A DNA stretch of 64,000 nt from Bryoerythrophyllum caledonicum. Taxonomy: Eukaryota; Streptophyta; Bryopsida; Pottiales; Pottiaceae. The notes under the pieces are model-generated. The model did not search any database. It saw only the letters and a program-made list of their open reading frames with translations, and was not told the origin of the DNA. The stretch lies in contig OZ020523.1 of the NCBI GenBank assembly GCA_963971425.1, positions 11,900,867 through 11,964,866 on the forward strand. Direction: 5' to 3'. The position numbers were made by a program, and so were the translations under genes. Positions 1 through 64,000 of the stretch are shown here, piece after piece. Every line of letters starts with the position of its first letter. Position 1 is the first letter of the stretch.

Positions 1-3000
1 TATTTTTTATATTTTATTTTTTTATGTTAGTCGATCTTAATTCTTGTAGATAATCATTGAAGAATGATATATGCCCTTCGGCATTTCATGTAAGACCGGT
101 TGGTAAACCATGAAAATAAACACTATTGCTGACGCCATGAGATTATGAAATCGCAGTTACGTGTAGCTGCTCCTCATTGTCATCTCAAGCATGTTGCTAA
201 AGTATATGCAGCATGGATTCCTACTCATTACAACCTTTCATGTAAAGTTTCCTTTATTATGGTTTGGAACGAATGCACCCCATGTTGCCTCCGATCTACT
301 TAGCTACACAGTCTATACCAACTACCTTCTTATCCGCAAGCAACCAGATGACCCTTAGGCCTCCAGTATTGTCTTATTCTCAAGCTGCCTCCATGAGCTG
401 CAACTGTGTTAGGCAAAGACCACGTCCATTACAAGTTGCATCTGTCACTGGACAGAACACACATTTACTACTGCACCAACTTCTGTGTGGCATGTCGACT
501 CGTTAATTCATACATCCACTTATTAAAACAATTCTTGTCTTATTAGAAGTTGGAATTGAGCATTGCTGTCTGCGATCAGCCTGTGAGGGTGTGAGTACTT
601 CTTTCCAGATAGATCTGACTTCCTTTTAATGTATCATTTTCACAAATCTTATACCAGGGAAGCAGTCGCCATGCTACAGAAATAGTAGCATGATCTGAGG
701 CTTTGATGGCGTGACTCGAATTTCGTGGTCGAACGTGTCCAAGTAATCCGGCAGAAAAACAAGCTTAGCATCGGTTTTCCTGCAGATTTCTGGGAGACGT
801 ACAGGAGACTATTCAAGGGGAGAACTTTCAAATATGGTTAGGATGCAGCGATCCCCATAGCCACAGTCCAATCAAAAGTTTCAAAAGTTGAAACATGTTG
901 TTGAGATGCGTCAAAGGTCAAATACGATGCGATATAATTACCATTCAGATCGAGCTTTAGCAATCTGCTCAAAATGAAGGAGCATATGTCGGCACAGTTG
1001 CTTAGGTCAACCTTTCCGGATGCCTACCCAGCCATAGCCACAACGAAAGATAGCCAGAGTTGTCGCCTGAAAAAGTGATGGGCTGAAGAACCAGAAGTCA
1101 GCAGTTCAGCAAATTAACGACTCATTTTTATTCCGCATACACAACACTTATTCCAGATCAACTGACAAGTTATTCATGATGATCCCTCTGAAGGACTGCA
1201 CCGATATTCCATTTCTTTGTTACATGAGTTCACAGGGATTATATTATTCTTCTGGAGGAGAAGAGCGATGCATGTGAACTTGCACGAAGGACGTACTCTA
1301 AATATGGTCTAGTAGCATGACATGCCGAGCTCTGTCAATCAAACGTCCATCCGTTTCTTTCTAGTGGGTGGCGTACATACTGACAGACGTCGCTCAGACA
1401 TTGAGAATAACAGCTTGCTGCATTGAACTCCTTAGAGATCAAAACGAAGACATGTCACTTTGTTGTGGGCTCTAGAGATTTGAAATCCGGGTGATACCTT
1501 AATTTCAAGCTCGGGGACTAATAATCAATATCTAATAGATGACACCTGGATTTACCAGGCAATATACCTTAATTACGTAAGCCATTTTTGTATCTGGCGA
1601 TAGGTAGGAATGACATGCTAGAGCTTCCATAGGCATGCAACAAGTGCTGAAGAAAGGAGTACGTTTTTCGCAATTTTTCATCCTGAAGACGGTGCTAAAT
1701 ATTGGCTGAGAGCTGCATGGTTAGCATTGATGTTGGTAAGCAGCATTGTTGCAGAAACACAAGTAATTCCTAAGCTAGCCACACAAACCTGGTACTACTT
1801 TAGCTTCAGCTCAATCGCAGAATTTTCTCGCAGCCAACTGACAAACACAATATTGAGAATTTTTGCAGCATTTCAGACTTTGTCGAAGAACACTCTCCAA
1901 TGTGCATAGATTTCACAGATTTCCTTGAAGCCCAAGTTTAATGAAAGGCGCCGGCTCGATGACTTTGCACAATATCTTGGACAGCTGCAGGTGACTGCAG
2001 TAAGTAAGGGGGGGGGGGGGGGGGAATCCGACTTATCCGGCCATCATATCTCGAAAATCGATGTACGTCCTTAAGACTCGGTTTCTTCCAAACTTCCTAG
2101 TAAGTTATCAGAAGGTACAAAATCGAATATAGCTTCCAGAGACCGAAATTGCTCCCTTCAGGCTTCACTAGAGTTTTCCTGAAAGTGAAAAGGGGTGACC
2201 CCATGTCATCCACTACTTTATGGTCTCATGTTAGTAACCGGGGCCATAAGGAGAAGGTAACTTGGCTTGGGAAAGGCATGGAGGAACTATGGTGACTAGG
2301 GTTTTTTTTTTTTTTTTTCGTTTCACAGTTTCAGACACATTGGCGACACAATTTTTTTGGAGACCACACATGTGGTGACACAAAGTTTCTCTTGAAACTA
2401 TACAAAACCAAATTTTCTCCATAAATATCTTTTTTGGAGAATCCATCTCCATAAACATTGATTTGTACATCCATTTTGGCGACAGGATGGAGTCCCTGCT
2501 GTTCACTAGTAGCAATATGGCGATATGGAAACAACCATCAATGCAATTTTGGCGATATAAAATCATAATTTTCCCACTCTTGGGGGAATATTCTTTTTTG
2601 GGAAATAAAAATTGCCATTCGGCTCCAAATTGCCCACAAAAAAACCCTTATGGGAACCCAACCCATCATTGCCACAATAAGTAATGTGCATATTTGGAGA
2701 GGACACATAGGGATATAAATAGAATTCAATGATATATTGAGTACTACAATTTCATCCCAAGTAATTTCATATTTTTCTAATAAAATGTGAATTAGTTATG
2801 AACTTTCAAAGTGGTTTGTCATATTTAGCCTATTACTGCCACTAGGCACCCCCCATTAGCATTGATTATAAATAAGGAGTCTTAACCAATAGCAAGCGTG
2901 AATATAGAAGTATGAAAGAATGAAAGGGTGACAATGAGGCGAAATGTAATGGAGATGGCGCAGAAATGGAACCATGTGAAGAATGGTAGCAATAGGAAGA

Positions 3001-3047
3001 TGGCGGTGATGGCTTGGGTTACCATACACCATTCACCTCATATGATG
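1..3047. other. Non-coding stretch, no gene recognised
   Basis: Only short open frames are present, none with a recognisable motif, codon bias or splice context that I could join into a gene. The only structure I noted is an uninterrupted run of 17 G at 2008-2024. Base composition is AT-rich, like the rest of the left third of the window. Confidence 0.5.
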
Positions 3048-3376
3048 TACTACACTAAACATCGCATTAAGTGTAGTCACACAAATGGTGTAATTACCCT
3101 ACTACACTATTTGCGAACAAGTTCACAATTAGTATTAGTTGCGGCAAGCTTTTTCATACACTAGTAGTGATTTTATTCACTCCGGCAAGCTTTTCCATAC
3201 ACTAATTGTGCACAAGTAAAAATAAAAAAAACACCCATTTTTACTGCCATTCACATATAGTGTAATGTTTCACAGTTAGTGTAATGTTGTGTCATTACAC
3301 TAATTGTAATTCTTACATTTAGTGTAAGGGTTTGTATTTAGTGTAGACGACACTAAATGCGATGTTTAGTGTAGTA
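3048..3376. mobile_element. MITE with 26-bp terminal inverted repeats
   Basis: The left end (from 3048) and the reverse complement of the right end (to 3376) both read TACTACACTAAACATCGCAT and continue with one mismatch to about 26 bp. If the outermost TA is the target duplication, the element proper starts CTACACTAAAC. There is no coding capacity. Internally the motif GGCAAGCTTTT(T/C)CATACACTA occurs twice. A TA duplication with a short non-coding body fits a Tc1/mariner-type (Stowaway-like) MITE; the superfamily call is inference. Confidence 0.65.
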
Positions 3377-3544
3377 GACTCGCTGTCATTTCCAACATAG
3401 CCTATGTTGGCAAAAGCAGTACCCGAAATCTTAAAACCCAAAGATCCGTTAAGTATCCCAGTGAATACGCCCATGATACCCGTTAAGAATATCTTAAACA
3501 TAATAAATGTGATTACCCGTTTTGAATAATCTTGTTATCCATTA

Positions 3545-4491
3545 ACCCCTAAGGGACCAAGTGTCCAAAACAAGCTTTTTGAAAGTTCGGTCAGGTTCCT
3601 ATGCTGTCAATTTCAAACATTCATCTTTGAAATTCTTACCATAGAAGGGCATTACCAAGACCTTAGTGGGAAAACAATTTTTTCCTAAATTGGACATTTG
3701 ATGAAAAAGTTATAGGGTTTTTAATTTCAAATGGGGAGGGCGGGCACCTCAGGCACCTCCAAAAACTTTTGATAGGACACTCTATTGAAAGTGAGATTTT
3801 CAGTACTCCCAAGTAATATGATTTCCCTTCATGTTGTCAAAAAAAAGTTCTTGTCTTTAGTGAAAAATAGCATACCAACCCAAGTCAAACATTTTCACAC
3901 ATTGTCACTCATTGTCGGGCAAGGTACCAAAAAAACTTCTTCTTTTCCACATAAAACCTAGAGATCTTCATATTTTTCACTTTTTATTTTTTCCACAACA
4001 ATACGTAATGTAAACCTTCTTATTAACCATTCGGATTATCAATCGAAAACATATTAGGTTCAAAAAAAATTAAAGTGTGAATTAACAAATTTTGAGCCTC
4101 CACTCCTTGCACACTTGTTTTGAATATGCTACACCCTGTCTCTACCTCTAAAAATTGGTGTGTAAGGAGCTAATATCATGCTTAACAAGATGGTAATAGA
4201 TTTAGACCTTGTGTAGTGAAATTTTTTGACACCAACTGAAGTCAAAGTCTGCTGATCCACTAAACGCAGGGAAGAAAATGAACCATTTGCTTGACTTCAA
4301 ACACTATAATCTTTCAATCCGTTCGGTCAAAGTTTATGAAATTTTGTTCATGTATTACTTAATAAGCCTTTATTGAGATCCTACGGTCAGAACTAAAAAT
4401 AAATTTTTTTGTTACCTTCTTTATTCAATGCACTAGAATCCATTAATTTTGAAGTGTTTTTGGTGTAAAACTGCCTTGGTACCTTAGGGGT
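3545..4491. mobile_element. ACCCCTAA-family MITE-like element, copy A
   Basis: The left end reads ACCCCTAAGGGACCAAG and the reverse complement of the right end reads ACCCCTAAGGTACCAAG, a 17-bp inverted repeat with one mismatch. TA flanks both sides (3543-3544 and 4492-4493). The 947-bp body is AT-rich and non-coding. Parts of it recur in reverse orientation at 14893-15560 and in a decayed form from 17782, so this is a dispersed family. A TA-duplicating DNA transposon derivative is the likely origin. Confidence 0.6.
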
Positions 4492-4493
4492 TA

Positions 4494-6134
4494 AGAATAC
4501 CCCGAACTTAATATCTATGCCACCGTGACTGAATTGCCTATCTTCACACCCATTTTGCTAGAACTGGTTTATAAATGTTTGGAATTTACTCTAAACACCG
4601 GTGATATTTGTTCACTTTTAAGTTTTAAAGGATCATTTGTACCTATGGGGTACAAATCGATTTTCGGCAGGTTCCTAAGAATTCATTTTGAAGATAACTT
4701 CTTGAAATTTTAGTGAGATTAGAAATTCGGGTTATCTTTTCCAAGAAGTTTTTTCTTACATTTTTTGGACTTATAGGAAAAAAGTTATGGTGCTTGAAAG
4801 ATAAGAAGCATATGCCTTTTGGCAGCTCGGCAATAAATAGTGCTACTCTAGAGTTGACGATTGCACTTTTTTGAGGCGAGTAGCAGTGAAGTTCTTGGCA
4901 ACCTTCATTGTTTTCACTTCAAAATACATAGAAATTATGGATTTCATTTTTTTTGGAAATTTTTCTCTATTGTTAGAATAAGTCATAAAAATCCTATTTA
5001 CTATTTGGATTTTAGATCCAACAATAATTTCTCTATTTTTAAAATAAAATTGTTTTTCAAACTAAAGGTCCAAGGACAACTTTCAATACCCCTAGTCACT
5101 GGAGGTCCATTTTTCTTATTGTAAACACCTTCGTCACTTGTTATTTTTGGCGTCTGATGACCTTACACAAGGTAGAACAAAGATCCACTGAGTTTATGCA
5201 ATGTGTAGTGAAAAAATATGCCATTATCTTCAATCAAAGGATGTTGGTCCAATCCGGGCACAATGAAAAAAAAAATATTGTACTCTTCAAGTGCATGTAT
5301 CTTACAATCCGCATGGTCAAATTTTACACAAGTTTTTGGGTGTCTTTTTGTAGTAATTAGCTTGAAGATCCTACAATTGAAAAGAGTAAACAAATCTATT
5401 GATTAGTCTAATAATATTGCATGTTAAAGTGGCAGTTTTGGGGTGGTTTTGATGAAGCATAAGGCCCAGTCCTTTACGGATTAAGATCACGGTATTATAT
5501 TACAAAATAGAATAGAATGGTATAAGAAAATTGATGTCAAGATAACATCTCAAGGCTTCATGGCCACCCCCGGGCCCCCGCTATGACTATTGGGGTCGAG
5601 TCCAAAAATACTTGGATTCTAGTATTACCTTACCTAGTCCCGACACTCAGTATGACGTGCTACTAGGACATTGGGATATTGACCATCGGGTACCATGCCC
5701 TAACCTTTTATTATAAAATATTGATGTGGAGTATATTCACTAATTTACATCAAGCACATGCATGTCCAATTTTAATTAAATTTTTTTTTCAAGCAAGTGT
5801 GTGCCGATCAAAGATTGCATGTGATTGTTTAATTAGAATAGAAATTCAAACCAATCTATTGTGTGGTCTACACTATGTAAAATAAATGGTGTACTAGTCA
5901 ACTCTTCTAGAACTTAAGATACTATGGACAATGTTTAGCTTACATTGGATAGGGCCATCACTACTTAGTGTATTATATTGGAGAAAGAAAATGGAGCATG
6001 AAATTCCCCATGCTTTCTTTCTTTCTATGTAGAAATCTTGCCCTACCTTATTCTCTCTTTTCCTCTTGAGGGAGGACTTTTAGGATAATCACAGTACTTG
6101 TATCATATTAAAGATTCTTTAGATTCGAAGATTA
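4494..6134. other. Non-coding relics of the same element family
   Basis: No gene was recognised. The block around 5280-5460 carries the motif CAATCCGCATGGTCAAA, a diverged copy of the CAATCCGTNCGGTCAAA block in copy A (about 4316) and in the element at 6135-7740 (about 7580). This implies another decayed family member without clear ends. Confidence 0.35.
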
Positions 6135-7740
6135 ACCCTTTAGGGATAACGGAGGTCTTTGTAGTCTTACATATACACCACAACCATCACTGTCGCCCTT
6201 AACTCTTCAAAGACCAATTAGTGTACAATACCCACCAATAAATATACGTTCGTGAACGTTTCCACACTACACTGCTGCCAACTTTGACACCCTCCTGAGG
6301 GCTGGAAAAATGTCATTTTACAATGAAATTTTTGGCACAAGATCATTTCTATGTTGACAACATGTGTGCCAAATTTCAAGGCCAGAAGATGAATATAGAA
6401 AAAGATATTCCAAATTTACCAACAAGTGTAGGTGTAAGCCATTCACTATTGCCAATTTTGACACCCTCTTGAGGGCTGAAAATTTGATATTTTACCATGA
6501 AAGTTTTATCACAAGATCATCTCTATGCTCATAACATGTGTGTTAAATTTCAAAGCCATGTGATGAATACAATAATAGATACACAAGATTGTTTCTCATA
6601 GTTACACATGTTGGTAGATTTTGAATATGGGTTTTTTTATTCATCTTCTAGCCTTGAAATTTGGCACACATGTTATATTCATAGAGGTGATCATGTGTTA
6701 AAATTTTTATAGTAAAATAACAATTTTTCAAACCTAGGGAAGGTGCCAAAGTTGAAATGGTACCCTTGGTTGTTTGTCACAATTAGCTCGTTGGTAGATT
6801 TTGAATTTTTTCTTTTCTATCGTGGATATTTTAGACTTGAAATTAAGCACACATATAATCAACATAGAGATGGTCTTATGTCCAAAATCTCATGGGAAAA
6901 AATATAAAACTCAATCCATGGGAGGGTGTCAAATTTGGCAAGAGTGAAATGTTTCTCACAACTACACATGTTGGTAGATTTCAAAAATCTTTTGCTGTGT
7001 AGGTATTCTGGCCTTAAAACTTGGCACACATGTATTTGATATTGAAATGGTTTCATGCCGAAAATTTCATGCGCAAAAACAAAAGATTTAATCCTTGGGA
7101 GTGTGTCAAAGTTGGCCAGGAGTGAAATGTTTCTTACAACTACACTCACAACTACACATGTTGCTAGGTTTTAAATATGTCTCTTTGTGTGGATGTTTTA
7201 GACTTTAAACATGTAATAAACACAGAGGCGGTCCCATGCCGAAAAGTACATGGGCAAAAAGAAAAAATTCAATCCTTGGGAGGGTGTCAAAGTTCATAGC
7301 TATGAAACTTTTCTTAGTGCTATCCATGTTGGTAGATCTTGAATATCTTTCTTCTAATTCGACTTCCGACCTTGAAATTTTGCACACATGTTGTCAACGT
7401 AGAAATGATCTTGTGCCAAAAATATCATGGTGAATTGACAATTTTTCAGCCTTTAAAAGGGTGTCAAAGTTGGCAGCAGTGTAGAGTGGAAACGTACATA
7501 TGCAAAATGAACGTATACTTATTGGTGGGTACTGTACATGTGGAAGACAATTTTTTTTCTCTTGTTGACTACAATTATCCTTCAATCCGTACAGTCAAAA
7601 TTCACAAAAATTTACCACATCATCTCATGTAAGTTTACAAGAAGATCCTACTTTTACATTCTCAAAAATTTCATCTTGGCAGTTATCACCACAGAGTAGA
7701 GATTCCGCTAAAATGCCTTGGTCCTGACTCCTTAAGCGGT
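6135..7740. mobile_element. Large inverted-repeat element with internal tandem repeats
   Basis: An inner palindromic unit spans 6223-7537. Its left arm holds ACCCACCAATA and CTGCCAACTTTGACACCCT, and the right arm holds their reverse complements. Between them, degenerate units of about 150-200 bp repeat the blocks TTGGTAGATTTTGAAT, GGCACACATGTT and GGGTGTCAAAGTTGGCA about five times, in mixed orientation. Outside the palindrome, weak ends ACCCTTTAGGG (6135) and CTTAAGCGGT (to 7740) are flanked by TA, which fits a diverged ACCCCTAA-family element. No protein is encoded. The outer boundaries are less certain than the inner palindrome. Confidence 0.5.
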
Positions 7741-7750
7741 TAGAGCGATA

Positions 7751-8593
7751 ACCCCTAAAGTCGAAATCGACCAGAATGTGGTCGACCTGACTCTGGTCAG
7801 GTCCTCAGTTACTAAATTTAGATCGTATGAAGTTATTACCGTTGCAGATTGTAGAGTTTTCCCAGACCTTTAAAATGACACCATTCATGCTTCAAAATTC
7901 CTCATACTTTAGGAGATATTCACGGTCAAAGTTTGATAACACTGTTAGGGCATGCTGAAATCTGCCCAGAACTGCGGTATATGCTCAATTATTCTCAAAA
8001 TCTGCCCAAAATCAATTAGATCGCAGTAACTTCAAAAATTCACCAAAAATTGAGATTTTATTTTTTTTCAAATTTTGTTTTTCGTACATGTAAAAGAGGT
8101 AGTAAAGCATGATCTCACCGTTTGGATTTTCAATCGGATAATTTTTTACATGCCTTTTTAATTGTTGAAAATGGGCATTTGTATTTGTATTTCAGCATAC
8201 CTCCATGTGAAAAATGAAGCATTTCTTTAGGTTTTATAGGTCCTATGAGGGTAAAAAATATATGGACATATTCCTTACTCACATAGGAACAAGAATTTGA
8301 AGAGACTCATGTCAAATTTCCTTTCAAAATTGGTTTTTTTGGCCCCCAAAACATTAGTTTTCCATTCTACAGCAAGGAAAAAATCTTTTTTTTCAACTTT
8401 GAACATTATGATCTCCCAAATGGAGAGGAATTTGAATCTAAGATTCGGAATGCATGTACATGTACAAGTTAGGTACTAGATCTTACGGTTACATACTCGA
8501 AAATTTGTCAAAAGTTAAAAATTTTCACCTTGCATTGAAAGAGGGCAGTTTTGAGGGTTTTTGGCAGTTTTGAGGGCTTTCGACTTTAGGGGT
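7751..8593. mobile_element. ACCCCTAA-family MITE-like element, copy B
   Basis: A perfect 16-bp terminal inverted repeat, ACCCCTAAAGTCGAAA, bounds an 843-bp non-coding body. TA flanks both sides (7749-7750 and 8594-8595). It lies 10 bp to the right of the preceding large element. Internal sequence is mostly different from copy A apart from short shared blocks near the ends, so the terminal repeats define the family better than the body does. Confidence 0.65.
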
Positions 8594-8890
8594 TAAGCTG
8601 CAAGTATAACATGAAGTATTAATTTCAGCAGAACCGGAGAGTGAACTGTGACCAAATCGATGTCTGGATTTTCAGATCTTTGTACTGTAAAAGGTGTAAG
8701 ACTTCTGCACATTCAATCTAGACCAGAGAAGGATCAAGGAGAATTACAAACCTCAATCAAATGCCACGTCATAAATATGGTAGAGCAGCCACCTTGACGC
8801 GCGTAACCGGAGGAACATTCCTGGTATATGCAGAGTTTTAACACATTAAAACTTCAGAAAAAATTAATAAAACTTAGAGACGATCTATCA

Positions 8891-8950
8891 AAACTAGGTT
8901 GGTAACAGATGCCTTTTCAGAAACTAGGTTGGTAACAGGTGCCTTTTCAG
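8891..8950 (+). repeat. 30-bp tandem duplication
   Basis: Two adjacent 30-bp units, AAACTAGGTTGGTAACAG followed by RTGCCTTTTCAG, differ at one base (A/G). The start of a third unit (AAACTA) follows. Confidence 0.8.
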
Positions 8951-9658
8951 AAACTACTATGACTCTTGTTCCTTGAAATAAGATAATGACGCATCATTTC
9001 GATGGTAACATGTTCCCAGCTCACTGCAACGGAATCTTTATTGCGTGTAACTGCAGTCAGAATGAATTCCAAATTCTTATCCTCAGTGATCTGTTGCCGA
9101 GAGGGTCGCTTACGACGTCTCCGTTTTCGAGAATTTAGTTCCATTCAGGTAAAGGGACCTCATCGTCTCATTAATCGATTAATCGTTCACGCCTTGCCTC
9201 GTATCTTCTTCCCTTGATTTTAGAGAAAGTGAGCTCCGTAACTGGTTGACAAGAATATTGTTCCATCCGCGAGAGTCCTTTAATTTCAGATATCTCTTAT
9301 ATTTGGTTCGACTAATAATCATCGACCGTCGGGTGTTGGGATTAATCGGTGCAGGACGTCATCAGTCGAATCCCTTGGGATGTGGGGCCACGTGAATAAC
9401 TAACCTGGACTCTAAACGACGCCATGTGGAAGGCAGAGGCGGAAGATATTTCATACCCATGCGACTAAGGTGGCACTTTTTCGCTGTCTCTTCTCGACAA
9501 GGTGCGCTTTTCCGCCTTGTCGCCTTGTGGCCCTTCACGTGGATCAATTTAATCGTGTCTGATTTCTCGAGCCAGATGTTCAGAAACAAAGTAGGAGTGA
9601 CCCTAGTGAGGTGAAACGCCACTCAATTATCTAATTATATCAGAGGTCGCTTCCAGGA

Positions 9659-9922
9659 ATGCAGAGGCAGGTTGTAGATATTTGCAGGGACGCCGGGAAA
9701 GTTAAGCGCTACGTCGATTCTCTCATGCAGCGTGGTTGCAGTAACTCCAATTACTGCAACTTTGAAGTCGATGAGCTGCGGCCATATGGTCAAGCTGACT
9801 TTGTTGCTAAGCCGAATTTGTATGAGAACTGGGGGAGATATTTCAGGCTGCAGTTGAATGCGCCGGATGCCCTACGCCCCCTGCAGCAAGGCAGGCATGC
9901 AGCTTATCACTTAACCTTTTAG
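9659..9922 (+). CDS. Hypothetical 87-codon ORF
   Basis: This ATG-initiated frame encodes 87 residues with a protein-like, well-mixed composition, including aromatic-rich segments such as NLYENWGRYFRLQLN. It lies in a locally GC-richer block (about 9400-10400) unlike the AT-rich surroundings. I recognise no domain, signal peptide or membrane segment. The frame ends at TAG and I could not connect it to another exon. It may be a short gene, an exon, or chance. Confidence 0.2.
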   Translation: MQRQVVDICRDAGKVKRYVDSLMQRGCSNSNYCNFEVDELRPYGQADFVAKPNLYENWGRYFRLQLNAPDALRPLQQGRHAAYHLTF

Positions 9923-11539
9923 GCTAGGAATCTGGTCTTATGCATCGTGGCCCCTAACCCCAAGGGACGGCTGCCGCTCGAGATTCGCATGGTATCGTGG
10001 GCTCTTGTAGGCCCAGTTCTCGATGCTGCTCACCTCTCGTCTCTCAAATCGACGACCGTGTTCCGCTGACAGCTTTCCCTTATAAAGATGTGGTACTACT
10101 AGACTTGATGCAGATCATGATCTCCTCATACTCAATCCTCTTTTGAACTGGTCCTCGCAGACACCGTCATCGTTCGTCTCTAGTATTGCACATGCCTTGC
10201 TTCTTTCGAGTCATCAAGCAATCACAATCCCACCACCTGGAGTGCACTGGATATTGCGCTTTGCAGTACTCTTCTTCCCTGGCCGCTGCAGCTTTACCGT
10301 CATCCAAGGAGCTTGCATTGAAGGAAGTCGACGTTGTTGCAGGAAGTCGTTGTTGCCTCAGTCAAGTACGATGAAACGATGGAAAAATGTGCAGTTGGAG
10401 AAACATGCAGTTCTCACAGGTTTACATTCTCTTTCTTCTCTATTTTCAGTCCACATGTTTCATAGTTTATTTGAATCATGTGGCTGTATGTTTCTCCTCT
10501 TTTAGCAGAGTAACTGTAACTCTATTCTAAATACTTTAACTCATGAACTGTAATCTAATTGCTATTGTTATTGAAAATGAGAAACAAGTCTTGTGTTTTT
10601 TTATGTAATGCAATCTAAAGCTTTTAGCAGTTGAAGATGAACACTGGATTTGGAAACAAATGAGAATATTATCACAAATGAAGCTGAATTTGAAAGAAAA
10701 TGAGATATATTATCATTTCATCATATTATTGAATATATTGTCATAAATAAAGTTGAATTTGAAATCAAATGAGATATGTGTTATCATTTCATCATGTTTT
10801 TTTTAAAGTATTATCATAAATACAGTTGAATTTGTAAGAGAATGAGATACATATTATCATTACATTATGTTATTGAAGTCAAATAAAGTTGAATTTGAAT
10901 AAATCTACAGTAAGAAATTTAGTTTTGTTTCACACTTACTTTAATATTGATTTTTTTTACTAAGTTGTATATATATGAATATTGATGTGTTATATAATTG
11001 ATTTTGCCTAAAATTCTCAATGTAATTATTTGATAATAAATTTATTTATGAAAAGATTTTTAAAAGAGGGGAGACATGTAGTCACATGATTTTGTAAACA
11101 TTGATCCTTTCTGGATTGATTATAGATGATTAAAGAGAATTTGAATCTATGCTAACTGTTTGTTTTCAATGCTTTTTTTTATTACAAATTTATGAAAAAA
11201 AATTCAATAACACTAGTTCTTTAGCTATATGTAGATGCTTTGATATGAAGTGTATAGTGATGAGATTATAGCATTCCTCTACAACGTCGATTTCAACATG
11301 TTGCTTATTGTGCAAGTTTAGACATGCATGTATTTCTTAGAAGCTTGAAGGCTTATGAGTAAGCTAACCATGGAACCTAGAACGGAGTTGTTTGTCCAAG
11401 TGATAGATCTGAACTGCTCCTTTAGCAAGTTGAATGTACATTAAAGGAATCATTGTAATCATCCAAATATTTGCACTCTGGAGATCTTTACCCACAGAGA
11501 TGCTTCATAATGTTATAATTATGAATAGTTGTACTCCTC
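9923..11539. other. Non-coding, very AT-rich in its second half
   Basis: An open frame at 10143-10505 has no recognisable motif. From about 10530 the sequence becomes strongly AT-rich, with a loosely repeated phrase around GTTGAATTTGAAA...AATGAGATA...TATTATCAT at about 10680, 10750 and 10820, spaced about 70 bp apart. I see no gene. Confidence 0.4.
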
Positions 11540-11904
11540 CAACAAAGTTCGATTGTACTTAATCTCAGGTCTTATTCAATTACGATAACAACACTACGTT
11601 GTACATGTTAGTTGCAGACCCAGTCAGAACAGCAAAGTCCGGTTAGCTCTTCAGCGTTGTTCCACATGTTCCTTACCTTCACTAAACTGATTATGATCTT
11701 TAGTGTAATCATAGCAATTCCACCATGCACTAAACATCATAATCAGTTTAGTGAAAATCAGTTTAGTGAAGGTAAGGAACATGTGGAACAACGTTGAAGA
11801 GCTGACGGGACTTTGCTGTCCTGGGTCTGCAACTAACATGTACAACGTAGTGTTGATATCGTAATTGAATAAGACCTGAGATTATGTACAATCGAACTTT
11901 GTTG
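11540..11904. repeat. 365-bp near-perfect hairpin (long inverted repeat)
   Basis: The left arm 11540-11705 and right arm 11728-11904 are reverse complements over their whole length with only a few substitutions. Both outer ends read CAACAAAGTTCGATTGTAC inward. The loop is about 22 nt (11706-11727). The right arm has a 15-bp tandem duplication (AATCAGTTTAGTGAA) absent from the left arm, and the left arm has a small insertion near 11631. High arm identity means recent formation. It could be a foldback MITE, or a young hairpin-RNA locus (miRNA/siRNA precursor) if transcribed. Small ORFs inside it are by-products of the palindrome. Confidence 0.85.
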
Positions 11905-14762
11905 ATCTCTGACATTCCACATATTTTTGAAAGGCCAGTAAGTAGAAGTGTTCCGATCTGTTCGACGAGATATAGCTGAGAGTTGGCATGTCAACGGTAG
12001 TGTACCAGTAGCCTAGATGATGCTCTGCATAAACTACCAGATCGTAGATTTCGTCTGACGTGGGCCTGAGTGTGAGTATCCTATCACTGGTCCGATATCT
12101 TTCTCGCTACCGGGTATGGAGGGGAGCCTGGGTCCAAGAAAAGAAAACATGATGGAAACCGCCATTGGATATCCAAGCACCTTGATGACTGGTCCTATTT
12201 AAAATGAATTTCTGCCTTCAACCCCTGGTTTTGTGATGTTTAGACTCACAACGGCATAAGCGTCCAACTGTTTCCCAAATCAAAACTTTCTCACAGTTTG
12301 AAGCGGTAAAGTCTCAAAAATGGATTAAGAATTTGGATAAATAAAATCCTTCACCGGTAAAATGATAAAAGATTGTGAGCAGATCAAGCTTTGTTGACAT
12401 GTACCAATTTGGAAAACGTAACTCATACGTCCGATTGATTATAGAATTTCAAAATTATCACTCCAGAAAGAGCATCATGGATCAGGTTCTTAGAAAAACT
12501 AGTAAAGAAATCCAAATTTTCACATTTTAGCAAGCAGCATATAATTGCAACTGAAGTTTCATAATCAAGTTATACAGTCGGCTCCCTTTTCAACAGCCTC
12601 GTTCTGCCTGCTATAAATTGAGAGGCTGTTATAATGGAAAGGGGTAAATGAGTGTACTCCAAGTGTTGCTGTAATAACGGGAGAAGATTGGTTCAAATTG
12701 CTGTTGTATGAAATGCTTGTATAAAGAGAGCTGACTGTACTTTCAATATCGAGCCTAAGTTGTAATAAGTCACAGCTTAAGTTTATAAACGACCAACAGT
12801 TTGCATTCTTGAACCTCATGTCCATGACCGTACTTCACATGCTTCAATCATCTCAGGCGGAGATCCATCAGCTCCTCTTCTAGCATGACACTCAGACTTG
12901 CAATTAGCATGCCCGTTCACAAGTACACGAGAGAGGCAGAATCTAGCATATTGCACATTCAGCGTAACACAAATCAAACCATGCTGAACAAGGTGGTCGT
13001 CGTAAAACATATCCTAAACGTACCTTGAAGTGATTCAACAGCAAGATGGTGCATCATTCATTATCCTGAAGACAGCACATCATGATGAGTTACTGCATCT
13101 ATCTGGCATTCATTTAAACTTTCAATACGAGTGATTCAACATAGAGCAGAAGTAACACAACAGTATTCACACACTGTAACTGACCTTCCTTGAAAGTCAT
13201 TTTTATGCCAAAGACCTAGTGCCACTTAACAGTTCTAGGCAGGTACAATAAGAATAACCGTGACTCTCTTGCAAAGTGTTACTACGGTAGTAAAGACAAT
13301 GGAAAATAGTTTGTCATATAGCCAATTACATAGCATGAAAACTTTGTCCACGAGCAACTAGGGAATGTTCATAATATCAAACGAAGCGTGTGAAACATGT
13401 TCAGAGACGTCAAAGAAACGGCCAGTGGAGGAAACTAAGTACTCCCTTGCTGATGCAGTTCGTTATTAAACGCTGCCCCCATCATCCATTGATGGCTTCA
13501 TTTCCACGGACTCCGGAGACGTATAGAGGAAAACACACCCCTGAGGTCACTAGTAAGTACCATTTCAAAACAGTCACAATTGGCAGGCACATATGATAAA
13601 CATAGGCCCGGGTAACAGACAAACTTGGCCATGTTTACATCAGTAGCAATAGCAAATGACACAATCGTGGAAGCAGCTAGCTAGGCCAAGACATAGCGAT
13701 AGACCGTACTCTGATAAGCATGCAGGGCTAAAGAAGCAAAACTCACAAAAAGGGAGGTGAAGGGACAAAGTAGTACTGTACCAACTCCATGTAGGCAGTA
13801 CTACGTCATACTTACTGTACATACCACCACTGTCCAACCATTGATATCCCCGAATACGAACAGGCACAAAGGGGGTGGAAGCTCAAGTCCTTGAAACAAA
13901 AAAAGAACACTACTATTTTCTGCAACCAAATGCTCAGTCGGGTCCCAAAGTCCCGAGTTTTGCATGTATATTCACAAATCATGAGTACGGTCTGAGAGTA
14001 CTTACCGTAAAGTTATTCACGGCGCTCTGTGCTGCTGGCACTCGAATCCAAAGATCATGATTCCGAAACCAAGGTCCTTTGGTTGCTCACAGTTTGGCAC
14101 GAACTTCCACGGCTCAACAAGCTCTGACAGTCTACTCTGAAATAGATGACAGGCTGCACCCTCTACACCAAAGCCCATGTGGTGACATAACACAAACATG
14201 TAGACCTCAAACACTGGCTGACGCTGTACACCCTAATCAAAACCAGTGGAATATGGTGAATCTGGCTCAGGCTCACCAAAGCTCAAAATCAGAGCTTGCA
14301 TGCACCCATCACCTTACACGGCAATAAAGAACAAGTGCCAACTTCCTGCAACCACCTAGAACACGAAATCGTACTTCCCTCCACTACTTGGTTCTGTTCC
14401 GACATGTTTTGCAACTTGAAACACACAGACTGGACTGGGAAGATCGTGCCAAAGTGCGGCATCCAAAGAACTCCTGGCGTTGCAGCTCCGCCTTCGCTTG
14501 CCAATCTTGACGCCTGTCCTCTCCTCGAACTGATCTCCAGGAAGACGAAGTGGAGCGGAAGAAGCCCCTTCCAGTAACTAGACCACCCCATGACCGTCTC
14601 TTCTAGTAACTTCTAGATCTTGAAATCTCGGCACCGGGTTTAGGGCTCTAGTTCGAGCCCTAGGGTTGAGGCCTCTGGTATAATCACTAGGGTTTTCGTT
14701 CATCCGCTCCCTGGATGAAACGCCAGGGCTCGAGTTAAGTTATACAGAGAATGGATGAACAA
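11905..14762. other. Non-coding stretch, no gene recognised
   Basis: Several open frames of 60-100 codons exist, the longest on both strands at about 14289-14591, but overlapping plus and minus frames with no motif argue against coding. I could not build a spliced gene here. Confidence 0.4.
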
Positions 14763-14795
14763 AAAATCTACGAGTGTAATAGACTCGTAGATTTT
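14763..14795. repeat. Perfect short hairpin
   Basis: AAAATCTACGAGT at 14763-14775 is followed after 7 nt by its exact reverse complement ACTCGTAGATTTT at 14783-14795. This 13-bp perfect stem may be a remnant of a small palindromic element. Confidence 0.8.
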
Positions 14796-14814
14796 GCTTT
14801 ATTCGAGTCGCTTT

Positions 14815-14890
14815 AACTCTTTAACGCCGCGGGATTCCTGGAGACAGTGGTGCACAAGCCCCATTTTGGGCCTCTCCGGCGCTAAAGGGT
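14815..14890. mobile_element. Miniature 76-bp relative of the ACCCCTAA family
   Basis: The left end reads ACTCTTTAACGCCG and the reverse complement of the right end reads ACCCTTTAGCGCCG. TA lies on both sides, and the right TA (14891-14892) is also the left flank of the next element. The ends and the TA flanks match the ACCCCTAA elements in pattern. No coding capacity. Confidence 0.5.
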
Positions 14891-14892
14891 TA

Positions 14893-15560
14893 ACCCCTAA
14901 ATGCCTGTGCCAATTTCACACCAATGGCACTTCAAAATTGTTGATTCTAGTGCCATGAGCAAGGAAGGAAACAAAACCTTGTATTTGTCCTTTTGACTGT
15001 AGGATCTCCATTAAGACTTGCTAAGTAACATACTCACAAAATTTTAATACACTTTGACCGCACGGATCGAAAGATTATAGTGTTTGAAGTCAAGAAAATG
15101 GTTCATTTTCTTCCCTGCATTGAGTGGATTAGCAGACTTTGACTTCACTTGGTATCCATTTTTTGCATTACACAAGGTTTAAATATTTTACCATTGCATT
15201 AAGCATGATGTTAGTTCACTACTAACCAATTTTTAGAGGTAGAAAAAGGGTGTAGCATATTCAAAATAAGTGTGCATGGAGTAGAGGTTCAAAATTTGTC
15301 AATTCACAATTTATTTTTTTGAGAATTCGATATGTTTTAGAATGATAATCTAAACCCTCAATAAGAAGGTTTGCACCACATATTTTTGTAGAGAAAATAA
15401 AAAGTAAAAAATATGAAGATCTCTAGGTTTTATGTAGAAAAGATGAAGTTTTTTTCCCAGCTTGCCCAAAATATGTAGAAATGTTTGACTTGAGTTGAAA
15501 TGCTTTTCATACTAAAGATTTTTAAAAAATTGACATTTTCAAAGAGGGTAATATTCTCTA
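14893..15560. mobile_element. ACCCCTAA-family element, copy C (reverse of copy A)
   Basis: It starts ACCCCTAAATGCC right after TA. Its body is the reverse complement of much of copy A, for example ACGGATCGAAAGATTATAG, TTCATTTTCTTCCCTGCA and TAGAGATCTTCATATTTTTC-type blocks, in the same order when inverted. The far terminal repeat was not found, so the right boundary is approximate and the copy may be truncated. Confidence 0.5.
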
Positions 15561-16452
15561 CATGTATGGAAAATCTCAATGTTAGTAAAGACTTCTAGCA
15601 ATATTTTGGAGCTGCTCGGAGTCTCCATTTCTAACTTTGAGTGGTACTAACAATAATAATAATCCCATAATCAACACCAATGTGCATAAATGGAGAGAAC
15701 AAATAATAATAAACTCGTTTTCTAGTAATAGCTAATAGAACTACAATCTTAACCTTAGTGGCTCTATATTCTTTTGATAAAATGTGAGTTACTTATGAAT
15801 TTTCAAAGTATGCTACCATGTTCACTTGGTGGCTCAATGGATAACCCCCATAAATGCCGACCAATAGTAAGCTTGGGTCATGATCAATAGCACACTTCTA
15901 TTTGAATGGATGAATGGGTGGTAATGGGATAGAAGTAAGTTGATTCTATAAGTGCCAGTTATTGTTTTGCTTGGTGACTAGGGAGTTACTTTAATCAGGG
16001 AACTCTATGATCATTGTGTCAATATGAAAACAATATAGTTTCAATAAGAATCAAAATTTGATACAAATGGCATACAATGATTATATAAAGTACCATACAA
16101 AATCCTTACCAAAAGGATATTGTCTCAATGTCTCTTGAGTTCATATTGTAAGAGCTCTATGTAGAACTCATGTATAATTATTTTTAAACTATGAAGATTA
16201 TATAGCAATGATGTACCAAAAATCATGTTCCACACTTGTAAAAGATTTTGATTTTTAATGGACAATATTGAACCCAAAAACCGTTGTGATTTCTTATGAA
16301 AATAATATTGAACCCAAGACTTAGATTTTTCCTATGTATAGTAGTAGTGGTCTGAATTAGACCTTAGGCCTCCTCTCCTCAACAAAGAGAAGAAGATGAC
16401 CTCTGGTTTCCTAAAGGGAAGAGAGTAAATCAATTATTTGTTCTATACTAAG

Positions 16453-16489
<37 letters not shown>

Positions 16490-17781
16490 TTCAGTATAGT
16501 TTAATTTTTATTCTTCATTAGTTTCTTTTAATACTAAATTATAAGATTTCAATATTAAACTATTAGTTATTATAAAGTTCAATTTGAAGCTAGTAGAAAA
16601 GGTAAGAGTCTAGATCTTATTCTCTTATGTGAATCTTGTCGGAATTAATGTTGACCTTAAAATTTATGAGAAGTTCAACCATCATGTGTTTTGGAGGTAT
16701 AGCTTAGTGGGAAACAAAAAAGCACTAATTCATGTTGCTTCCCTTGAAGGACAAGAATCCATCTTTTTTGTCTTTCTTTTCATTACAGAGAGGGAGAATG
16801 AGTTTAACTTCTCAACCTTTTTGTTTAAGGAGTTGGAGATCTAATAACAATAGAAGCCAATAACTCTAATAGTTTATATCAATTTTTCTTGAGATGATTT
16901 TATTATCAGAGTAGATCTCATAATAAGGTGGTCACTTTGAGAAAAATATCATATACATCATACACTACTAAACCACAGAAAATTAAATTTCAATATTGAA
17001 AAAATTAAGTTGCTAAGTTTTAAGCATGAATTAACACCAAAGAGCATCCTCCTCCCCAAAATTATATCAATTTTGTAACATGAATTGAAAATATACAACA
17101 ATGGCATATTATAAAATAAAACTATTTTGAAAAAGATTGAGTTTGATATATTGACTGATTTTCTATAACAAATTCTAAAAAATATTATATGATCATTCTG
17201 GAAAAAGGTTGATACATTGACTCATTTTGTTACATAGATTTAGTTTAACATATGATTATATTGTAAATTTTTTTGACAAATACAAAATCTAGAAAACATA
17301 TCTATAATAAATATTCGTAATACAAGACTTCAAATATAAATTAGTATTTAAGGAATATATATAATTCTCACATGAAAAAATACCTTTTCTTGTTTAATAG
17401 ATATACCCAATTTTTTCAAAACATTGTAAATATTGGTTTGGGTTCAATTGGAAATTCTCCAATAAATCTATGGTGAAAATTGTATTGGAACAAAAAATTA
17501 AAAAACAAAGGATAGAAATAAGACTTAATTTCTTTCACAAAAAAGAATAATTCTTTACAATCAAAATAAAGATCCAATCCTACCCATGTGAACCTCATCT
17601 ATAGTATTATTTGGGCATATAACTTAAAAATATTGTCTTTGTTATAAAATTAAACGCTAAAATGCGTAAGTTGTTGTTTCAAATTAAATGAGCCATTCTG
17701 ATATTTAGTATAATACTATTAATAAATATTAATGGCCTTGTTATGGAGTGTCCATTTGAGGATTGTATGGAAAAAGATTTA
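15561..17781. other. AT-rich non-coding DNA
   Basis: No gene was recognised. Composition is strongly AT-rich, with long runs of short words and only chance-length open frames. An AT microsatellite lies at 16455-16486. Confidence 0.45.
16455..16486. repeat. (AT)n microsatellite
   Basis: About 16 uninterrupted AT dinucleotides. Confidence 0.95.
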
Positions 17782-18400
17782 ATCCCTAAAGAACCAATGT
17801 ATTAAAAAAAGACTTTTTAAAAACTTGGACATGTTCTTATGGTGTCAATTTTCTTAGAGAATTTTACTACGAATCAACACCTCTAAAATCTTTGAGGGAG
17901 GTTTTTTTTTATTATGAAACCAACATTTTGATGAAAAGTTATGCTATCCAAAACAATTTTTCTGTTGGGATAACAATCTGGGTAGTTTGCCAAATTATCC
18001 AGAGATATACAAGATCTTTACTCAACTAATCGACGCCACTTAATTTGAGATTTTTACTAAAAAAAGAATTGAAAAAATTTCACACCAAGAATTGTCAACA
18101 TTTTAAAACAACGTGCAAAAAATATTTCACTCCTCTAAATAGGCACAAAGTTTTGAGTTCCTATTCTTATCTTTTTTTTTCCTACCTTGCAAAAACATAG
18201 TAGTCCTCATGTTCACCATTTGGAACAATGGAATGAGATTTCATATGAAATTAAGATTAAAAAAAATTTGTATTTGATTTGTGATTTAAAACCATTTCTT
18301 GTTGCAAGACTGTTTTGGATATGCTAAACATCTTTAATCCTTTACTGACAATGGAGAGCTTTCCAATGACCTTACTTCTACTATATGTGGTCAATGCTTT
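17782..18400. mobile_element. Decayed ACCCCTAA-family copy
   Basis: It begins TA-ATCCCTAAAGAACCAA, a mutated version of the copy A end. It shares blocks such as TTTTGATGAAAAGTTATG (copy A near 3700), TTTCACACCA and the TTCACCATTTGGA-type block. No right end was found. The retrotransposon leader region follows at about 18430 and may have truncated it. Confidence 0.35.
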
Positions 18401-18429
18401 CCAAAAATCACAAAATCTAGCCTATCACG

Positions 18430-19980
18430 GGACGTGGTGTCGAGGGCCTCTCCGTATCGTAGTTTTAGCGTAGATTACTTTGTTACTAATCTACGGGTGT
18501 TTAAACACGTATGGCGGCACACCGCATTCATCCATGGATTATTTTCATCCAATTAGGGTTGTATGCGTGTGCGTATAGCGCCGCACACGTCCATGACTTG
18601 ACATCTTTGTCAAGTCAAGCTTTGTGAGTGAGTTAGAGAGTGTTTAGTGATTACTTTTGCTTGTAAGTGATTTTTTATTATTAGTAAAGGCTCCGCATTC
18701 TCTTATACTACTTGCACTCATTGATTCTCCCTTTGCGGAGTGCGAGACACTTGACTATGTGAGTGATTTCATACTTGTTTACTTGACGAAGACCTCTCCA
18801 CATATCCCTCTTTAGCTATGAAATTAGAGCTTAGAAAGACGGAATATTTTGGTGGGTACTTAAATTCATGTTTTAGTGCACATTTGGACGATTCCAACGT
18901 AATAAACGGCGCATGATTTGGACAATTTTTGAAGAAATTGTGGGCGGTAAAAGTTTGGAGTGTAAAAGAACAGCTGCTAGACCTACTGCCAACAGTTTCA
19001 TCCATTTTGACATTTTTCATTCGTCGGGTAATTTTTCATCCGCAATCACAATTTTCATCCACCGTGGATGAAATTGTAATTTTGGGCAGATTCATTTAAC
19101 TCTGAGTTAATATCTTCCAAAATAATTACTATTTTTGGGTTTTGACTTCGGATATGAGCTTTTTAGGGGGATTTCTATCTAGAGTAGTAAGAAAATTTTG
19201 ATCAAAATGTTTTTCAGAAACCACATATTAATGGGTATTAAAAAATAAATTCAAAAAATTAGTCTAATCTTTGAAGTTCATTTGTAGAGGCAATTTATCT
19301 CCAATTTGAGCAATATTTGTGCTCACTTTATATGAAATTTGCCAAGGAATCCATTAAAATTATTGGAGTGGCATATGGAGTTGATCTTCAGCCCTAAATG
19401 ATGATTTTTAAGGATTGAATTGTGTTTTTAAACACCAACTTCCATAAATTTCCATAGAACTTCAAGTTTTGAGAATTGAGGAAACACTTTCGAGTGTTTC
19501 TCTTTATATTGCAAGTTTGCGACTCGGGCCATCCACTACAGGCGTGTGCCAATGGCTCTAACCTTTTGTCTTTTATACTTTTATGTTGTTGGGGGAGAGG
19601 ATCCGGTTTTGATTTCTGGATTCTTGTGCGGTACCTCCCTCATGTTGCGAGCTTGTTGCCGGTGTTTTCTAGTCGCTCCGTGTTCTCTTGTATCTAGATT
19701 GTGATAGGATGCCGTAGGGGTGAAGTCGGGTTCATGGCCGGCAAGACCTTTCTATGTGAAAGGTTGTGGTTGGACCTATGCTAGCCAAAGGTGATGGCCG
19801 GTGAACCACAAAGTTTTGGTGGTTTTGCAGGTGCAAGTTGCCCGTTCGTACCCTTACCTTTTAGATAGTATTTGTAGATAGGTTCCGAGGTCGTTGTTGT
19901 TTATAAGTACACGGAGTCGGTATTACCGCTTCCACCACAGAATTTGGGCTAGGGTCGAATACCGACGAGGCTTTTGAGCC
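18430..19980 (+). promoter_or_regulatory. Probable LTR / leader region of the Ty3 element
   Basis: This non-coding block lies immediately upstream of the gag relic. It contains a short hairpin, GACTTGACA-TCTT-TGTCAAGTC (about 18593-18614), followed by GTGAGTGAGTTAGAGAGTG, the kind of sequence often found in an LTR R/U5 region. I found no downstream copy to prove an LTR and no clear primer-binding site, so this is positional inference. Confidence 0.25.
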
Positions 19981-19989
19981 TATTTCAGC

Positions 19990-21240
19990 GTTGGATACCG
20001 TAGGCTTCGGGTCTGGGGCGTGGGCACGTTTAACGACATGGAGTACGATCTTCGTCATGTCGTGCAAGATATGTTCTTGGGACGGGTTGGGGGCATCTCC
20101 CTACTCGATTGGCGGCTCCGATTCGAAACTTGGATGAAGGAAAAGCGCGAGCGGACATCGTCGTTTAACAACTGGTATGCATTTAAGCTCTTTCTCTAAC
20201 ATTTGGAGTTGGAGGCCCTTCAGTCATACAAGAGGTGGACCATGCAGCATGACACACAATTGCGCCCGGTTGAGGAGTACTGGCGCCAGTGTGTGGAGTT
20301 GGTAACTGCGCTCAAGGAGAGTGCGGTTGCCCAACTCTCGAGCTCCACCGAGGAGCCCAAGGTGGAAGAGGGTTTCCTTGGTGAGGACTCCAGAGGCAAG
20401 GGCATTGTCATTGTGGCCGAATGGTCTGGCATGGGGGCCATGTCACGTTTGGCCGTGGCTACACATGCGGTATTCATGGCAGTTGGCAATCCGCCAGCCT
20501 TCGATCCTTTGGCGCAATTCATGGCACACTTGGAAGTGAAGTACGGGGGGGTCAAGCGTGATGAGATGCAGCGCATCCAGGATTTCCGCCGAGAGGAGGA
20601 TATCCCTGACACTATGTATACCCAGTTGGTATGATTGTTAGCGAAGGCCGGCGACGTGTTCACGGAGCTCCAGCTCGTGAAGATCTTTATGTCCAAGTTG
20701 GATAAGCGGATGGTGGAGTTAATTGCTCTACATCTTTTGGTATCACGGGAATACCACTTTGACATAGACGTTCGCCGATGTAAAGGCGCTTGATAGAGCG
20801 TTGAGTGTGAGCGTGAGCAAGGATTTGGTCACAACGCTGATGGACGCTCCTAAACCCAAGAAGCTTGCCACCATGACTGGTAGCTTGGCAAGGGTACAAC
20901 CTGAAAAGGTTGTGCATTGTTGGGATTGTGGGGGGGTGACACCAAAGGCGATGCTAATTGCTCTAAGAAGAAGGGGGCAAGCACGGTGAAGGTCAAGCCC
21001 AAGACCGAGGTGGCCAAGACTGCAGAGAAGGCTGGGGGCAAGTAGATGAAGGCTGTGACATGCTCTCACTGTGGCAAGATCGGCCACAGTGATGAGAACT
21101 GTTTTGCTCTTCACTCGGAGAAACGCACAATGTCTTTGGTTATTGAATCGGATGTTGTGAAGAAACTCCATGCCAAAATGGCGGAGCTTAAGAAGCAGAT
21201 CAACGCGATGGTTTCTTTGGGGCAAGTGGCCGACACGTAG
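19990..21240 (+). pseudogene. Gag polyprotein relic with CCHC zinc knuckle
   Basis: The longest open piece (20203-20634) encodes a helical gag-like segment (LEALQSYKRWTMQHD, EEYWRQCVELV, FDPLAQFMAHLEVKYGG). It continues in the same frame past a TGA at 20632-20634 (LLAKAGDVFTELQLVKIFMSKLDKR), then shifts frame. The 21046-21240 segment has a zinc knuckle, CSHCGKIGHSDENC, of the C-x2-C-x4-H-x4-C type that packages retroelement RNA. A second Cys motif, CWDCGG, lies upstream at about 20919. A TAG at 21043-21045 separates the knuckle from the upstream frame. The gene is broken by stops and at least one frameshift and cannot make a full Gag. Confidence 0.75.
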
Positions 21241-22260
21241 CCTTCGGTGAAGAATTAGGGCTCACCTTCAACACTAAATCACTATTTGTATGGCGCTTCA
21301 GGGGAGGTGGTGGCAGTAGTTGTCACTCGTGCTAAGACTATCGCACATGCGGTGGCACGTTCTTCCTCTATGCCAGGGGGTAGTGGCCGTCTACGCCACA
21401 CGAGTTTGCCGGACCACATTGGTCAGTTTCAATTACCTCTTTCTTTTAGCATCGCGGATGCGACGACTTCTACTGCGACTCCGACTTCGATCCCGGTTCC
21501 ACCAATTCCATCCACTCCTGAAGATGCCACACACACCTTGGCGTATAAGGTGTTGCAATTGCCGTTGTTTGTCGGTGTGGACATTTTGACACCGGATTTT
21601 CAACCATCTGGTGTATTTCACTTGGCGAGTAGTGTGTAAGAGGGTAAGGTGTCATTGCTATCGTTGGAGGTATCGTAGGCAGTTACGACTCCATCCACTG
21701 AAGAGGATTTGGTGGCAGTGTGGGCAAAGTTGGCAACGGAGGCTACTTCCGCGTTTGAGGCCAATGCTACTTCCTCAATAATAAAGCAATCCTCCGGGGA
21801 TTAGTCCTTGATATCTGGAGTGGCTTATTTGTCTGACGTTGAGGCCCGATCGGCACAGGAGCGACACAATATGCATCTCAGGGTGGTACGATTCATAAAC
21901 GATGATGGGATCATGGTGGTTGGTCGTACAGACAACAACCAGACCCGAGCTACCCCCCTCCGTATTATGTTGGACTCCGGAGCTCATCCAATGATGATGG
22001 CAAGCAACTAGCCCAGGATTTGGATCTAAATGTTTTGAACCTCGAGCCTTGCTCATTTACAATTGTTACATTGGTGGAGGGCATAAAGAAGGCCATGGGC
22101 TACACTCGACATCCGTTGAAAGTGATGTTCGGCGTGCAATTTGGTCCTTTGTTCTCCCACATATCTCTTGAGTGCGCTATAATTGGCGCCACTATCTACG
22201 ACATTTTGGTGGGTCAACAACCCGCAGGCGCTTTATCCCCTCGGTTTTGGCGTGGATAAT
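21241..22260 (+). pseudogene. Retroelement aspartic-protease region relic
   Basis: The frame at 21808-22011 ends in TPLRIMLDSGAHPMMMAS. LDSGA is the catalytic Asp-Ser/Thr-Gly motif of retroviral-type proteases, which cleave the polyprotein. A TAG (22009-22011) interrupts the frame, which then continues in the next segments with hydrophobic stretches (LECAIIGATIYDILVG) typical of the second half of such proteases. The upstream 21286-21639 frame is a low-complexity Ser/Thr/Pro linker. Heavily mutated. Confidence 0.6.
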
Positions 22261-24189
22261 TGGACGAAGGAGGCCTTGATTAGATCTGAGTGGTCTGTTG
22301 GTGATGGCAGAAAAGAGCTCATTCCGGTTGTCTTTGCAGCTAGTGCAATGGCTTCCACGGCGGACGCTATGTTTGGATGGAGTGCTTTGGCATCCGATTT
22401 GCCATGTGGTTCTACACTTTTGGAGGATACATATGCGTCTATATTGGAGGTAGCGGAATCACGTCAGCACAGACCAGTAGAGATCATTGCGCGTCATTGC
22501 AAGGATCCACTTCCTCCTTAGGAAATCTGATTGGAGCTCATGCATCGCAGTCGGGAGATTGTGGACGCTATTGATGCTCCACAACTTTCAGAGGACTCTT
22601 CCACTTCGTTAATCACTCGTATTATTTAGTGGCGAATACCGGATTAGGGTATTATCCTCGTGGAGCTATTTATTGGTATCAGTACAGGGCTCGCGGTTGT
22701 GTACGAGGCCGGGCTCAAGGTACGACGGTATATCCACATGATATTGGCTTTGCAGCCAACCGTGCCGCTGACCATCACATTTAGCGTCTTCTGGCGTCAT
22801 ATTCAACAGTCACCACATTCTACGATTCGAGGGTGTTTTGGCAAGTTGCCACGTGATGTGACGTTGATCAATGGGACGATCTTCGCCGGTTAGGTCACGT
22901 GGACTTGGTGACTGCCGGATGGCGTTGCCAAGGCCATTCAAGGGCGGGCAGTGGACGTGGTTTGGATGATCCACGGTTGGGTCTCTTTGCGGATTTGCTC
23001 AGGCTCATCAAGTGGTGGATCACCTACCAATCGACGCCAGCGGGGTACATTTTTTATAATGTACTCCCATTGGAAGATACACGGACGAAGATGCATGATG
23101 ATGGAGCATACATCCATCACCTTCTTGGTCCCCCCATGTTTGTTGATGCCGTGGCGTTGGGCTCTTCTGCCCATCGGCCACGTTGGATTTAGACCAACAT
23201 GACATCATCGGCAATGCTCACCTCTGCACTTGCTCAAATGCAACGGCTTGTGCGTAGTGAGGTCAATGACATCTTGGACGACCACCGTATTTTTACAGAG
23301 GTTACTAAGGATGATGAACCACCATTGGCAGTGGTGAACCGCGATGGTTTCACTCAAGGGGCATTTCCCACGTTGGTGTGGTATCCATGGTCTTTTACCT
23401 TTAGAACACGTGGTCCAAGCATGGTTTGGGATTCTTCTTCCCAAAATTAGGAGGAGCCCTCTAACGATAAGAGAAGTAGGCAATGGACTTTTTAATAGGC
23501 ACCACCATCACACCAGATCTCTCTGAGGGCCAGTGTCGTTATTTGTAGGGTCAAGCCATTGACCTCAACACCCTCGTTTGAGTTTGTGGTCTTTGTTTCG
23601 CTGTTCAGCGTCGTTTGAAGGACCATCCACGCGTGTTGGGGGCAGACTTTGATGGTCAGGGGGCAGCGGTGCCACATCTCACAAGCGGAAGCAAAAAAAA
23701 ATCATTTAAAGAGGCATGCAGCTGAGGAGCTTTGTGCTCAGCTTGTCTTTGCACCCTTGGCCGAGGACTTTGTCGAGAGGATGCCCGGGATATCTTTGCC
23801 GGATTTTATCATCACGATGCGGGAATTTATGTAGATCCCGTGAGTGAGGAGTCTGGGGGCATCAATGCCTTCTTTGCTACCAAGTAGCAATAATCGACCG
23901 TGCCGGTATGCCGTGAGTCTTCTACGGTAGAGAATGAGACCACGGAGTTTGATGATTGGCCTTTGGATTTAGGGCCACATCTTACGAGTGCCAAGGTACG
24001 AAGGATATGAGCGTTTATATATTCGTATCGTAGTTATTATGCCTTTAGTCTCCATGATTTGGAAGACTATAAAGGCAAACCGATACACATCCAGTTGGAA
24101 GACGACCACCCGATCTTCCGACAACCGTACAAGCTCAGTCTTTTTGGGAAAGTTGGAGTTTAGACTCGTTGTCAGGAGTTGTTGGCCGC
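22261..24189 (+). pseudogene. Decayed pol linker between protease and reverse transcriptase
   Basis: Short open frames in all three forward frames and scattered stops suggest an eroded coding region. The segment from about 22190 encodes pieces such as YPLGFGVDNWTKEALI and DGRKELIPVVFA. I cannot assign a domain. It lies between the protease and RT relics and keeps their GC-richer composition. Confidence 0.4.
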
Positions 24190-24335
24190 CAGCTTAATTG
24201 AGCTCTCTATTAGCGACTACGCTTGTGCCACGGTTATGCCATCGAAGAAGGATATCTTTGGCAACTTGATGATGAAGCGGATGTGTGGGGATTACAGGCG
24301 GGTCAATTGCAAGTGTGGGACTCCGTTTCCACATG
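24190..24335 (+). pseudogene. Reverse transcriptase, N-terminal fragment
   Basis: The frame encodes CATVMPSKKDIFGNLMMKRMCGDYRRVN, the conserved RT1-RT2 region of Ty3 reverse transcriptases (the usual form ends MCVDYRxLN). The reading frame stops making sense exactly at CATG (24332-24335), where the internal element is inserted. The following RT residues (PMPTLKELFDAVGDTRVF) resume at 41676 on the other side of the insertion. Confidence 0.8.
24332..24335 (+). repeat. Left target-site duplication of the middle element (CATG)
   Basis: CATG here and at 41674-41677 flank the inserted DNA. Removing everything between and one copy rejoins the RT coding sequence at GTTTCC(A/C)CATGCCGACG. The preceding base differs (A versus C), so the duplication is 4 bp, or 5 bp with one later change. 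Confidence 0.6.
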
Positions 24336-24833
24336 GTGCCGAAAGTTAACCTTTAAATCCGGCCAAAACAAAAAAAATTAGTTAATTAATTACGATAGTT
24401 TGTGCTAGAATGCAGACTATAGTCTTCATAAAAGAATAAAGTCGGATGGGCCGGACTGCAAACCCTAATTAAGCCTAAAGCTGCTAAAAACGAAGCCGGA
24501 GTAGTTACCGGAATTCTGGGGCAGTCAGTTATCCAGAACCGATAGTCGAAGCTGTCACCATCAAACTGTCATCATGAGCCGTACTGAACGCCAGACTACT
24601 TAAGGTTGGGGTTCAAGGGGAAAAACTCTTTCTTTTCATTTCTTCCTCGCGTGTTGAGGTTCCGCTCCAGCGCTTTCTCTCTCTCCCCCTCACTCTTACG
24701 ATTTTCTAACTGCTGGCCATTAGGGTTTGGAGCTTAGACGGTTAGAACGGACATGCGTCCGTTAGGAAGAGTTTGGTGAGGACGGTGCGTGCAGGGACAA
24801 CATCGAGAGAAAGTGAGGAATTAGGTCGACTCG

Positions 24834-25792
24834 ATGAAGACGGTCCCCATGGCCAAGAAAAAACGAACTGATAGAGATGGGCGCGGCCGGAGAGACGAAG
24901 AGCCGGCAGTTGCGCTCCCACCTTTGATCCGCGTTCTTCCGAACATCCGAGAAGACCTAGACGAGTACAACCTACTGAAGGCGAGCCTGAAGACAATGGG
25001 TGCGAGGGTTTGCTTGAAGTTCCCTGGGGCATCCGGAAGGAGGTCTATATCCGGGAGCTGGTAGGGACGCCGGGCGAGATGTACAAGGGGTTAATGAGAG
25101 CCCATCCGGAACTCTGGGGAGTCCCGGAATGGACTCAGACGTACGACTTCCGGGCCGGCCATACGAAGGTGGTTTAGGGTCGGCGGGACGAGTTCCTGAC
25201 GGACGACTTTGGAGGACCGGCGGACCTGAAGAATGGCTACAACCTGCAGGACCTTCGGCACCTCGACGCCCAGCTCGTGCTAGGATTTTTAAACCTTATC
25301 TTCCATCCGGAAAAGCCGAAGCGGGTGGTGGCGAAGTGGGCCTACTCTTTTCTCGGAGCACTTCGGGAGAAGATAGTCGTGGACTGGGATACGCTCATGA
25401 CCGAGCTGATCAACCGCCTCGTAGCCAATCTCCAGAAGGTGAAGAAGTCGGCAACACCTCTGGCCTCATATGTGGTGCACCTCTACTGTCACCACCAGCA
25501 GCTAGCTCCGGCGGAGGTCCGGAAGTACGACGAAGTCCTCAATTTCCAGAAATACGGAGGTGATGAGTCGGAGGAAGAAGAGTCCGACGGGAAGGAACCG
25601 GTACTGGAAACAACCCCCGCAGAAACTCCGAAAGGCAAAAGGGCTAAGAAGAGACCTCGAAGAAAGGAGCCCGAGCCAGAGAGTCCGAGCATTCGCAGCT
25701 CATTTGCGTCGTCCGGAGAAGACGAGTCCGGATACTCGGAGGAAACCAGCCGGAAGAAGAGGAAAGTCGACCAGGAGGACTCCAAGGGTTAG
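24834..25792 (+). pseudogene. Gag-like protein relic, N-terminal part
   Basis: A basic N-terminus (AKKKRTDRDGRGRRDEEP) is followed, after a frameshift near 25000, by a continuous frame with helical, gag-like content: RELVGTPGEMYKGLMRAHP, HLDAQLVLGFLNLIFHP, VAKWAYSFLGALREKIVVDW, PLASYVVHLYCHHQQLAPAE. A TAG at 25175-25177 interrupts it. The end is acidic then basic (EEEESD, KRAKKRPRRK). Other features of this element continue in the same frame. The resemblance to plant retrotransposon Gag or coiled-coil 'putative plant transposon' proteins is from memory of their general character. Confidence 0.45.
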
Positions 25793-26263
25793 CTCCGGCA
25801 GATGGACGAGCTCTCGTGCGAGATCGGTTGAAGAGTTAGCCTCCTTAAGGAGACCAACTACATCATCACCACTAGCGTAGAGCAAATCTTCCGGAGCCTA
25901 GACGTCGACAGACTGGAGGACGCCATCAACAGGGTGAAGGAACTTTGGAACCGGGAGGCGGACATGAAGGCGCTGCACACCCAAATCTCTTCCATGTACA
26001 AGGCCAACACGGAGATGGAGAAGAAAGTGAAGCACTACCTCGCAGAAGCAGCTCTGGCGGTGACGGCCAGGAAATTGGCAGAGGCAAAGGCCAATGCCTC
26101 CGGAGCTGCTCTGACGGAGGTCCGGAAGGCTCTGGAGGTGCTAATTGATGTGGTCAACCGGAGTCAACTCTTCACCAAATTGGTGGAAAAGAAGGAGAAG
26201 GTCACCAAGGCCAACATCATCCGGTTTCTCTTAGATCAAGCGGAGAAGATGGGACGGACCTAG
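25793..26263 (+). pseudogene. Coiled-coil continuation of the gag-like frame
   Basis: This is the same frame as the preceding relic, separated from it by TAG (25790-25792) and TGA (25829-25831). It encodes a charged helical stretch (NRVKELWNREADMKALHTQ, NTEMEKKVKHYLAEAAL, KANIIRFLLDQAEKMG) predicted by eye to form a coiled coil. The longest open piece is 25934-26263. It stops at TAG 26261-26263. Read through the stops, it joins the Gag-like N-terminus to the proline-rich tail. Confidence 0.45.
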
Positions 26264-26899
26264 GGGCTAATGAAGCTGCTGGTCGACAACATCACCGAGG
26301 AGCTTCCGGAAGGGCCAACAGCACCTGGATCAGAAGGCACCACGACCCCAACACGAACTACGGCCCCTCCCGAACCACCGACCAAGACCACTCCAGCTCC
26401 GGGGACCTCAGCGAATCCGGAGTCTCTCGACACTCCATCACCTTCGACACCGACTGAGGGTATCTTACCTTCCTATCCGAGTACGAGTGAGATTCTGAAG
26501 AAGCTTCCGGATCTGCTGTCGCCACCCAACATGTGGCTGCCACATCCTCCGGCGGAAGGCGACCTCTCGGCTCCACCAAAGTCCGTGTCCAAGAGATTGG
26601 CGCCTCGACCAAGGAGTCCGTTCCGAAGCTACATGGACTTGGTCCAGGAGACCAGGTCAGCTTCTGTAACGGAACCACCAGCACCGCCTGTTCCGGAAGT
26701 TTTGCCGGAACAGCCCCCTCCTCCTCCGGACTCCAGGACTCCGGTGCTTGGTGTCTCTCCAGCGACCGGACCCTCGATCCGGAAGACCAACCTTTTGCCT
26801 GCAACATCGAAGAAGGCGAAGGGCAAGCAGTGCGCTCCGATGGAGATCTCCCCCTCCCACAGGAATGGAAGAAATCGGGGCCCAGGTGCTCCGATGTAG
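26264..26899 (+). pseudogene. Proline/threonine-rich tail of the gag-like frame
   Basis: The open piece 26270-26899 (209 codons) begins MKLLVDNITEELPEGP and is then low-complexity, rich in Pro, Ser and Thr (TTPTRTTAPPEPPTKTTP, EQPPPPPDSRTP), with a basic end. It is in frame with the two upstream pieces. Disordered tails of this kind are common in retroelement Gag-like proteins. No enzymatic motif is present. Stop at 26897-26899. Confidence 0.4.
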
Positions 26900-27331
26900 G
26901 TTAGTTAGGTTTTTGTATTTCTTTTTTGGCTTAAGATTCCGGATCAACCGCGATTAACGATGGGGCCCCAAGTGCACCCGGCTGCTGACGGAATCGAATG
27001 CGAGTTTTGTAGTTAGAGTAGGAATTCCGGAGACGGAACTGTTCCGTGATTTTTGGATCTGAGATCCGATCTGGAACTTTTTCGGATTTCTCGGATCTTT
27101 TAGATAAGATCTAGCGGACTTCCCGTAGGATAGCTAGGAGGAAAGCTAAGTTTAAAAGGAACTTAGTTAGTACTTAGTAGTGAGGTTTTGGGCAAAAACC
27201 TTTCATCTTGTTCTTTTTACCTTGAAATATACGTTAACATTTTGTACTAGACTTGCTATCTTGTGCTTGTAGTGTGATGTGTGGAACTTGTGAGCGACGG
27301 ATCCATTCTTTTGTGTAGGGTTGTGTGAGGG
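26900..27331 (+). other. 3' non-coding region of the middle element, before the hAT insertion
   Basis: It contains a purine/GC-rich tract, GATGGGGCCCCAAGTGCA (about 26959), and repeated GATCT/TCCGG words, and runs directly into the hAT target duplication. It may include a polypurine tract or LTR start, but no partner copy was found. Confidence 0.35.
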
Positions 27332-27339
27332 GTTCTTCC
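27332..27339 (+). repeat. hAT target-site duplication, left copy (GTTCTTCC)
   Basis: An exact 8-bp match to 40778-40785. Eight base pairs is the duplication length made by hAT transposases. Confidence 0.93.
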
Positions 27340-27450
27340 CAGGGTTGTCTATTGTGTCGTGACGGGGACAATTTCCGTCACAATGTCACGATGTCACGAC
27401 ACAATGACGGCATGACATTGTGACGGATCGTGACTTTACTGTGACGGGGC
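27340..27450 (+). repeat. Left terminal inverted repeat and subterminal GTGAC/GTCAC motifs
   Basis: After the 13-bp terminal repeat come clustered GTCAC/GTGAC words in both orientations (CCGTCACAATGTCACGATG, GACATTGTGACGGATCGTGAC). The right end (about 40685-40777) has the same words. Such clusters are the usual kind of transposase-binding region. Confidence 0.75.
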
Positions 27451-27594
27451 CATTTTGATGGCAGAAAACACAATTTTCACATTTACCTCTAGAGAGACGT
27501 TGGATTCAGAAAGGAATCTTCATGCCACATGTGCAGACATGTCATCAACTGCGATAAATTCATGTCGCAGTAATTTTCAGCTTGGGTCGAAGGA

Positions 27595-27835
27595 GTGTCC
27601 GCGCCAATCCGCGCCTCAGTCCATCATCGAAGGCTGTCCGCGGGCAGTCCGCGGCCCTTCCGCGTTCAGTCCGCTACTAGTCCGCGCTCAGTCCGCGGCC
27701 AGTCCGAACCACTGTCGCTTGTAGTCCGCGGGCAGCCCGCGGCAGTCCGTGGCAGTCCGCGGGCTGTCTCGAGCTGTCCGGGGCTGTCCGCGGCTACGTC
27801 CGCTGCTAGTCCGCGCCCCAACCGCGCCTGCTCCA
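27595..27835 (+). repeat. Left TCCGCG repeat array
   Basis: Irregular units of about 10-20 bp are built on (A/C)GTCCGCG(G/C), for example GTCCGCGGGCAGTCCGCGGC. The array sits upstream of a TATA box and the transposase frame. Its orientation equals that of the right-end array and is opposite to the 31480-31760 array. Confidence 0.9.
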
Positions 27836-27847
27836 TTTGAATTACAG

Positions 27848-27855
27848 TATAAAAT
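27848..27855 (+). promoter_or_regulatory. TATA box of the transposase gene
   Basis: TATAAAAT lies just after the left repeat array and 146 bp before the transposase ATG at 28001. Confidence 0.5.
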
Positions 27856-28000
27856 AGTGCCGTTCCAAGGCGACGGTGCTTAATCCTGCATAGTGGCTTT
27901 CAAGACCTTGGATTCTTTGTACAAGAATGCATTGCTCGAAATCCCATTGCTGAGGAGGGAATTGCTGACACGTAGTTGGCTTTGAGTTCAGTGCGACTCC

Positions 28001-31000
28001 ATGCCGCGTCGGAATTCTGTATGGGATCTATGGTACGAAGACATGGGCAACGTTCTTTCAAGAGCAGCACGACAAGTGAAGTGTCGGTTTTGTTCTCACT
28101 CTATGGTTTATAGAGCCGATAGGATGTTGTCACATATGGGGTACCGTCATCCTAGTAATCTAGGTCGTGACGTCCAATTGTGTAGGATGGTGCCTCCACA
28201 TGTGCGTTTGTTGTTTCAAAGTTGTGATGGGATTGTTCCTAATCGTCCTGATGCTGCCAACGATGTACCATGTTCCCAACAACGTGTTGATGACGAGAAT
28301 GGGATTGGAGTGGAACACTTATTGACACAATCCATGGTGGACGACCTGGAGCAGATTCAGAACTCCCAAACAAGTCGTGGCGTGGAATCCGTACACTTAG
28401 ATAGGGAACCTCGAGAGCTACGTCAAGCGACTTTGCCTGAGGGCTTCAACATTTCCAAAAGGCATCTCTTGGACAAGGCTTGGTCTAGTGTTTTCTATGA
28501 AGCAAACATTCCATTCAATATCATTAGGCACCTTGCTTTTGTAAAAGCGGTTCAGGAAACTGCACGCGCACGAATGGCCGCCTACCATCCACCGACCTAC
28601 AATGCCGTACGTACGAAGTTGTTGACAAACAAAAAAGTTGATGTACAAACGGCTGTCAATGTAGCCATGGGTAATGCTATATCAAAGTATGGCATTACAA
28701 TATGTAGTGATGGCTGGGACAACGTTCAGAACCGAACTTTGCTAAATATTGTTCAGTCATGCACAAAAGGGGATGTTTTCATAGGCACCATCGATACATC
28801 GGGAAATTATAAAGACCACTTTTATGTTGCTTCTCAAATCCGACCGTTTCTGCAAATGGTTGGACATGCAAATGTTGTCCAAGTATGCACGGACAATGCT
28901 CCAGCCATGGCGGCCGCATGTCGTGACATCATGCAAGAAATTCCACATCTCTATGTTCAAGGATGCGCTGCCCATTGCTTGGATCTTTTACTGGAAGATT
29001 GGGGCAAAGAAGCGTGGGTACAAAGGATTGTTAAGAAGGCAAGGGTTGTTTGTTTATTCATCAAGAACCACCATGCCCCACAAGCAATCTTTCGAAGGTT
29101 ATCACCCGATCTTTCTATTCGTTTGCCCAATGAGACACGGTTTGCAACAAACTTTCTCACGATACAACGCCTCCTCCAAGTTCGCCAGGCATTGGAGTGA
29201 ATGGTGGTTGATGAAGACTGGCATGCTTTTCTAGCGGTATTGCGGACTCAAAATACAAGGGCACATGCAAAAGGCCTTTATGCACGACACGTTATACGCT
29301 CGGATGGATTTTGGGATGTTTGTGTGAATTTTGAGTACATGGTGTTGCCGGTGGTACGTGCTCTTCGTGTATTTGACGGCAATGCTCCCGCTATGTGTCA
29401 TGCATGGAAGGTCATGCATGAATTGGGGATCCATGTTCAAGGATTCCGCAATGCCCCCTTCTGCTTGGAACAAGATTTGGCAACAAGGGCATTAGATGCC
29501 TTTAATGCAAGATGGAGGCTCATGATTACTGACCTTCATTGGGTGGGGGCTATGTTGAATCCTTCTTTGCGTGGATGGGTCCCGTTGCACGAGCACGAGC
29601 TTGCGAGACCAATCTTGAATGGTGTTCTTCGGAACCTAGTTACGAGGGAGGATGATCTAGGTTTGGTCCTCAATCAGTACCAAGATTTCATTGAGAACAG
29701 AGGGACATTTGCAGATTCCATGCAACCAAATGTCTTGAATGTACCGCCCCATGAATGGTGGGATGCCATGGGAGGCGGGGCAAAGCAATTGGCAGATTAT
29801 AGCAAGACGCATCCTTGCTCAAGTATGTTCTGTTTCGGCATGCGAACGCAATTGGAGCATGTACTCTTATGTTCACAACAAATCCCGCAATCGCCTACAA
29901 CAGAGTCGGGCGGAGGACCTCGTTTACATTTACACCAATTCTAGGCTCCTTAGGCATCGAAGAGGAACGAGGGTTGCTCAATGGCTTGAGTTGAATGGCG
30001 TGCATTCCGATGATGAAAGCAATGGGGACGATTCTGATGATGCCAATGATGATGGCCATCATGTCGATCATGATGGACTTGGTGATTTTGACATGGACGC
30101 TAGTACTTTTTATTCGGACAATGAAGATTCAGATGGTGACGGTGGTGAGGGTCACCGTGATGGGGATAACAATTCGAATTATGACGGTCTTCACTTTGAT
30201 GGTGATCGTAGAACTGGAGATATTGGTGTTTTTGAGTTTATCGAAGGTGAAGAACCACAACATGTTCAACTGCCATCTAACCTTCGCGGGGATGATGATG
30301 GGCCGTCATTTGGACAACTTTGTGCAGGACAAGGACTCTGGCGTGAACAGGAAGGGGGCGTTCACCACCAAGCCGTCCACGCAAACGTTGACTTGCCATC
30401 CCAGCCTGAAAGTGATTCGTTATCATTTGGTGGGGAAAGGCAACATATCCCGGATCACAGGGATGAGGAGGCCACTACACCGGCTTGTGATACGTCTCTT
30501 GTGCCATCAAGGGTGGTTTGCAAGGGCAATTCCAATCTGCCATGTACTATGACTTCAAATGTTCAAGGGTTATCCACGCCTATTGAAGAGGGTGAAGTGA
30601 ATGTGTCAACCACAGAGGTTGATGTACCTCCCCAAGTTGGAATACAAAATTGGCGGATCACCCGTAGTCATGTAGTTGCGGGGAGATTCGGTGGAGCGAC
30701 CACACGGGGGGTCGGTGCTTCATTGGTAGCACTTCAAAACAATCGTCCAAACATTGGACAAGGACGAAATCGTCGGCAATCCATTTGGTCGAATACTGTT
30801 CATAGTCCAACCGTTCGAAGGCAACCTCTCACTCCAGCAAGTGAGCGAGGTCATTCTATACGCAAGGGTGGAAGGGTTCTTGTAACAAGTGGAAGAGGGA
30901 TAGTTTCGTCCTTAGATGTAGACATCAATGCAATTGTTGATGTAGGTACAACACTTCCACATTGCGGGGAGGCTTCTACAAGCACCACAAGTGCTAGTGG

Positions 31001-31286
31001 TCGACGAAGGACTACACGAGGGAGGAAGAGACGTCGAAGGAATCAAGGAATACTAATGCCATTTGTCGGTGAAGCTTACGACCCATCTGACGGAAGACCC
31101 AATATGGATGACAATGGAATACGTGACATCGGCGGCTCTCGTCCAACAAGGAGGTTGGTTATTGGTCGAGACGATAACTTGCAATTGAGAAGTGCTACTC
31201 CACAGTCCGACGATGAAGAGAGTACAGATGAATCTGATGTGGATCCACGGTGCATAGAAGAGAATGACCCAACAGTTCGAGTGTGA
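28001..31286 (+). pseudogene. hAT transposase (BED zinc finger, DUF659, C-terminal dimerisation), broken
   Basis: The frame starts at ATG 28001. Residues 28-51 form a BED-type finger (CRFC ... HMGYRH, C-x2-C and two His). The DUF659-like catalytic core follows, with acidic residues in CSDGW (about residue 235) and CTDNA (about 295), then GCAAHCLDLLLEDWG. A TGA at 29198-29200 (probably from CGA, Arg) interrupts it. The same frame continues to about 29797, where an indel moves coding to another frame. That frame gives the dimerisation signature ARRILAQVCSVSACERNWSMYS, whose CERNW carries the third catalytic acid. The final roughly 430 codons (to 31286) are an acidic, disordered tail unusual for hAT. 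With one stop and one frameshift it cannot make an active enzyme as assembled. Confidence 0.88.
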
Positions 31287-31479
31287 TCTTGAATGTATGA
31301 CTATTAAATTTCCCATTATGCATACAAGAGGTCTATTGATATTCTTTGTGTATGTTATCCATATGTTTCATAATACTCTTACTTTTTAATGTCATTATTA
31401 TTTCAAGACATTCATCTCGCACAATAAGATATCCAGTAAATTGAATGCGAAAAACATTTAGGAGTTAGCGGACATGGAG
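31287..31479 (+). other. 3' flank of the transposase gene
   Basis: Short AT-rich stretch between the transposase stop and the middle array, with AATAAG-like words that could serve polyadenylation. Confidence 0.3.
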
Positions 31480-31760
31480 TGAAGTGCCCGCAGATATTGC
31501 ATCGGACTGGCGCGGACAGGTCGCGGAATGCCGCGGACTGCCCGCGAAATGGTGGTAGATTGGACGCGGACTCCCCGTGGACAGGGAGCGGGCTGCCCGC
31601 GGACAGGGCGCGGACGAGGCGCGAACAGAGAGCGGACTGGCCGCGGACGAGGCGTGGACAGGACGCGGACGAGACGCGGACGAGACGCGGACGAGACGTG
31701 GACAGGGCACGGACAGGTGCGACCCTACGGCCGCGGACATGGGCGGACAAGGGCGGACAG
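31480..31760 (+). repeat. Middle CGCGGA repeat array
   Basis: Units of about 9-12 bp on the theme GACGCGGAC and GACGAGACGCGGACGAGACG, tightly repeated near 31665-31700. Inverted relative to the left and right arrays. It ends immediately upstream of a TATA box. Confidence 0.9.
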
Positions 31761-31765
31761 GGGGG

Positions 31766-31772
31766 TATAAAA
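31766..31772 (+). promoter_or_regulatory. TATA box of the RING gene
   Basis: TATAAAA within GGGGGTATAAAAGGGGAGGG, just downstream of the repeat array and about 390 bp before the ATG at 32165. It is a textbook core-promoter position and implies a 5' leader of about 360 nt if no intron intervenes. Confidence 0.65.
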
Positions 31773-32164
31773 GGGGAGGGAGGAAATGTTTTTTGCACAC
31801 CTTCCCGCGAATCCTGGACGCCCTGACGCACTTGCCTCCACGTTGACGGCGGTGTGCGGGGTTTTCAGCGTGGGATAGTGGTCCTTTTGAGGACGGAGAT
31901 TACCCGAGAGGGGAATTTTTAGTCCTCAAAAGCATCAGCACAGGTACAGAAGCTGTTGAAGTTGTCAGAGATTTGAAGAAGCCGTGTATTTGATATTTTT
32001 TAACAATCTCTCATCAGCACTATTTTGAAGTGCTTGCATGGGATTAATTGTAGCACTATTTTGAAGTGCAATTAGTTATAGGCGGCATAATCATATTAGA
32101 ATAGTTAGCTAGTATTAGAATAGCAATTAGAAGTACTTCGTAGTGGTTTAGGGTTGTTTAAAGC

Positions 32165-34312
32165 ATGGCAACCATGCATAGCGGTGGTGGAGGTGGTGGA
32201 GGTGGTGGAGACGGTGGAGGGAGGAGGAATTTAAATCCGCCAGATTGGGGCACGGGTCCCTCAAAAAGAGCCAAGAAGGCTGCAGATTTGGAGCTAGAAA
32301 TTTACAGAGACTTTAATCTCTTGGCGTACTTCGGATGGGAAAATCTACTGGAGCCATGGACATGTCAACAGGCGTATGAGCACATTGGTTTTGCTCACCT
32401 CGACCGATGGTATACTCCGGAAGTTCACGAGGATCATTGCCAAACGAAGCAATTGACGTATGCCAACATTACTTCCGTAGAGATAAAATGGAGGTTTTTG
32501 GAGATTTTACGAGCCATCTCCCACGAAACACGTTGGCCAAAGAATACCATTCCTAGAAGAATAGCTGCGATGGTATACGCAGAGTGTGTGTTGCACAAGC
32601 GGGTTGATTGGTCGACGCTTAATCAAGCTTTGGACCTCCCTGGCAATGTTGGGAAGCATTTAGGCGACGCACTTACATCGAGGTTGCCTATACTATCAAT
32701 TCCTAGAAATCCCGTGCCGGAGTGGTTTAGCAAAAAGAGTAGTTTGGTTGATCCACCAGGCCAACAGTTGCCAGCGGATCGAGCGATACCAAAGCCCCGC
32801 AATCGAAGGAATAATATTGTGCCGGCTGGTGAAGCGCCTCGTGATGGTGGATCCCAACAAGGCCCCCAGAATGTGGCCCTCGTTCAACATCCTCCGGAAG
32901 TTCCCCTCGTCCAACAAGATGTGGATCAACAAATCGTTGACGAGATATGGAATCAATGTAGTCTGAGATTGGAGGATCTTACCATCGGACATGTGACGGC
33001 AGAACAACACGATCAGTTACGCCGGGAGTATGAAGCGTACAAGGCTGAAGCAGAAGAACGTGCGAAAGAAGCAGCTCTAAAAACGGAATGTTTGGAAGCG
33101 GAGAAGAACGAGATGGTTGCTAGCATGGCCCAATTGCGGATTGAATTAGAAGAAGCCCGCAATTGTAATACGAAATATGAAGCAAGTATTTCTGCAATGC
33201 AAAGCGACATACTCCAACTCCATACCGATAGGGAAACCATGATGTTGGGCACGGTGTTGGCGGCATCACGTGCGAGACAATGTGAGGCTGAGATAGCAGA
33301 GATTGCTGAAGAGTGGACATCTAACCACAAGTTGAGAGCCTTCTTACTTACATCTTGGCCGACGTTGGAAAAAATGTATCCAAGTCGATGGGATGACATG
33401 GACCCAAAAGTGAATACTGCCAATGGTAGCATCGACTGGGCGCACATTCAAGAAGAAGATCACCGTTTTGATATCCATGAGAAGGGTAGAGATGGGCAAC
33501 ATAAAATATGGGCAAATGCGGGGACAATGACCACAGAGGGTCAAACTTGTCCCATTTGTCAATATCCATGGGGCCCGGAAGGGTATTATATGCTCGGAGC
33601 ATGTGGACATTCATTCCATCTACAATGTCTTATTGAGCATATGATCCAAAGTCGCTCATGCATCATCTGTCATTCGCCGTATCATGCCCGTCTATATTTG
33701 CAATTTGGCTTGAGAGATTTCATGTCGACACATTGGGAGTATCGTCAAGAATACTTTCCAAATTTTGACGTAGGCACTGATGAAGGGAAACCTGTGAAAT
33801 GGAATTGGAGATTCAACGTATCACATGCAGAGCTGGTTGCAGCAAACGAGGCATATGGCACCTTAAAAGATCCAACAAACATATTGCGGGCGGCGGAGGG
33901 GTTGTATCCTAACCAACCACCAGATTACGGTCTGAAGATGTTTTTCTACAATGTAATGGAGTGGCATTTTGATCGTGAGACACAGACAATATTACATGGC
34001 CTTGGGCCTGCACCACATTACAACTCATCTGGAGTGATGGCAATCACTGGTGCGGAATTCAGGCGTATGTATCGCGCGGTGGGAGAAGTCTCAGAACTAC
34101 GCAATGCAACGGTGGACTTGGTTGCGGAAAGAACGTATCATCAACCTCGGCTACATAGTTTGGCCCTTGACTTTATCTTGAACGATGTTTCCCCAGAAGC
34201 CAAGGCTATCCTCGATGGTCTACGGAATAGACAGAGACCGGGAACAGAGGTGCTGCGAGCTTCTTATAGACCTCAAACGCGCCGTAATGATGGTGCCTCA
34301 TCGTCGCGCTAA
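32165..34312 (+). CDS. Intact 715-residue RING-finger coiled-coil protein carried by the hAT
   Basis: The uninterrupted frame runs from ATG 32165 to TAA 34312. Residues 5-20 are a Gly-rich run. Residues 40-180 form an unrecognised helical domain (YFGWENLLEPWTCQQAYEHI, WSTLNQALDLPGNVGKHLGD). Residues 185-265 are proline-rich. Residues about 284-375 are a charged coiled coil. Residues 462-505 are a RING-type zinc finger (CPICQYPWGPEGYYMLGACG, HSFHLQC, CIICHSPY) with all eight ligands visible. The remaining 210 residues are unassigned. RING domains usually recruit E2 enzymes for ubiquitin transfer, so an E3 ligase role is likely but not shown. The neighbouring transposase is broken but this frame is not. 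Its own array and TATA box suggest separate transcription. Confidence 0.85.
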   Translation: MATMHSGGGGGGGGGDGGGRRNLNPPDWGTGPSKRAKKAADLELEIYRDFNLLAYFGWENLLEPWTCQQAYEHIGFAHLDRWYTPEVHEDHCQTKQLTYANITSVEIKWRFLEILRAISHETRWPKNTIPRRIAAMVYAECVLHKRVDWSTLNQALDLPGNVGKHLGDALTSRLPILSIPRNPVPEWFSKKSSLVDPPGQQLPADRAIPKPRNRRNNIVPAGEAPRDGGSQQGPQNVALVQHPPEVPLVQQDVDQQIVDEIWNQCSLRLEDLTIGHVTAEQHDQLRREYEAYKAEAEERAKEAALKTECLEAEKNEMVASMAQLRIELEEARNCNTKYEASISAMQSDILQLHTDRETMMLGTVLAASRARQCEAEIAEIAEEWTSNHKLRAFLLTSWPTLEKMYPSRWDDMDPKVNTANGSIDWAHIQEEDHRFDIHEKGRDGQHKIWANAGTMTTEGQTCPICQYPWGPEGYYMLGACGHSFHLQCLIEHMIQSRSCIICHSPYHARLYLQFGLRDFMSTHWEYRQEYFPNFDVGTDEGKPVKWNWRFNVSHAELVAANEAYGTLKDPTNILRAAEGLYPNQPPDYGLKMFFYNVMEWHFDRETQTILHGLGPAPHYNSSGVMAITGAEFRRMYRAVGEVSELRNATVDLVAERTYHQPRLHSLALDFILNDVSPEAKAILDGLRNRQRPGTEVLRASYRPQTRRNDGASSSR

Positions 34313-35769
34313 GGGTATAGAAGATAAATAGTGCGTACTAATTCAGCGTATTTTTTCTTTAGGCAGATATCAAATAGTTTAGGTTCCTAGAATCGCAAAA
34401 TCTATTAAATATTTAGTACAAAAGAGAGATGTAATGTACATGTGTACAAATTCCTTTTTGATTTTGAGAAAACAAATTTAGAAAACTTCCATCTACCGGA
34501 AGCACATTTTCCAATTCTCCCTACATATTCTTCTAGAAACTTTCTAATTTCTTCTAGAGTAGACCTTTGTAAAAAAAGAATATTGATGTGCAAGTTGCAA
34601 ATCAAAATCAGATTTTCTTGTATTATTTGTCCGCTTATTCTTTTAAAAAAATCCGAGAAAGTAAGACTTGAAATGGATGTAAAATAATTCCAATAAAGAT
34701 AGTATTTGTTGTTTAGGGCAGACAATTCTTAGAATATTTCATCGTTTTTTCGTCATCTTTGTTCGGCTTGGATTCCTCTCCCTATAACTTAGGTTTAACG
34801 TTTAACATTCAAGTAAGACTTTTCTATGTAACATCGTTATCATCATTGCCAAGGTGTTGTAACGAATTAGATGAGGTAAAGAAAAGGCAACGCATATCAC
34901 AGAAATTGGTAGAAGCACTGGAGGACTGGCAAATTACAAATTCAGATATACCATTTTTAGGAAATGAAACCCTACTATTAATTCCCTAGTTTACAATGTG
35001 GGCCATTTTCTCTAATTCCATGACTTCACATGAAATGCTCTTCTTTTGTATGGACAATAAATGATTTCCGATGTTGGAAATGACACACCTGAAAATGTAT
35101 CGTTGCAAATGAAGAACTTCATTGAAATAGAATGAGAAGGAATTTAAAAAATTTGAAATGGGAACCTTGTTCCTTTGGTTCCCTCTCATTCTATTTTAAT
35201 TGAATGCTTTAGTCATAAATCTCCTCCTCCTTCTCATTCTAATTTAGTTTAGATAGTCATCTGCGATTAACCCTCTTCCATTCCCTCCCCTTCTAATTTT
35301 ATTTAGATATTATTCATTATTGTCCCTTGGTCCTTTGTTCCATGTTCATTCTCCTTCCAATTTAATTGGGATCTATTACCCCTAACGGCAAGATTCCTTA
35401 CATGGCCCGTCCTGCCATCTTTGACAAGGGCGAGTCACTCATGACCAAAATAATACCCCAACCCGCTCAAAGACTAGTTCAATCAACCACTCCCATAAGG
35501 AGACATTAAAATCATATTTAAAGTGAAATTTTGGATTCATAATCGTAAGGTCTTGAAATATACTACTGTATGAATCCAAAACCTAAACCGCGGCACCCTA
35601 AACCCAAGTAAACAATTATATTGATATCCATTCTTTGTGTTTTCCATATGTTTTACAAAATACTTACTTTTAAGACTTATTTTATACACTTTCTGTATGT
35701 TTACCATATGTTTTCTTTTTTATTTCTAGACATTGTAACACACGATAAGGTACCTAGTACAGTCAGACC
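34313..35769 (+). other. AT-rich interior of the hAT, no gene recognised
   Basis: Open frames of up to about 106 codons occur on both strands (around 34405-34725) but overlap and lack motifs. Loose repeats of CATTCTA(A/T)TTTA occur near 35200-35360. Confidence 0.4.
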
Positions 35770-36234
35770 TTGATAAGGGTTACCTCGAAAAGTGTTAACA
35801 CTCTTAATTCCCTGAAGTGGAGAAAGCCAAATTTCAAAAGGTTTACGACAATGCACGAAAATAATGTAGTTCTATTTGATGACCTTGTGGTGGCTACTGC
35901 AAAGAGATTTTGCACATTACTTCCAGGAGGTGCTAACGAGAAAGAGCTTCTATTTTCTCATGGATGGGTGCGAATTTCAAGAAGAGATATGATATCAAGG
36001 GCTATACCCGTCATGGTGAAAACGCGCTCAGGGGACATTTATGTAGAGGTTTTAAAAAAAAAGAATACATCAAAACACTTGGTATCTCAGTATAGGCACT
36101 TTCTAAACCCGGAAAATATATGTATACAATGCCATGCTAAAAAAAACATGGACGACAACAGAAAAAAATATAACAATTTAAGTTATATTTTCAGAGGAGG
36201 ACTAGCAGTTGGCGCTTGCTTTGCAACGCATTAG
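35770..36234 (+). CDS. Hypothetical ORF inside the hAT element
   Basis: The frame of about 154 codons is open from 35770. Its first ATG is at 35851, giving about 127 residues. It has protein-like content (HENNVVLFDDLVVATAKRF, LLPGGANEKELLFSHGWVRI, KTRSGDIYVEVLKKKN). I recognise no family. It could be an exon of the kinase gene downstream or an independent relic. The AT-rich surroundings and lack of a visible promoter make it uncertain. Confidence 0.3.
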   Translation: MIRVTSKSVNTLNSLKWRKPNFKRFTTMHENNVVLFDDLVVATAKRFCTLLPGGANEKELLFSHGWVRISRRDMISRAIPVMVKTRSGDIYVEVLKKKNTSKHLVSQYRHFLNPENICIQCHAKKNMDDNRKKYNNLSYIFRGGLAVGACFATH

Positions 36235-36457
36235 TTCAACCATTTTAGTGTAGTTTTAAAATCACAAAATAAAAAAAAGAAAGGTAACAACAATCTACAT
36301 AAAATATAAATATATCTTTGAAACCCATGCATGAATTTTTATAATATATATATAAAAGAATACAGGATGAAGAACACGTCAAGTGGATGAACACGTAGAT
36401 GAAAATGGAGCGTCAAATGAATGAACGCTACAAAACAATTCCACGATTTCTTTGCAT

Positions 36458-36570
36458 GTGCCCTTTGGAGGAATCCATTGAATGTGCCCTTTGGAGGAAT
36501 CCATTGAATGTGCCCTTTGAAGGAATCATTTGAATGTACCTTTTAGAGGAATCCTTTGAATGTGTCCTTT
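36458..36570 (+). repeat. 26-bp tandem repeat
   Basis: About four to five degenerate units of GTGCCCTTTGGAGGAATCCA plus TTGAAT. Confidence 0.85.
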
Positions 36571-36832
36571 CATTAGGATTTGGATTTGATATAATCCAAA
36601 ATTTAACGTTTTTATCCACATACATTTGTTTAACTCAAGATTGCTCATGACCCATCGGTTAGGACGGGGTTCCACTAGTAATAGAATAGAATAGTAAACA
36701 ATTAATTTAGTATTAGATTTTTTGCATTTTAACATGGCATTTAAAAAAATGTTATGAATGTCAAATGTGTAATCAAGAGTTTCAATCTTATTTTGGATAA
36801 GCACAAATTGCAACACACAAATGCAAATTTTA

Positions 36833-36950
36833 CACACCCACAAACTCAACTTGCAATTACAATCTCAAATTCACACACCCACAAACTCAACTTGCAATTA
36901 CAATCTCAAATTCACACACCCACAAACTCAATTTGCAATTACAGTCTCAA
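36833..36950 (+). repeat. 39-bp tandem repeat, three copies
   Basis: The unit starts CACACCCACAAACTCAACTT and continues GCAATTACAATCTCAAATT. The third copy is slightly diverged. A looser copy of the flanking phrase CAACACACAAATGCA recurs near 37168. Confidence 0.85.
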
Positions 36951-37965
36951 AACTTGCAATCTCACCTCAATACTTGTAATTTCAATCTCCACAACTCGAA
37001 TATGTAATTTTGCAACTCCAACTTTGTATGCCAACCTCGAAGCTCACAACTCCAACTTCACAACTTTTTCACTCGAAGTTTACAACTCATAACTTACAAT
37101 TCAATCTTTTAGAGCTTAACTCAAAAAAAAAATTGAACGTCCAATTTCTAATCAAAAGCACAGATTGCAACACACAAATGCATATTTGTCACACCCAAAA
37201 ACTCAAGCTAATGCTTTGCAGCGCAATAGTCCGGGGATTCTCATGTAGTTTTTATATGACAAACTATAATTTAAAAAAGGTAACATGATTTACTGCGTGG
37301 TTGGCTGCACCGTACCCATAGTTTAATCCAAGGTTGACAACGCGATTGATCGGTCCGTGGTTCACTGCGCGGATTATGATTTTAGTAGTATGATGGTATG
37401 TGCCCAGAAAGATAAAGTACTTTTGTTGGTTAATATTTTTTCTAGACAACAAGTGCCTAATGGAGGTTCAAGATTGAGGGTGACACGAATAGATGAATAA
37501 TGAATCAAAGTTTCGTAATTACATCCATTATTTCTATAAATGTTATGTATTTACCGTTTAAATTCTGCTAAGTGGATTTTTTTTATAAGTTTTATAAATC
37601 ATCGACATCACAACTTATAAGTGTTATGAGTTACCGGTGCCTAATAGGAATTTACACTACGGTGAGGAACTCCACCGGCCGGTAAGAAGTCTCAGCCAAA
37701 ATTATTAGTATAAATCTTTAGGACATTGTTTGTTAATGTGGACAAGAATTGACCCAACTAATAGAAATGAAATGATATTCGCACATTAGACGAGTGTGTA
37801 AAAGAAATTTAAAAAGATGTCAATATGAAAATAAAACTAAAGACTAGATATATCTCGACAAAGATTGATGTCCAAATATAAGGTCAAACTAGGACAAAAA
37901 TATTCTAAATAAATTATGTGTCATAAATATAAATTGTTTTTTAAATTTCCTTCCCGCTTTTTGCC

Positions 37966-38307
37966 ATGTCATCTTGTCTTTTCCTTCTAATTTCTTCAAT
38001 GCACCAACCCTTAGTAGATGAAAAATCATTTTCCAGAATAGTTTTTGATTTCTTTGAACAAAGGATGGATATCTCCCATCTACTTAATGTTGTAAGGTCC
38101 AACATGCATTTTTGTCCGCAATCACCTTTCAAAATCTATACCATTTATATCAAGTGTAAAAATGTAGAAAAAGTTGTTGGAAAAAATGTTTCTACTTGTC
38201 TAGTTTATGTGGTAAAAAGCTCACATGGTTTCAACATACAATGCAAGATTGAGAGCCACTTATTACACCGGGTTAACTCTACTTCTTGTATAGAAAACAT
38301 AATCTAG
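37966..38307 (+). CDS. Hypothetical 113-codon ORF inside the hAT element
   Basis: The ATG-started frame lies in AT-rich DNA just upstream of the assembly gap. It contains Cys/His and hydrophobic residues but no motif I recognise. It may be an exon of the following kinase gene or chance. Confidence 0.18.
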   Translation: MSSCLFLLISSMHQPLVDEKSFSRIVFDFFEQRMDISHLLNVVRSNMHFCPQSPFKIYTIYIKCKNVEKVVGKNVSTCLVYVVKSSHGFNIQCKIESHLLHRVNSTSCIENII

Positions 38308-38630
38308 CATAGAGTTTTTGGGCTACTATCAACTTTGAAAATCTAAGAAAGAGTAACAAGTAGTAAACTCCTCCTCTAAACACAAACCCCACAATCATGT
38401 CATTACAATTAAAGTACAATTGAAAGTCAATAGCAAAAAAAATTTGCACAGTATGCAGAACTCCATTCCACTAAAATGCACGTAACTCACTGAATGCTAA
38501 TCACACTAACTTTAAATTTGTACTACACAAACTAGAAAAAAATGCGCAACTTACCCAACAATTTTTTTAAAAGATAGACACTCGTGGAAGAAAAAGAATA
38601 AACTTGAACTTATGTAAAATTCAGCAAATT

Positions 38631-38830
38631 NNNNNNNNNNNNNNNNNNNNNNNNNNNNNNNNNNNNNNNNNNNNNNNNNNNNNNNNNNNNNNNNNNNNNN
38701 NNNNNNNNNNNNNNNNNNNNNNNNNNNNNNNNNNNNNNNNNNNNNNNNNNNNNNNNNNNNNNNNNNNNNNNNNNNNNNNNNNNNNNNNNNNNNNNNNNNN
38801 NNNNNNNNNNNNNNNNNNNNNNNNNNNNNN
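38631..38830. other. Assembly gap, 200 N
   Basis: Two hundred undetermined bases. They remove the 5' part of the kinase gene and leave the real length of the hAT element unknown. Confidence 0.99.
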
Positions 38831-39443
38831 AATCGACCTTGAGGCTCGTATGGAACTATGCGTGTATCGTAAAAATCGGGCCTATTTAGCATGGGCACTA
38901 CTGTGCATCATGGATGTGATACATTCCCAGCGCATTTTGCACAATGACTTGAGCCCCAACAATGTTATGCTTCATTTTCCGCAAGAGAAAAAAGATGTAG
39001 TGTACATCGGGGTGTGTGATTGGGGAATGGCATCATGGGACGGCGAAGACAAGATGTCAAACTACGGTCGACCCTCTAGTACAGAGCTCGGTGCTTTCCG
39101 AGCTAAGTATCGTCATGCTGCCCCCGAGCTATTCTATGTATATGGGAAGCCCGGAACACCAACGTCACCGAGGAGAATGGGAATAAAGCATAAGCACAAT
39201 CATAGATCTGAGGCGTATGCAGTGGGGTACTTGGCAAGGATGATCTACAACCGCGATTGCTCTTCAAGCTTGTTCCAAAAGAACAAAGATCCGAGTTCAT
39301 TGTCCAAGCGATTTGAGCAAGCCATGGACGAGTTGTTGAAACCCGATCCACTAGAGAGATCAACCGTCACGCATATAGTAGACTTGTTGAAAGGACCGCC
39401 CTACAACCTAGCTACACCATGGGATTTCTTCCGCAATGAGTAG
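38831..39443 (+). CDS. Protein kinase C-lobe (partial, 5' end in gap)
   Basis: The open frame runs out of the gap to TAG 39443. Visible kinase landmarks: a helix E-like segment (RAYLAWALLCIMDVIHSQ), a catalytic loop ILHNDLSPNNVML with Asp and the following Asn kept but HRD changed to HND and the usual Lys replaced by Ser, a DFG position reading DWG (CDWGMASWD), an APE motif (HAAPELFYVYG), a helix F-like SEAYAVGYLARMIYN, and a C-terminal end LLKPDPLERSTVTHIVDLL. The glycine loop and VAIK lysine would be in the gap. The altered motifs leave activity open: active divergent kinase or pseudokinase. It lies downstream of the RING gene, same strand, inside the hAT ends. Confidence 0.8.
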
Positions 39444-39738
39444 TATATAGTATATTGTGAGTTCATAGTCCTTAGATACTGTAGGGTATGTAGCATCTTC
39501 TCTATGTTGTGAAATGTTGTCTAATTTGTATTCGGTTATTTGCAAGAAGAGAATGCCTTTTTAGACTTCCCTGTAATTTTGAATGAAGAACAACTTTGTA
39601 CAAATTGTTTTGAATTGGTCTCCCAATCCGCCCTTTGTATCTTCAGAAATAAAAATGGAATAACGTAATTAAAAAATATCCTAACTACCATATCCGCGCT
39701 CCCCCACTCCCAATCCGCGTTGCATTGGCGCCCCCACA
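39444..39738 (+). other. 3' flank of the kinase gene
   Basis: AT-rich, non-coding, with possible polyadenylation words (AATAAAAATGG at about 39649), leading into the right repeat array. Confidence 0.35.
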
Positions 39739-39739
39739 C

Positions 39740-40500
39740 CTAGGCCGGTGCGAATCCGCGATCAGTCCGCGACAGTGACCGCTATCAGTCCGCAGAAGTG
39801 TCCGCAGCAGTGTCCGCGGCCAGTCCGCAGCAACGTCCGCAGCCAGTCCGCGGGTCTGCACTCAATCCGCGGGTCCCCATCCAGTCCGCGGGTCCACATC
39901 CAGTCCGGTACGTATCCGCGGTAGTGTCCGCGGCCCGTCCGCGATCAGTCCGCGGTAGCGTCCGCAGCCAGTCCGCGGGTCCACATCCAGTCCGCTACGT
40001 ATCCGCGGTAGTGTCCGCGGCCAGTCCGCGATCAGTCCGCGGCAACGTCCGCAGCAGCGTCCGCAGCCAGTCCGTGGGTCCCCATCCAGTCCGCTGCGTA
40101 TCCGCAGCTAGCCCGCGGGTCCACATCCAGTCCGCTACGTATCCGCGGCCTGTCCGCGATCAGTCCACGGCAGCGTCCGCAGCTAGTCTGCGGATTCCCA
40201 TCCAGTCCGCTGCGTATCCGCAGCCAGTCCGCGGGTCCACATCCAGTCCGCTACGTATCCGCGGCCAGTCCGCGGCAATGTCTGCAGCCAGTCCGCGATC
40301 AGTCCGCAGCAGCGTTTGCAGCCAGTCCGCGGGTACATATCCAGTCCGTTGCGTATCCGTAGGCAGTCCGCGGGTCTGCACTTAGTCCGCGGGTCCAAGT
40401 TCAGTCCACTGCGTATCCGCAGCCAATCCGCGGCAGTGTCCGCATGCAGTCCACGGCAGTGTCCGCATGCAGTCCACGGCATGTCCGCGTGCAGTCCGCT
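39740..40500 (+). repeat. Right TCCGCG repeat array
   Basis: About 760 bp of units built on CAGTCCGCGG, with a higher-order phrase GGGTCCACATCCAGTCCGCT followed by ACGTATCCGCGG that recurs irregularly (spacings about 40-100 bp). Same orientation as the left array, opposite to the middle array. Long open frames on both strands across it are repeat artefacts. Confidence 0.92.
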
Positions 40501-40684
40501 CCTAAACTGCTTACTCTGAAAAACCCCCCAACTTAATTGATTTTCACTCAAAGGTTAATACAACACAGCAAAGGGTAAAAGTGGTGAGAGACACGTAGGA
40601 TGTCAATGCCACATAGGACGGCCACGTCGACGCCGAGGTAACATATGTACCATACATAGCGTTAAAGTTCAGCTTTGACCCTAG

Positions 40685-40777
40685 GTTGACTCTATTGTGT
40701 CGTAACGAGAGGGTCCGTCACGACAGGTCACGTCATGACGGCACGTCACTGTCACAATGTCACGATAGACAACCCTG
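40685..40777 (-). repeat. Right terminal inverted repeat and subterminal motifs
   Basis: It ends ATAGACAACCCTG, the reverse complement of the left end. GTCAC/GTGAC-type words (CCGTCACGACAGGTCACGTC, CACTGTCACAATGTCACG) mirror those at the left end. Confidence 0.85.
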
Positions 40778-40785
40778 GTTCTTCC
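40778..40785 (+). repeat. hAT target-site duplication, right copy (GTTCTTCC)
   Basis: Identical to 27332-27339. Removing the hAT and one copy rejoins the middle element as ...GGGGTTCTTCCGGAATAG.... Confidence 0.93.
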
Positions 40786-41673
40786 GGAATAGTGTAACTC
40801 AACTTTTTTGCCGGATTGGGAAACTATCTAGGTCAGTGTCAGGAGATCGCCTCGGAGAGTTGGAGAGAGCTATTGCAAAGGTGTTCCTGGTAGTCTCTAG
40901 GGTCCGGAAGTCGCCAGAATGGAAAGAGATGAACTGCAGAGATGTTCCTGGTAATCTCTAGTTCACGGAAGAATCCGTATTAAATTGGATTCCGGTCAGT
41001 GCCGGAGTTCTCCCCTAAGATAGAAAAAAGCTTGATACAAAGATCTAGATGGAATACCCATAGCGAACGGTGAGCCTCTATTCCGAAGAATTGCAACCAT
41101 ACTCACCGGAATGTCGTTGTAGTCCGGACCTGTCTCTGCGTGACCGCATCGAAAAGGCCTTCCGGATGTCGTGAGAATCTAAGTCTAGCAGCAACAATCA
41201 AATCACCAGTTAGCAAAGTAGGGAGAGTGGTGTTCGGTCACTATAAGTTCCGGATAGTGGGTGCCTAGCCACTTAAAGTGACAGGGCAGTGGGAAATCCA
41301 GCCACTTATACAAAACATGATCGGTGGACTCCGGCCACTCGTTTAAAAATTCCAGGAGACTCTCTAAGGAGAAACAGAGATAAATCAAACTACCCTCCAG
41401 CCTTCCGGAAATTACTTTCCGGAAACCGTTGTACAAAAATCTGGCTCTAGAACGATCCGGATCTACCCTACGTAAGTAAAGATGATAGCTAACTCATAAA
41501 GGAATTGTTGTAATAAGTTCAGATATCCGGAGTATTTGGAAAAGAACATTAGGTCTCTGTGGGAACGAAACCGGAGCGGTTACTTTGGAAAGCACTTAGT
41601 GACGATTAGGTGCATTCCGGAGGGATACTGTCTCTACAAACTGCAACAACAAGACCATGACAGACTAGTATCC
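40786..41673 (+). mobile_element. Right part of the middle element
   Basis: It continues the TCCGG-rich sequence interrupted by the hAT (repeated TTCCGG, CCGGAATG, TTCCGGAAATTACTTTCCGG). It is non-coding. A phrase GATGTTCCTGGTAATCTCTAG at about 40939 repeats an earlier GTGTTCCTGGTAGTCTCTAG at 40881. It ends ...GACTAGTATCC before the CATG duplication. Confidence 0.5.
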
Positions 41674-42300
41674 CATGCCGACGTTGAAGGAGTTGTTTGA
41701 TGCGGTGGGCGACACTAGAGTATTTAATACTCTAGATTTGCGGTTTGGTTACCATCCGTTACCATTGATGATGGATGACCGGGTGAAGGCTACATTTTGA
41801 GGAGTTGATCAGGATGGGAGAGATCAACTCTATCATTTGAAGTTTCTCCTATTTGGCCTCAAGAACGCACCCGCTGAGTTTCAGAGGGTGATGGACCAGG
41901 TGTTGACCAGTTTACCGTTTGCCCGATGCTACATTGATGATGTTATCATATTTAGTAGGAGCCCACAGGAGCATGTGAGGCATCTTCAGGCGATGTTTGA
42001 GAGGTTATGGCAGTGGGGATTGCGCTTGCACCATAGCAAGTGCAAGTTCTTCCACGACCGTTTGCCATATTTGGGACATATGATTGTTCCAAGGGGTCTT
42101 CGCGTATAGTTGGCCAAGGTGAATGCGTTGTAGAAGATTCCTGCCCCATCCGAGTCCCAACATGTCACGGCTTCAAGCTTTTCTTGGCTTGGCAAATTAC
42201 TATCGCCTGTTTGTCAAGAACTTTAGCTTGATTGCTAAGCCATTGACTATTCTCACGGGAAAGGATCAACCATGGACTTGGGGACGGGAGCTGTAGCAGG
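41674..42300 (+). pseudogene. Reverse transcriptase, catalytic part
   Basis: It reads PMPTLKELFDAVGDTRVFNT, then LDLRFGYHPLPL, then after a TGA (41798-41800) GVDQDGRDQLYHLKFLLFGL, KNAPAEFQRVMDQVL and the polymerase active-site block RCYIDDVIIFS (YIDD, the Y-x-D-D motif). The thumb region follows (CKFFHDRLPYLGHMIVPRGL), then TAG at 42107-42109, a frameshift near 42155, LQAFLGLANYYRLFVKNF and TAG at 42294-42296. Copies RNA into DNA when intact; this copy is dead. Confidence 0.88.
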
Positions 42301-42800
42301 CATTTGCTACTTTGAAGCTAAAGCTCGGTTCAACGTCTATACTGCGGCATCTAGATGCTACACGATCCATTCAGTTGCACACAGATTGGAGTGTTGTGGG
42401 ATTGGAGATTGTGTTGATTCAGAAGGATGATGAAGGACGGGAGTACGTTGTGGCGTTTGCTTCTAGGAGCAACAACAACGCGGAGTCCAATTATTCGCCC
42501 TATGAGGAGGAGTCCTTGGCCGCGGTTTGGACCATAGCCCATTTTAGGCCCTATTTGTATGGATAACGTTTTACGTTGGTGACCGACCATCAGCCTTTGA
42601 AGTGACTCATGGAGTCTAACAAGCTTATTAGCAAGCTCGCGAGGTGGGCTTTGTTGCTTCAGGAGTATGACTTTGAGGTTATACATCGGGCAGGCATCAC
42701 GAACTTGAATGCGGATGGTCTATCTCGCAATCCAAGTCTTTTGGAGGAGGATTTGGCTGGTGCGAAGTGGCATGGGGATTGTAACAGGGAGTAAGTCCCG
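42301..42800 (+). pseudogene. RNase H region of the Ty3 polyprotein
   Basis: The segment encodes IQLHTDWSVVGLEIVLIQKD, FASRSNNNAESNYSPYEEES and LAAVWTIAHFRPYLYG, the Ty3 RNase H signature (D, E and Y-x-x-x-E-x-E spacing). TAA at 42564-42566 and TGA at 42603-42605 interrupt it. It then reads SKLARWALLLQEYDFEVIHR and AGITNLNADGLSRNPS, the connection domain with the N-x-x-A-D-x-L-S-R motif. Removes RNA from RNA-DNA hybrids in the intact element. Confidence 0.85.
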
Positions 42801-42827
42801 GGGTGGCATGCAACGGATTACCTCACC

Positions 42828-43310
42828 TTGATATCTGGCTTCACATCGACGTTGCTTGATTTGACAACAAATGAGGAACCAGATAGGGCCCAAGTTGTTA
42901 GCAATGTGTGGGAAGACGGTTCAGTCTTACACAAGCTACAACATGGGACACTTTTCCCAGCTCTTTCTGCTATGGGGCATCATAGAGTTGGGCACCGAAT
43001 AGCAAGGTTTTGTTGGGAGAACAACCTTCTATTTTGGATGTGGCTAAATGGAACTAAGCGCATAGTTCCAAGGTCAGATCAGAGGGCTTTGTTGGTACGA
43101 CAAGTACACAAAGACCTAGGACATTTTGGTGTGCAACGGACTCATTCGATGTTGCGCAGCCAATACTGGTGGACTGACATATATCAACAAGTTGCCACGT
43201 ATGTTTCTCGGTGTGAAGTATGTGATCGGGTTAAATCTAGCTTCAACACCTTATCATCCCAACTGCAGCCTTTGTCCATTATGAGGCTATGATACCGGTG
43301 GTCTTTGGAC
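42828..43310 (+). pseudogene. Integrase N-terminal zinc-binding domain, truncated
   Basis: The open frame includes LLVRQVHKDLGHFGVQRTHS, MLRSQYWWTDIYQQVATYVS and RCEVCDRVK, an HHCC zinc domain (H-x4-H ... C-x2-C) of retroviral-type integrases, then the start of the core YRWSLDF after a stop at about 43291. The catalytic D,D-35-E core is missing, so insertion activity is lost. Confidence 0.82.
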
Positions 43311-46181
43311 TTCTATACTCTTGATCTTGTGTTTCTATATGGACAATCCCTTGGCTTGAAAGATGTTTGTTTTTAGCAATCTTGCACTTAGGTGGAGTTT
43401 TGAGCTGCTACTATTTTGTTGTAGTAATGCTGATTCGTATGCTTTGGATTTATTAAAACCCTTTGGTTTTTTAGCATTTACTGAACTGCCTTGCATATTT
43501 GAAAGTTTTATCAGGTTCACTTTAAGCACAAGTTGTAAAGGCGGCTGAAACTCTAGCTTTGAGTCTTGGACTCTGGCTTAGAGAATGGATGCATCACTTT
43601 TTATTTTGACATATCGTTCCTACGGGTTTTGAATGAAAAAAACCGCACACAGTCTACCATATGAACGACCTTGAGCCTTAAGCATAAGTTGTTATATCCA
43701 GTAAGCTATGTTTTGTTTTTTTGTTTCTGTATTTTTCCTATGGATGTGCATGTTGTGACTTGATTTGTGATTAAGTCAATTGACAAAGCTTTGATTCACG
43801 TGTGGTATTGTCTTATTTCGGCTAGTGGATATAGGCATGGATGAGTTTGTATTAGAGTTTGGTTATAGGCATTAGTCTACAAAGGTTGCTAGCTTATCAA
43901 TTTTGTGTTTTGGATGCCTCTAAACTACAAACTCCAACTGTATTTATACACTATTGTATTTATGTTGATATATATCTCAAGCACGGAAAATGAGTATAGT
44001 GTAAAAGAGTCATGAATATCTTAATGTCACATAATGTGGAATATAACATTGTTTTGTGAATTAGAACTTGCTTTATATTGTATGAAGATTGGTTTATATT
44101 TTAGATTCTCTTAAATTTTTGCAATACTACAAGTGCTTAGATTAGTATTAATGTTTGTCACCCTCGCACGGCTGATGACATTTCGTAGCTCTAAAGAGCT
44201 TCAAACAAACAATGTAATCACCACTACCTATAGAGCTTATCTTGGCGGCTGAAGTGCATTTGTTCCAGTGTGCAAACACGTTACAAATGTATTGCGCCTC
44301 TCATGTATTAATGACTTTTCTTTTCCAAAGCACACAACAACCATAATCGCCCACAACAATTCCAAAATCCTTTTGTCCAATAGCTACGTCCATGCATAGT
44401 ATTTTCAGTTGTGCCTCCATCATTCAAGGTTTACAACATGTAAGACAATATTTTTTACCATTGGAAGTAGGCATTCTGATTGAAGAGCAGCTGACACTCT
44501 ACCTGCATTGAAACTCTTCTCAATCTATAAACTGTAGATTACCTTCTTACTATATTAATAAAAATTGTAGGAGTGCAGAGACAACTTCATATTTTTTCCA
44601 ATGTTATTATTTTTATTTATTTATATTTTAAAAATCTAGACTTTGTTATTAACTCAACGTAGTGTACGTTTTGAATTTGAGTTAATTTTTTGCCTCCTGT
44701 TGCATTTTGAACATTTAAAAATAATATATAGTTTTTGATATTGTACTACCAATCATGAAGTTTTTGAGTAATAATAATTAACTTGAAACTTCATATCATC
44801 CTTTGACATAATAAAAAAGATAAGACATGATTTTTTCATGTTGAATTGTGGTCATTTGAACTTATATACATAGTAGTTTGGTTGTATACAAAACTTTGCA
44901 TCAATAGGTCCATGTCAATTGTTTTGGATGAGTAGCTCTTTATTGTTGCAGAGATGTAGGTACGTGGAAACAAGCTAATACAAGTTGAACCAAGACTCTG
45001 TTGTCGGTGCTCCAAGACTTGAGTAAGTCATACCTCAGGATTTATGCAAGTGAGCAACAAGATCTTGCTTGGATGCTCTATCTTGCCGCCTTTTAAACAC
45101 CCTTGAGTAAATAGCTGAGAATGAATCCACTTTGAAGGCTCTTGGCACGCAATGCCTAATTAGAGGCTTTATGTGCGGAAAGATTGGACACGTGTTGAAA
45201 GGACACACATGAAGATGATTGTCTTGGAAGGAGAAACGCGTCTATGGCCATAGTGTTTGCCACACCTGGCCTCCTCACATATGTCACTTATACATGCATA
45301 GACCGTGACTAATCACACAAAAAAATTTGGAAACATGAGATCACCGCCTTGCAAAGAGAACGTGTAATCATTGAATATAGTTATCTTGCGACCTTAAATG
45401 TCGCACCTCCTCTCATATCCAGGATAACCCTTGGCATTAAAGGATTAATACATCCGCATAGAAACTTTTGACAATCAAATAAATAAATGAGAACTATATT
45501 GAAGAGTGGACAAAAGCTAGACAAAATACAAGCATCAAGTAACTAAAAGCTGTCATTTAGGAAGGAGAAGATTCTTATGACTTTGAAGAAGAGTCTGATT
45601 TTGCCAATTGTGGGAGTCATAAACTCCCATTTGGTTGCCCCTACCAAAATAAATAGTGAATTTTTGATTTTTAGTTTAGATAAACCGGCAAAGTAGTTAG
45701 TATTACGTAGAAGTAGGTTGTATAATAAATAGTGAAAATCAATGAATGCTTGACTAGTTAATCAGTGTTAAAGTCGGGCCTTAAAACTACCATGGTTGTG
45801 CCCGGAAAACCTATAAAGAATGCCCGAGAAGGATCTCTGAGACAAAGGTTTAAATCACTACTTAAAACTAAGGTAGCTAGTCAAGTCTTCATCAAGTAGA
45901 TAGACTATTTATTAGTTTTCCTTCCTAGTTTAGTTGTTTAAGTTTTCTTTCTACTTTAATTGTTGTAGAAAACTTAAATTCTTATTTGAAAGAATAAGAA
46001 TTTAAATTATATGAAAAGAAAAAGAAAAATAGAAAAAGATAAAAAGGGAAAAAAAAACAAAAACAAATTAATTAAATTGGGCTGATACCCGGAAGTACCC
46101 GGATATCAACCGAGCAACCAGGCCGAGTCCTGGTAGACCCGGGTATCGACCTCTCTCCAGCCTCCTCCCTACCTTCTTCTC

Positions 46182-46186
<5 letters not shown>
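43311..46186. other. Non-coding DNA, no gene recognised
   Basis: AT-rich sequence with chance-length frames. Nothing clearly matches the other elements of this window. The missing 3' half of the Ty3 element is not here. Confidence 0.4.

Positions 46187-46247
<61 letters not shown>
46187..46247. repeat. (CT)n microsatellite
   Basis: About 30 CT dinucleotides. The minus-strand frame across it is a repeat artefact. Confidence 0.95.
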
Positions 46248-46251
<4 letters not shown>

Positions 46252-46319
46252 TCTCACTTTTTTTTCTTTTTTTCTTTTCTTTTCTATCTCTTTCTCTTTA
46301 GAAGTTCGGGGTTTGAAGA

Positions 46320-46392
46320 AAGAAGAAGTTGGAGTTTCAAAGAAGAAGAAGTTGGGGTTTCAAGGAAGAAGAGGAAGTTGGGGTTTCAAGGT
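46320..46392 (+). repeat. About 25-bp tandem repeat
   Basis: Three degenerate units of GAAGAAGTTGGGGTTTCAAG. Confidence 0.75.
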
Positions 46393-46539
46393 AGGAGAAG
46401 TAGAAAACCGCATCTTTGATGCGAGATTTCTTACAACCTAGGATAGATCTTAAAGAGATTATAGTGAGGTTTGTAGATTAGAAAGTCTTGCTCCCAAAGA
46501 CACCTTACACAAGAGTTTTGGATTAGAAACAAGAAAGTT

Positions 46540-46855
46540 ATTGCCGTCGGAATACAAGGGGTTTGGTGGCCGGCGTGTTTGGGTCAGCGTACTTCAAAGC
46601 CTAAGATCTTGTCGATGGTAGTATCACTTGACGTGCTTTTTGCGCGAGCTCAAAGTTCTTGAAGTCCTCTACAACATATTTGAATTTCGTATTGATTGGA
46701 CTAGAGACCAAGGAGCGGCGTTTGTCGAAGTGCAAGGGGGTTGGCGTCCGGCGTGTTGGAGACATCGTACTTTGGAGCGCAAGATCTCCTTGAAGGTAGC
46801 ACCTTCACAAGAGATTTTTTCGGGAGCTCAAAGTAGCTAGAGTATTCTCTACAGT
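46540..46855 (+). repeat. Direct duplication of a 140-bp segment
   Basis: Copy 1 (about 46540-46675) and copy 2 (about 46715-46855) share GGCCGGCGTGTT / GTCCGGCGTGTT, then (G/C)GTACTT, AAGATCT, then GAGCTCAAAGT and TCTACA in the same order with moderate divergence. Neither contains a recognisable coding frame. Confidence 0.65.
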
Positions 46856-49140
46856 GGCCAAGTTTCATCCCATTTGAAGTTGAGATAAAGGCGTGGTGGT
46901 CGTTGAAGCAGGAGGGGTTTTGCTGTAGTGCGGAAGCTAGGGTTTTGAAGGAGAGTAGTGGCACCTAGGGTTTGAAAAAAATTTGTGGTGGAGGAGCTTT
47001 TTTGACAAGTTGGTGGAGATTCCTAGCATGGAGGTGGTGCAAGGAGATCCATGGCCGCCGCAAGAAGAGCAAGAGACAAGATCAAGATTTGAAGGAGGTC
47101 GCGGGTGCAACAAGGAGGTGGCAACAAGTTGGAGAAAAAGGTGATTCTTGTCCCATATTGGATTTCCCTTGTTTGTGCAAACTTCTTTGTTTAATAAGCC
47201 TTTTCTCTCTTTTTCTATTGCGGTGACCTCCGGTTACATCCTCTCCGGCCTAGAGAAAAGACTACCGGTAGACTCTATCTAGACTTTGTATGTCCTAGGT
47301 CTTGGTTTCTTGCACTTGCGAGTCTACGTTAGTGTCTGACCATTTGTTTACTACTGTCCCAGCCTTGTGGCAAAAATATTCCTTTATGTTTTCTCCACTT
47401 CCCCCTCATCTCTAGGTCTTGTCTAATTTACCTATTTTTTTCCCGGTCTTCCCGGTCAACCGGAAAACCGTCTTCCAACTTCTTGTTTCCCAAGTCACCT
47501 CTTCAAAGTGGTCAATTGTGATGTTGTTTTATTTGTCGTGTTACAAGATACGTATAATATCTACATTCATGTTAGTCTAGTAAAGTTTTCCAGAGAAAGT
47601 ACACCGGTTGGCCGGTATTCTTATGTTTTTCGGGCCGGACTGAAATTTTGTAATAAGTGATTGATGTAAATAGAAGGCATATCCCGGAATAAGTCCATCC
47701 CGGACAACATGACTCTACCGGTAATACGGACGCTTTCTAAGATTAACCTGAACAAGTGGGAAGTAATTGCGAAAGGATAATACTTTGAGGAAGCTGGTTG
47801 AGTTTTTAAACTCAATCTTTTGGTCAATTCTTCCATGGATCTACCGGGAGATAATTCCACTCTACCGGATGGGTCTTTTGATTGAGCCTTTGTTATATGT
47901 TATGTGTTATTGTTGATTTATCCCACCAGTTGATGAGATGTTATTAAAGCTACTAGATTTAAACACTAAGGTAAGAGTAGTGATGTCGATAGGGCCCCAT
48001 TGTGCACCAGGTTGCTACCACTTGAGTGATTTCTCCGGCTACTTACTTTTGTTATGGAATGTTTTACCGGTCCTGAACCGGGAGTCTCCCGGTTTACTGG
48101 TCTACCGGTAATCGGCCGGCGACTAGGCTACCCTTGATTTTAGGACCTAGATGTCATTTTGTCCTTTTGTTGATCTAGTTTTGGAGGGTAGCTATTGACT
48201 TTTGTGCACTCTCTAGATGCCATTTCCATCTTTTAGGGATCTTGTTTTGGAGGGTAGCTAGTAGCCTTTGTGTACTTAAGGAGCCTTGGGCTCTTGTGTT
48301 AAATACTCTTTTCATTGTTTCTTTGCTTGTATCTTGCCTTCATGACTCGTGTCTAGAGTCTTTTGTTAAACTTGTGTAAGTAGAGAGAGAGAAGGTTGAG
48401 TCCCCCCAGTGAGTCTTTGCTAGGATGTGCAAGGTTGTGGTTTGTTGAATGTTATCTGATTGAAGGTGAGTAGAGGCTTTCGAAGGGTGTAGGATATCCA
48501 GGTTAGATAGGTGGAGTAAGATCCGGGATCTACTCAAAATCCTTCACCGGTGGGACTGGGAAGAGTTGCTTTATCGGATGGGATCCGGGAAACCCACGGC
48601 TATTTATAATAGCCTCCTTTAAGTGAGAAGTGTTTGGATTGGTGGCTTTGGATGAACTCGGACGATCCCTGTGGATGGTTGTCTTGCCTATGTGATTTAC
48701 TTAGCATTTGATTGTTGTGATTCTTGTATCTTCTTTGTTTGATTCATTGGCTGTAGTTGTAGTTGGAACCCGGGCTTGTGTGACTGGTTTACCGGGACAA
48801 GTTTCCGGTAGATTGTGAGGACTCGTAAACTAGCTGCAACATTTTTAACTCTTTCAAGGTGTAGGATTAGGTTGTGGATTTTGTGGCCTCTGGACTGTGA
48901 GAACGGAGGGCAGTGACTTTCCGGGCACTGTAAAAACTTACCAGAAAACTACTTTGATGCTCAACAGAATTTAAACTAAACACTTGTGGTTACCTGTTAC
49001 CGGTTACTAAGGTATCGGAGAAGCCATCCTCCGGGATGTGTTGAGGTATTAAGTGTGAGGTGTTGTTAAGATTTAAAGAGTTTGATGCACGATAAAAATC
49101 CCTGGAAACGATTTGGTTAGGTGGACTCGCTTAAGGTTAA
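46856..49140 (+). other. Non-coding, ACCGGT/CCGGT-rich region
   Basis: The words CCGGT, ACCGG and TACCGG recur many times from about 47220 to 49060 (for example GGTTTACTGGTCTACCGGTA). The density differs from flanking DNA and suggests an unidentified, non-coding repeat element, perhaps an LTR element relic. I found no ends, LTR pair or coding frame. Confidence 0.3.
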
Positions 49141-49189
49141 TTTTGGTTAACTTTGGGAATTACAAACCACTAGACTACAACACCAATAT

Positions 49190-49897
49190 ATGAGAAACTT
49201 CTTTCTCAAGTGCCAAAACCCCCATACACACTCACTAATTGTCAAAAGACATAACAAAGCCGTATGGGCTCTCCGAAAACTACTTATATCATCAACCAAA
49301 TCCCGTTGCTTCATTATCATGAATGCCGGAACCTTTAATGACAACCCACAAGAAAATACGGTCCCCCCTTGGCTACTACCATGCATATGTTGCACTCAAA
49401 GATGCCACTGCAATGCAAGATTAAAACCGGACCTACTATGTATTAGAGGACTTTCATACAAAGACCCCCCACCAACGCACATAAACCCTAGTCTCACTAT
49501 TCAGTTTATTGAATTCACATATTGCAATGATAGATTCTTTCCGGTCACTATTGTTAACAAAACAGACAAATACCAACCATTACTTGACGATATTCAAGCA
49601 CTAGGATGGAAAGTAGACCCCATCATTGTCATCACTGCGGGTGCCAGAGCCACCACCTTCATTCCCTCAATGACAACCCTTGAAGAAACATTTAAAATCC
49701 CCATAACTTCAATCAAAACCACCTTCTCAAATATCAACACTATTGCAATTCAGCATGCTATGTCAATACTCCTGCATAAACGGAAACTTGAAAACAACCA
49801 ACCTGCACTTGTATTTAATTGTAAACGCCCTCCATATCTTAGAGACTTTTTGGGACCTTGGGTCCCTTGGTATTGGTCACTTGTTACTGGTACATAG
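49190..49897 (+). pseudogene. C-terminal fragment of a LINE polyprotein
   Basis: The open frame of 235 codons contains VKRHNKAVWALRKLLISS, CFIIMNAGTFNDNP, a Cys/His cluster CICCTQRCHC, IQFIEFTYCNDRFFPVTI, YQPLLDDIQALGWKVDPI and NTIAIQHAMSILLHKRKLEN. I recognise the order from the C-terminal ends of RTE-like reverse-transcriptase polyproteins. This assignment is from memory of the family. The reverse-transcriptase core itself is missing, so the copy is inactive. Stop at 49895-49897. Confidence 0.6.
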
Positions 49898-50045
49898 CGT
49901 CCACCCTCGAAAGGGGGAAGTAGTTCCATACTACTAACCCATGCCCGGTGGGCATGGACTTAGTGGTGGAATGAACGGACACTTTATCCACGCCGGTCCC
50001 CTTTTTCTGGGGACCGCCGTTCTTCTTCTTCTGAGAAACTTCACA
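49898..50045 (+). repeat. LINE 3' tail with stem-loops, copy 1
   Basis: It contains GCCCGGTGGGC (self-complementary) and a hairpin CGGTCCCC-TTTTTCT-GGGGACCG, followed by TTCTTCTTCTTC. It aligns over about 130 bp with 51538-51667. Confidence 0.7.
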
Positions 50046-51537
50046 AGACGCTGCAAGAGGAGTACAATTTGACCAAGAACTTCCATTACAATTAATGATA
50101 ATGAGTTTCAATTGGTCATGAATTCACTTATCGTGGTTTATCATGTTATGGTTGATTGTGCCAACAATCCTTCTGAGCCATACAACTTATTGAAGGATCT
50201 TTTCCAGGTGAAGGCTGGTAGTTTGTTTGGTCAATTCATCCAGCTAGCACTAACAGAGGCAAGGTAGATGCGTGAAAGAACATTAATACCATGAGCAAAG
50301 AAATTGTCTCAAAATATGGTTTTTAAGGAAAGTGTATGATTATTTCTATTCTTACATTCAAATTGTAGCTTCTTTAGGGTTCATGGTGAAATATTATGAT
50401 TGTAGAAGAGCATATCAGTTCAAATCATTATATTTTCAAAATATGATCTATGTTTTAAAAGAAAGGTATAATTACATATAACTATATACCAATCACATGT
50501 TCCAAAATTTAAAAAATATACTTGTTTTGTAAAATCTGGAGTGAGTAGGCTTATGAGAATATCGGTACACATTATTCAAAGTAAAATCTACTTTTGCTAC
50601 ATCTCGTATTTTGTACATATATGATTAACATGATCTATTTTGCTAGGTTCCAATTTCCTCAACACACCTATTCTATGTTAGGATCAATTTTCTATATAAT
50701 TGATCCACAATGAAGAATGTCCAATTTTTTTGAAAATTGAAGAGATCTGTCCAGTTGAAATCCATAGAATGCGAAGGTGATATTCCTGTAATGCATTAGT
50801 GATCACCATTCTGTTGAAATGCCTACGAAAGGGAAAAATGATTATTTTGGTAGCCACATAATGTACAAATTGTCTTCTCCTCTTACTACGAGTTGGACTT
50901 ACAATAGAAAATAAATGATTTATATAAATATGATGAAATCAATTTCAGATAAATCAAGACGACTTGTATAATTTTTGAATAGCCCATAATTTTCAAAAAT
51001 AACTCATAAATTTCACTTGCTGTCACCTAAAACACTTCAATATTTCATAGTAAAATTCAAATTCATTGTGGGTGTTAGAGGAAAGACCATGACGTGTGAC
51101 AATTTTGTAAAACCTAAGAGCATCTGCACCGCTCCTCCTGGTGCGTAGCCCAATAAGAGAAGCGGTGTAGGGTGATATACGGAGATGTGCAACAATTTCC
51201 ACCTTGCGGCTGCACCCAGGTCGGGCTTAACCAACCCACATATTATTCGCCGCCACTACGAGTTCAACCCACACCTCATCCCCGATTTGTATTGCCGTCT
51301 GATCAACCGCGCGCCTTCCCTACAGCTATTGCACACACCTACCAACAACACCTCCACTTACCAACATTAGTCAAACATAGTTGACGTGCTTGTATTTCCA
51401 CGCCATTCTCCAGTGAAAACCCCATTTCCTGGCGTCCCGGTATAGTTTGGAGTGACAATCAAACCCTTGGGGGAGATGACATGTCGGTTGTCTGTAAGAC
51501 AATTAGTGTAGGGAAGCACTTAGTGTAGAAAAGTGTT
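50046..51537. other. Non-coding stretch between two LINE tails
   Basis: AT-rich to about 51100, then slightly GC-richer. Short frames at 51172-51384 show no motif. Confidence 0.4.
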
Positions 51538-51667
51538 TATCCTCGAGAGGGGGGAGTAGTTCTATTACACTGGCCTGTGCCCCGTGGCCATATGCTTAGT
51601 GAAGAGAATGAACGAACACTATATTCACGCCGGTTTCCGAAGGAGACCGGAGTTCTTCTTCTTCTTG
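51538..51667 (+). repeat. LINE 3' tail, copy 2 (short insertion or SINE-like)
   Basis: It shares with copy 1 GGGGG(A)AGTAGTTC, CTTAGTG, GAATGAACG and CACGCCGGT in order, and ends in TTCTTCTTCTTCTT. The terminal hairpin is CCGGTTTCC-GAA-GGAGACCGG: bases differ from copy 1 but pairing is kept. No coding part is attached, so it is either a severely truncated LINE or a SINE using the same tail. Confidence 0.65.
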
Positions 51668-52955
51668 GAGTGACAAAATGCTTTTTGCACTTTGCCTTGG
51701 CGTTGTCCATTTGTTGTGTGCTTGGAGTACGCGGTGGCCATGCTCTAACATGTGCATATGTGATATGCAGGTGACCTGAGAGCATGTGGAGAGGCGAGTG
51801 GCAGAACATGACAAAGGATGGGAAGCAGCAACCCAAAACCTCAACACACTGACAACTCCGCCTCTCAACGCACCCACAAGAGCCTCCTACCAATCCGACG
51901 CGGCACCCTATCCATCCTACGTGGCACTCCTCAATCTGATGTGGCACACCATAACTACCAAAAGCCGTCACTACACCTAAAACCATCACCATATACGATG
52001 TCCTTCGACGTGAGGCGTACATCTGACACTCGGCGTAGATGGGTGAGACCCAAGTGTACGTCTTTCCTAGATATCGCTGGTTTTAGGTCCGGTGACGGTT
52101 TTGGGAGGGGGGTTTCTCGCAAAGCATCTCACGAGGTTCGTCGTCTTGTAGGGGATGCTCGATTCATTATCTGAAGCCTCACAACCGACATTCTGCTAAA
52201 TCTTCGTGACAAACTCAGGTCAGTCTCTTCTTCTTCACGCTGGTTTTTGCTGCAGGTCATGTGCAGATTGTAACGCATTTTCGATCGTATGATGCATGTC
52301 AGTGTCCACGTGAGTTGGTAGTTCCTCATGTTTCCAGTGCCCAAACTTTTTATATGCGTGAACATACTCTTCTGTGAAGTTTCATGCTTCAGCATCCTAC
52401 ATTAAATGCCGGTTATTCATTTTTTCATTTTCAAGGTTTTATTATTTGTGTGCTTAATGCTTTTTTTTTGGGTAGGGTCTTTGATTTTTGCTGCCTGGTA
52501 AATTTATAATGAAAGGTGCATGTTGTGAATTCTTGGTTGAATTCCAGCCTTTCATGTATTTTTCTCTGTTTTGCTCTCTGCATGTGCATGAGTGCTTTTG
52601 GTTTTTTCTGTAGCTTGAAGATCGCCAACCCTTACTGGAATTTTGGATTATTTTTTGTTTATTTTTTTTTAGGTTTCTTGAGGTTGGTTTGGATTTAGGT
52701 TCATTTTTGGAGTATTAGGGTTGTGAGGAGGTGGATGATGGTGTTTAGCTTTTTAATAATCAGAGAAGGTATCAGTGAGATGTGTTTGATTGGTATGGTT
52801 TAAAGAAGGACATGTTTAGGGCAGAAGCAACAGATTGGTCACATGGTTAATGATGGAAGCTTTCATGGTTGAGAGCAGGCACGTACTACATGGGTTAGAG
52901 CCATTTCAGGAGCAGACAGAGAGAGCCATCTTGTAGGAGTGCCTTCGGTCTCAAG
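51668..52955 (+). promoter_or_regulatory. Upstream region of the PQ-loop gene
   Basis: No coding frame was recognised. GC-richer blocks at about 51780-52180 followed by T-rich, intron-like sequence with GT/AG signals (for example AACTCAGGTCAGTC at about 52213) suggest a 5' UTR exon and leader intron, but I cannot define the start of transcription. Confidence 0.3.
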
Positions 52956-55637
52956 ATGGAAGCGGGTTTCTGCCCAGCAGAGAAGAATTGCTTGAAATGG
53001 GTGGAGACCTACCTCAAGGATTGCGTGTGCAGCCGGCGCGACCAAGTGTCGCTCACGCTCGGGCTCATGAGTGTGTTCAGTTGGGGCATTGCCGAGGTTC
53101 CACAGATCCTCACGAACCTCAAGCAGAAGAGCACAGAGGGCGTTTCTCTGCTCTTTCTCACAACTTGGGTCATCGGGTAAGGCTCCCAACTACGCTAGGG
53201 TTTCGTAGCCTGAAATCCTGGAAATTCGTTTCTTCGGCCAGGTTTTAGGGCAGAATGTCGAGAGAATTTCGAATATACCCTGATTGTGTGTGGGCCAATA
53301 TACGCAGAGATCTGTTCAATGTGGCGGGGTGCTACTTGGAGCCTGCCACGGTAAATTACAAAACGATGAAATCTCTAAGAGAGTTCAGCATACGAATATA
53401 TAAATTGATGGCTTTGTGGCGTAGAAATGCTTCATTGATGTACTCTTGATGAGCATATGAATTTTCACATGTTCACTTGTTTGTTATTGATACTAGAAAA
53501 CTAACAAGTGTTTGAATTAATTATGTTCCTCTTTTCTGTTTCTAACGTTTGACCTGGTTTGGTTCTTCGACTTTGCCAGCTACCGACACAGTTCTACATG
53601 GCATTGGTATGTTTTCGTCATGTCTTTTGTGTTTGAATAATTTTTGTGTCTGTTATCAACCTCATATTCACGCTTTTTACCGTATCCTATTGAATGAGGA
53701 TTATACTAACATTCTGAGTACAGCTCTATACAATCACAACCGTGATTCTGGCCAGTCAGGCGGTGTATTATGACCACATACAACAATGGTTCCGCTCAAA
53801 GCCCAGTGAAGGGTACCCTGTGGTGAGTTCTCGAGGTTCTTCTATGGAATGCTTTCCATGTGGAGTTGGATTATAGCAACTGTAGCAAATGCTTCTTGAG
53901 TTACAATGGATCTCATGTGCAGGCAAAGCTCACAGACGCAGAAGCGCAAAAGCCCCTCGGCACAACTGATGGAGGTGGCGCTGAACCCACCACCATCAGG
54001 GTCCCGTCCTCAAGCCGAGACTTATACTACACGTAATCTCAACCCCTAACTTCACATAGAAATGTGACTTTAAACTTCTATCTAGACTTTCTCCTTTCCA
54101 TTTGGTATACCTCTTCTAGATGAGGTTTGATGAGCTATGGCAATGGTCACTTTTTGTCTCCATGGGCACTTAGGGGTTAACCATTCTCCTCTTGGTTTGA
54201 AGATGCTATCTAGTCTTTTTCTTACACTTCATATCGGTGGGTGCATGCAGGTCGGCAAGGTCGTTAGCCAGTAGTTACACTCCGACTCTTGGCTCCTACA
54301 ACTTGGTCGGATCTCATGGTGGCTCGTACCTTGACACACATGACCAACACTCTGGCAGCTACTTGCTAGCCCCCAATTCTCTGTCTGCTTTGCCGGGAGA
54401 GTCGGTCGTACGCAAGTTTTCGCCCGGGTCGAGTATGCTGCGCATGGTAAGCACCACCTTTTCTTGTTCTCTCTGTGTGGTGCGTGAAGATTGTCCCTCA
54501 ATCACCAATATGAGGAGATGCAATCTTGCTGTTATCAACTCCCAAGTGATAGCTGTTTGCTGTGAGGTTTCTGCATCACTTCTGCCCCCTGCTTCACTTT
54601 CTCTCTTCATCAGCTGTTTTTACTTACCTTTCTGGCTTTGTTTCACCAGGCAGCATCGGCAGGGACGCTGGTGGTGGGGTCCATGGGGTTAAGTTCGCAG
54701 ATGGGTCGATCACAAGGCTCGGGTCTTATGGCTCTTGCTAGCACCACCCAGGTATTGAACCTGAATTCACATTTCATGTTTATGAAAGAGAGTGATAACT
54801 AAGAGGTGATCCGCATGCAGACGGTTTTGGGAGAAGATGTATCGGTGAAAGGCGAAGTGTTCGGATGGATCATGGCTGCAATCTACATGGGTGGCCGGCT
54901 GCCGCAGATCTGGTTGAATGTATGCACACCATCACTTTGTATCTTGCCTATTGTTTTTTGTAAGCCCTGCCTAAATTTGTGTATTCGTTAACTTGACGGA
55001 TGGTGTTGGCGTGTGGGAACTACAGATGCAGAGGGGGACAGTAGAGGTTAGTTCTCCACCTCATCATGCTCATTGCACATTGTTGAATGATTTCACTCTT
55101 TAGATATGAGGAGTCACTAATATCGGTTTCTATTCGCTTCGCAGGGCCTTAACCCTCTGATGTTCATGTTTGCTCTCGTGGGAAACCTCACCTACGTTGG
55201 AAGGTCTGTATTCTTGTGCTTACTTTCAATTTCGTCTTGCCTTGCTAATAATGCTTAGAACTGAAACGTTGGTTTTTGCAGTATTTTGGTCCGGAGTTTG
55301 GCTTGGAGTGATTTAAAGCCGAACCTGCCATGGTTGGTGGATGCGGGCGTATGTGTTCTTCTCGATTGTTTCGTATCCTTTCATGACCACTGTCTATGTA
55401 ATTGAGTTCGCATGTTTTTATATGAAATCTTATTATAGGATATTTAAAGTTGTGTAGATATTTGTTATCTTGTGTCCTTTTTTCAGTGTGGGTATTGGTT
55501 GAAGAGGACAATCCCTTGACCGACGCGTCTAGATATTGGGCCAATTTGGGTATTACTACACCAAGCGAGCCAAGGAAGTTGCTGCTGCTGATGCTGCCGA
55601 ACGTGACCAGAATGGCGACTACAAGCTCTTGGAATAG
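52956..55637 (+). CDS. PQ-loop vacuolar/lysosomal basic amino-acid transporter-like protein, 12 exons
   Basis: Exons: 52956-53176, 53308-53350, 53580-53606, 53724-53822, 53923-54032, 54251-54446, 54650-54751, 54821-54919, 55026-55046, 55145-55203, 55282-55372, 55533-55637. All junctions are GT-AG and phases agree, giving 390 residues. Two PQ motifs are present: SWGIAEVPQILTN (PQ at 49-50) and GGRLPQIWLN (about 294-295), each opening a three-helix repeat of the seven-helix PQ-loop fold. Conserved pieces include DLFNVAGCYLEPATLPTQFY and the C-terminal QFGYYYTKR. A Ser/Gly-rich cytosolic loop (about residues 160-265) lies between the repeats. Family members (PQLC2, yeast Ypq, plant homologues) export cationic amino acids from the lysosome or vacuole. 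The end DYKLLE resembles an acidic dileucine sorting signal. Confidence 0.93.
54042..54177. mobile_element. Intronic mini-element with ACCCCTAA ends
   Basis: It lies inside intron 5 of the PQ-loop gene (54033-54250). The left end reads ACCCCTAAC and the reverse complement of the right end reads ACCCCTAAG, the same termini as copies A-C. TA follows the right end; the left flank is CA. At about 136 bp it accounts for most of the intron. Confidence 0.4.
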
Positions 55638-56239
55638 TGGTACTATCTCTGCACATGTGACAGAGATTGATGTTGGACAGTTACCTTTTCCTAATTCACT
55701 TTTCACTATCAGTTTTGACGATAGACACATATTCAGTAGGCGTGTCGCCATTTACTTTTTTGCACTGAGTTGAGCGGGTAGAGATAAGATACGGATTTAT
55801 AAATTTGTTATTTTTTTCTACTTTAATTGTTTGACCCTAAACAGGAAGCGTTAAACGCTTAACCTGGTACTAAGATAGTAAGCTACTGGAGAAAAAACGC
55901 ATAACTTGTAAGGAAAAGAGTTATCATAAACCTAAAGGTCTTCCCCAATGCGGAGAGGATTATACAAGGCGTGAGAGAATACAAGGTGAAGGATTCCTAG
56001 TTGTAAAATACAGTTCCCCAGACTTCTGAGATGTGGAATGCTGTACTACTTCTCATGTCAGGACTTGGTCGCGCAACCTCGCTCCATGCCTGCTTTTGAC
56101 CCTTACTGCCGGCCGCCAGCAGACAACACACGACAGAAACTCTGGAAGCGCATCGACTACCCATTTTCGATTCCGCTTTTTCGTAGGCGGTTCTGTAACA
56201 GCTGCCAGTTCGTATGAATCTATACACGTCGTATACAGG
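55638..56239. other. Intergenic region between two convergent genes
   Basis: It should hold the 3' UTRs of both genes. No other frame was recognised. Confidence 0.5.
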
Positions 56240-59200
56240 TCAGTAAAATGAATCAGCTCCGTTTCGAGTATCTTGGGAGAGCATGGATCGGGCTTCCGCT
56301 ACAGATCTCGGAGGCTCCAGGTCCTTCTCTTGCAGAGCACGTCCTTGTAATCTTTGCATTTGCGACGCAAAGATGTCGTCTAATATCTGCAACATTCAGA
56401 ATCGTCGGTTAGGCCTGGAGGGGGTGGTGAAGGAACGATATTCAGGAAGACTGAATACAATCGAAGGTATCAGGAAGGCTCCAAGAACTCACTCCAAGGG
56501 CAAGTGTGGTGCTCTTGTACCAAAGCTTGTTTCCCTTCCTACTCTCCAGAAATTGAAGTACGTCCTGAAGGAAACCACATCGTACGGGAGGAGTCAGCAC
56601 GCAGAACCCAGTTGAATAAAACGAATCTATGGTGGAAACTACAGATCGAATCTCAGGGAGAAAAAGACTCATACTCGCGCCATTCTGTCCCAGTATCCTC
56701 GGCACACGGCAACGAAGACGCGTGGCGTGAACACATCGTGCAGATGTGCGATAGTATCTTCCAGTTGAGCAGTCAGTGGTTGCATTCGTTCACGAATATC
56801 TGATGCACCGCCTGCTTCTCTCGTATCTTGAAGAATTCTCTTCAATTTCGTTGAGTTTTGAAGTCGAGACTGTTAGTCACATCCAACTCATGTGAGATGA
56901 GCATATTTATCAGAAAGTGATCGATATGCATGGACCTCGTTTTCATTGTAAAGTGAACAGTAGAGAAATACTCACGTTTCCAGCCAATTTTTCGACCATA
57001 GCCTGCAAGTAATTCTTGTACTTCGCACGTAGCTCAATTGTAACTTCATTATGTCGCTCTCCAAACACGGCTCCGCCTTGGCCAGCCCCATCTGGCAAGA
57101 GCTCTGCCCAGGCTTTCATTTGCATCTCTATTTTCGGTCGCAACGTGTCTAATGATCGTTTGATGCTATTCAGCATCACTCCAAGCTGCAGCACACCCTT
57201 GTTTGTCAGGCCAGGTAGAGGAGTATATAAATTGGATATGGATGTTTCTTACTGACGAATAGGAGGGACTAGGATGGAACAAGAGGAAGAGATAAGGACC
57301 TGTGCCGGTGCAGAATAAACGGTAGGTTTTTGGCGACGAGTAAGCTTCTGCATGTATTGCAGACTGAATTTCTTTGGTACAAGAAGATCCTTGAGAGGAG
57401 CAAGCAAATCAGCATATTGCTTCTCTAAAGCTGCTACGACTGCTCTTTCAACATCTGCTATAGCCTGTCATTACAGGCAGAAAGACCACCGAGGTATTAT
57501 CAATATTCGAAAAATTATCTCAACCAGACGAGGTATGCAGGAATGTACGTTAAAAGATAAGGAAATTGACGCATAACAGACTTACATGTTCCAAAGGTAA
57601 TGTATACTCTGGCCACCGGTGTATAATAATCTCGTACTCACTCAAGGTCTCCTTGATCCGTTCGTACACTTCTTCTACAAATGGAGATGTACTATGTTGC
57701 GTAGTTACCCAGGTACAGCGTTCCTGCATCCAAATGATAAAGCCCAAAATCAGCGACGATCATACCAAAGAATTTGTCAACCACCTTTGAAATAGCTACA
57801 TAAGCATCAGATGAAACGAACAGTTGAGATCTCACCTTGTCAAACTTGGAGAATTCCAGGAGACTCAGGCGTTTGTCTTGGATCCACAGCACTACGTACA
57901 GATGGAACAGCTCCTTTGCGACCACCCCTCCCTTACAAGGCCTACCGATCAATGCAAACTCTTTCATTAGCATAAGAATATCAGGGACAGGTGTCCAATA
58001 GTCAGAGTCAGTCTAAACTAGGTCAGAATCCACTGATCCTGCAGAGAACCACAAGAATTACCATGATACTACACCATCACCTACGGGCTGTGGGTAAAGG
58101 AAAGGAGTGCACCTAATGCCCCACGAGGCTAAATCTCGTTGAAAATCTGCAGTAGCGAGCATCAGGTCCGCCACAGGAGGTGACGGAGATGATGGCGGAC
58201 AAGCCACCAAGAAGTTGCGTAGTCGGTTCGCCAACTCCACACCATATATCCCTGCTGTTATATTTGGCAGATCTATGGAACTGCGGCGAGAAACAAGCCA
58301 GTTAGTGGAGTATAAATGAATGAACAAATCCAAGTCCGTATACATCAACTAGGTTCGACTAACCTTTGCAGCCCTTCCACGCGAGGTCAGGAAGTACAGG
58401 TGTCACAGCCACATAATCGGAGTATGCATATTTTCAGATAATCCATACAACACAAACCTGGGGAGAACATGCTTGTTGTGAATCTCGATATCGGTGCGGA
58501 CTTCCGAGCTGATGTTCACGCACAGAGCTTTCATCTTCTGGTAAGCTGTAGACATGCTAAGTGGATCCATTAAAAATCCATCGCTATTACTAGACACGTA
58601 CTCCTCAGTGTCCAGCATGTGCCGCTTGCACCTCTTCCACGACCCAGTCTGCAGCCCAGCACGTCCACAACAGCGTTATTACCGTACAATTCAATATTCT
58701 GTGCAAGAATTCAAAAGGGTCCCGTAGGTAATCTGGTAGGCTAACCTTGAAATAGTTCCGTAGAGTACTTTGAGCTTCAACACTAAGAATGTCATGCGTC
58801 AAGGTAAATAGTTGAACAGCTGGCACCAACGCGGGAGCTACGGATCCTGTAGCTTGGGTGAAGGTCTCAGCCAGACCGGAGGTGGACGTTTCGTCAAGAG
58901 CTTTGTAATTTTCGAAGACCAGAGCAAGAAGCTGCTGCACTTGCTCCTCAACGTCGACCAGTATTCGCTTCTGCACGTGCAAAGGGTTCGTGAACTCTGG
59001 CAGCGCGTGACGGTTGTGAACAGAAATACTCTATCGTTCGACAGAATTGTGGAAAATAAAAGCTCACATTCTTGATCAGATGTGGACTGAAGAGAATAAG
59101 TACTGGACCAGGTTAAACTACCTCTTGACGGCTGAGTGCGTTTTCATCTCGAGCTTTGAAGATGGGCTGAAGAAGTTCATTGATGAGTACCAGGCAGTCC

Positions 59201-62200
59201 TCAGTAGGTGTTGCGATCTCCATGACACAGGCCAGATATCTTAAAAAGCACAAGTTCATTCCTGGTCAACTCCAAAATAAAGGGCAACTTGAAACAACAT
59301 GTCCATCACCAGTTATGTGCTTTATTGTGACGAACCCATTCCACACAATAATTACCAGACATGTTGATTAACATCAACCATCCTTCTTGCACCTTTACTT
59401 AAATATGATCTCTTCACGTACCTCAGTTTTGTGTAAGACTCCGAAACTCCATAACAGGAAGCAAATTCACCAAGCAGCCAGAGCCATGAACCTTGAAGCC
59501 TGAGATTACGTCTTTGAAATTTTTGTACCCTCATGGCCACATCGAGCACTATATCATATGCTCTGGTCTCTCCAACAGGACCCCACTGCAACCATTACAT
59601 TGGCCAGCAAGTTTGTGAGGCCCTCGTAAAGGTGAATACTCGACCCAGAAGCAAAAATAGAATAACTTAGACTAAAGATCAGAAAATATGCAACCATTGC
59701 ACTTACAAGTGCACTGAGAAATAAACGGAGATAAGAACTTAGTGGTGGAATGAGACACCAGGATGGTGGGATCAACCAAGGTTATAGTGCTAATGTTTCT
59801 GTGTCGCGAACCTTGGATGCGGACTCCGCTGATTCTGTACTGTGATGCAGAAATAGCTGGACCTTCCCCACACACTCGTGCTCCCCTCCACTGTAAACCC
59901 CGTACCATCGCACTCGTTCGTTCTACATCAGTCCAAAGAGTGAGAGAAGCATACGGAGGAAAACGAAGGACTCACATGTGGAGATTAATCAGAACTTTTC
60001 ATTAACAGGTTAGCCAGAGTAAATAACTAACCGGATCATCGCTGATAGCTGAAATAGGCACATTTAGACGACCTTGAGAACCACCTTTGGAATCTTGAAT
60101 TTCGATTAGTAGTTCATCTCCTGAACCCTCGGGAAGCCTATGCACAACGAGGGATCAGGACAAACTCAAATGCAAAGTCCAGCTAAATGTGATGTCTCAG
60201 AAAGAGAATTTCAGAGAAGGAGGCTACGACAGAGCTCCCAAGAATATTTGACTCACAAGACAGTGGTGTCGGTAGATCCAGGTTGAATGCGAACTGCTTC
60301 TGCTTCTGGTGAGCTCTTCAGTTTGATCACGCAAGTGAAGTTATCTGCTGCCAATCAAAGACGAATTCGAACATATCATAAACTGCAGCGAAATCCACAA
60401 GTACCAATGAATCATTCGAGGGCTGCAAAACGACTTTCAATAAAAATTGAATATACAATCTAAGATGCTGGAGAATTACCTTGAGGCGTTTCATTAAGAG
60501 CAGTTTGTCGCAAGCTGTTGACTTTATCCTTCAGAAGTCCAGACATTTGACGCATGTAGTGAGCACCAGCATTCACATAGGCCAAACTACGTTGACCCGA
60601 AATCTGCCCGCGATTAACTGGTTTGTTGGTGATAATGCGAATTTTCCTCACTGCCAACAATTCAATAAGCTGGTCAAAGAAAGGTGTGCTTCATGTAGGC
60701 AACGACAAAAACATCTCGTCACTTAGAATCACATAGAGAAGCTTGAACAAAGTTCTAGATCATCCATTATAACTATTTTACCAGTACGAGGCTGTTACGA
60801 TTACGTGATTAGCCCAGTGGCACTATATCCTTTGTCCGAAACATAGAAGAATTACGGGAATAGATTTTGCCAAATAAAACATTTCACAGCATCTACCTTG
60901 GATCTTCACGTTGCCACTTGAGACCTTAGGCTTCGCAGCTACAGCAGCTTCCACCTCTCCACTTGCTCCCTTTCGTAGACCATCTTCCTGGGGCTGCAGT
61001 AGGATCTGTGAAAGTCTGCGCAATAACAGCCATCTTCAGACTCCAATACTTTGCGTATTTAAGCGGTCAATTTGATACGCTTCAAAAGTGGTTAGGATTT
61101 CTACAAAACTATCAGTTGAGGAAGTGAATTCTACAAAAAGATTGAAACCTTACCCAAAGCAGTCGCGTAGAACGGCGCATTCATCTTGAAGGAATTCCGG
61201 AGCCTCGGTACAGCCACGGGACCATGCCCTCAAGCATAATCGCACACACGCATCGTATGCTATAATTGACTGCCATGCTGCTTGACCACTACAATATCCA
61301 ATACATTTACAGCTGTCAACAACCGAAGAGGACTCCACGAACCATATTACACGAATATCGCGACAAGAGCACAAAACATCACAGCTCCTGAAATGAGGAC
61401 CTGCTTTCAATCTAAAAGATGCTTAACCAAGTCAAGCAAGCAGTACAGGCGGCAAGGTCCAGTACTGGTCAATTTGGTGCTCATGAGCTCCAGCAAATGA
61501 GTAAAGGGATGCGAGAAGGTTAAACCTGAGAAAGGCCGGTGCAGCAAGAGGAACTGACGTTGTCGGTTGTCGACAAGAGGCACCAATTTCCTCTGTGGCC
61601 ATAGTCGAGACAGACCTGCACAAGTCATATATTTATGTTTAAGAAAACTTTGTGCACATCTTTCGTGATGAGTCATTCAAAGTGCACTTGGATAATAAAA
61701 ATTACTGCAGATCCTACAGATCATGACATTGTACCGGCATGTTGTGGAGGATGCTGCCAGGTACATGTTCATAGCGAAGGGAAGAACAAAAAAATTATGT
61801 CGAATGGTAGGAGGAAGAAATACACAACGATCACCTCATACTGGTTTCAAATCGCCTGACTGGAACACTCTGCGGAATTGCAGGGGGATCGTAGCTGAAA
61901 GCAGTATGGGCAGAGTACGTAGGCGTCGCGGGATCCTGCTCAGTTGTATCCAGCACCATACCGTCAAGCATGGGTGGTGCACTCGGTGGCCCAATAATGC
62001 CATCGGAATGGCTACGCCGCAAGACTCTCGTATCCTCCTTATCCTGTTCATGATCGTAGCAGCGTACACCAGGAACATCATCAAGATCCGTAACCCTGAG
62101 ATTCTTAGAAAACTCTCTAGTAGGACATGCAAATCGTCCACTCAATGAAGAAACATTACAACGATGTATTTTCGAACTTCTAGAGGACAGTACGTCCTGT

Positions 62201-63930
62201 CGTACCCCAAAGAATTTAGGCAATATACGTGAACAGGAAGTAATGAAATATGACAATACATGTAATTTATGAGCATAGCTAAGCTGGCATTCTCAGAGAA
62301 AATGTGCACCTTTTCGTCAGTATCAGGCTCCGAGAGCCACTTTCGAGGAGGGGAGAGAGTAAGCTTCGGAGCCGACAGCCGCGAGGACATGGATTCTTTC
62401 TTCGAAAAATTCGGAGTCTTGCTTCCATTCTCCGACAGTTTCGTGGCCTTGGTTTCGTTCTCCTGCTGATCTACCTGTAAAATATTCATACACGGCATGG
62501 CGTTTAGTACATGTGAAGGGCCCATGGAAGACTTGTGATATCTGACCCCAGACGATGAACTGTACAGGCGAAGGAAAAAAGAAATGGATTTTGAAGGAGA
62601 AGTTGCATTTACATGTCTCACCAGACCAGACTCTGTGCTGAGTCTGAGCTGAGCTAAGCCCTCCAATGAGGCACGATATGGAACCCAACCTACGGCACCC
62701 TCCTCGTCGTCGTCATCATCTAGTTCCACATCGCTGGTTTCGTCGTCGGAAAGTTCTGTGCCAGACGAGAGCTCTCCATCATTAATGTTTACCCGCGAAG
62801 TACCAAGACAACTTTTCTTCGCCGGTGCATCTCCTCGTTTATTCTCAGACAAGGTCCTTCCATTCCCGTTGACATCACACTGACGAACCCCACTTAAAGC
62901 GAAGCTATCTCTTCGGTCAAGGTTCTCCTTTCCTTCTAGGCTATTTCTACGGCTCTTCTCTTCCTTGCGATCAAAGCTATCCATGCGCCCAGTACTGTCG
63001 TGTTTCCCAAAGCTCTCCCTTCGAGACAAGGGTAGGTGCCGATCGTAGAAATCTCCCAGTTCGAGTTGCTCGCCTTTGATGGAATTACCATTGCTTTTAG
63101 CTTCGCGTAAAACATTACCATTCATGTGGCTAGCAGCATTGCGGGAATGGCCAAGGTTGTTCGGTGATAGGCCAGATGATGACAGAGGTGAATAGTGACC
63201 AGAGTCTTGTTCATCTCCCGATTCACAATCATCCTGATTGGGATCACCAGCAGAAATGGACCCCACGCTCTCTTCCAGATCGTCTGAAGTATTAGTTGTG
63301 CACTCCGAAGGGGACTGTTGCTTCAGCAGATCGGAATGAATGTGTACATGTGACAACTGAGGAGGAGGCAACCCCCGACCTTTCACCGGATTCAGGCGGA
63401 CCGAGTAATTGCGGTCACGCCGAGTGATATCAGGGCTAGCGACTGCAGAAGGTGGAGCGCTCATATTTCTTGCCTGCTCCTGCAATGCAACTCTCTGTCA
63501 GTTTTGTCGAAAACAAAGGATTATTTCACTCTTCCCTAGTCATACATGAAATTTGATTAAACTGGACATAAAATTTAGCTTCTTTGACTCCGGAAGTCTC
63601 ATTGACAGCTTGATACTCCTGTGAAATGAGGACCGATCCAAGCAACATCACTCATCGCCAAAAATCATGGACAAGACAAAACCGATGAAGATCAGAAAAT
63701 TCGAAGATCTGCAAATGTGCATAAGTCGTCTTCTGAGGATGCCATTTCACAGGAAAGTCCTACCGGCTGTTGAGCTCAACGTACCTACTAATGCTCAGAA
63801 ACAGAATTTTCGAACATGTAAGGCTTACATACAATCATGCACGACGCACTCGCAAATTACAAAAACTAGGCTTCTGAAATACCTTGCGAACCCATTGAAG
63901 AGCACTTTTGTCGAGACCATCGGTAAACAT
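56240..63930 (-). CDS. Plant-conserved large protein, AT4G24610/AT5G65440 family, 22 exons
   Basis: Exons, 5' to 3': 63930-63883, 63479-62310, 62196-61835, 61615-61526, 61288-61154, 61015-60897, 60650-60480, 60344-60257, 60137-60032, 59922-59812, 59585-59422, 59239-59122, 58970-58746, 58648-58458, 58280-58113, 57941-57836, 57723-57586, 57464-57300, 57185-56976, 56869-56675, 56564-56493, 56386-56240. All phases agree and give 1432 residues. The start MFTDGLDKSALQWVRK and many blocks (AWQSIIAYDACVRLCLRAW, QRSLAYVNAGAHYMRQ, DLPNITAGIYGVELANRLR, LMLATADFQRDLASWGI, AKELFHLYVVLWIQDKRLSL) match the Arabidopsis family as I remember it. Exon 2 (390 codons) is a disordered region with three R-R-x-S sites and an acidic run. 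No catalytic motif or membrane segment was seen, and I know no established function. Confidence 0.9.
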
Positions 63931-64000
63931 CGTTACTGCTTGTTCACAATGCGCATTCCCCGTGGAACTCTCAAGTCCTCAGGCTTGTATGTAAGCTCAA
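63931..64000 (-). promoter_or_regulatory. 5' UTR edge of the AT4G24610-family gene
   Basis: Sequence immediately upstream of the ATG at 63930 on the minus strand. The window ends before any promoter element can be judged. Confidence 0.3.

Follow-up and report, generated by a model that had tools for sequence, protein, structure and literature searches.

Elements of the hAT superfamily, among them those of the Ac/Tam3 type, are usually seen as minimal transposons with one transposase and two ends, and other members of the group move with the transposase alone. Transposons of many kinds also frequently pick up host genes. The element analysed here, which we take to be a plant-type hAT, shares with the Ac/Tam3 type its short terminal inverted repeats and subterminal repeats, its DUF659 and hAT dimerisation domains and an 8-bp target-site duplication. 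It differs in its size, probably about 22 kb, in having three or four additional genes that are under selection and in repeat arrays that stand before each gene as well. We consider it very probable that it represents a hAT-superfamily transposon with a conserved accessory set, consisting of RING coiled-coil proteins and a protein kinase, that acts in trans on silencing or transposition.

Accessory genes have precedents elsewhere. According to the accessible part of one report, the fungal hAT7 carries TET/JBP and IS3EU carries an alpha-kinase gene, and these and other fungal DNA transposons resemble our element in having a recurrent accessory enzyme gene, a gene order kept in some families and, for IS3EU, a kinase (PMC12730594). 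As described there, hAT7 differs in being fungal, in its 7-bp duplications and in encoding a TET/JBP dioxygenase instead of RING proteins, while IS3EU belongs to another superfamily and encodes an alpha-kinase, whereas here a Pkinase-family kinase sits on a hAT element (PMC12730594). Plant transposons keep extra genes as well, vanB and vanC in the MULE/VANDAL elements and mudrB in MuDR; the portion of the source available to us describes VANC as anti-silencing (PMC6446971). These elements belong to another superfamily and encode other proteins, with no RING or kinase mentioned in that portion (PMC6446971); for the element here, anti-silencing is what we infer rather than observe. ToxhAT was considered as a further precedent and dropped, given the 2-bp TA duplication and probable misclassification indicated in the part of the literature at hand (PMC12506042). 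Among titles and abstract starts in the open-licence PMC literature, searched with our terms, none described a hAT element that carries genes for RING proteins and a kinase.

Ends, genes and probable length of the element

In the window, the whole 64,000-nucleotide stretch of Bryoerythrophyllum caledonicum DNA that was analysed, the element spans 27340-40777. The original prediction of matching ends and a perfect 8-bp duplication is borne out: the terminal inverted repeat CAGGGTTGTCTAT lies at 27340-27352 on the plus strand and, as an exact 13-bp copy, at 40765-40777 on the minus strand, and the duplication GTTCTTCC is identical at 27332-27339 and 40778-40785. The subterminal motif CACAATGTCAC is found on the plus strand at both 27379-27389 and 40753-40763, its letters checked. 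With up to two mismatches, CAGGGTTGTCTAT matches the whole window only at the two ends; at least two such matches arose in 44 of 100 shuffles, so that the count alone is not above chance. The ends are instead settled as genuine by their exactness, their inverted orientation, the duplication and the further copies, with 392 exact 13-mers in the genome against one for a control in which the pattern was read backwards. Exact in the window and departing from this by up to a few bases in some of the other copies, the repeats are short, as hAT ends are, for which the accessible part of one source gives a range of 5-27 bp (PMC12506042).

The transposase gene (28001-31286, plus strand) matches the Pfam models DUF659 (6e-36) and Dimer_Tnp_hAT (6.5e-07). 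Both domains pass the cut-off in family A and in family C; copies are referred below to two subfamilies, A and B, and to a diverged family C. Of the BED/DUF659 transposase first proposed, the DUF659 part stands; for a BED finger, Pfam had no hit up to an E-value of 1, though by eye the N-terminus is CxxC...H-rich. The gene is not intact. Its frame at 28001-29200 ends in an in-frame stop (29198-29200), resumes at 29201-29944 and shifts near 29.8 kb to the frame of 29739-31286; the window copy is non-autonomous. In other copies the matched region can be free of stops, with frames as long as 1101 codons, and stops are found in many transposase matches genome-wide.

The 715-codon RING gene was correctly foreseen. 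This gene, RING1 (32165-34312, plus strand), is unbroken and matches zf-RING_2 (Pfam, 1.4e-06), with a RING-H2 finger at residues 461-502 that has eight zinc ligands in C3H2C3 spacing. In the corresponding alignment (A1), one ligand is missing in P0004 and P0005, and the spacing is altered in P0003; a second alignment, A2, used 21 of 71 relatives. The zf-RING_2 model scores above cut-off in RING1-A and RING3-A, and RING models fall below it in RING1-B and RING-C. A low-confidence model (mean pLDDT 48.8) predicts a long helix at about residues 279-384. The RING genes are probable E3 ubiquitin ligase genes.

The kinase gene has the expected orientation, but the window holds only its 3' part, the last 203 codons (38832-39443, plus strand; Pkinase 1.1e-09, with HND and DWG motifs), downstream of a 200-N gap; the open frame has 657 codons in relatives. 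In the three kinases compared, one from each of A, B and C, PF00069 scores above cut-off and the residues AGK, HND, DWG and APE are invariant, giving a Pkinase domain with catalytic lysine, HxD and DxG. Searched against the PDB, the 203-residue part had weak matches to CK2-type kinases (best E 0.00068), and a full-length kinase had no match at E 0.001. A kinase tree included 19 of 69 relatives.

A gap-free relative of 22.3 kb encodes the transposase, RING1, a RING2 fragment, RING3 and the 657-codon kinase frame. Between the left end and the N gap (38631-38830), a stretch of 11.36 kb that includes a collinear AT-rich spacer (34313-38630), the window copy is 97.7% identical to it. Homology then breaks exactly at the gap, where the relative has 8.87 kb that the window lacks. 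The 13.4-kb length is therefore probably an assembly under-estimate, the gap probably hiding about 8.9 kb with the RING2 fragment, RING3 and the 5' part of the kinase. The original prediction of a 13.4-kb element with two extra genes was right about accessory genes and probably too low in size and number, with about 22 kb and up to four such genes more likely (RING1, RING2 fragment, RING3 and kinase).

Hexamer arrays stand before the genes and at the ends. Upstream of the transposase, 10 GCGGAC hexamers (minus strand, reading GTCCGC on the plus strand) occupy 27636-27814 with a period near 11 bp, and a TATAAAA, found by eye with its letters checked, lies downstream of them at 27848. Upstream of RING1, 14 GCGGAC hexamers (31468-31758, plus strand) are followed by a TATAAAA at 31766 (letters checked), and the right subterminal GTCCGC array (39765-40499, minus strand) has 36 hexamers. 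Arrays ahead of each gene and at the ends were seen in the copies read, a single one for each of A, B and C; the simulated controls for them were made for the window.

Recurrence of the gene set and purifying selection

Both ends are visible at 11 of 18 loci examined. The 8-bp duplications are perfect and mutually different at nine of these, agree in 7 of 8 bases at one and are absent at one. Seven of the nine loci with perfect duplications hold both RING and kinase, so that the two genes recur between the same ends with different duplications, in support of the original reading. The distinct duplications imply past movement of the element. The suggestion that the accessory genes might have been added later inside the window copy did not hold up, since they turn up between these ends at other loci too.

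Linkage to the transposase agrees with this. Among the matches listed, RING1 and/or the kinase lie downstream in the expected orientation at 43 of 48 transposase loci, with RING1 within 4.5 kb on the same strand at 29 and the kinase within 45 kb on the same strand at 31, against upstream controls, on either strand, of 0 and 4. Nineteen of these 48 loci are without a listed RING1, 17 without a listed kinase and five without both; a genome in which other copies lack both genes at every locus was thus not what we found. The kinase is missing within 45 kb from 26 of 64 RING1 matches, again among those listed. The first 100 of 392 end positions, which cover C1 and part of C2, form 18 end pairs. A listed RING1 or a listed kinase (the latter with 70% identity or more and over 500 bases) lies in nine of them and neither gene in the other nine, only one pair holds both, and six are shorter than 2 kb. 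The genome contains at least 64 RING1 and at least 150 kinase matches, lower bounds in that the searches scored the best 62 of 3242 for RING1, 150 of 1740 for the kinase and 48 of 2845 for the transposase. Linkage counts used 137 of 150 kinase rows (13 short or low-identity rows left out) and 48 of 51 transposase rows (the other three being second pieces of loci already listed), and those for RING1 are of matches, a few loci yielding two. No size-matched contigs were found in other samples for RING-kinase linkage. IMG/VR viral contigs scanned with the RING1 protein, the RING alignment and the kinase alignment contained no relatives and thus give no sign of a viral link.

The same kinds of gene are present in subfamily B and in one copy of family C, which has its own ends and its own duplication and whose gene set was read in one element, with its gene order seen at C9:606734-638599; the RING2 fragment is found in subfamily A. 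Between A and B, comparison of one or two copy pairs per gene gave dN/dS of 0.22 for the transposase, 0.26 for RING1, 0.28-0.30 for RING3 and 0.24 for the kinase, with the lowest values in the domains (RING region 0.11, kinase domain 0.09). These substitution ratios show purifying selection on the element genes between the two subfamilies. Within subfamilies, dN/dS is 0.6-1.15 (RING1, RING3 and kinase), and recent copies drift. Paralogue comparisons gave 0.19 for RING1-RING3, with dS saturated, and 0.32 for RING1-RING2. A Pack-type gene-capturing element, with unconstrained captured fragments, was considered and set aside on the 0.22-0.30 range between subfamilies. The dS of RING1 (1.29, near saturation) exceeds that of the transposase (0.67), from which the genes may not always have travelled together.

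Possible roles of the accessory set

That the RING and kinase genes are integral genes of the element under selection seems to us highly likely from the sequence data. Since selection appears to have kept these genes working during spread, the element proteins probably act on the host cell. The action first proposed, be it on the transposase, silencing or DNA repair, is something we infer; that the set counters host silencing is a reading we favour tentatively. The arrays would be putative binding sites for a DNA-binding protein that the element itself encodes. This protein, for which the transposase is the simplest candidate, would co-regulate the element genes and recognise the ends. The RING proteins, with predicted E3 ubiquitin ligase activity, and the kinase, which would phosphorylate RING substrates or the transposase, could remove or modify a host silencing or repair factor. 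Most likely acting in trans, the set would keep the element expressed or tune its transposition, a post-translational counterpart of transposon-encoded anti-silencing factors.

An alternative that we rate somewhat lower, and on balance unlikely, is that the set controls or helps transposition itself, its proteins serving complex assembly, excision-site repair or cell-cycle timing and not host silencing. The intact catalytic residues of the kinase are consistent with such a role, as are the shared arrays, which suggest joint expression with the transposase, and the helix that the low-confidence RING1 model predicts, which would suit complexes; that the transposase alone moves other hAT elements argues the other way. 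There is also a precedent in MuDR, whose mudrB is apparently required for integration according to the accessible part of that source (PMC6446971). The short derivatives may point to action in trans, compatible with both readings.

It is improbable that the RING and kinase genes are captured host passengers, useless to the element, as in gene-carrying MULEs. Such pick-up is frequent, and six of the 18 listed end pairs are too short for genes; however, every gene is under purifying selection between subfamilies, most strongly in the catalytic domains, the same gene kinds recur in both subfamilies as well as in the family-C copy, and an array stands ahead of each gene in the copies read. Still less credible is an addiction or host-interference pair of kinase and RING favouring cells or gametes that keep the element: the enzymes are retained together, and one derivative read has a long kinase frame without RING1, but neither gene shows signs of neutralising the other, the presence of several RING paralogues is unlike a pair and no phenotype is known. 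That a RING-kinase locus landed by chance inside a single hAT copy, which the long AT-rich spacer between RING1 and the gap might recall, is refuted by the many loci, different duplications and conserved order.

Returning to the anti-silencing reading, it is tempting to suppose that this hAT lineage has given rise to multi-gene regulatory elements, whose ubiquitin-ligase and kinase module, with promoters carrying transposase-binding arrays, might reprogram host silencing or repair through proteins, not DNA, and might have been kept through the divergence of three families. By keeping selected signalling enzymes, the transposon seems to invest in protein-level host manipulation. Transposon escape from silencing thereby becomes a testable question, with the binding partners of the RING proteins and kinase as a way to host targets. 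Given the number of matches in this genome, an annotation that treats such RING and kinase genes as expanded host gene families could be mistaken.

The arrays differ in composition between copies. GCGGAC outnumbers GCGGAT by 110 to 36 in the A copy, and GCGGAT outnumbers GCGGAC by 88 to 30 in the B copy; for family C, the motifs are that copy's commonest hexamers, chosen post hoc. The hexamer type is a preference and no strict family mark.

The RING and kinase genes recur between the same ends

Our analysis shows that the RING-finger and protein-kinase genes are integral, selected and co-organised genes of the hAT element in the window. The original prediction of matching ends and a perfect 8-bp duplication was correct: exact 13-bp inverted ends lie at 27340 and 40777, with GTTCTTCC flanking the element on both sides. 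Its gene content was also recovered, in that the element encodes a transposase (Pfam DUF659, 6e-36; hAT dimerisation, 6.5e-07), an unbroken RING gene of 715 codons (RING1; zf-RING_2, 1.4e-06) and a kinase gene of which the 3' part is seen (Pkinase, 1.1e-09), but in this copy a single in-frame stop and a single change of frame interrupt the transposase. Elsewhere in the genome, some transposase matches have frames free of internal stops.

Searches of the genome from which the window comes (437 Mb in 894 contigs) returned 392 exact copies of the 13-mer ends (183 forward, 209 reverse), compared with one for the pattern read backwards. The genome holds at least 150 kinase matches and at least 64 RING1 matches, of which 49 reach 84% identity or higher, two have 73-78% and 13 have 56-57%; we named the two RING1 identity groups subfamilies A and B, B comprising the 13 matches. 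Among the 48 transposase loci listed, 29 are followed on the same strand by RING1 within 4.5 kb and 31 by the kinase within 45 kb, against 0 and 4, respectively, upstream on either strand. Far from both genes being absent from every other copy, one or both lie downstream at 43 of these loci and neither at five. Likewise, of the 64 RING1 matches listed, 38 are followed by a same-strand kinase within 45 kb, versus two preceded by one on either strand, and a kinase accompanies 12 of the 13 B matches within 45 kb and nine within 13 kb.

On contig C1 and part of C2, considering kinases of at least 70% identity and more than 500 bases, an exact right end lies 0.75-2.5 kb downstream of 17 of 24 kinases, and an exact left end lies upstream of eight of 12 RING1 matches. 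The same stretch contains 18 neighbouring end pairs no more than 45 kb apart. Half of these enclose at least one RING1 or kinase match from the lists (both kinds in one pair), and half enclose neither among the matches listed (six shorter than 2 kb, three of 8.9-27.5 kb); as the figures cover only listed gene matches, the contents of end pairs may be under-counted. The association of transposase, RING and kinase is nonetheless incomplete.

We inspected the ends at 18 loci, namely the window, five 40-kb regions, ten pairs of short end stretches, a 7.3-kb derivative and an element of a diverged third family, C, lying inside a fetched 40-kb region. Both ends were seen at 11 loci, nine of which have perfect, mutually different duplications (GTTCTTCC, GTCATGGT, GTTACAAC, AGGAGATT, TGGAAAGG, ATAATGAG, AATGCAAA, AAACCTGT and TATTCAAC). 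The first seven, GTTCTTCC to AATGCAAA, mark loci with both RING1 and kinase matches inside, the kinase being partial in the window and in a copy on contig C4; the recurrence of both genes between the same ends is therefore found at several loci. Among the other two-ended loci, the duplication matches at seven of eight bases for a B element nested in the C element, and a B element beside a second inverted end has no matching duplication (one of the 11); there is hardly any spacer between two head-to-head element ends at this last locus (L041, left end near C7:5242371-5242394). A single end fell within the fetched stretch at the remaining seven loci, with one to three mismatches in three of them.

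Anatomy of gap-free and gapped copies

The predicted length of 13.4 kb agrees with the ends in the window but not with a gap-free A copy of 22,306 bp (C7:15024258-15046563). This copy carries, in order, a broken transposase, RING1 with one stop, a RING2 fragment of 214 codons, a 744-codon RING3 frame and a 657-codon kinase frame. Its identity to the window element is 97.7% for the 11.36 kb as far as the N gap (38631-38830); the match resumes past the gap, at 88% in the right end, which is rich in repeats. What the window element lacks, 8.87 kb, coincides exactly with the 200 Ns. The three other gapped A copies that were read, namely A_C1, A_C2 and the 7.3-kb derivative, likewise break at a 200-N gap. 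A real deletion is the alternative, but because the breaks fall at such gaps in all of these copies, a placeholder gap is the likeliest cause of the shorter length.

We read RING3 in two copies of subfamily A, and its site in A_C2 coincides with the gap. All three B regions read contain the transposase, RING1, RING3 in opposite orientation and the kinase. A RING tree, with good support for five of its 11 inner branches, clusters the A and B RING3s (100/99) and, more weakly, the A and B RING1s (90/100); therefore, the split between RING1 and RING3 is probably older than that between A and B.

Beside the window element, to its right, are a reverse transcriptase piece (41801-42106; RVT_1, 8.7e-21) and an integrase zinc-binding piece (42795-43286), and to its left (25178-26899) are long frames, gag-like by eye, without a Pfam match above cut-off. 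A retrotransposon may have been the landing site of the element. Further left, a C-5 cytosine DNA methylase fragment (22857-23189; PF00145, 1.6e-06) lies amid frames that look retrotransposon-like by eye and is possibly part of a methylase-carrying element.

Selection on the accessory genes and a third family

Comparison of A with B, on one or two copy pairs per gene, gave dN/dS values of 0.22 for the transposase (644 codons), 0.26 for RING1 (about 700 codons), 0.28-0.30 for RING3 (513-551 codons) and 0.24-0.25 for the kinase (620 codons). Values were lowest inside the domains, at 0.11 for the RING region and 0.09 for the kinase domain, and higher outside them (0.24-0.32 in RING1; 0.35 and 0.46 in N-terminal parts of the kinase). 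Recent copies within a subfamily have dN/dS of 0.6-1.15 at dS of 0.015-0.039 (RING1, RING3 and kinase). Retention along the lineage together with drift after insertion is the pattern that a mobile element's own genes should show. The dS between A and B is 0.67 for the transposase and 1.29, near saturation, for RING1, and such unequal values may reflect exchange between lineages or uneven rates.

At G000:C9:606734-638599, in the same genome, a B element is nested inside the family-C element, placing two related families at one site. The C element, flanked by the duplication TATTCAAC, has ends CAGGGTTGTCATA and comprises 12.6 kb of sequence besides the nested B element. Its gene set, known from this one element, comprises a transposase 42% identical to that of A, a RING gene (about 25-29% identity), a RING fragment (about 30-32%) and a kinase (34%), in an order and orientation unlike those of A and B. 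DUF659, hAT dimerisation and Pkinase score above the Pfam cut-off and the RING models just below it, and the C transposase has at least 85 matches in the genome. Separately, kinase matches at 39-47% identity, which are not near A or B and whose open frames reach up to 598 codons, perhaps represent further element families.

Repeat arrays, putative functions and relatives

The hexamers GCGGAC/GTCCGC are concentrated in the element, which holds 64 of the 74 in the window against a Markov-1 expectation of 3.4 on average and 10 at most (200 simulations, window only). Sixty of these form three arrays, one at the right end and one each upstream of the transposase and of RING1. The 22.3-kb A copy has GCGGAC arrays ahead of each of its five genes and throughout its right end; in a B copy GCGGAT is the commoner hexamer at corresponding kinds of position. 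The preference is not strict, with 110 GCGGAC and 36 GCGGAT in the A copy (including two GCGGAT clusters) and 88 GCGGAT and 30 GCGGAC in the B copy (including three GCGGAC clusters). In the C copy, CCGCCC, ACGTCC and similar motifs, picked as its commonest hexamers, cluster upstream of its genes and at both ends, the clusters being smaller on the left. Arrays that are found at every gene and at the ends of a given copy, yet differ from family to family, suggest a shared binding protein, which would most simply be the transposase.

The RING proteins are putative E3 ligases, and the kinase is predicted to be active, as its AGK, HND, DWG and APE motifs do not vary among three kinases, one from each of A, B and C. 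Open frames of at least 650 codons occur in 22 of 137 kinase matches examined. The accessory genes would act in trans, most likely to counter silencing or tune transposition. Their presence in cis does not seem to be required, as suggested by the end pairs shorter than 2 kb (six of 18, known from end positions alone) and by the 7.3-kb derivative (L049, C1:12095172-12102517), in which the transposase is broken, the kinase frame is open over 657 codons and RING1 is absent.

Accessory genes in DNA transposons have precedents: PMC12730594 describes TET/JBP enzymes in fungal hAT7 and other superfamilies and an alpha-kinase gene in IS3EU, and PMC6446971 describes mudrB and VANC in MULEs. Among the papers listed from the open PMC literature, none, judged by title and abstract start, concerns a hAT element carrying RING and kinase genes. 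Other samples contain six RING relatives and, in two overlapping searches, 71 and 69 kinase relatives. Because two of these kinases (P0079 and P0080, with good support) and two RINGs (P0001 and P0002, with weaker support) branch closer to A than B does, the family probably extends beyond the window's genome.
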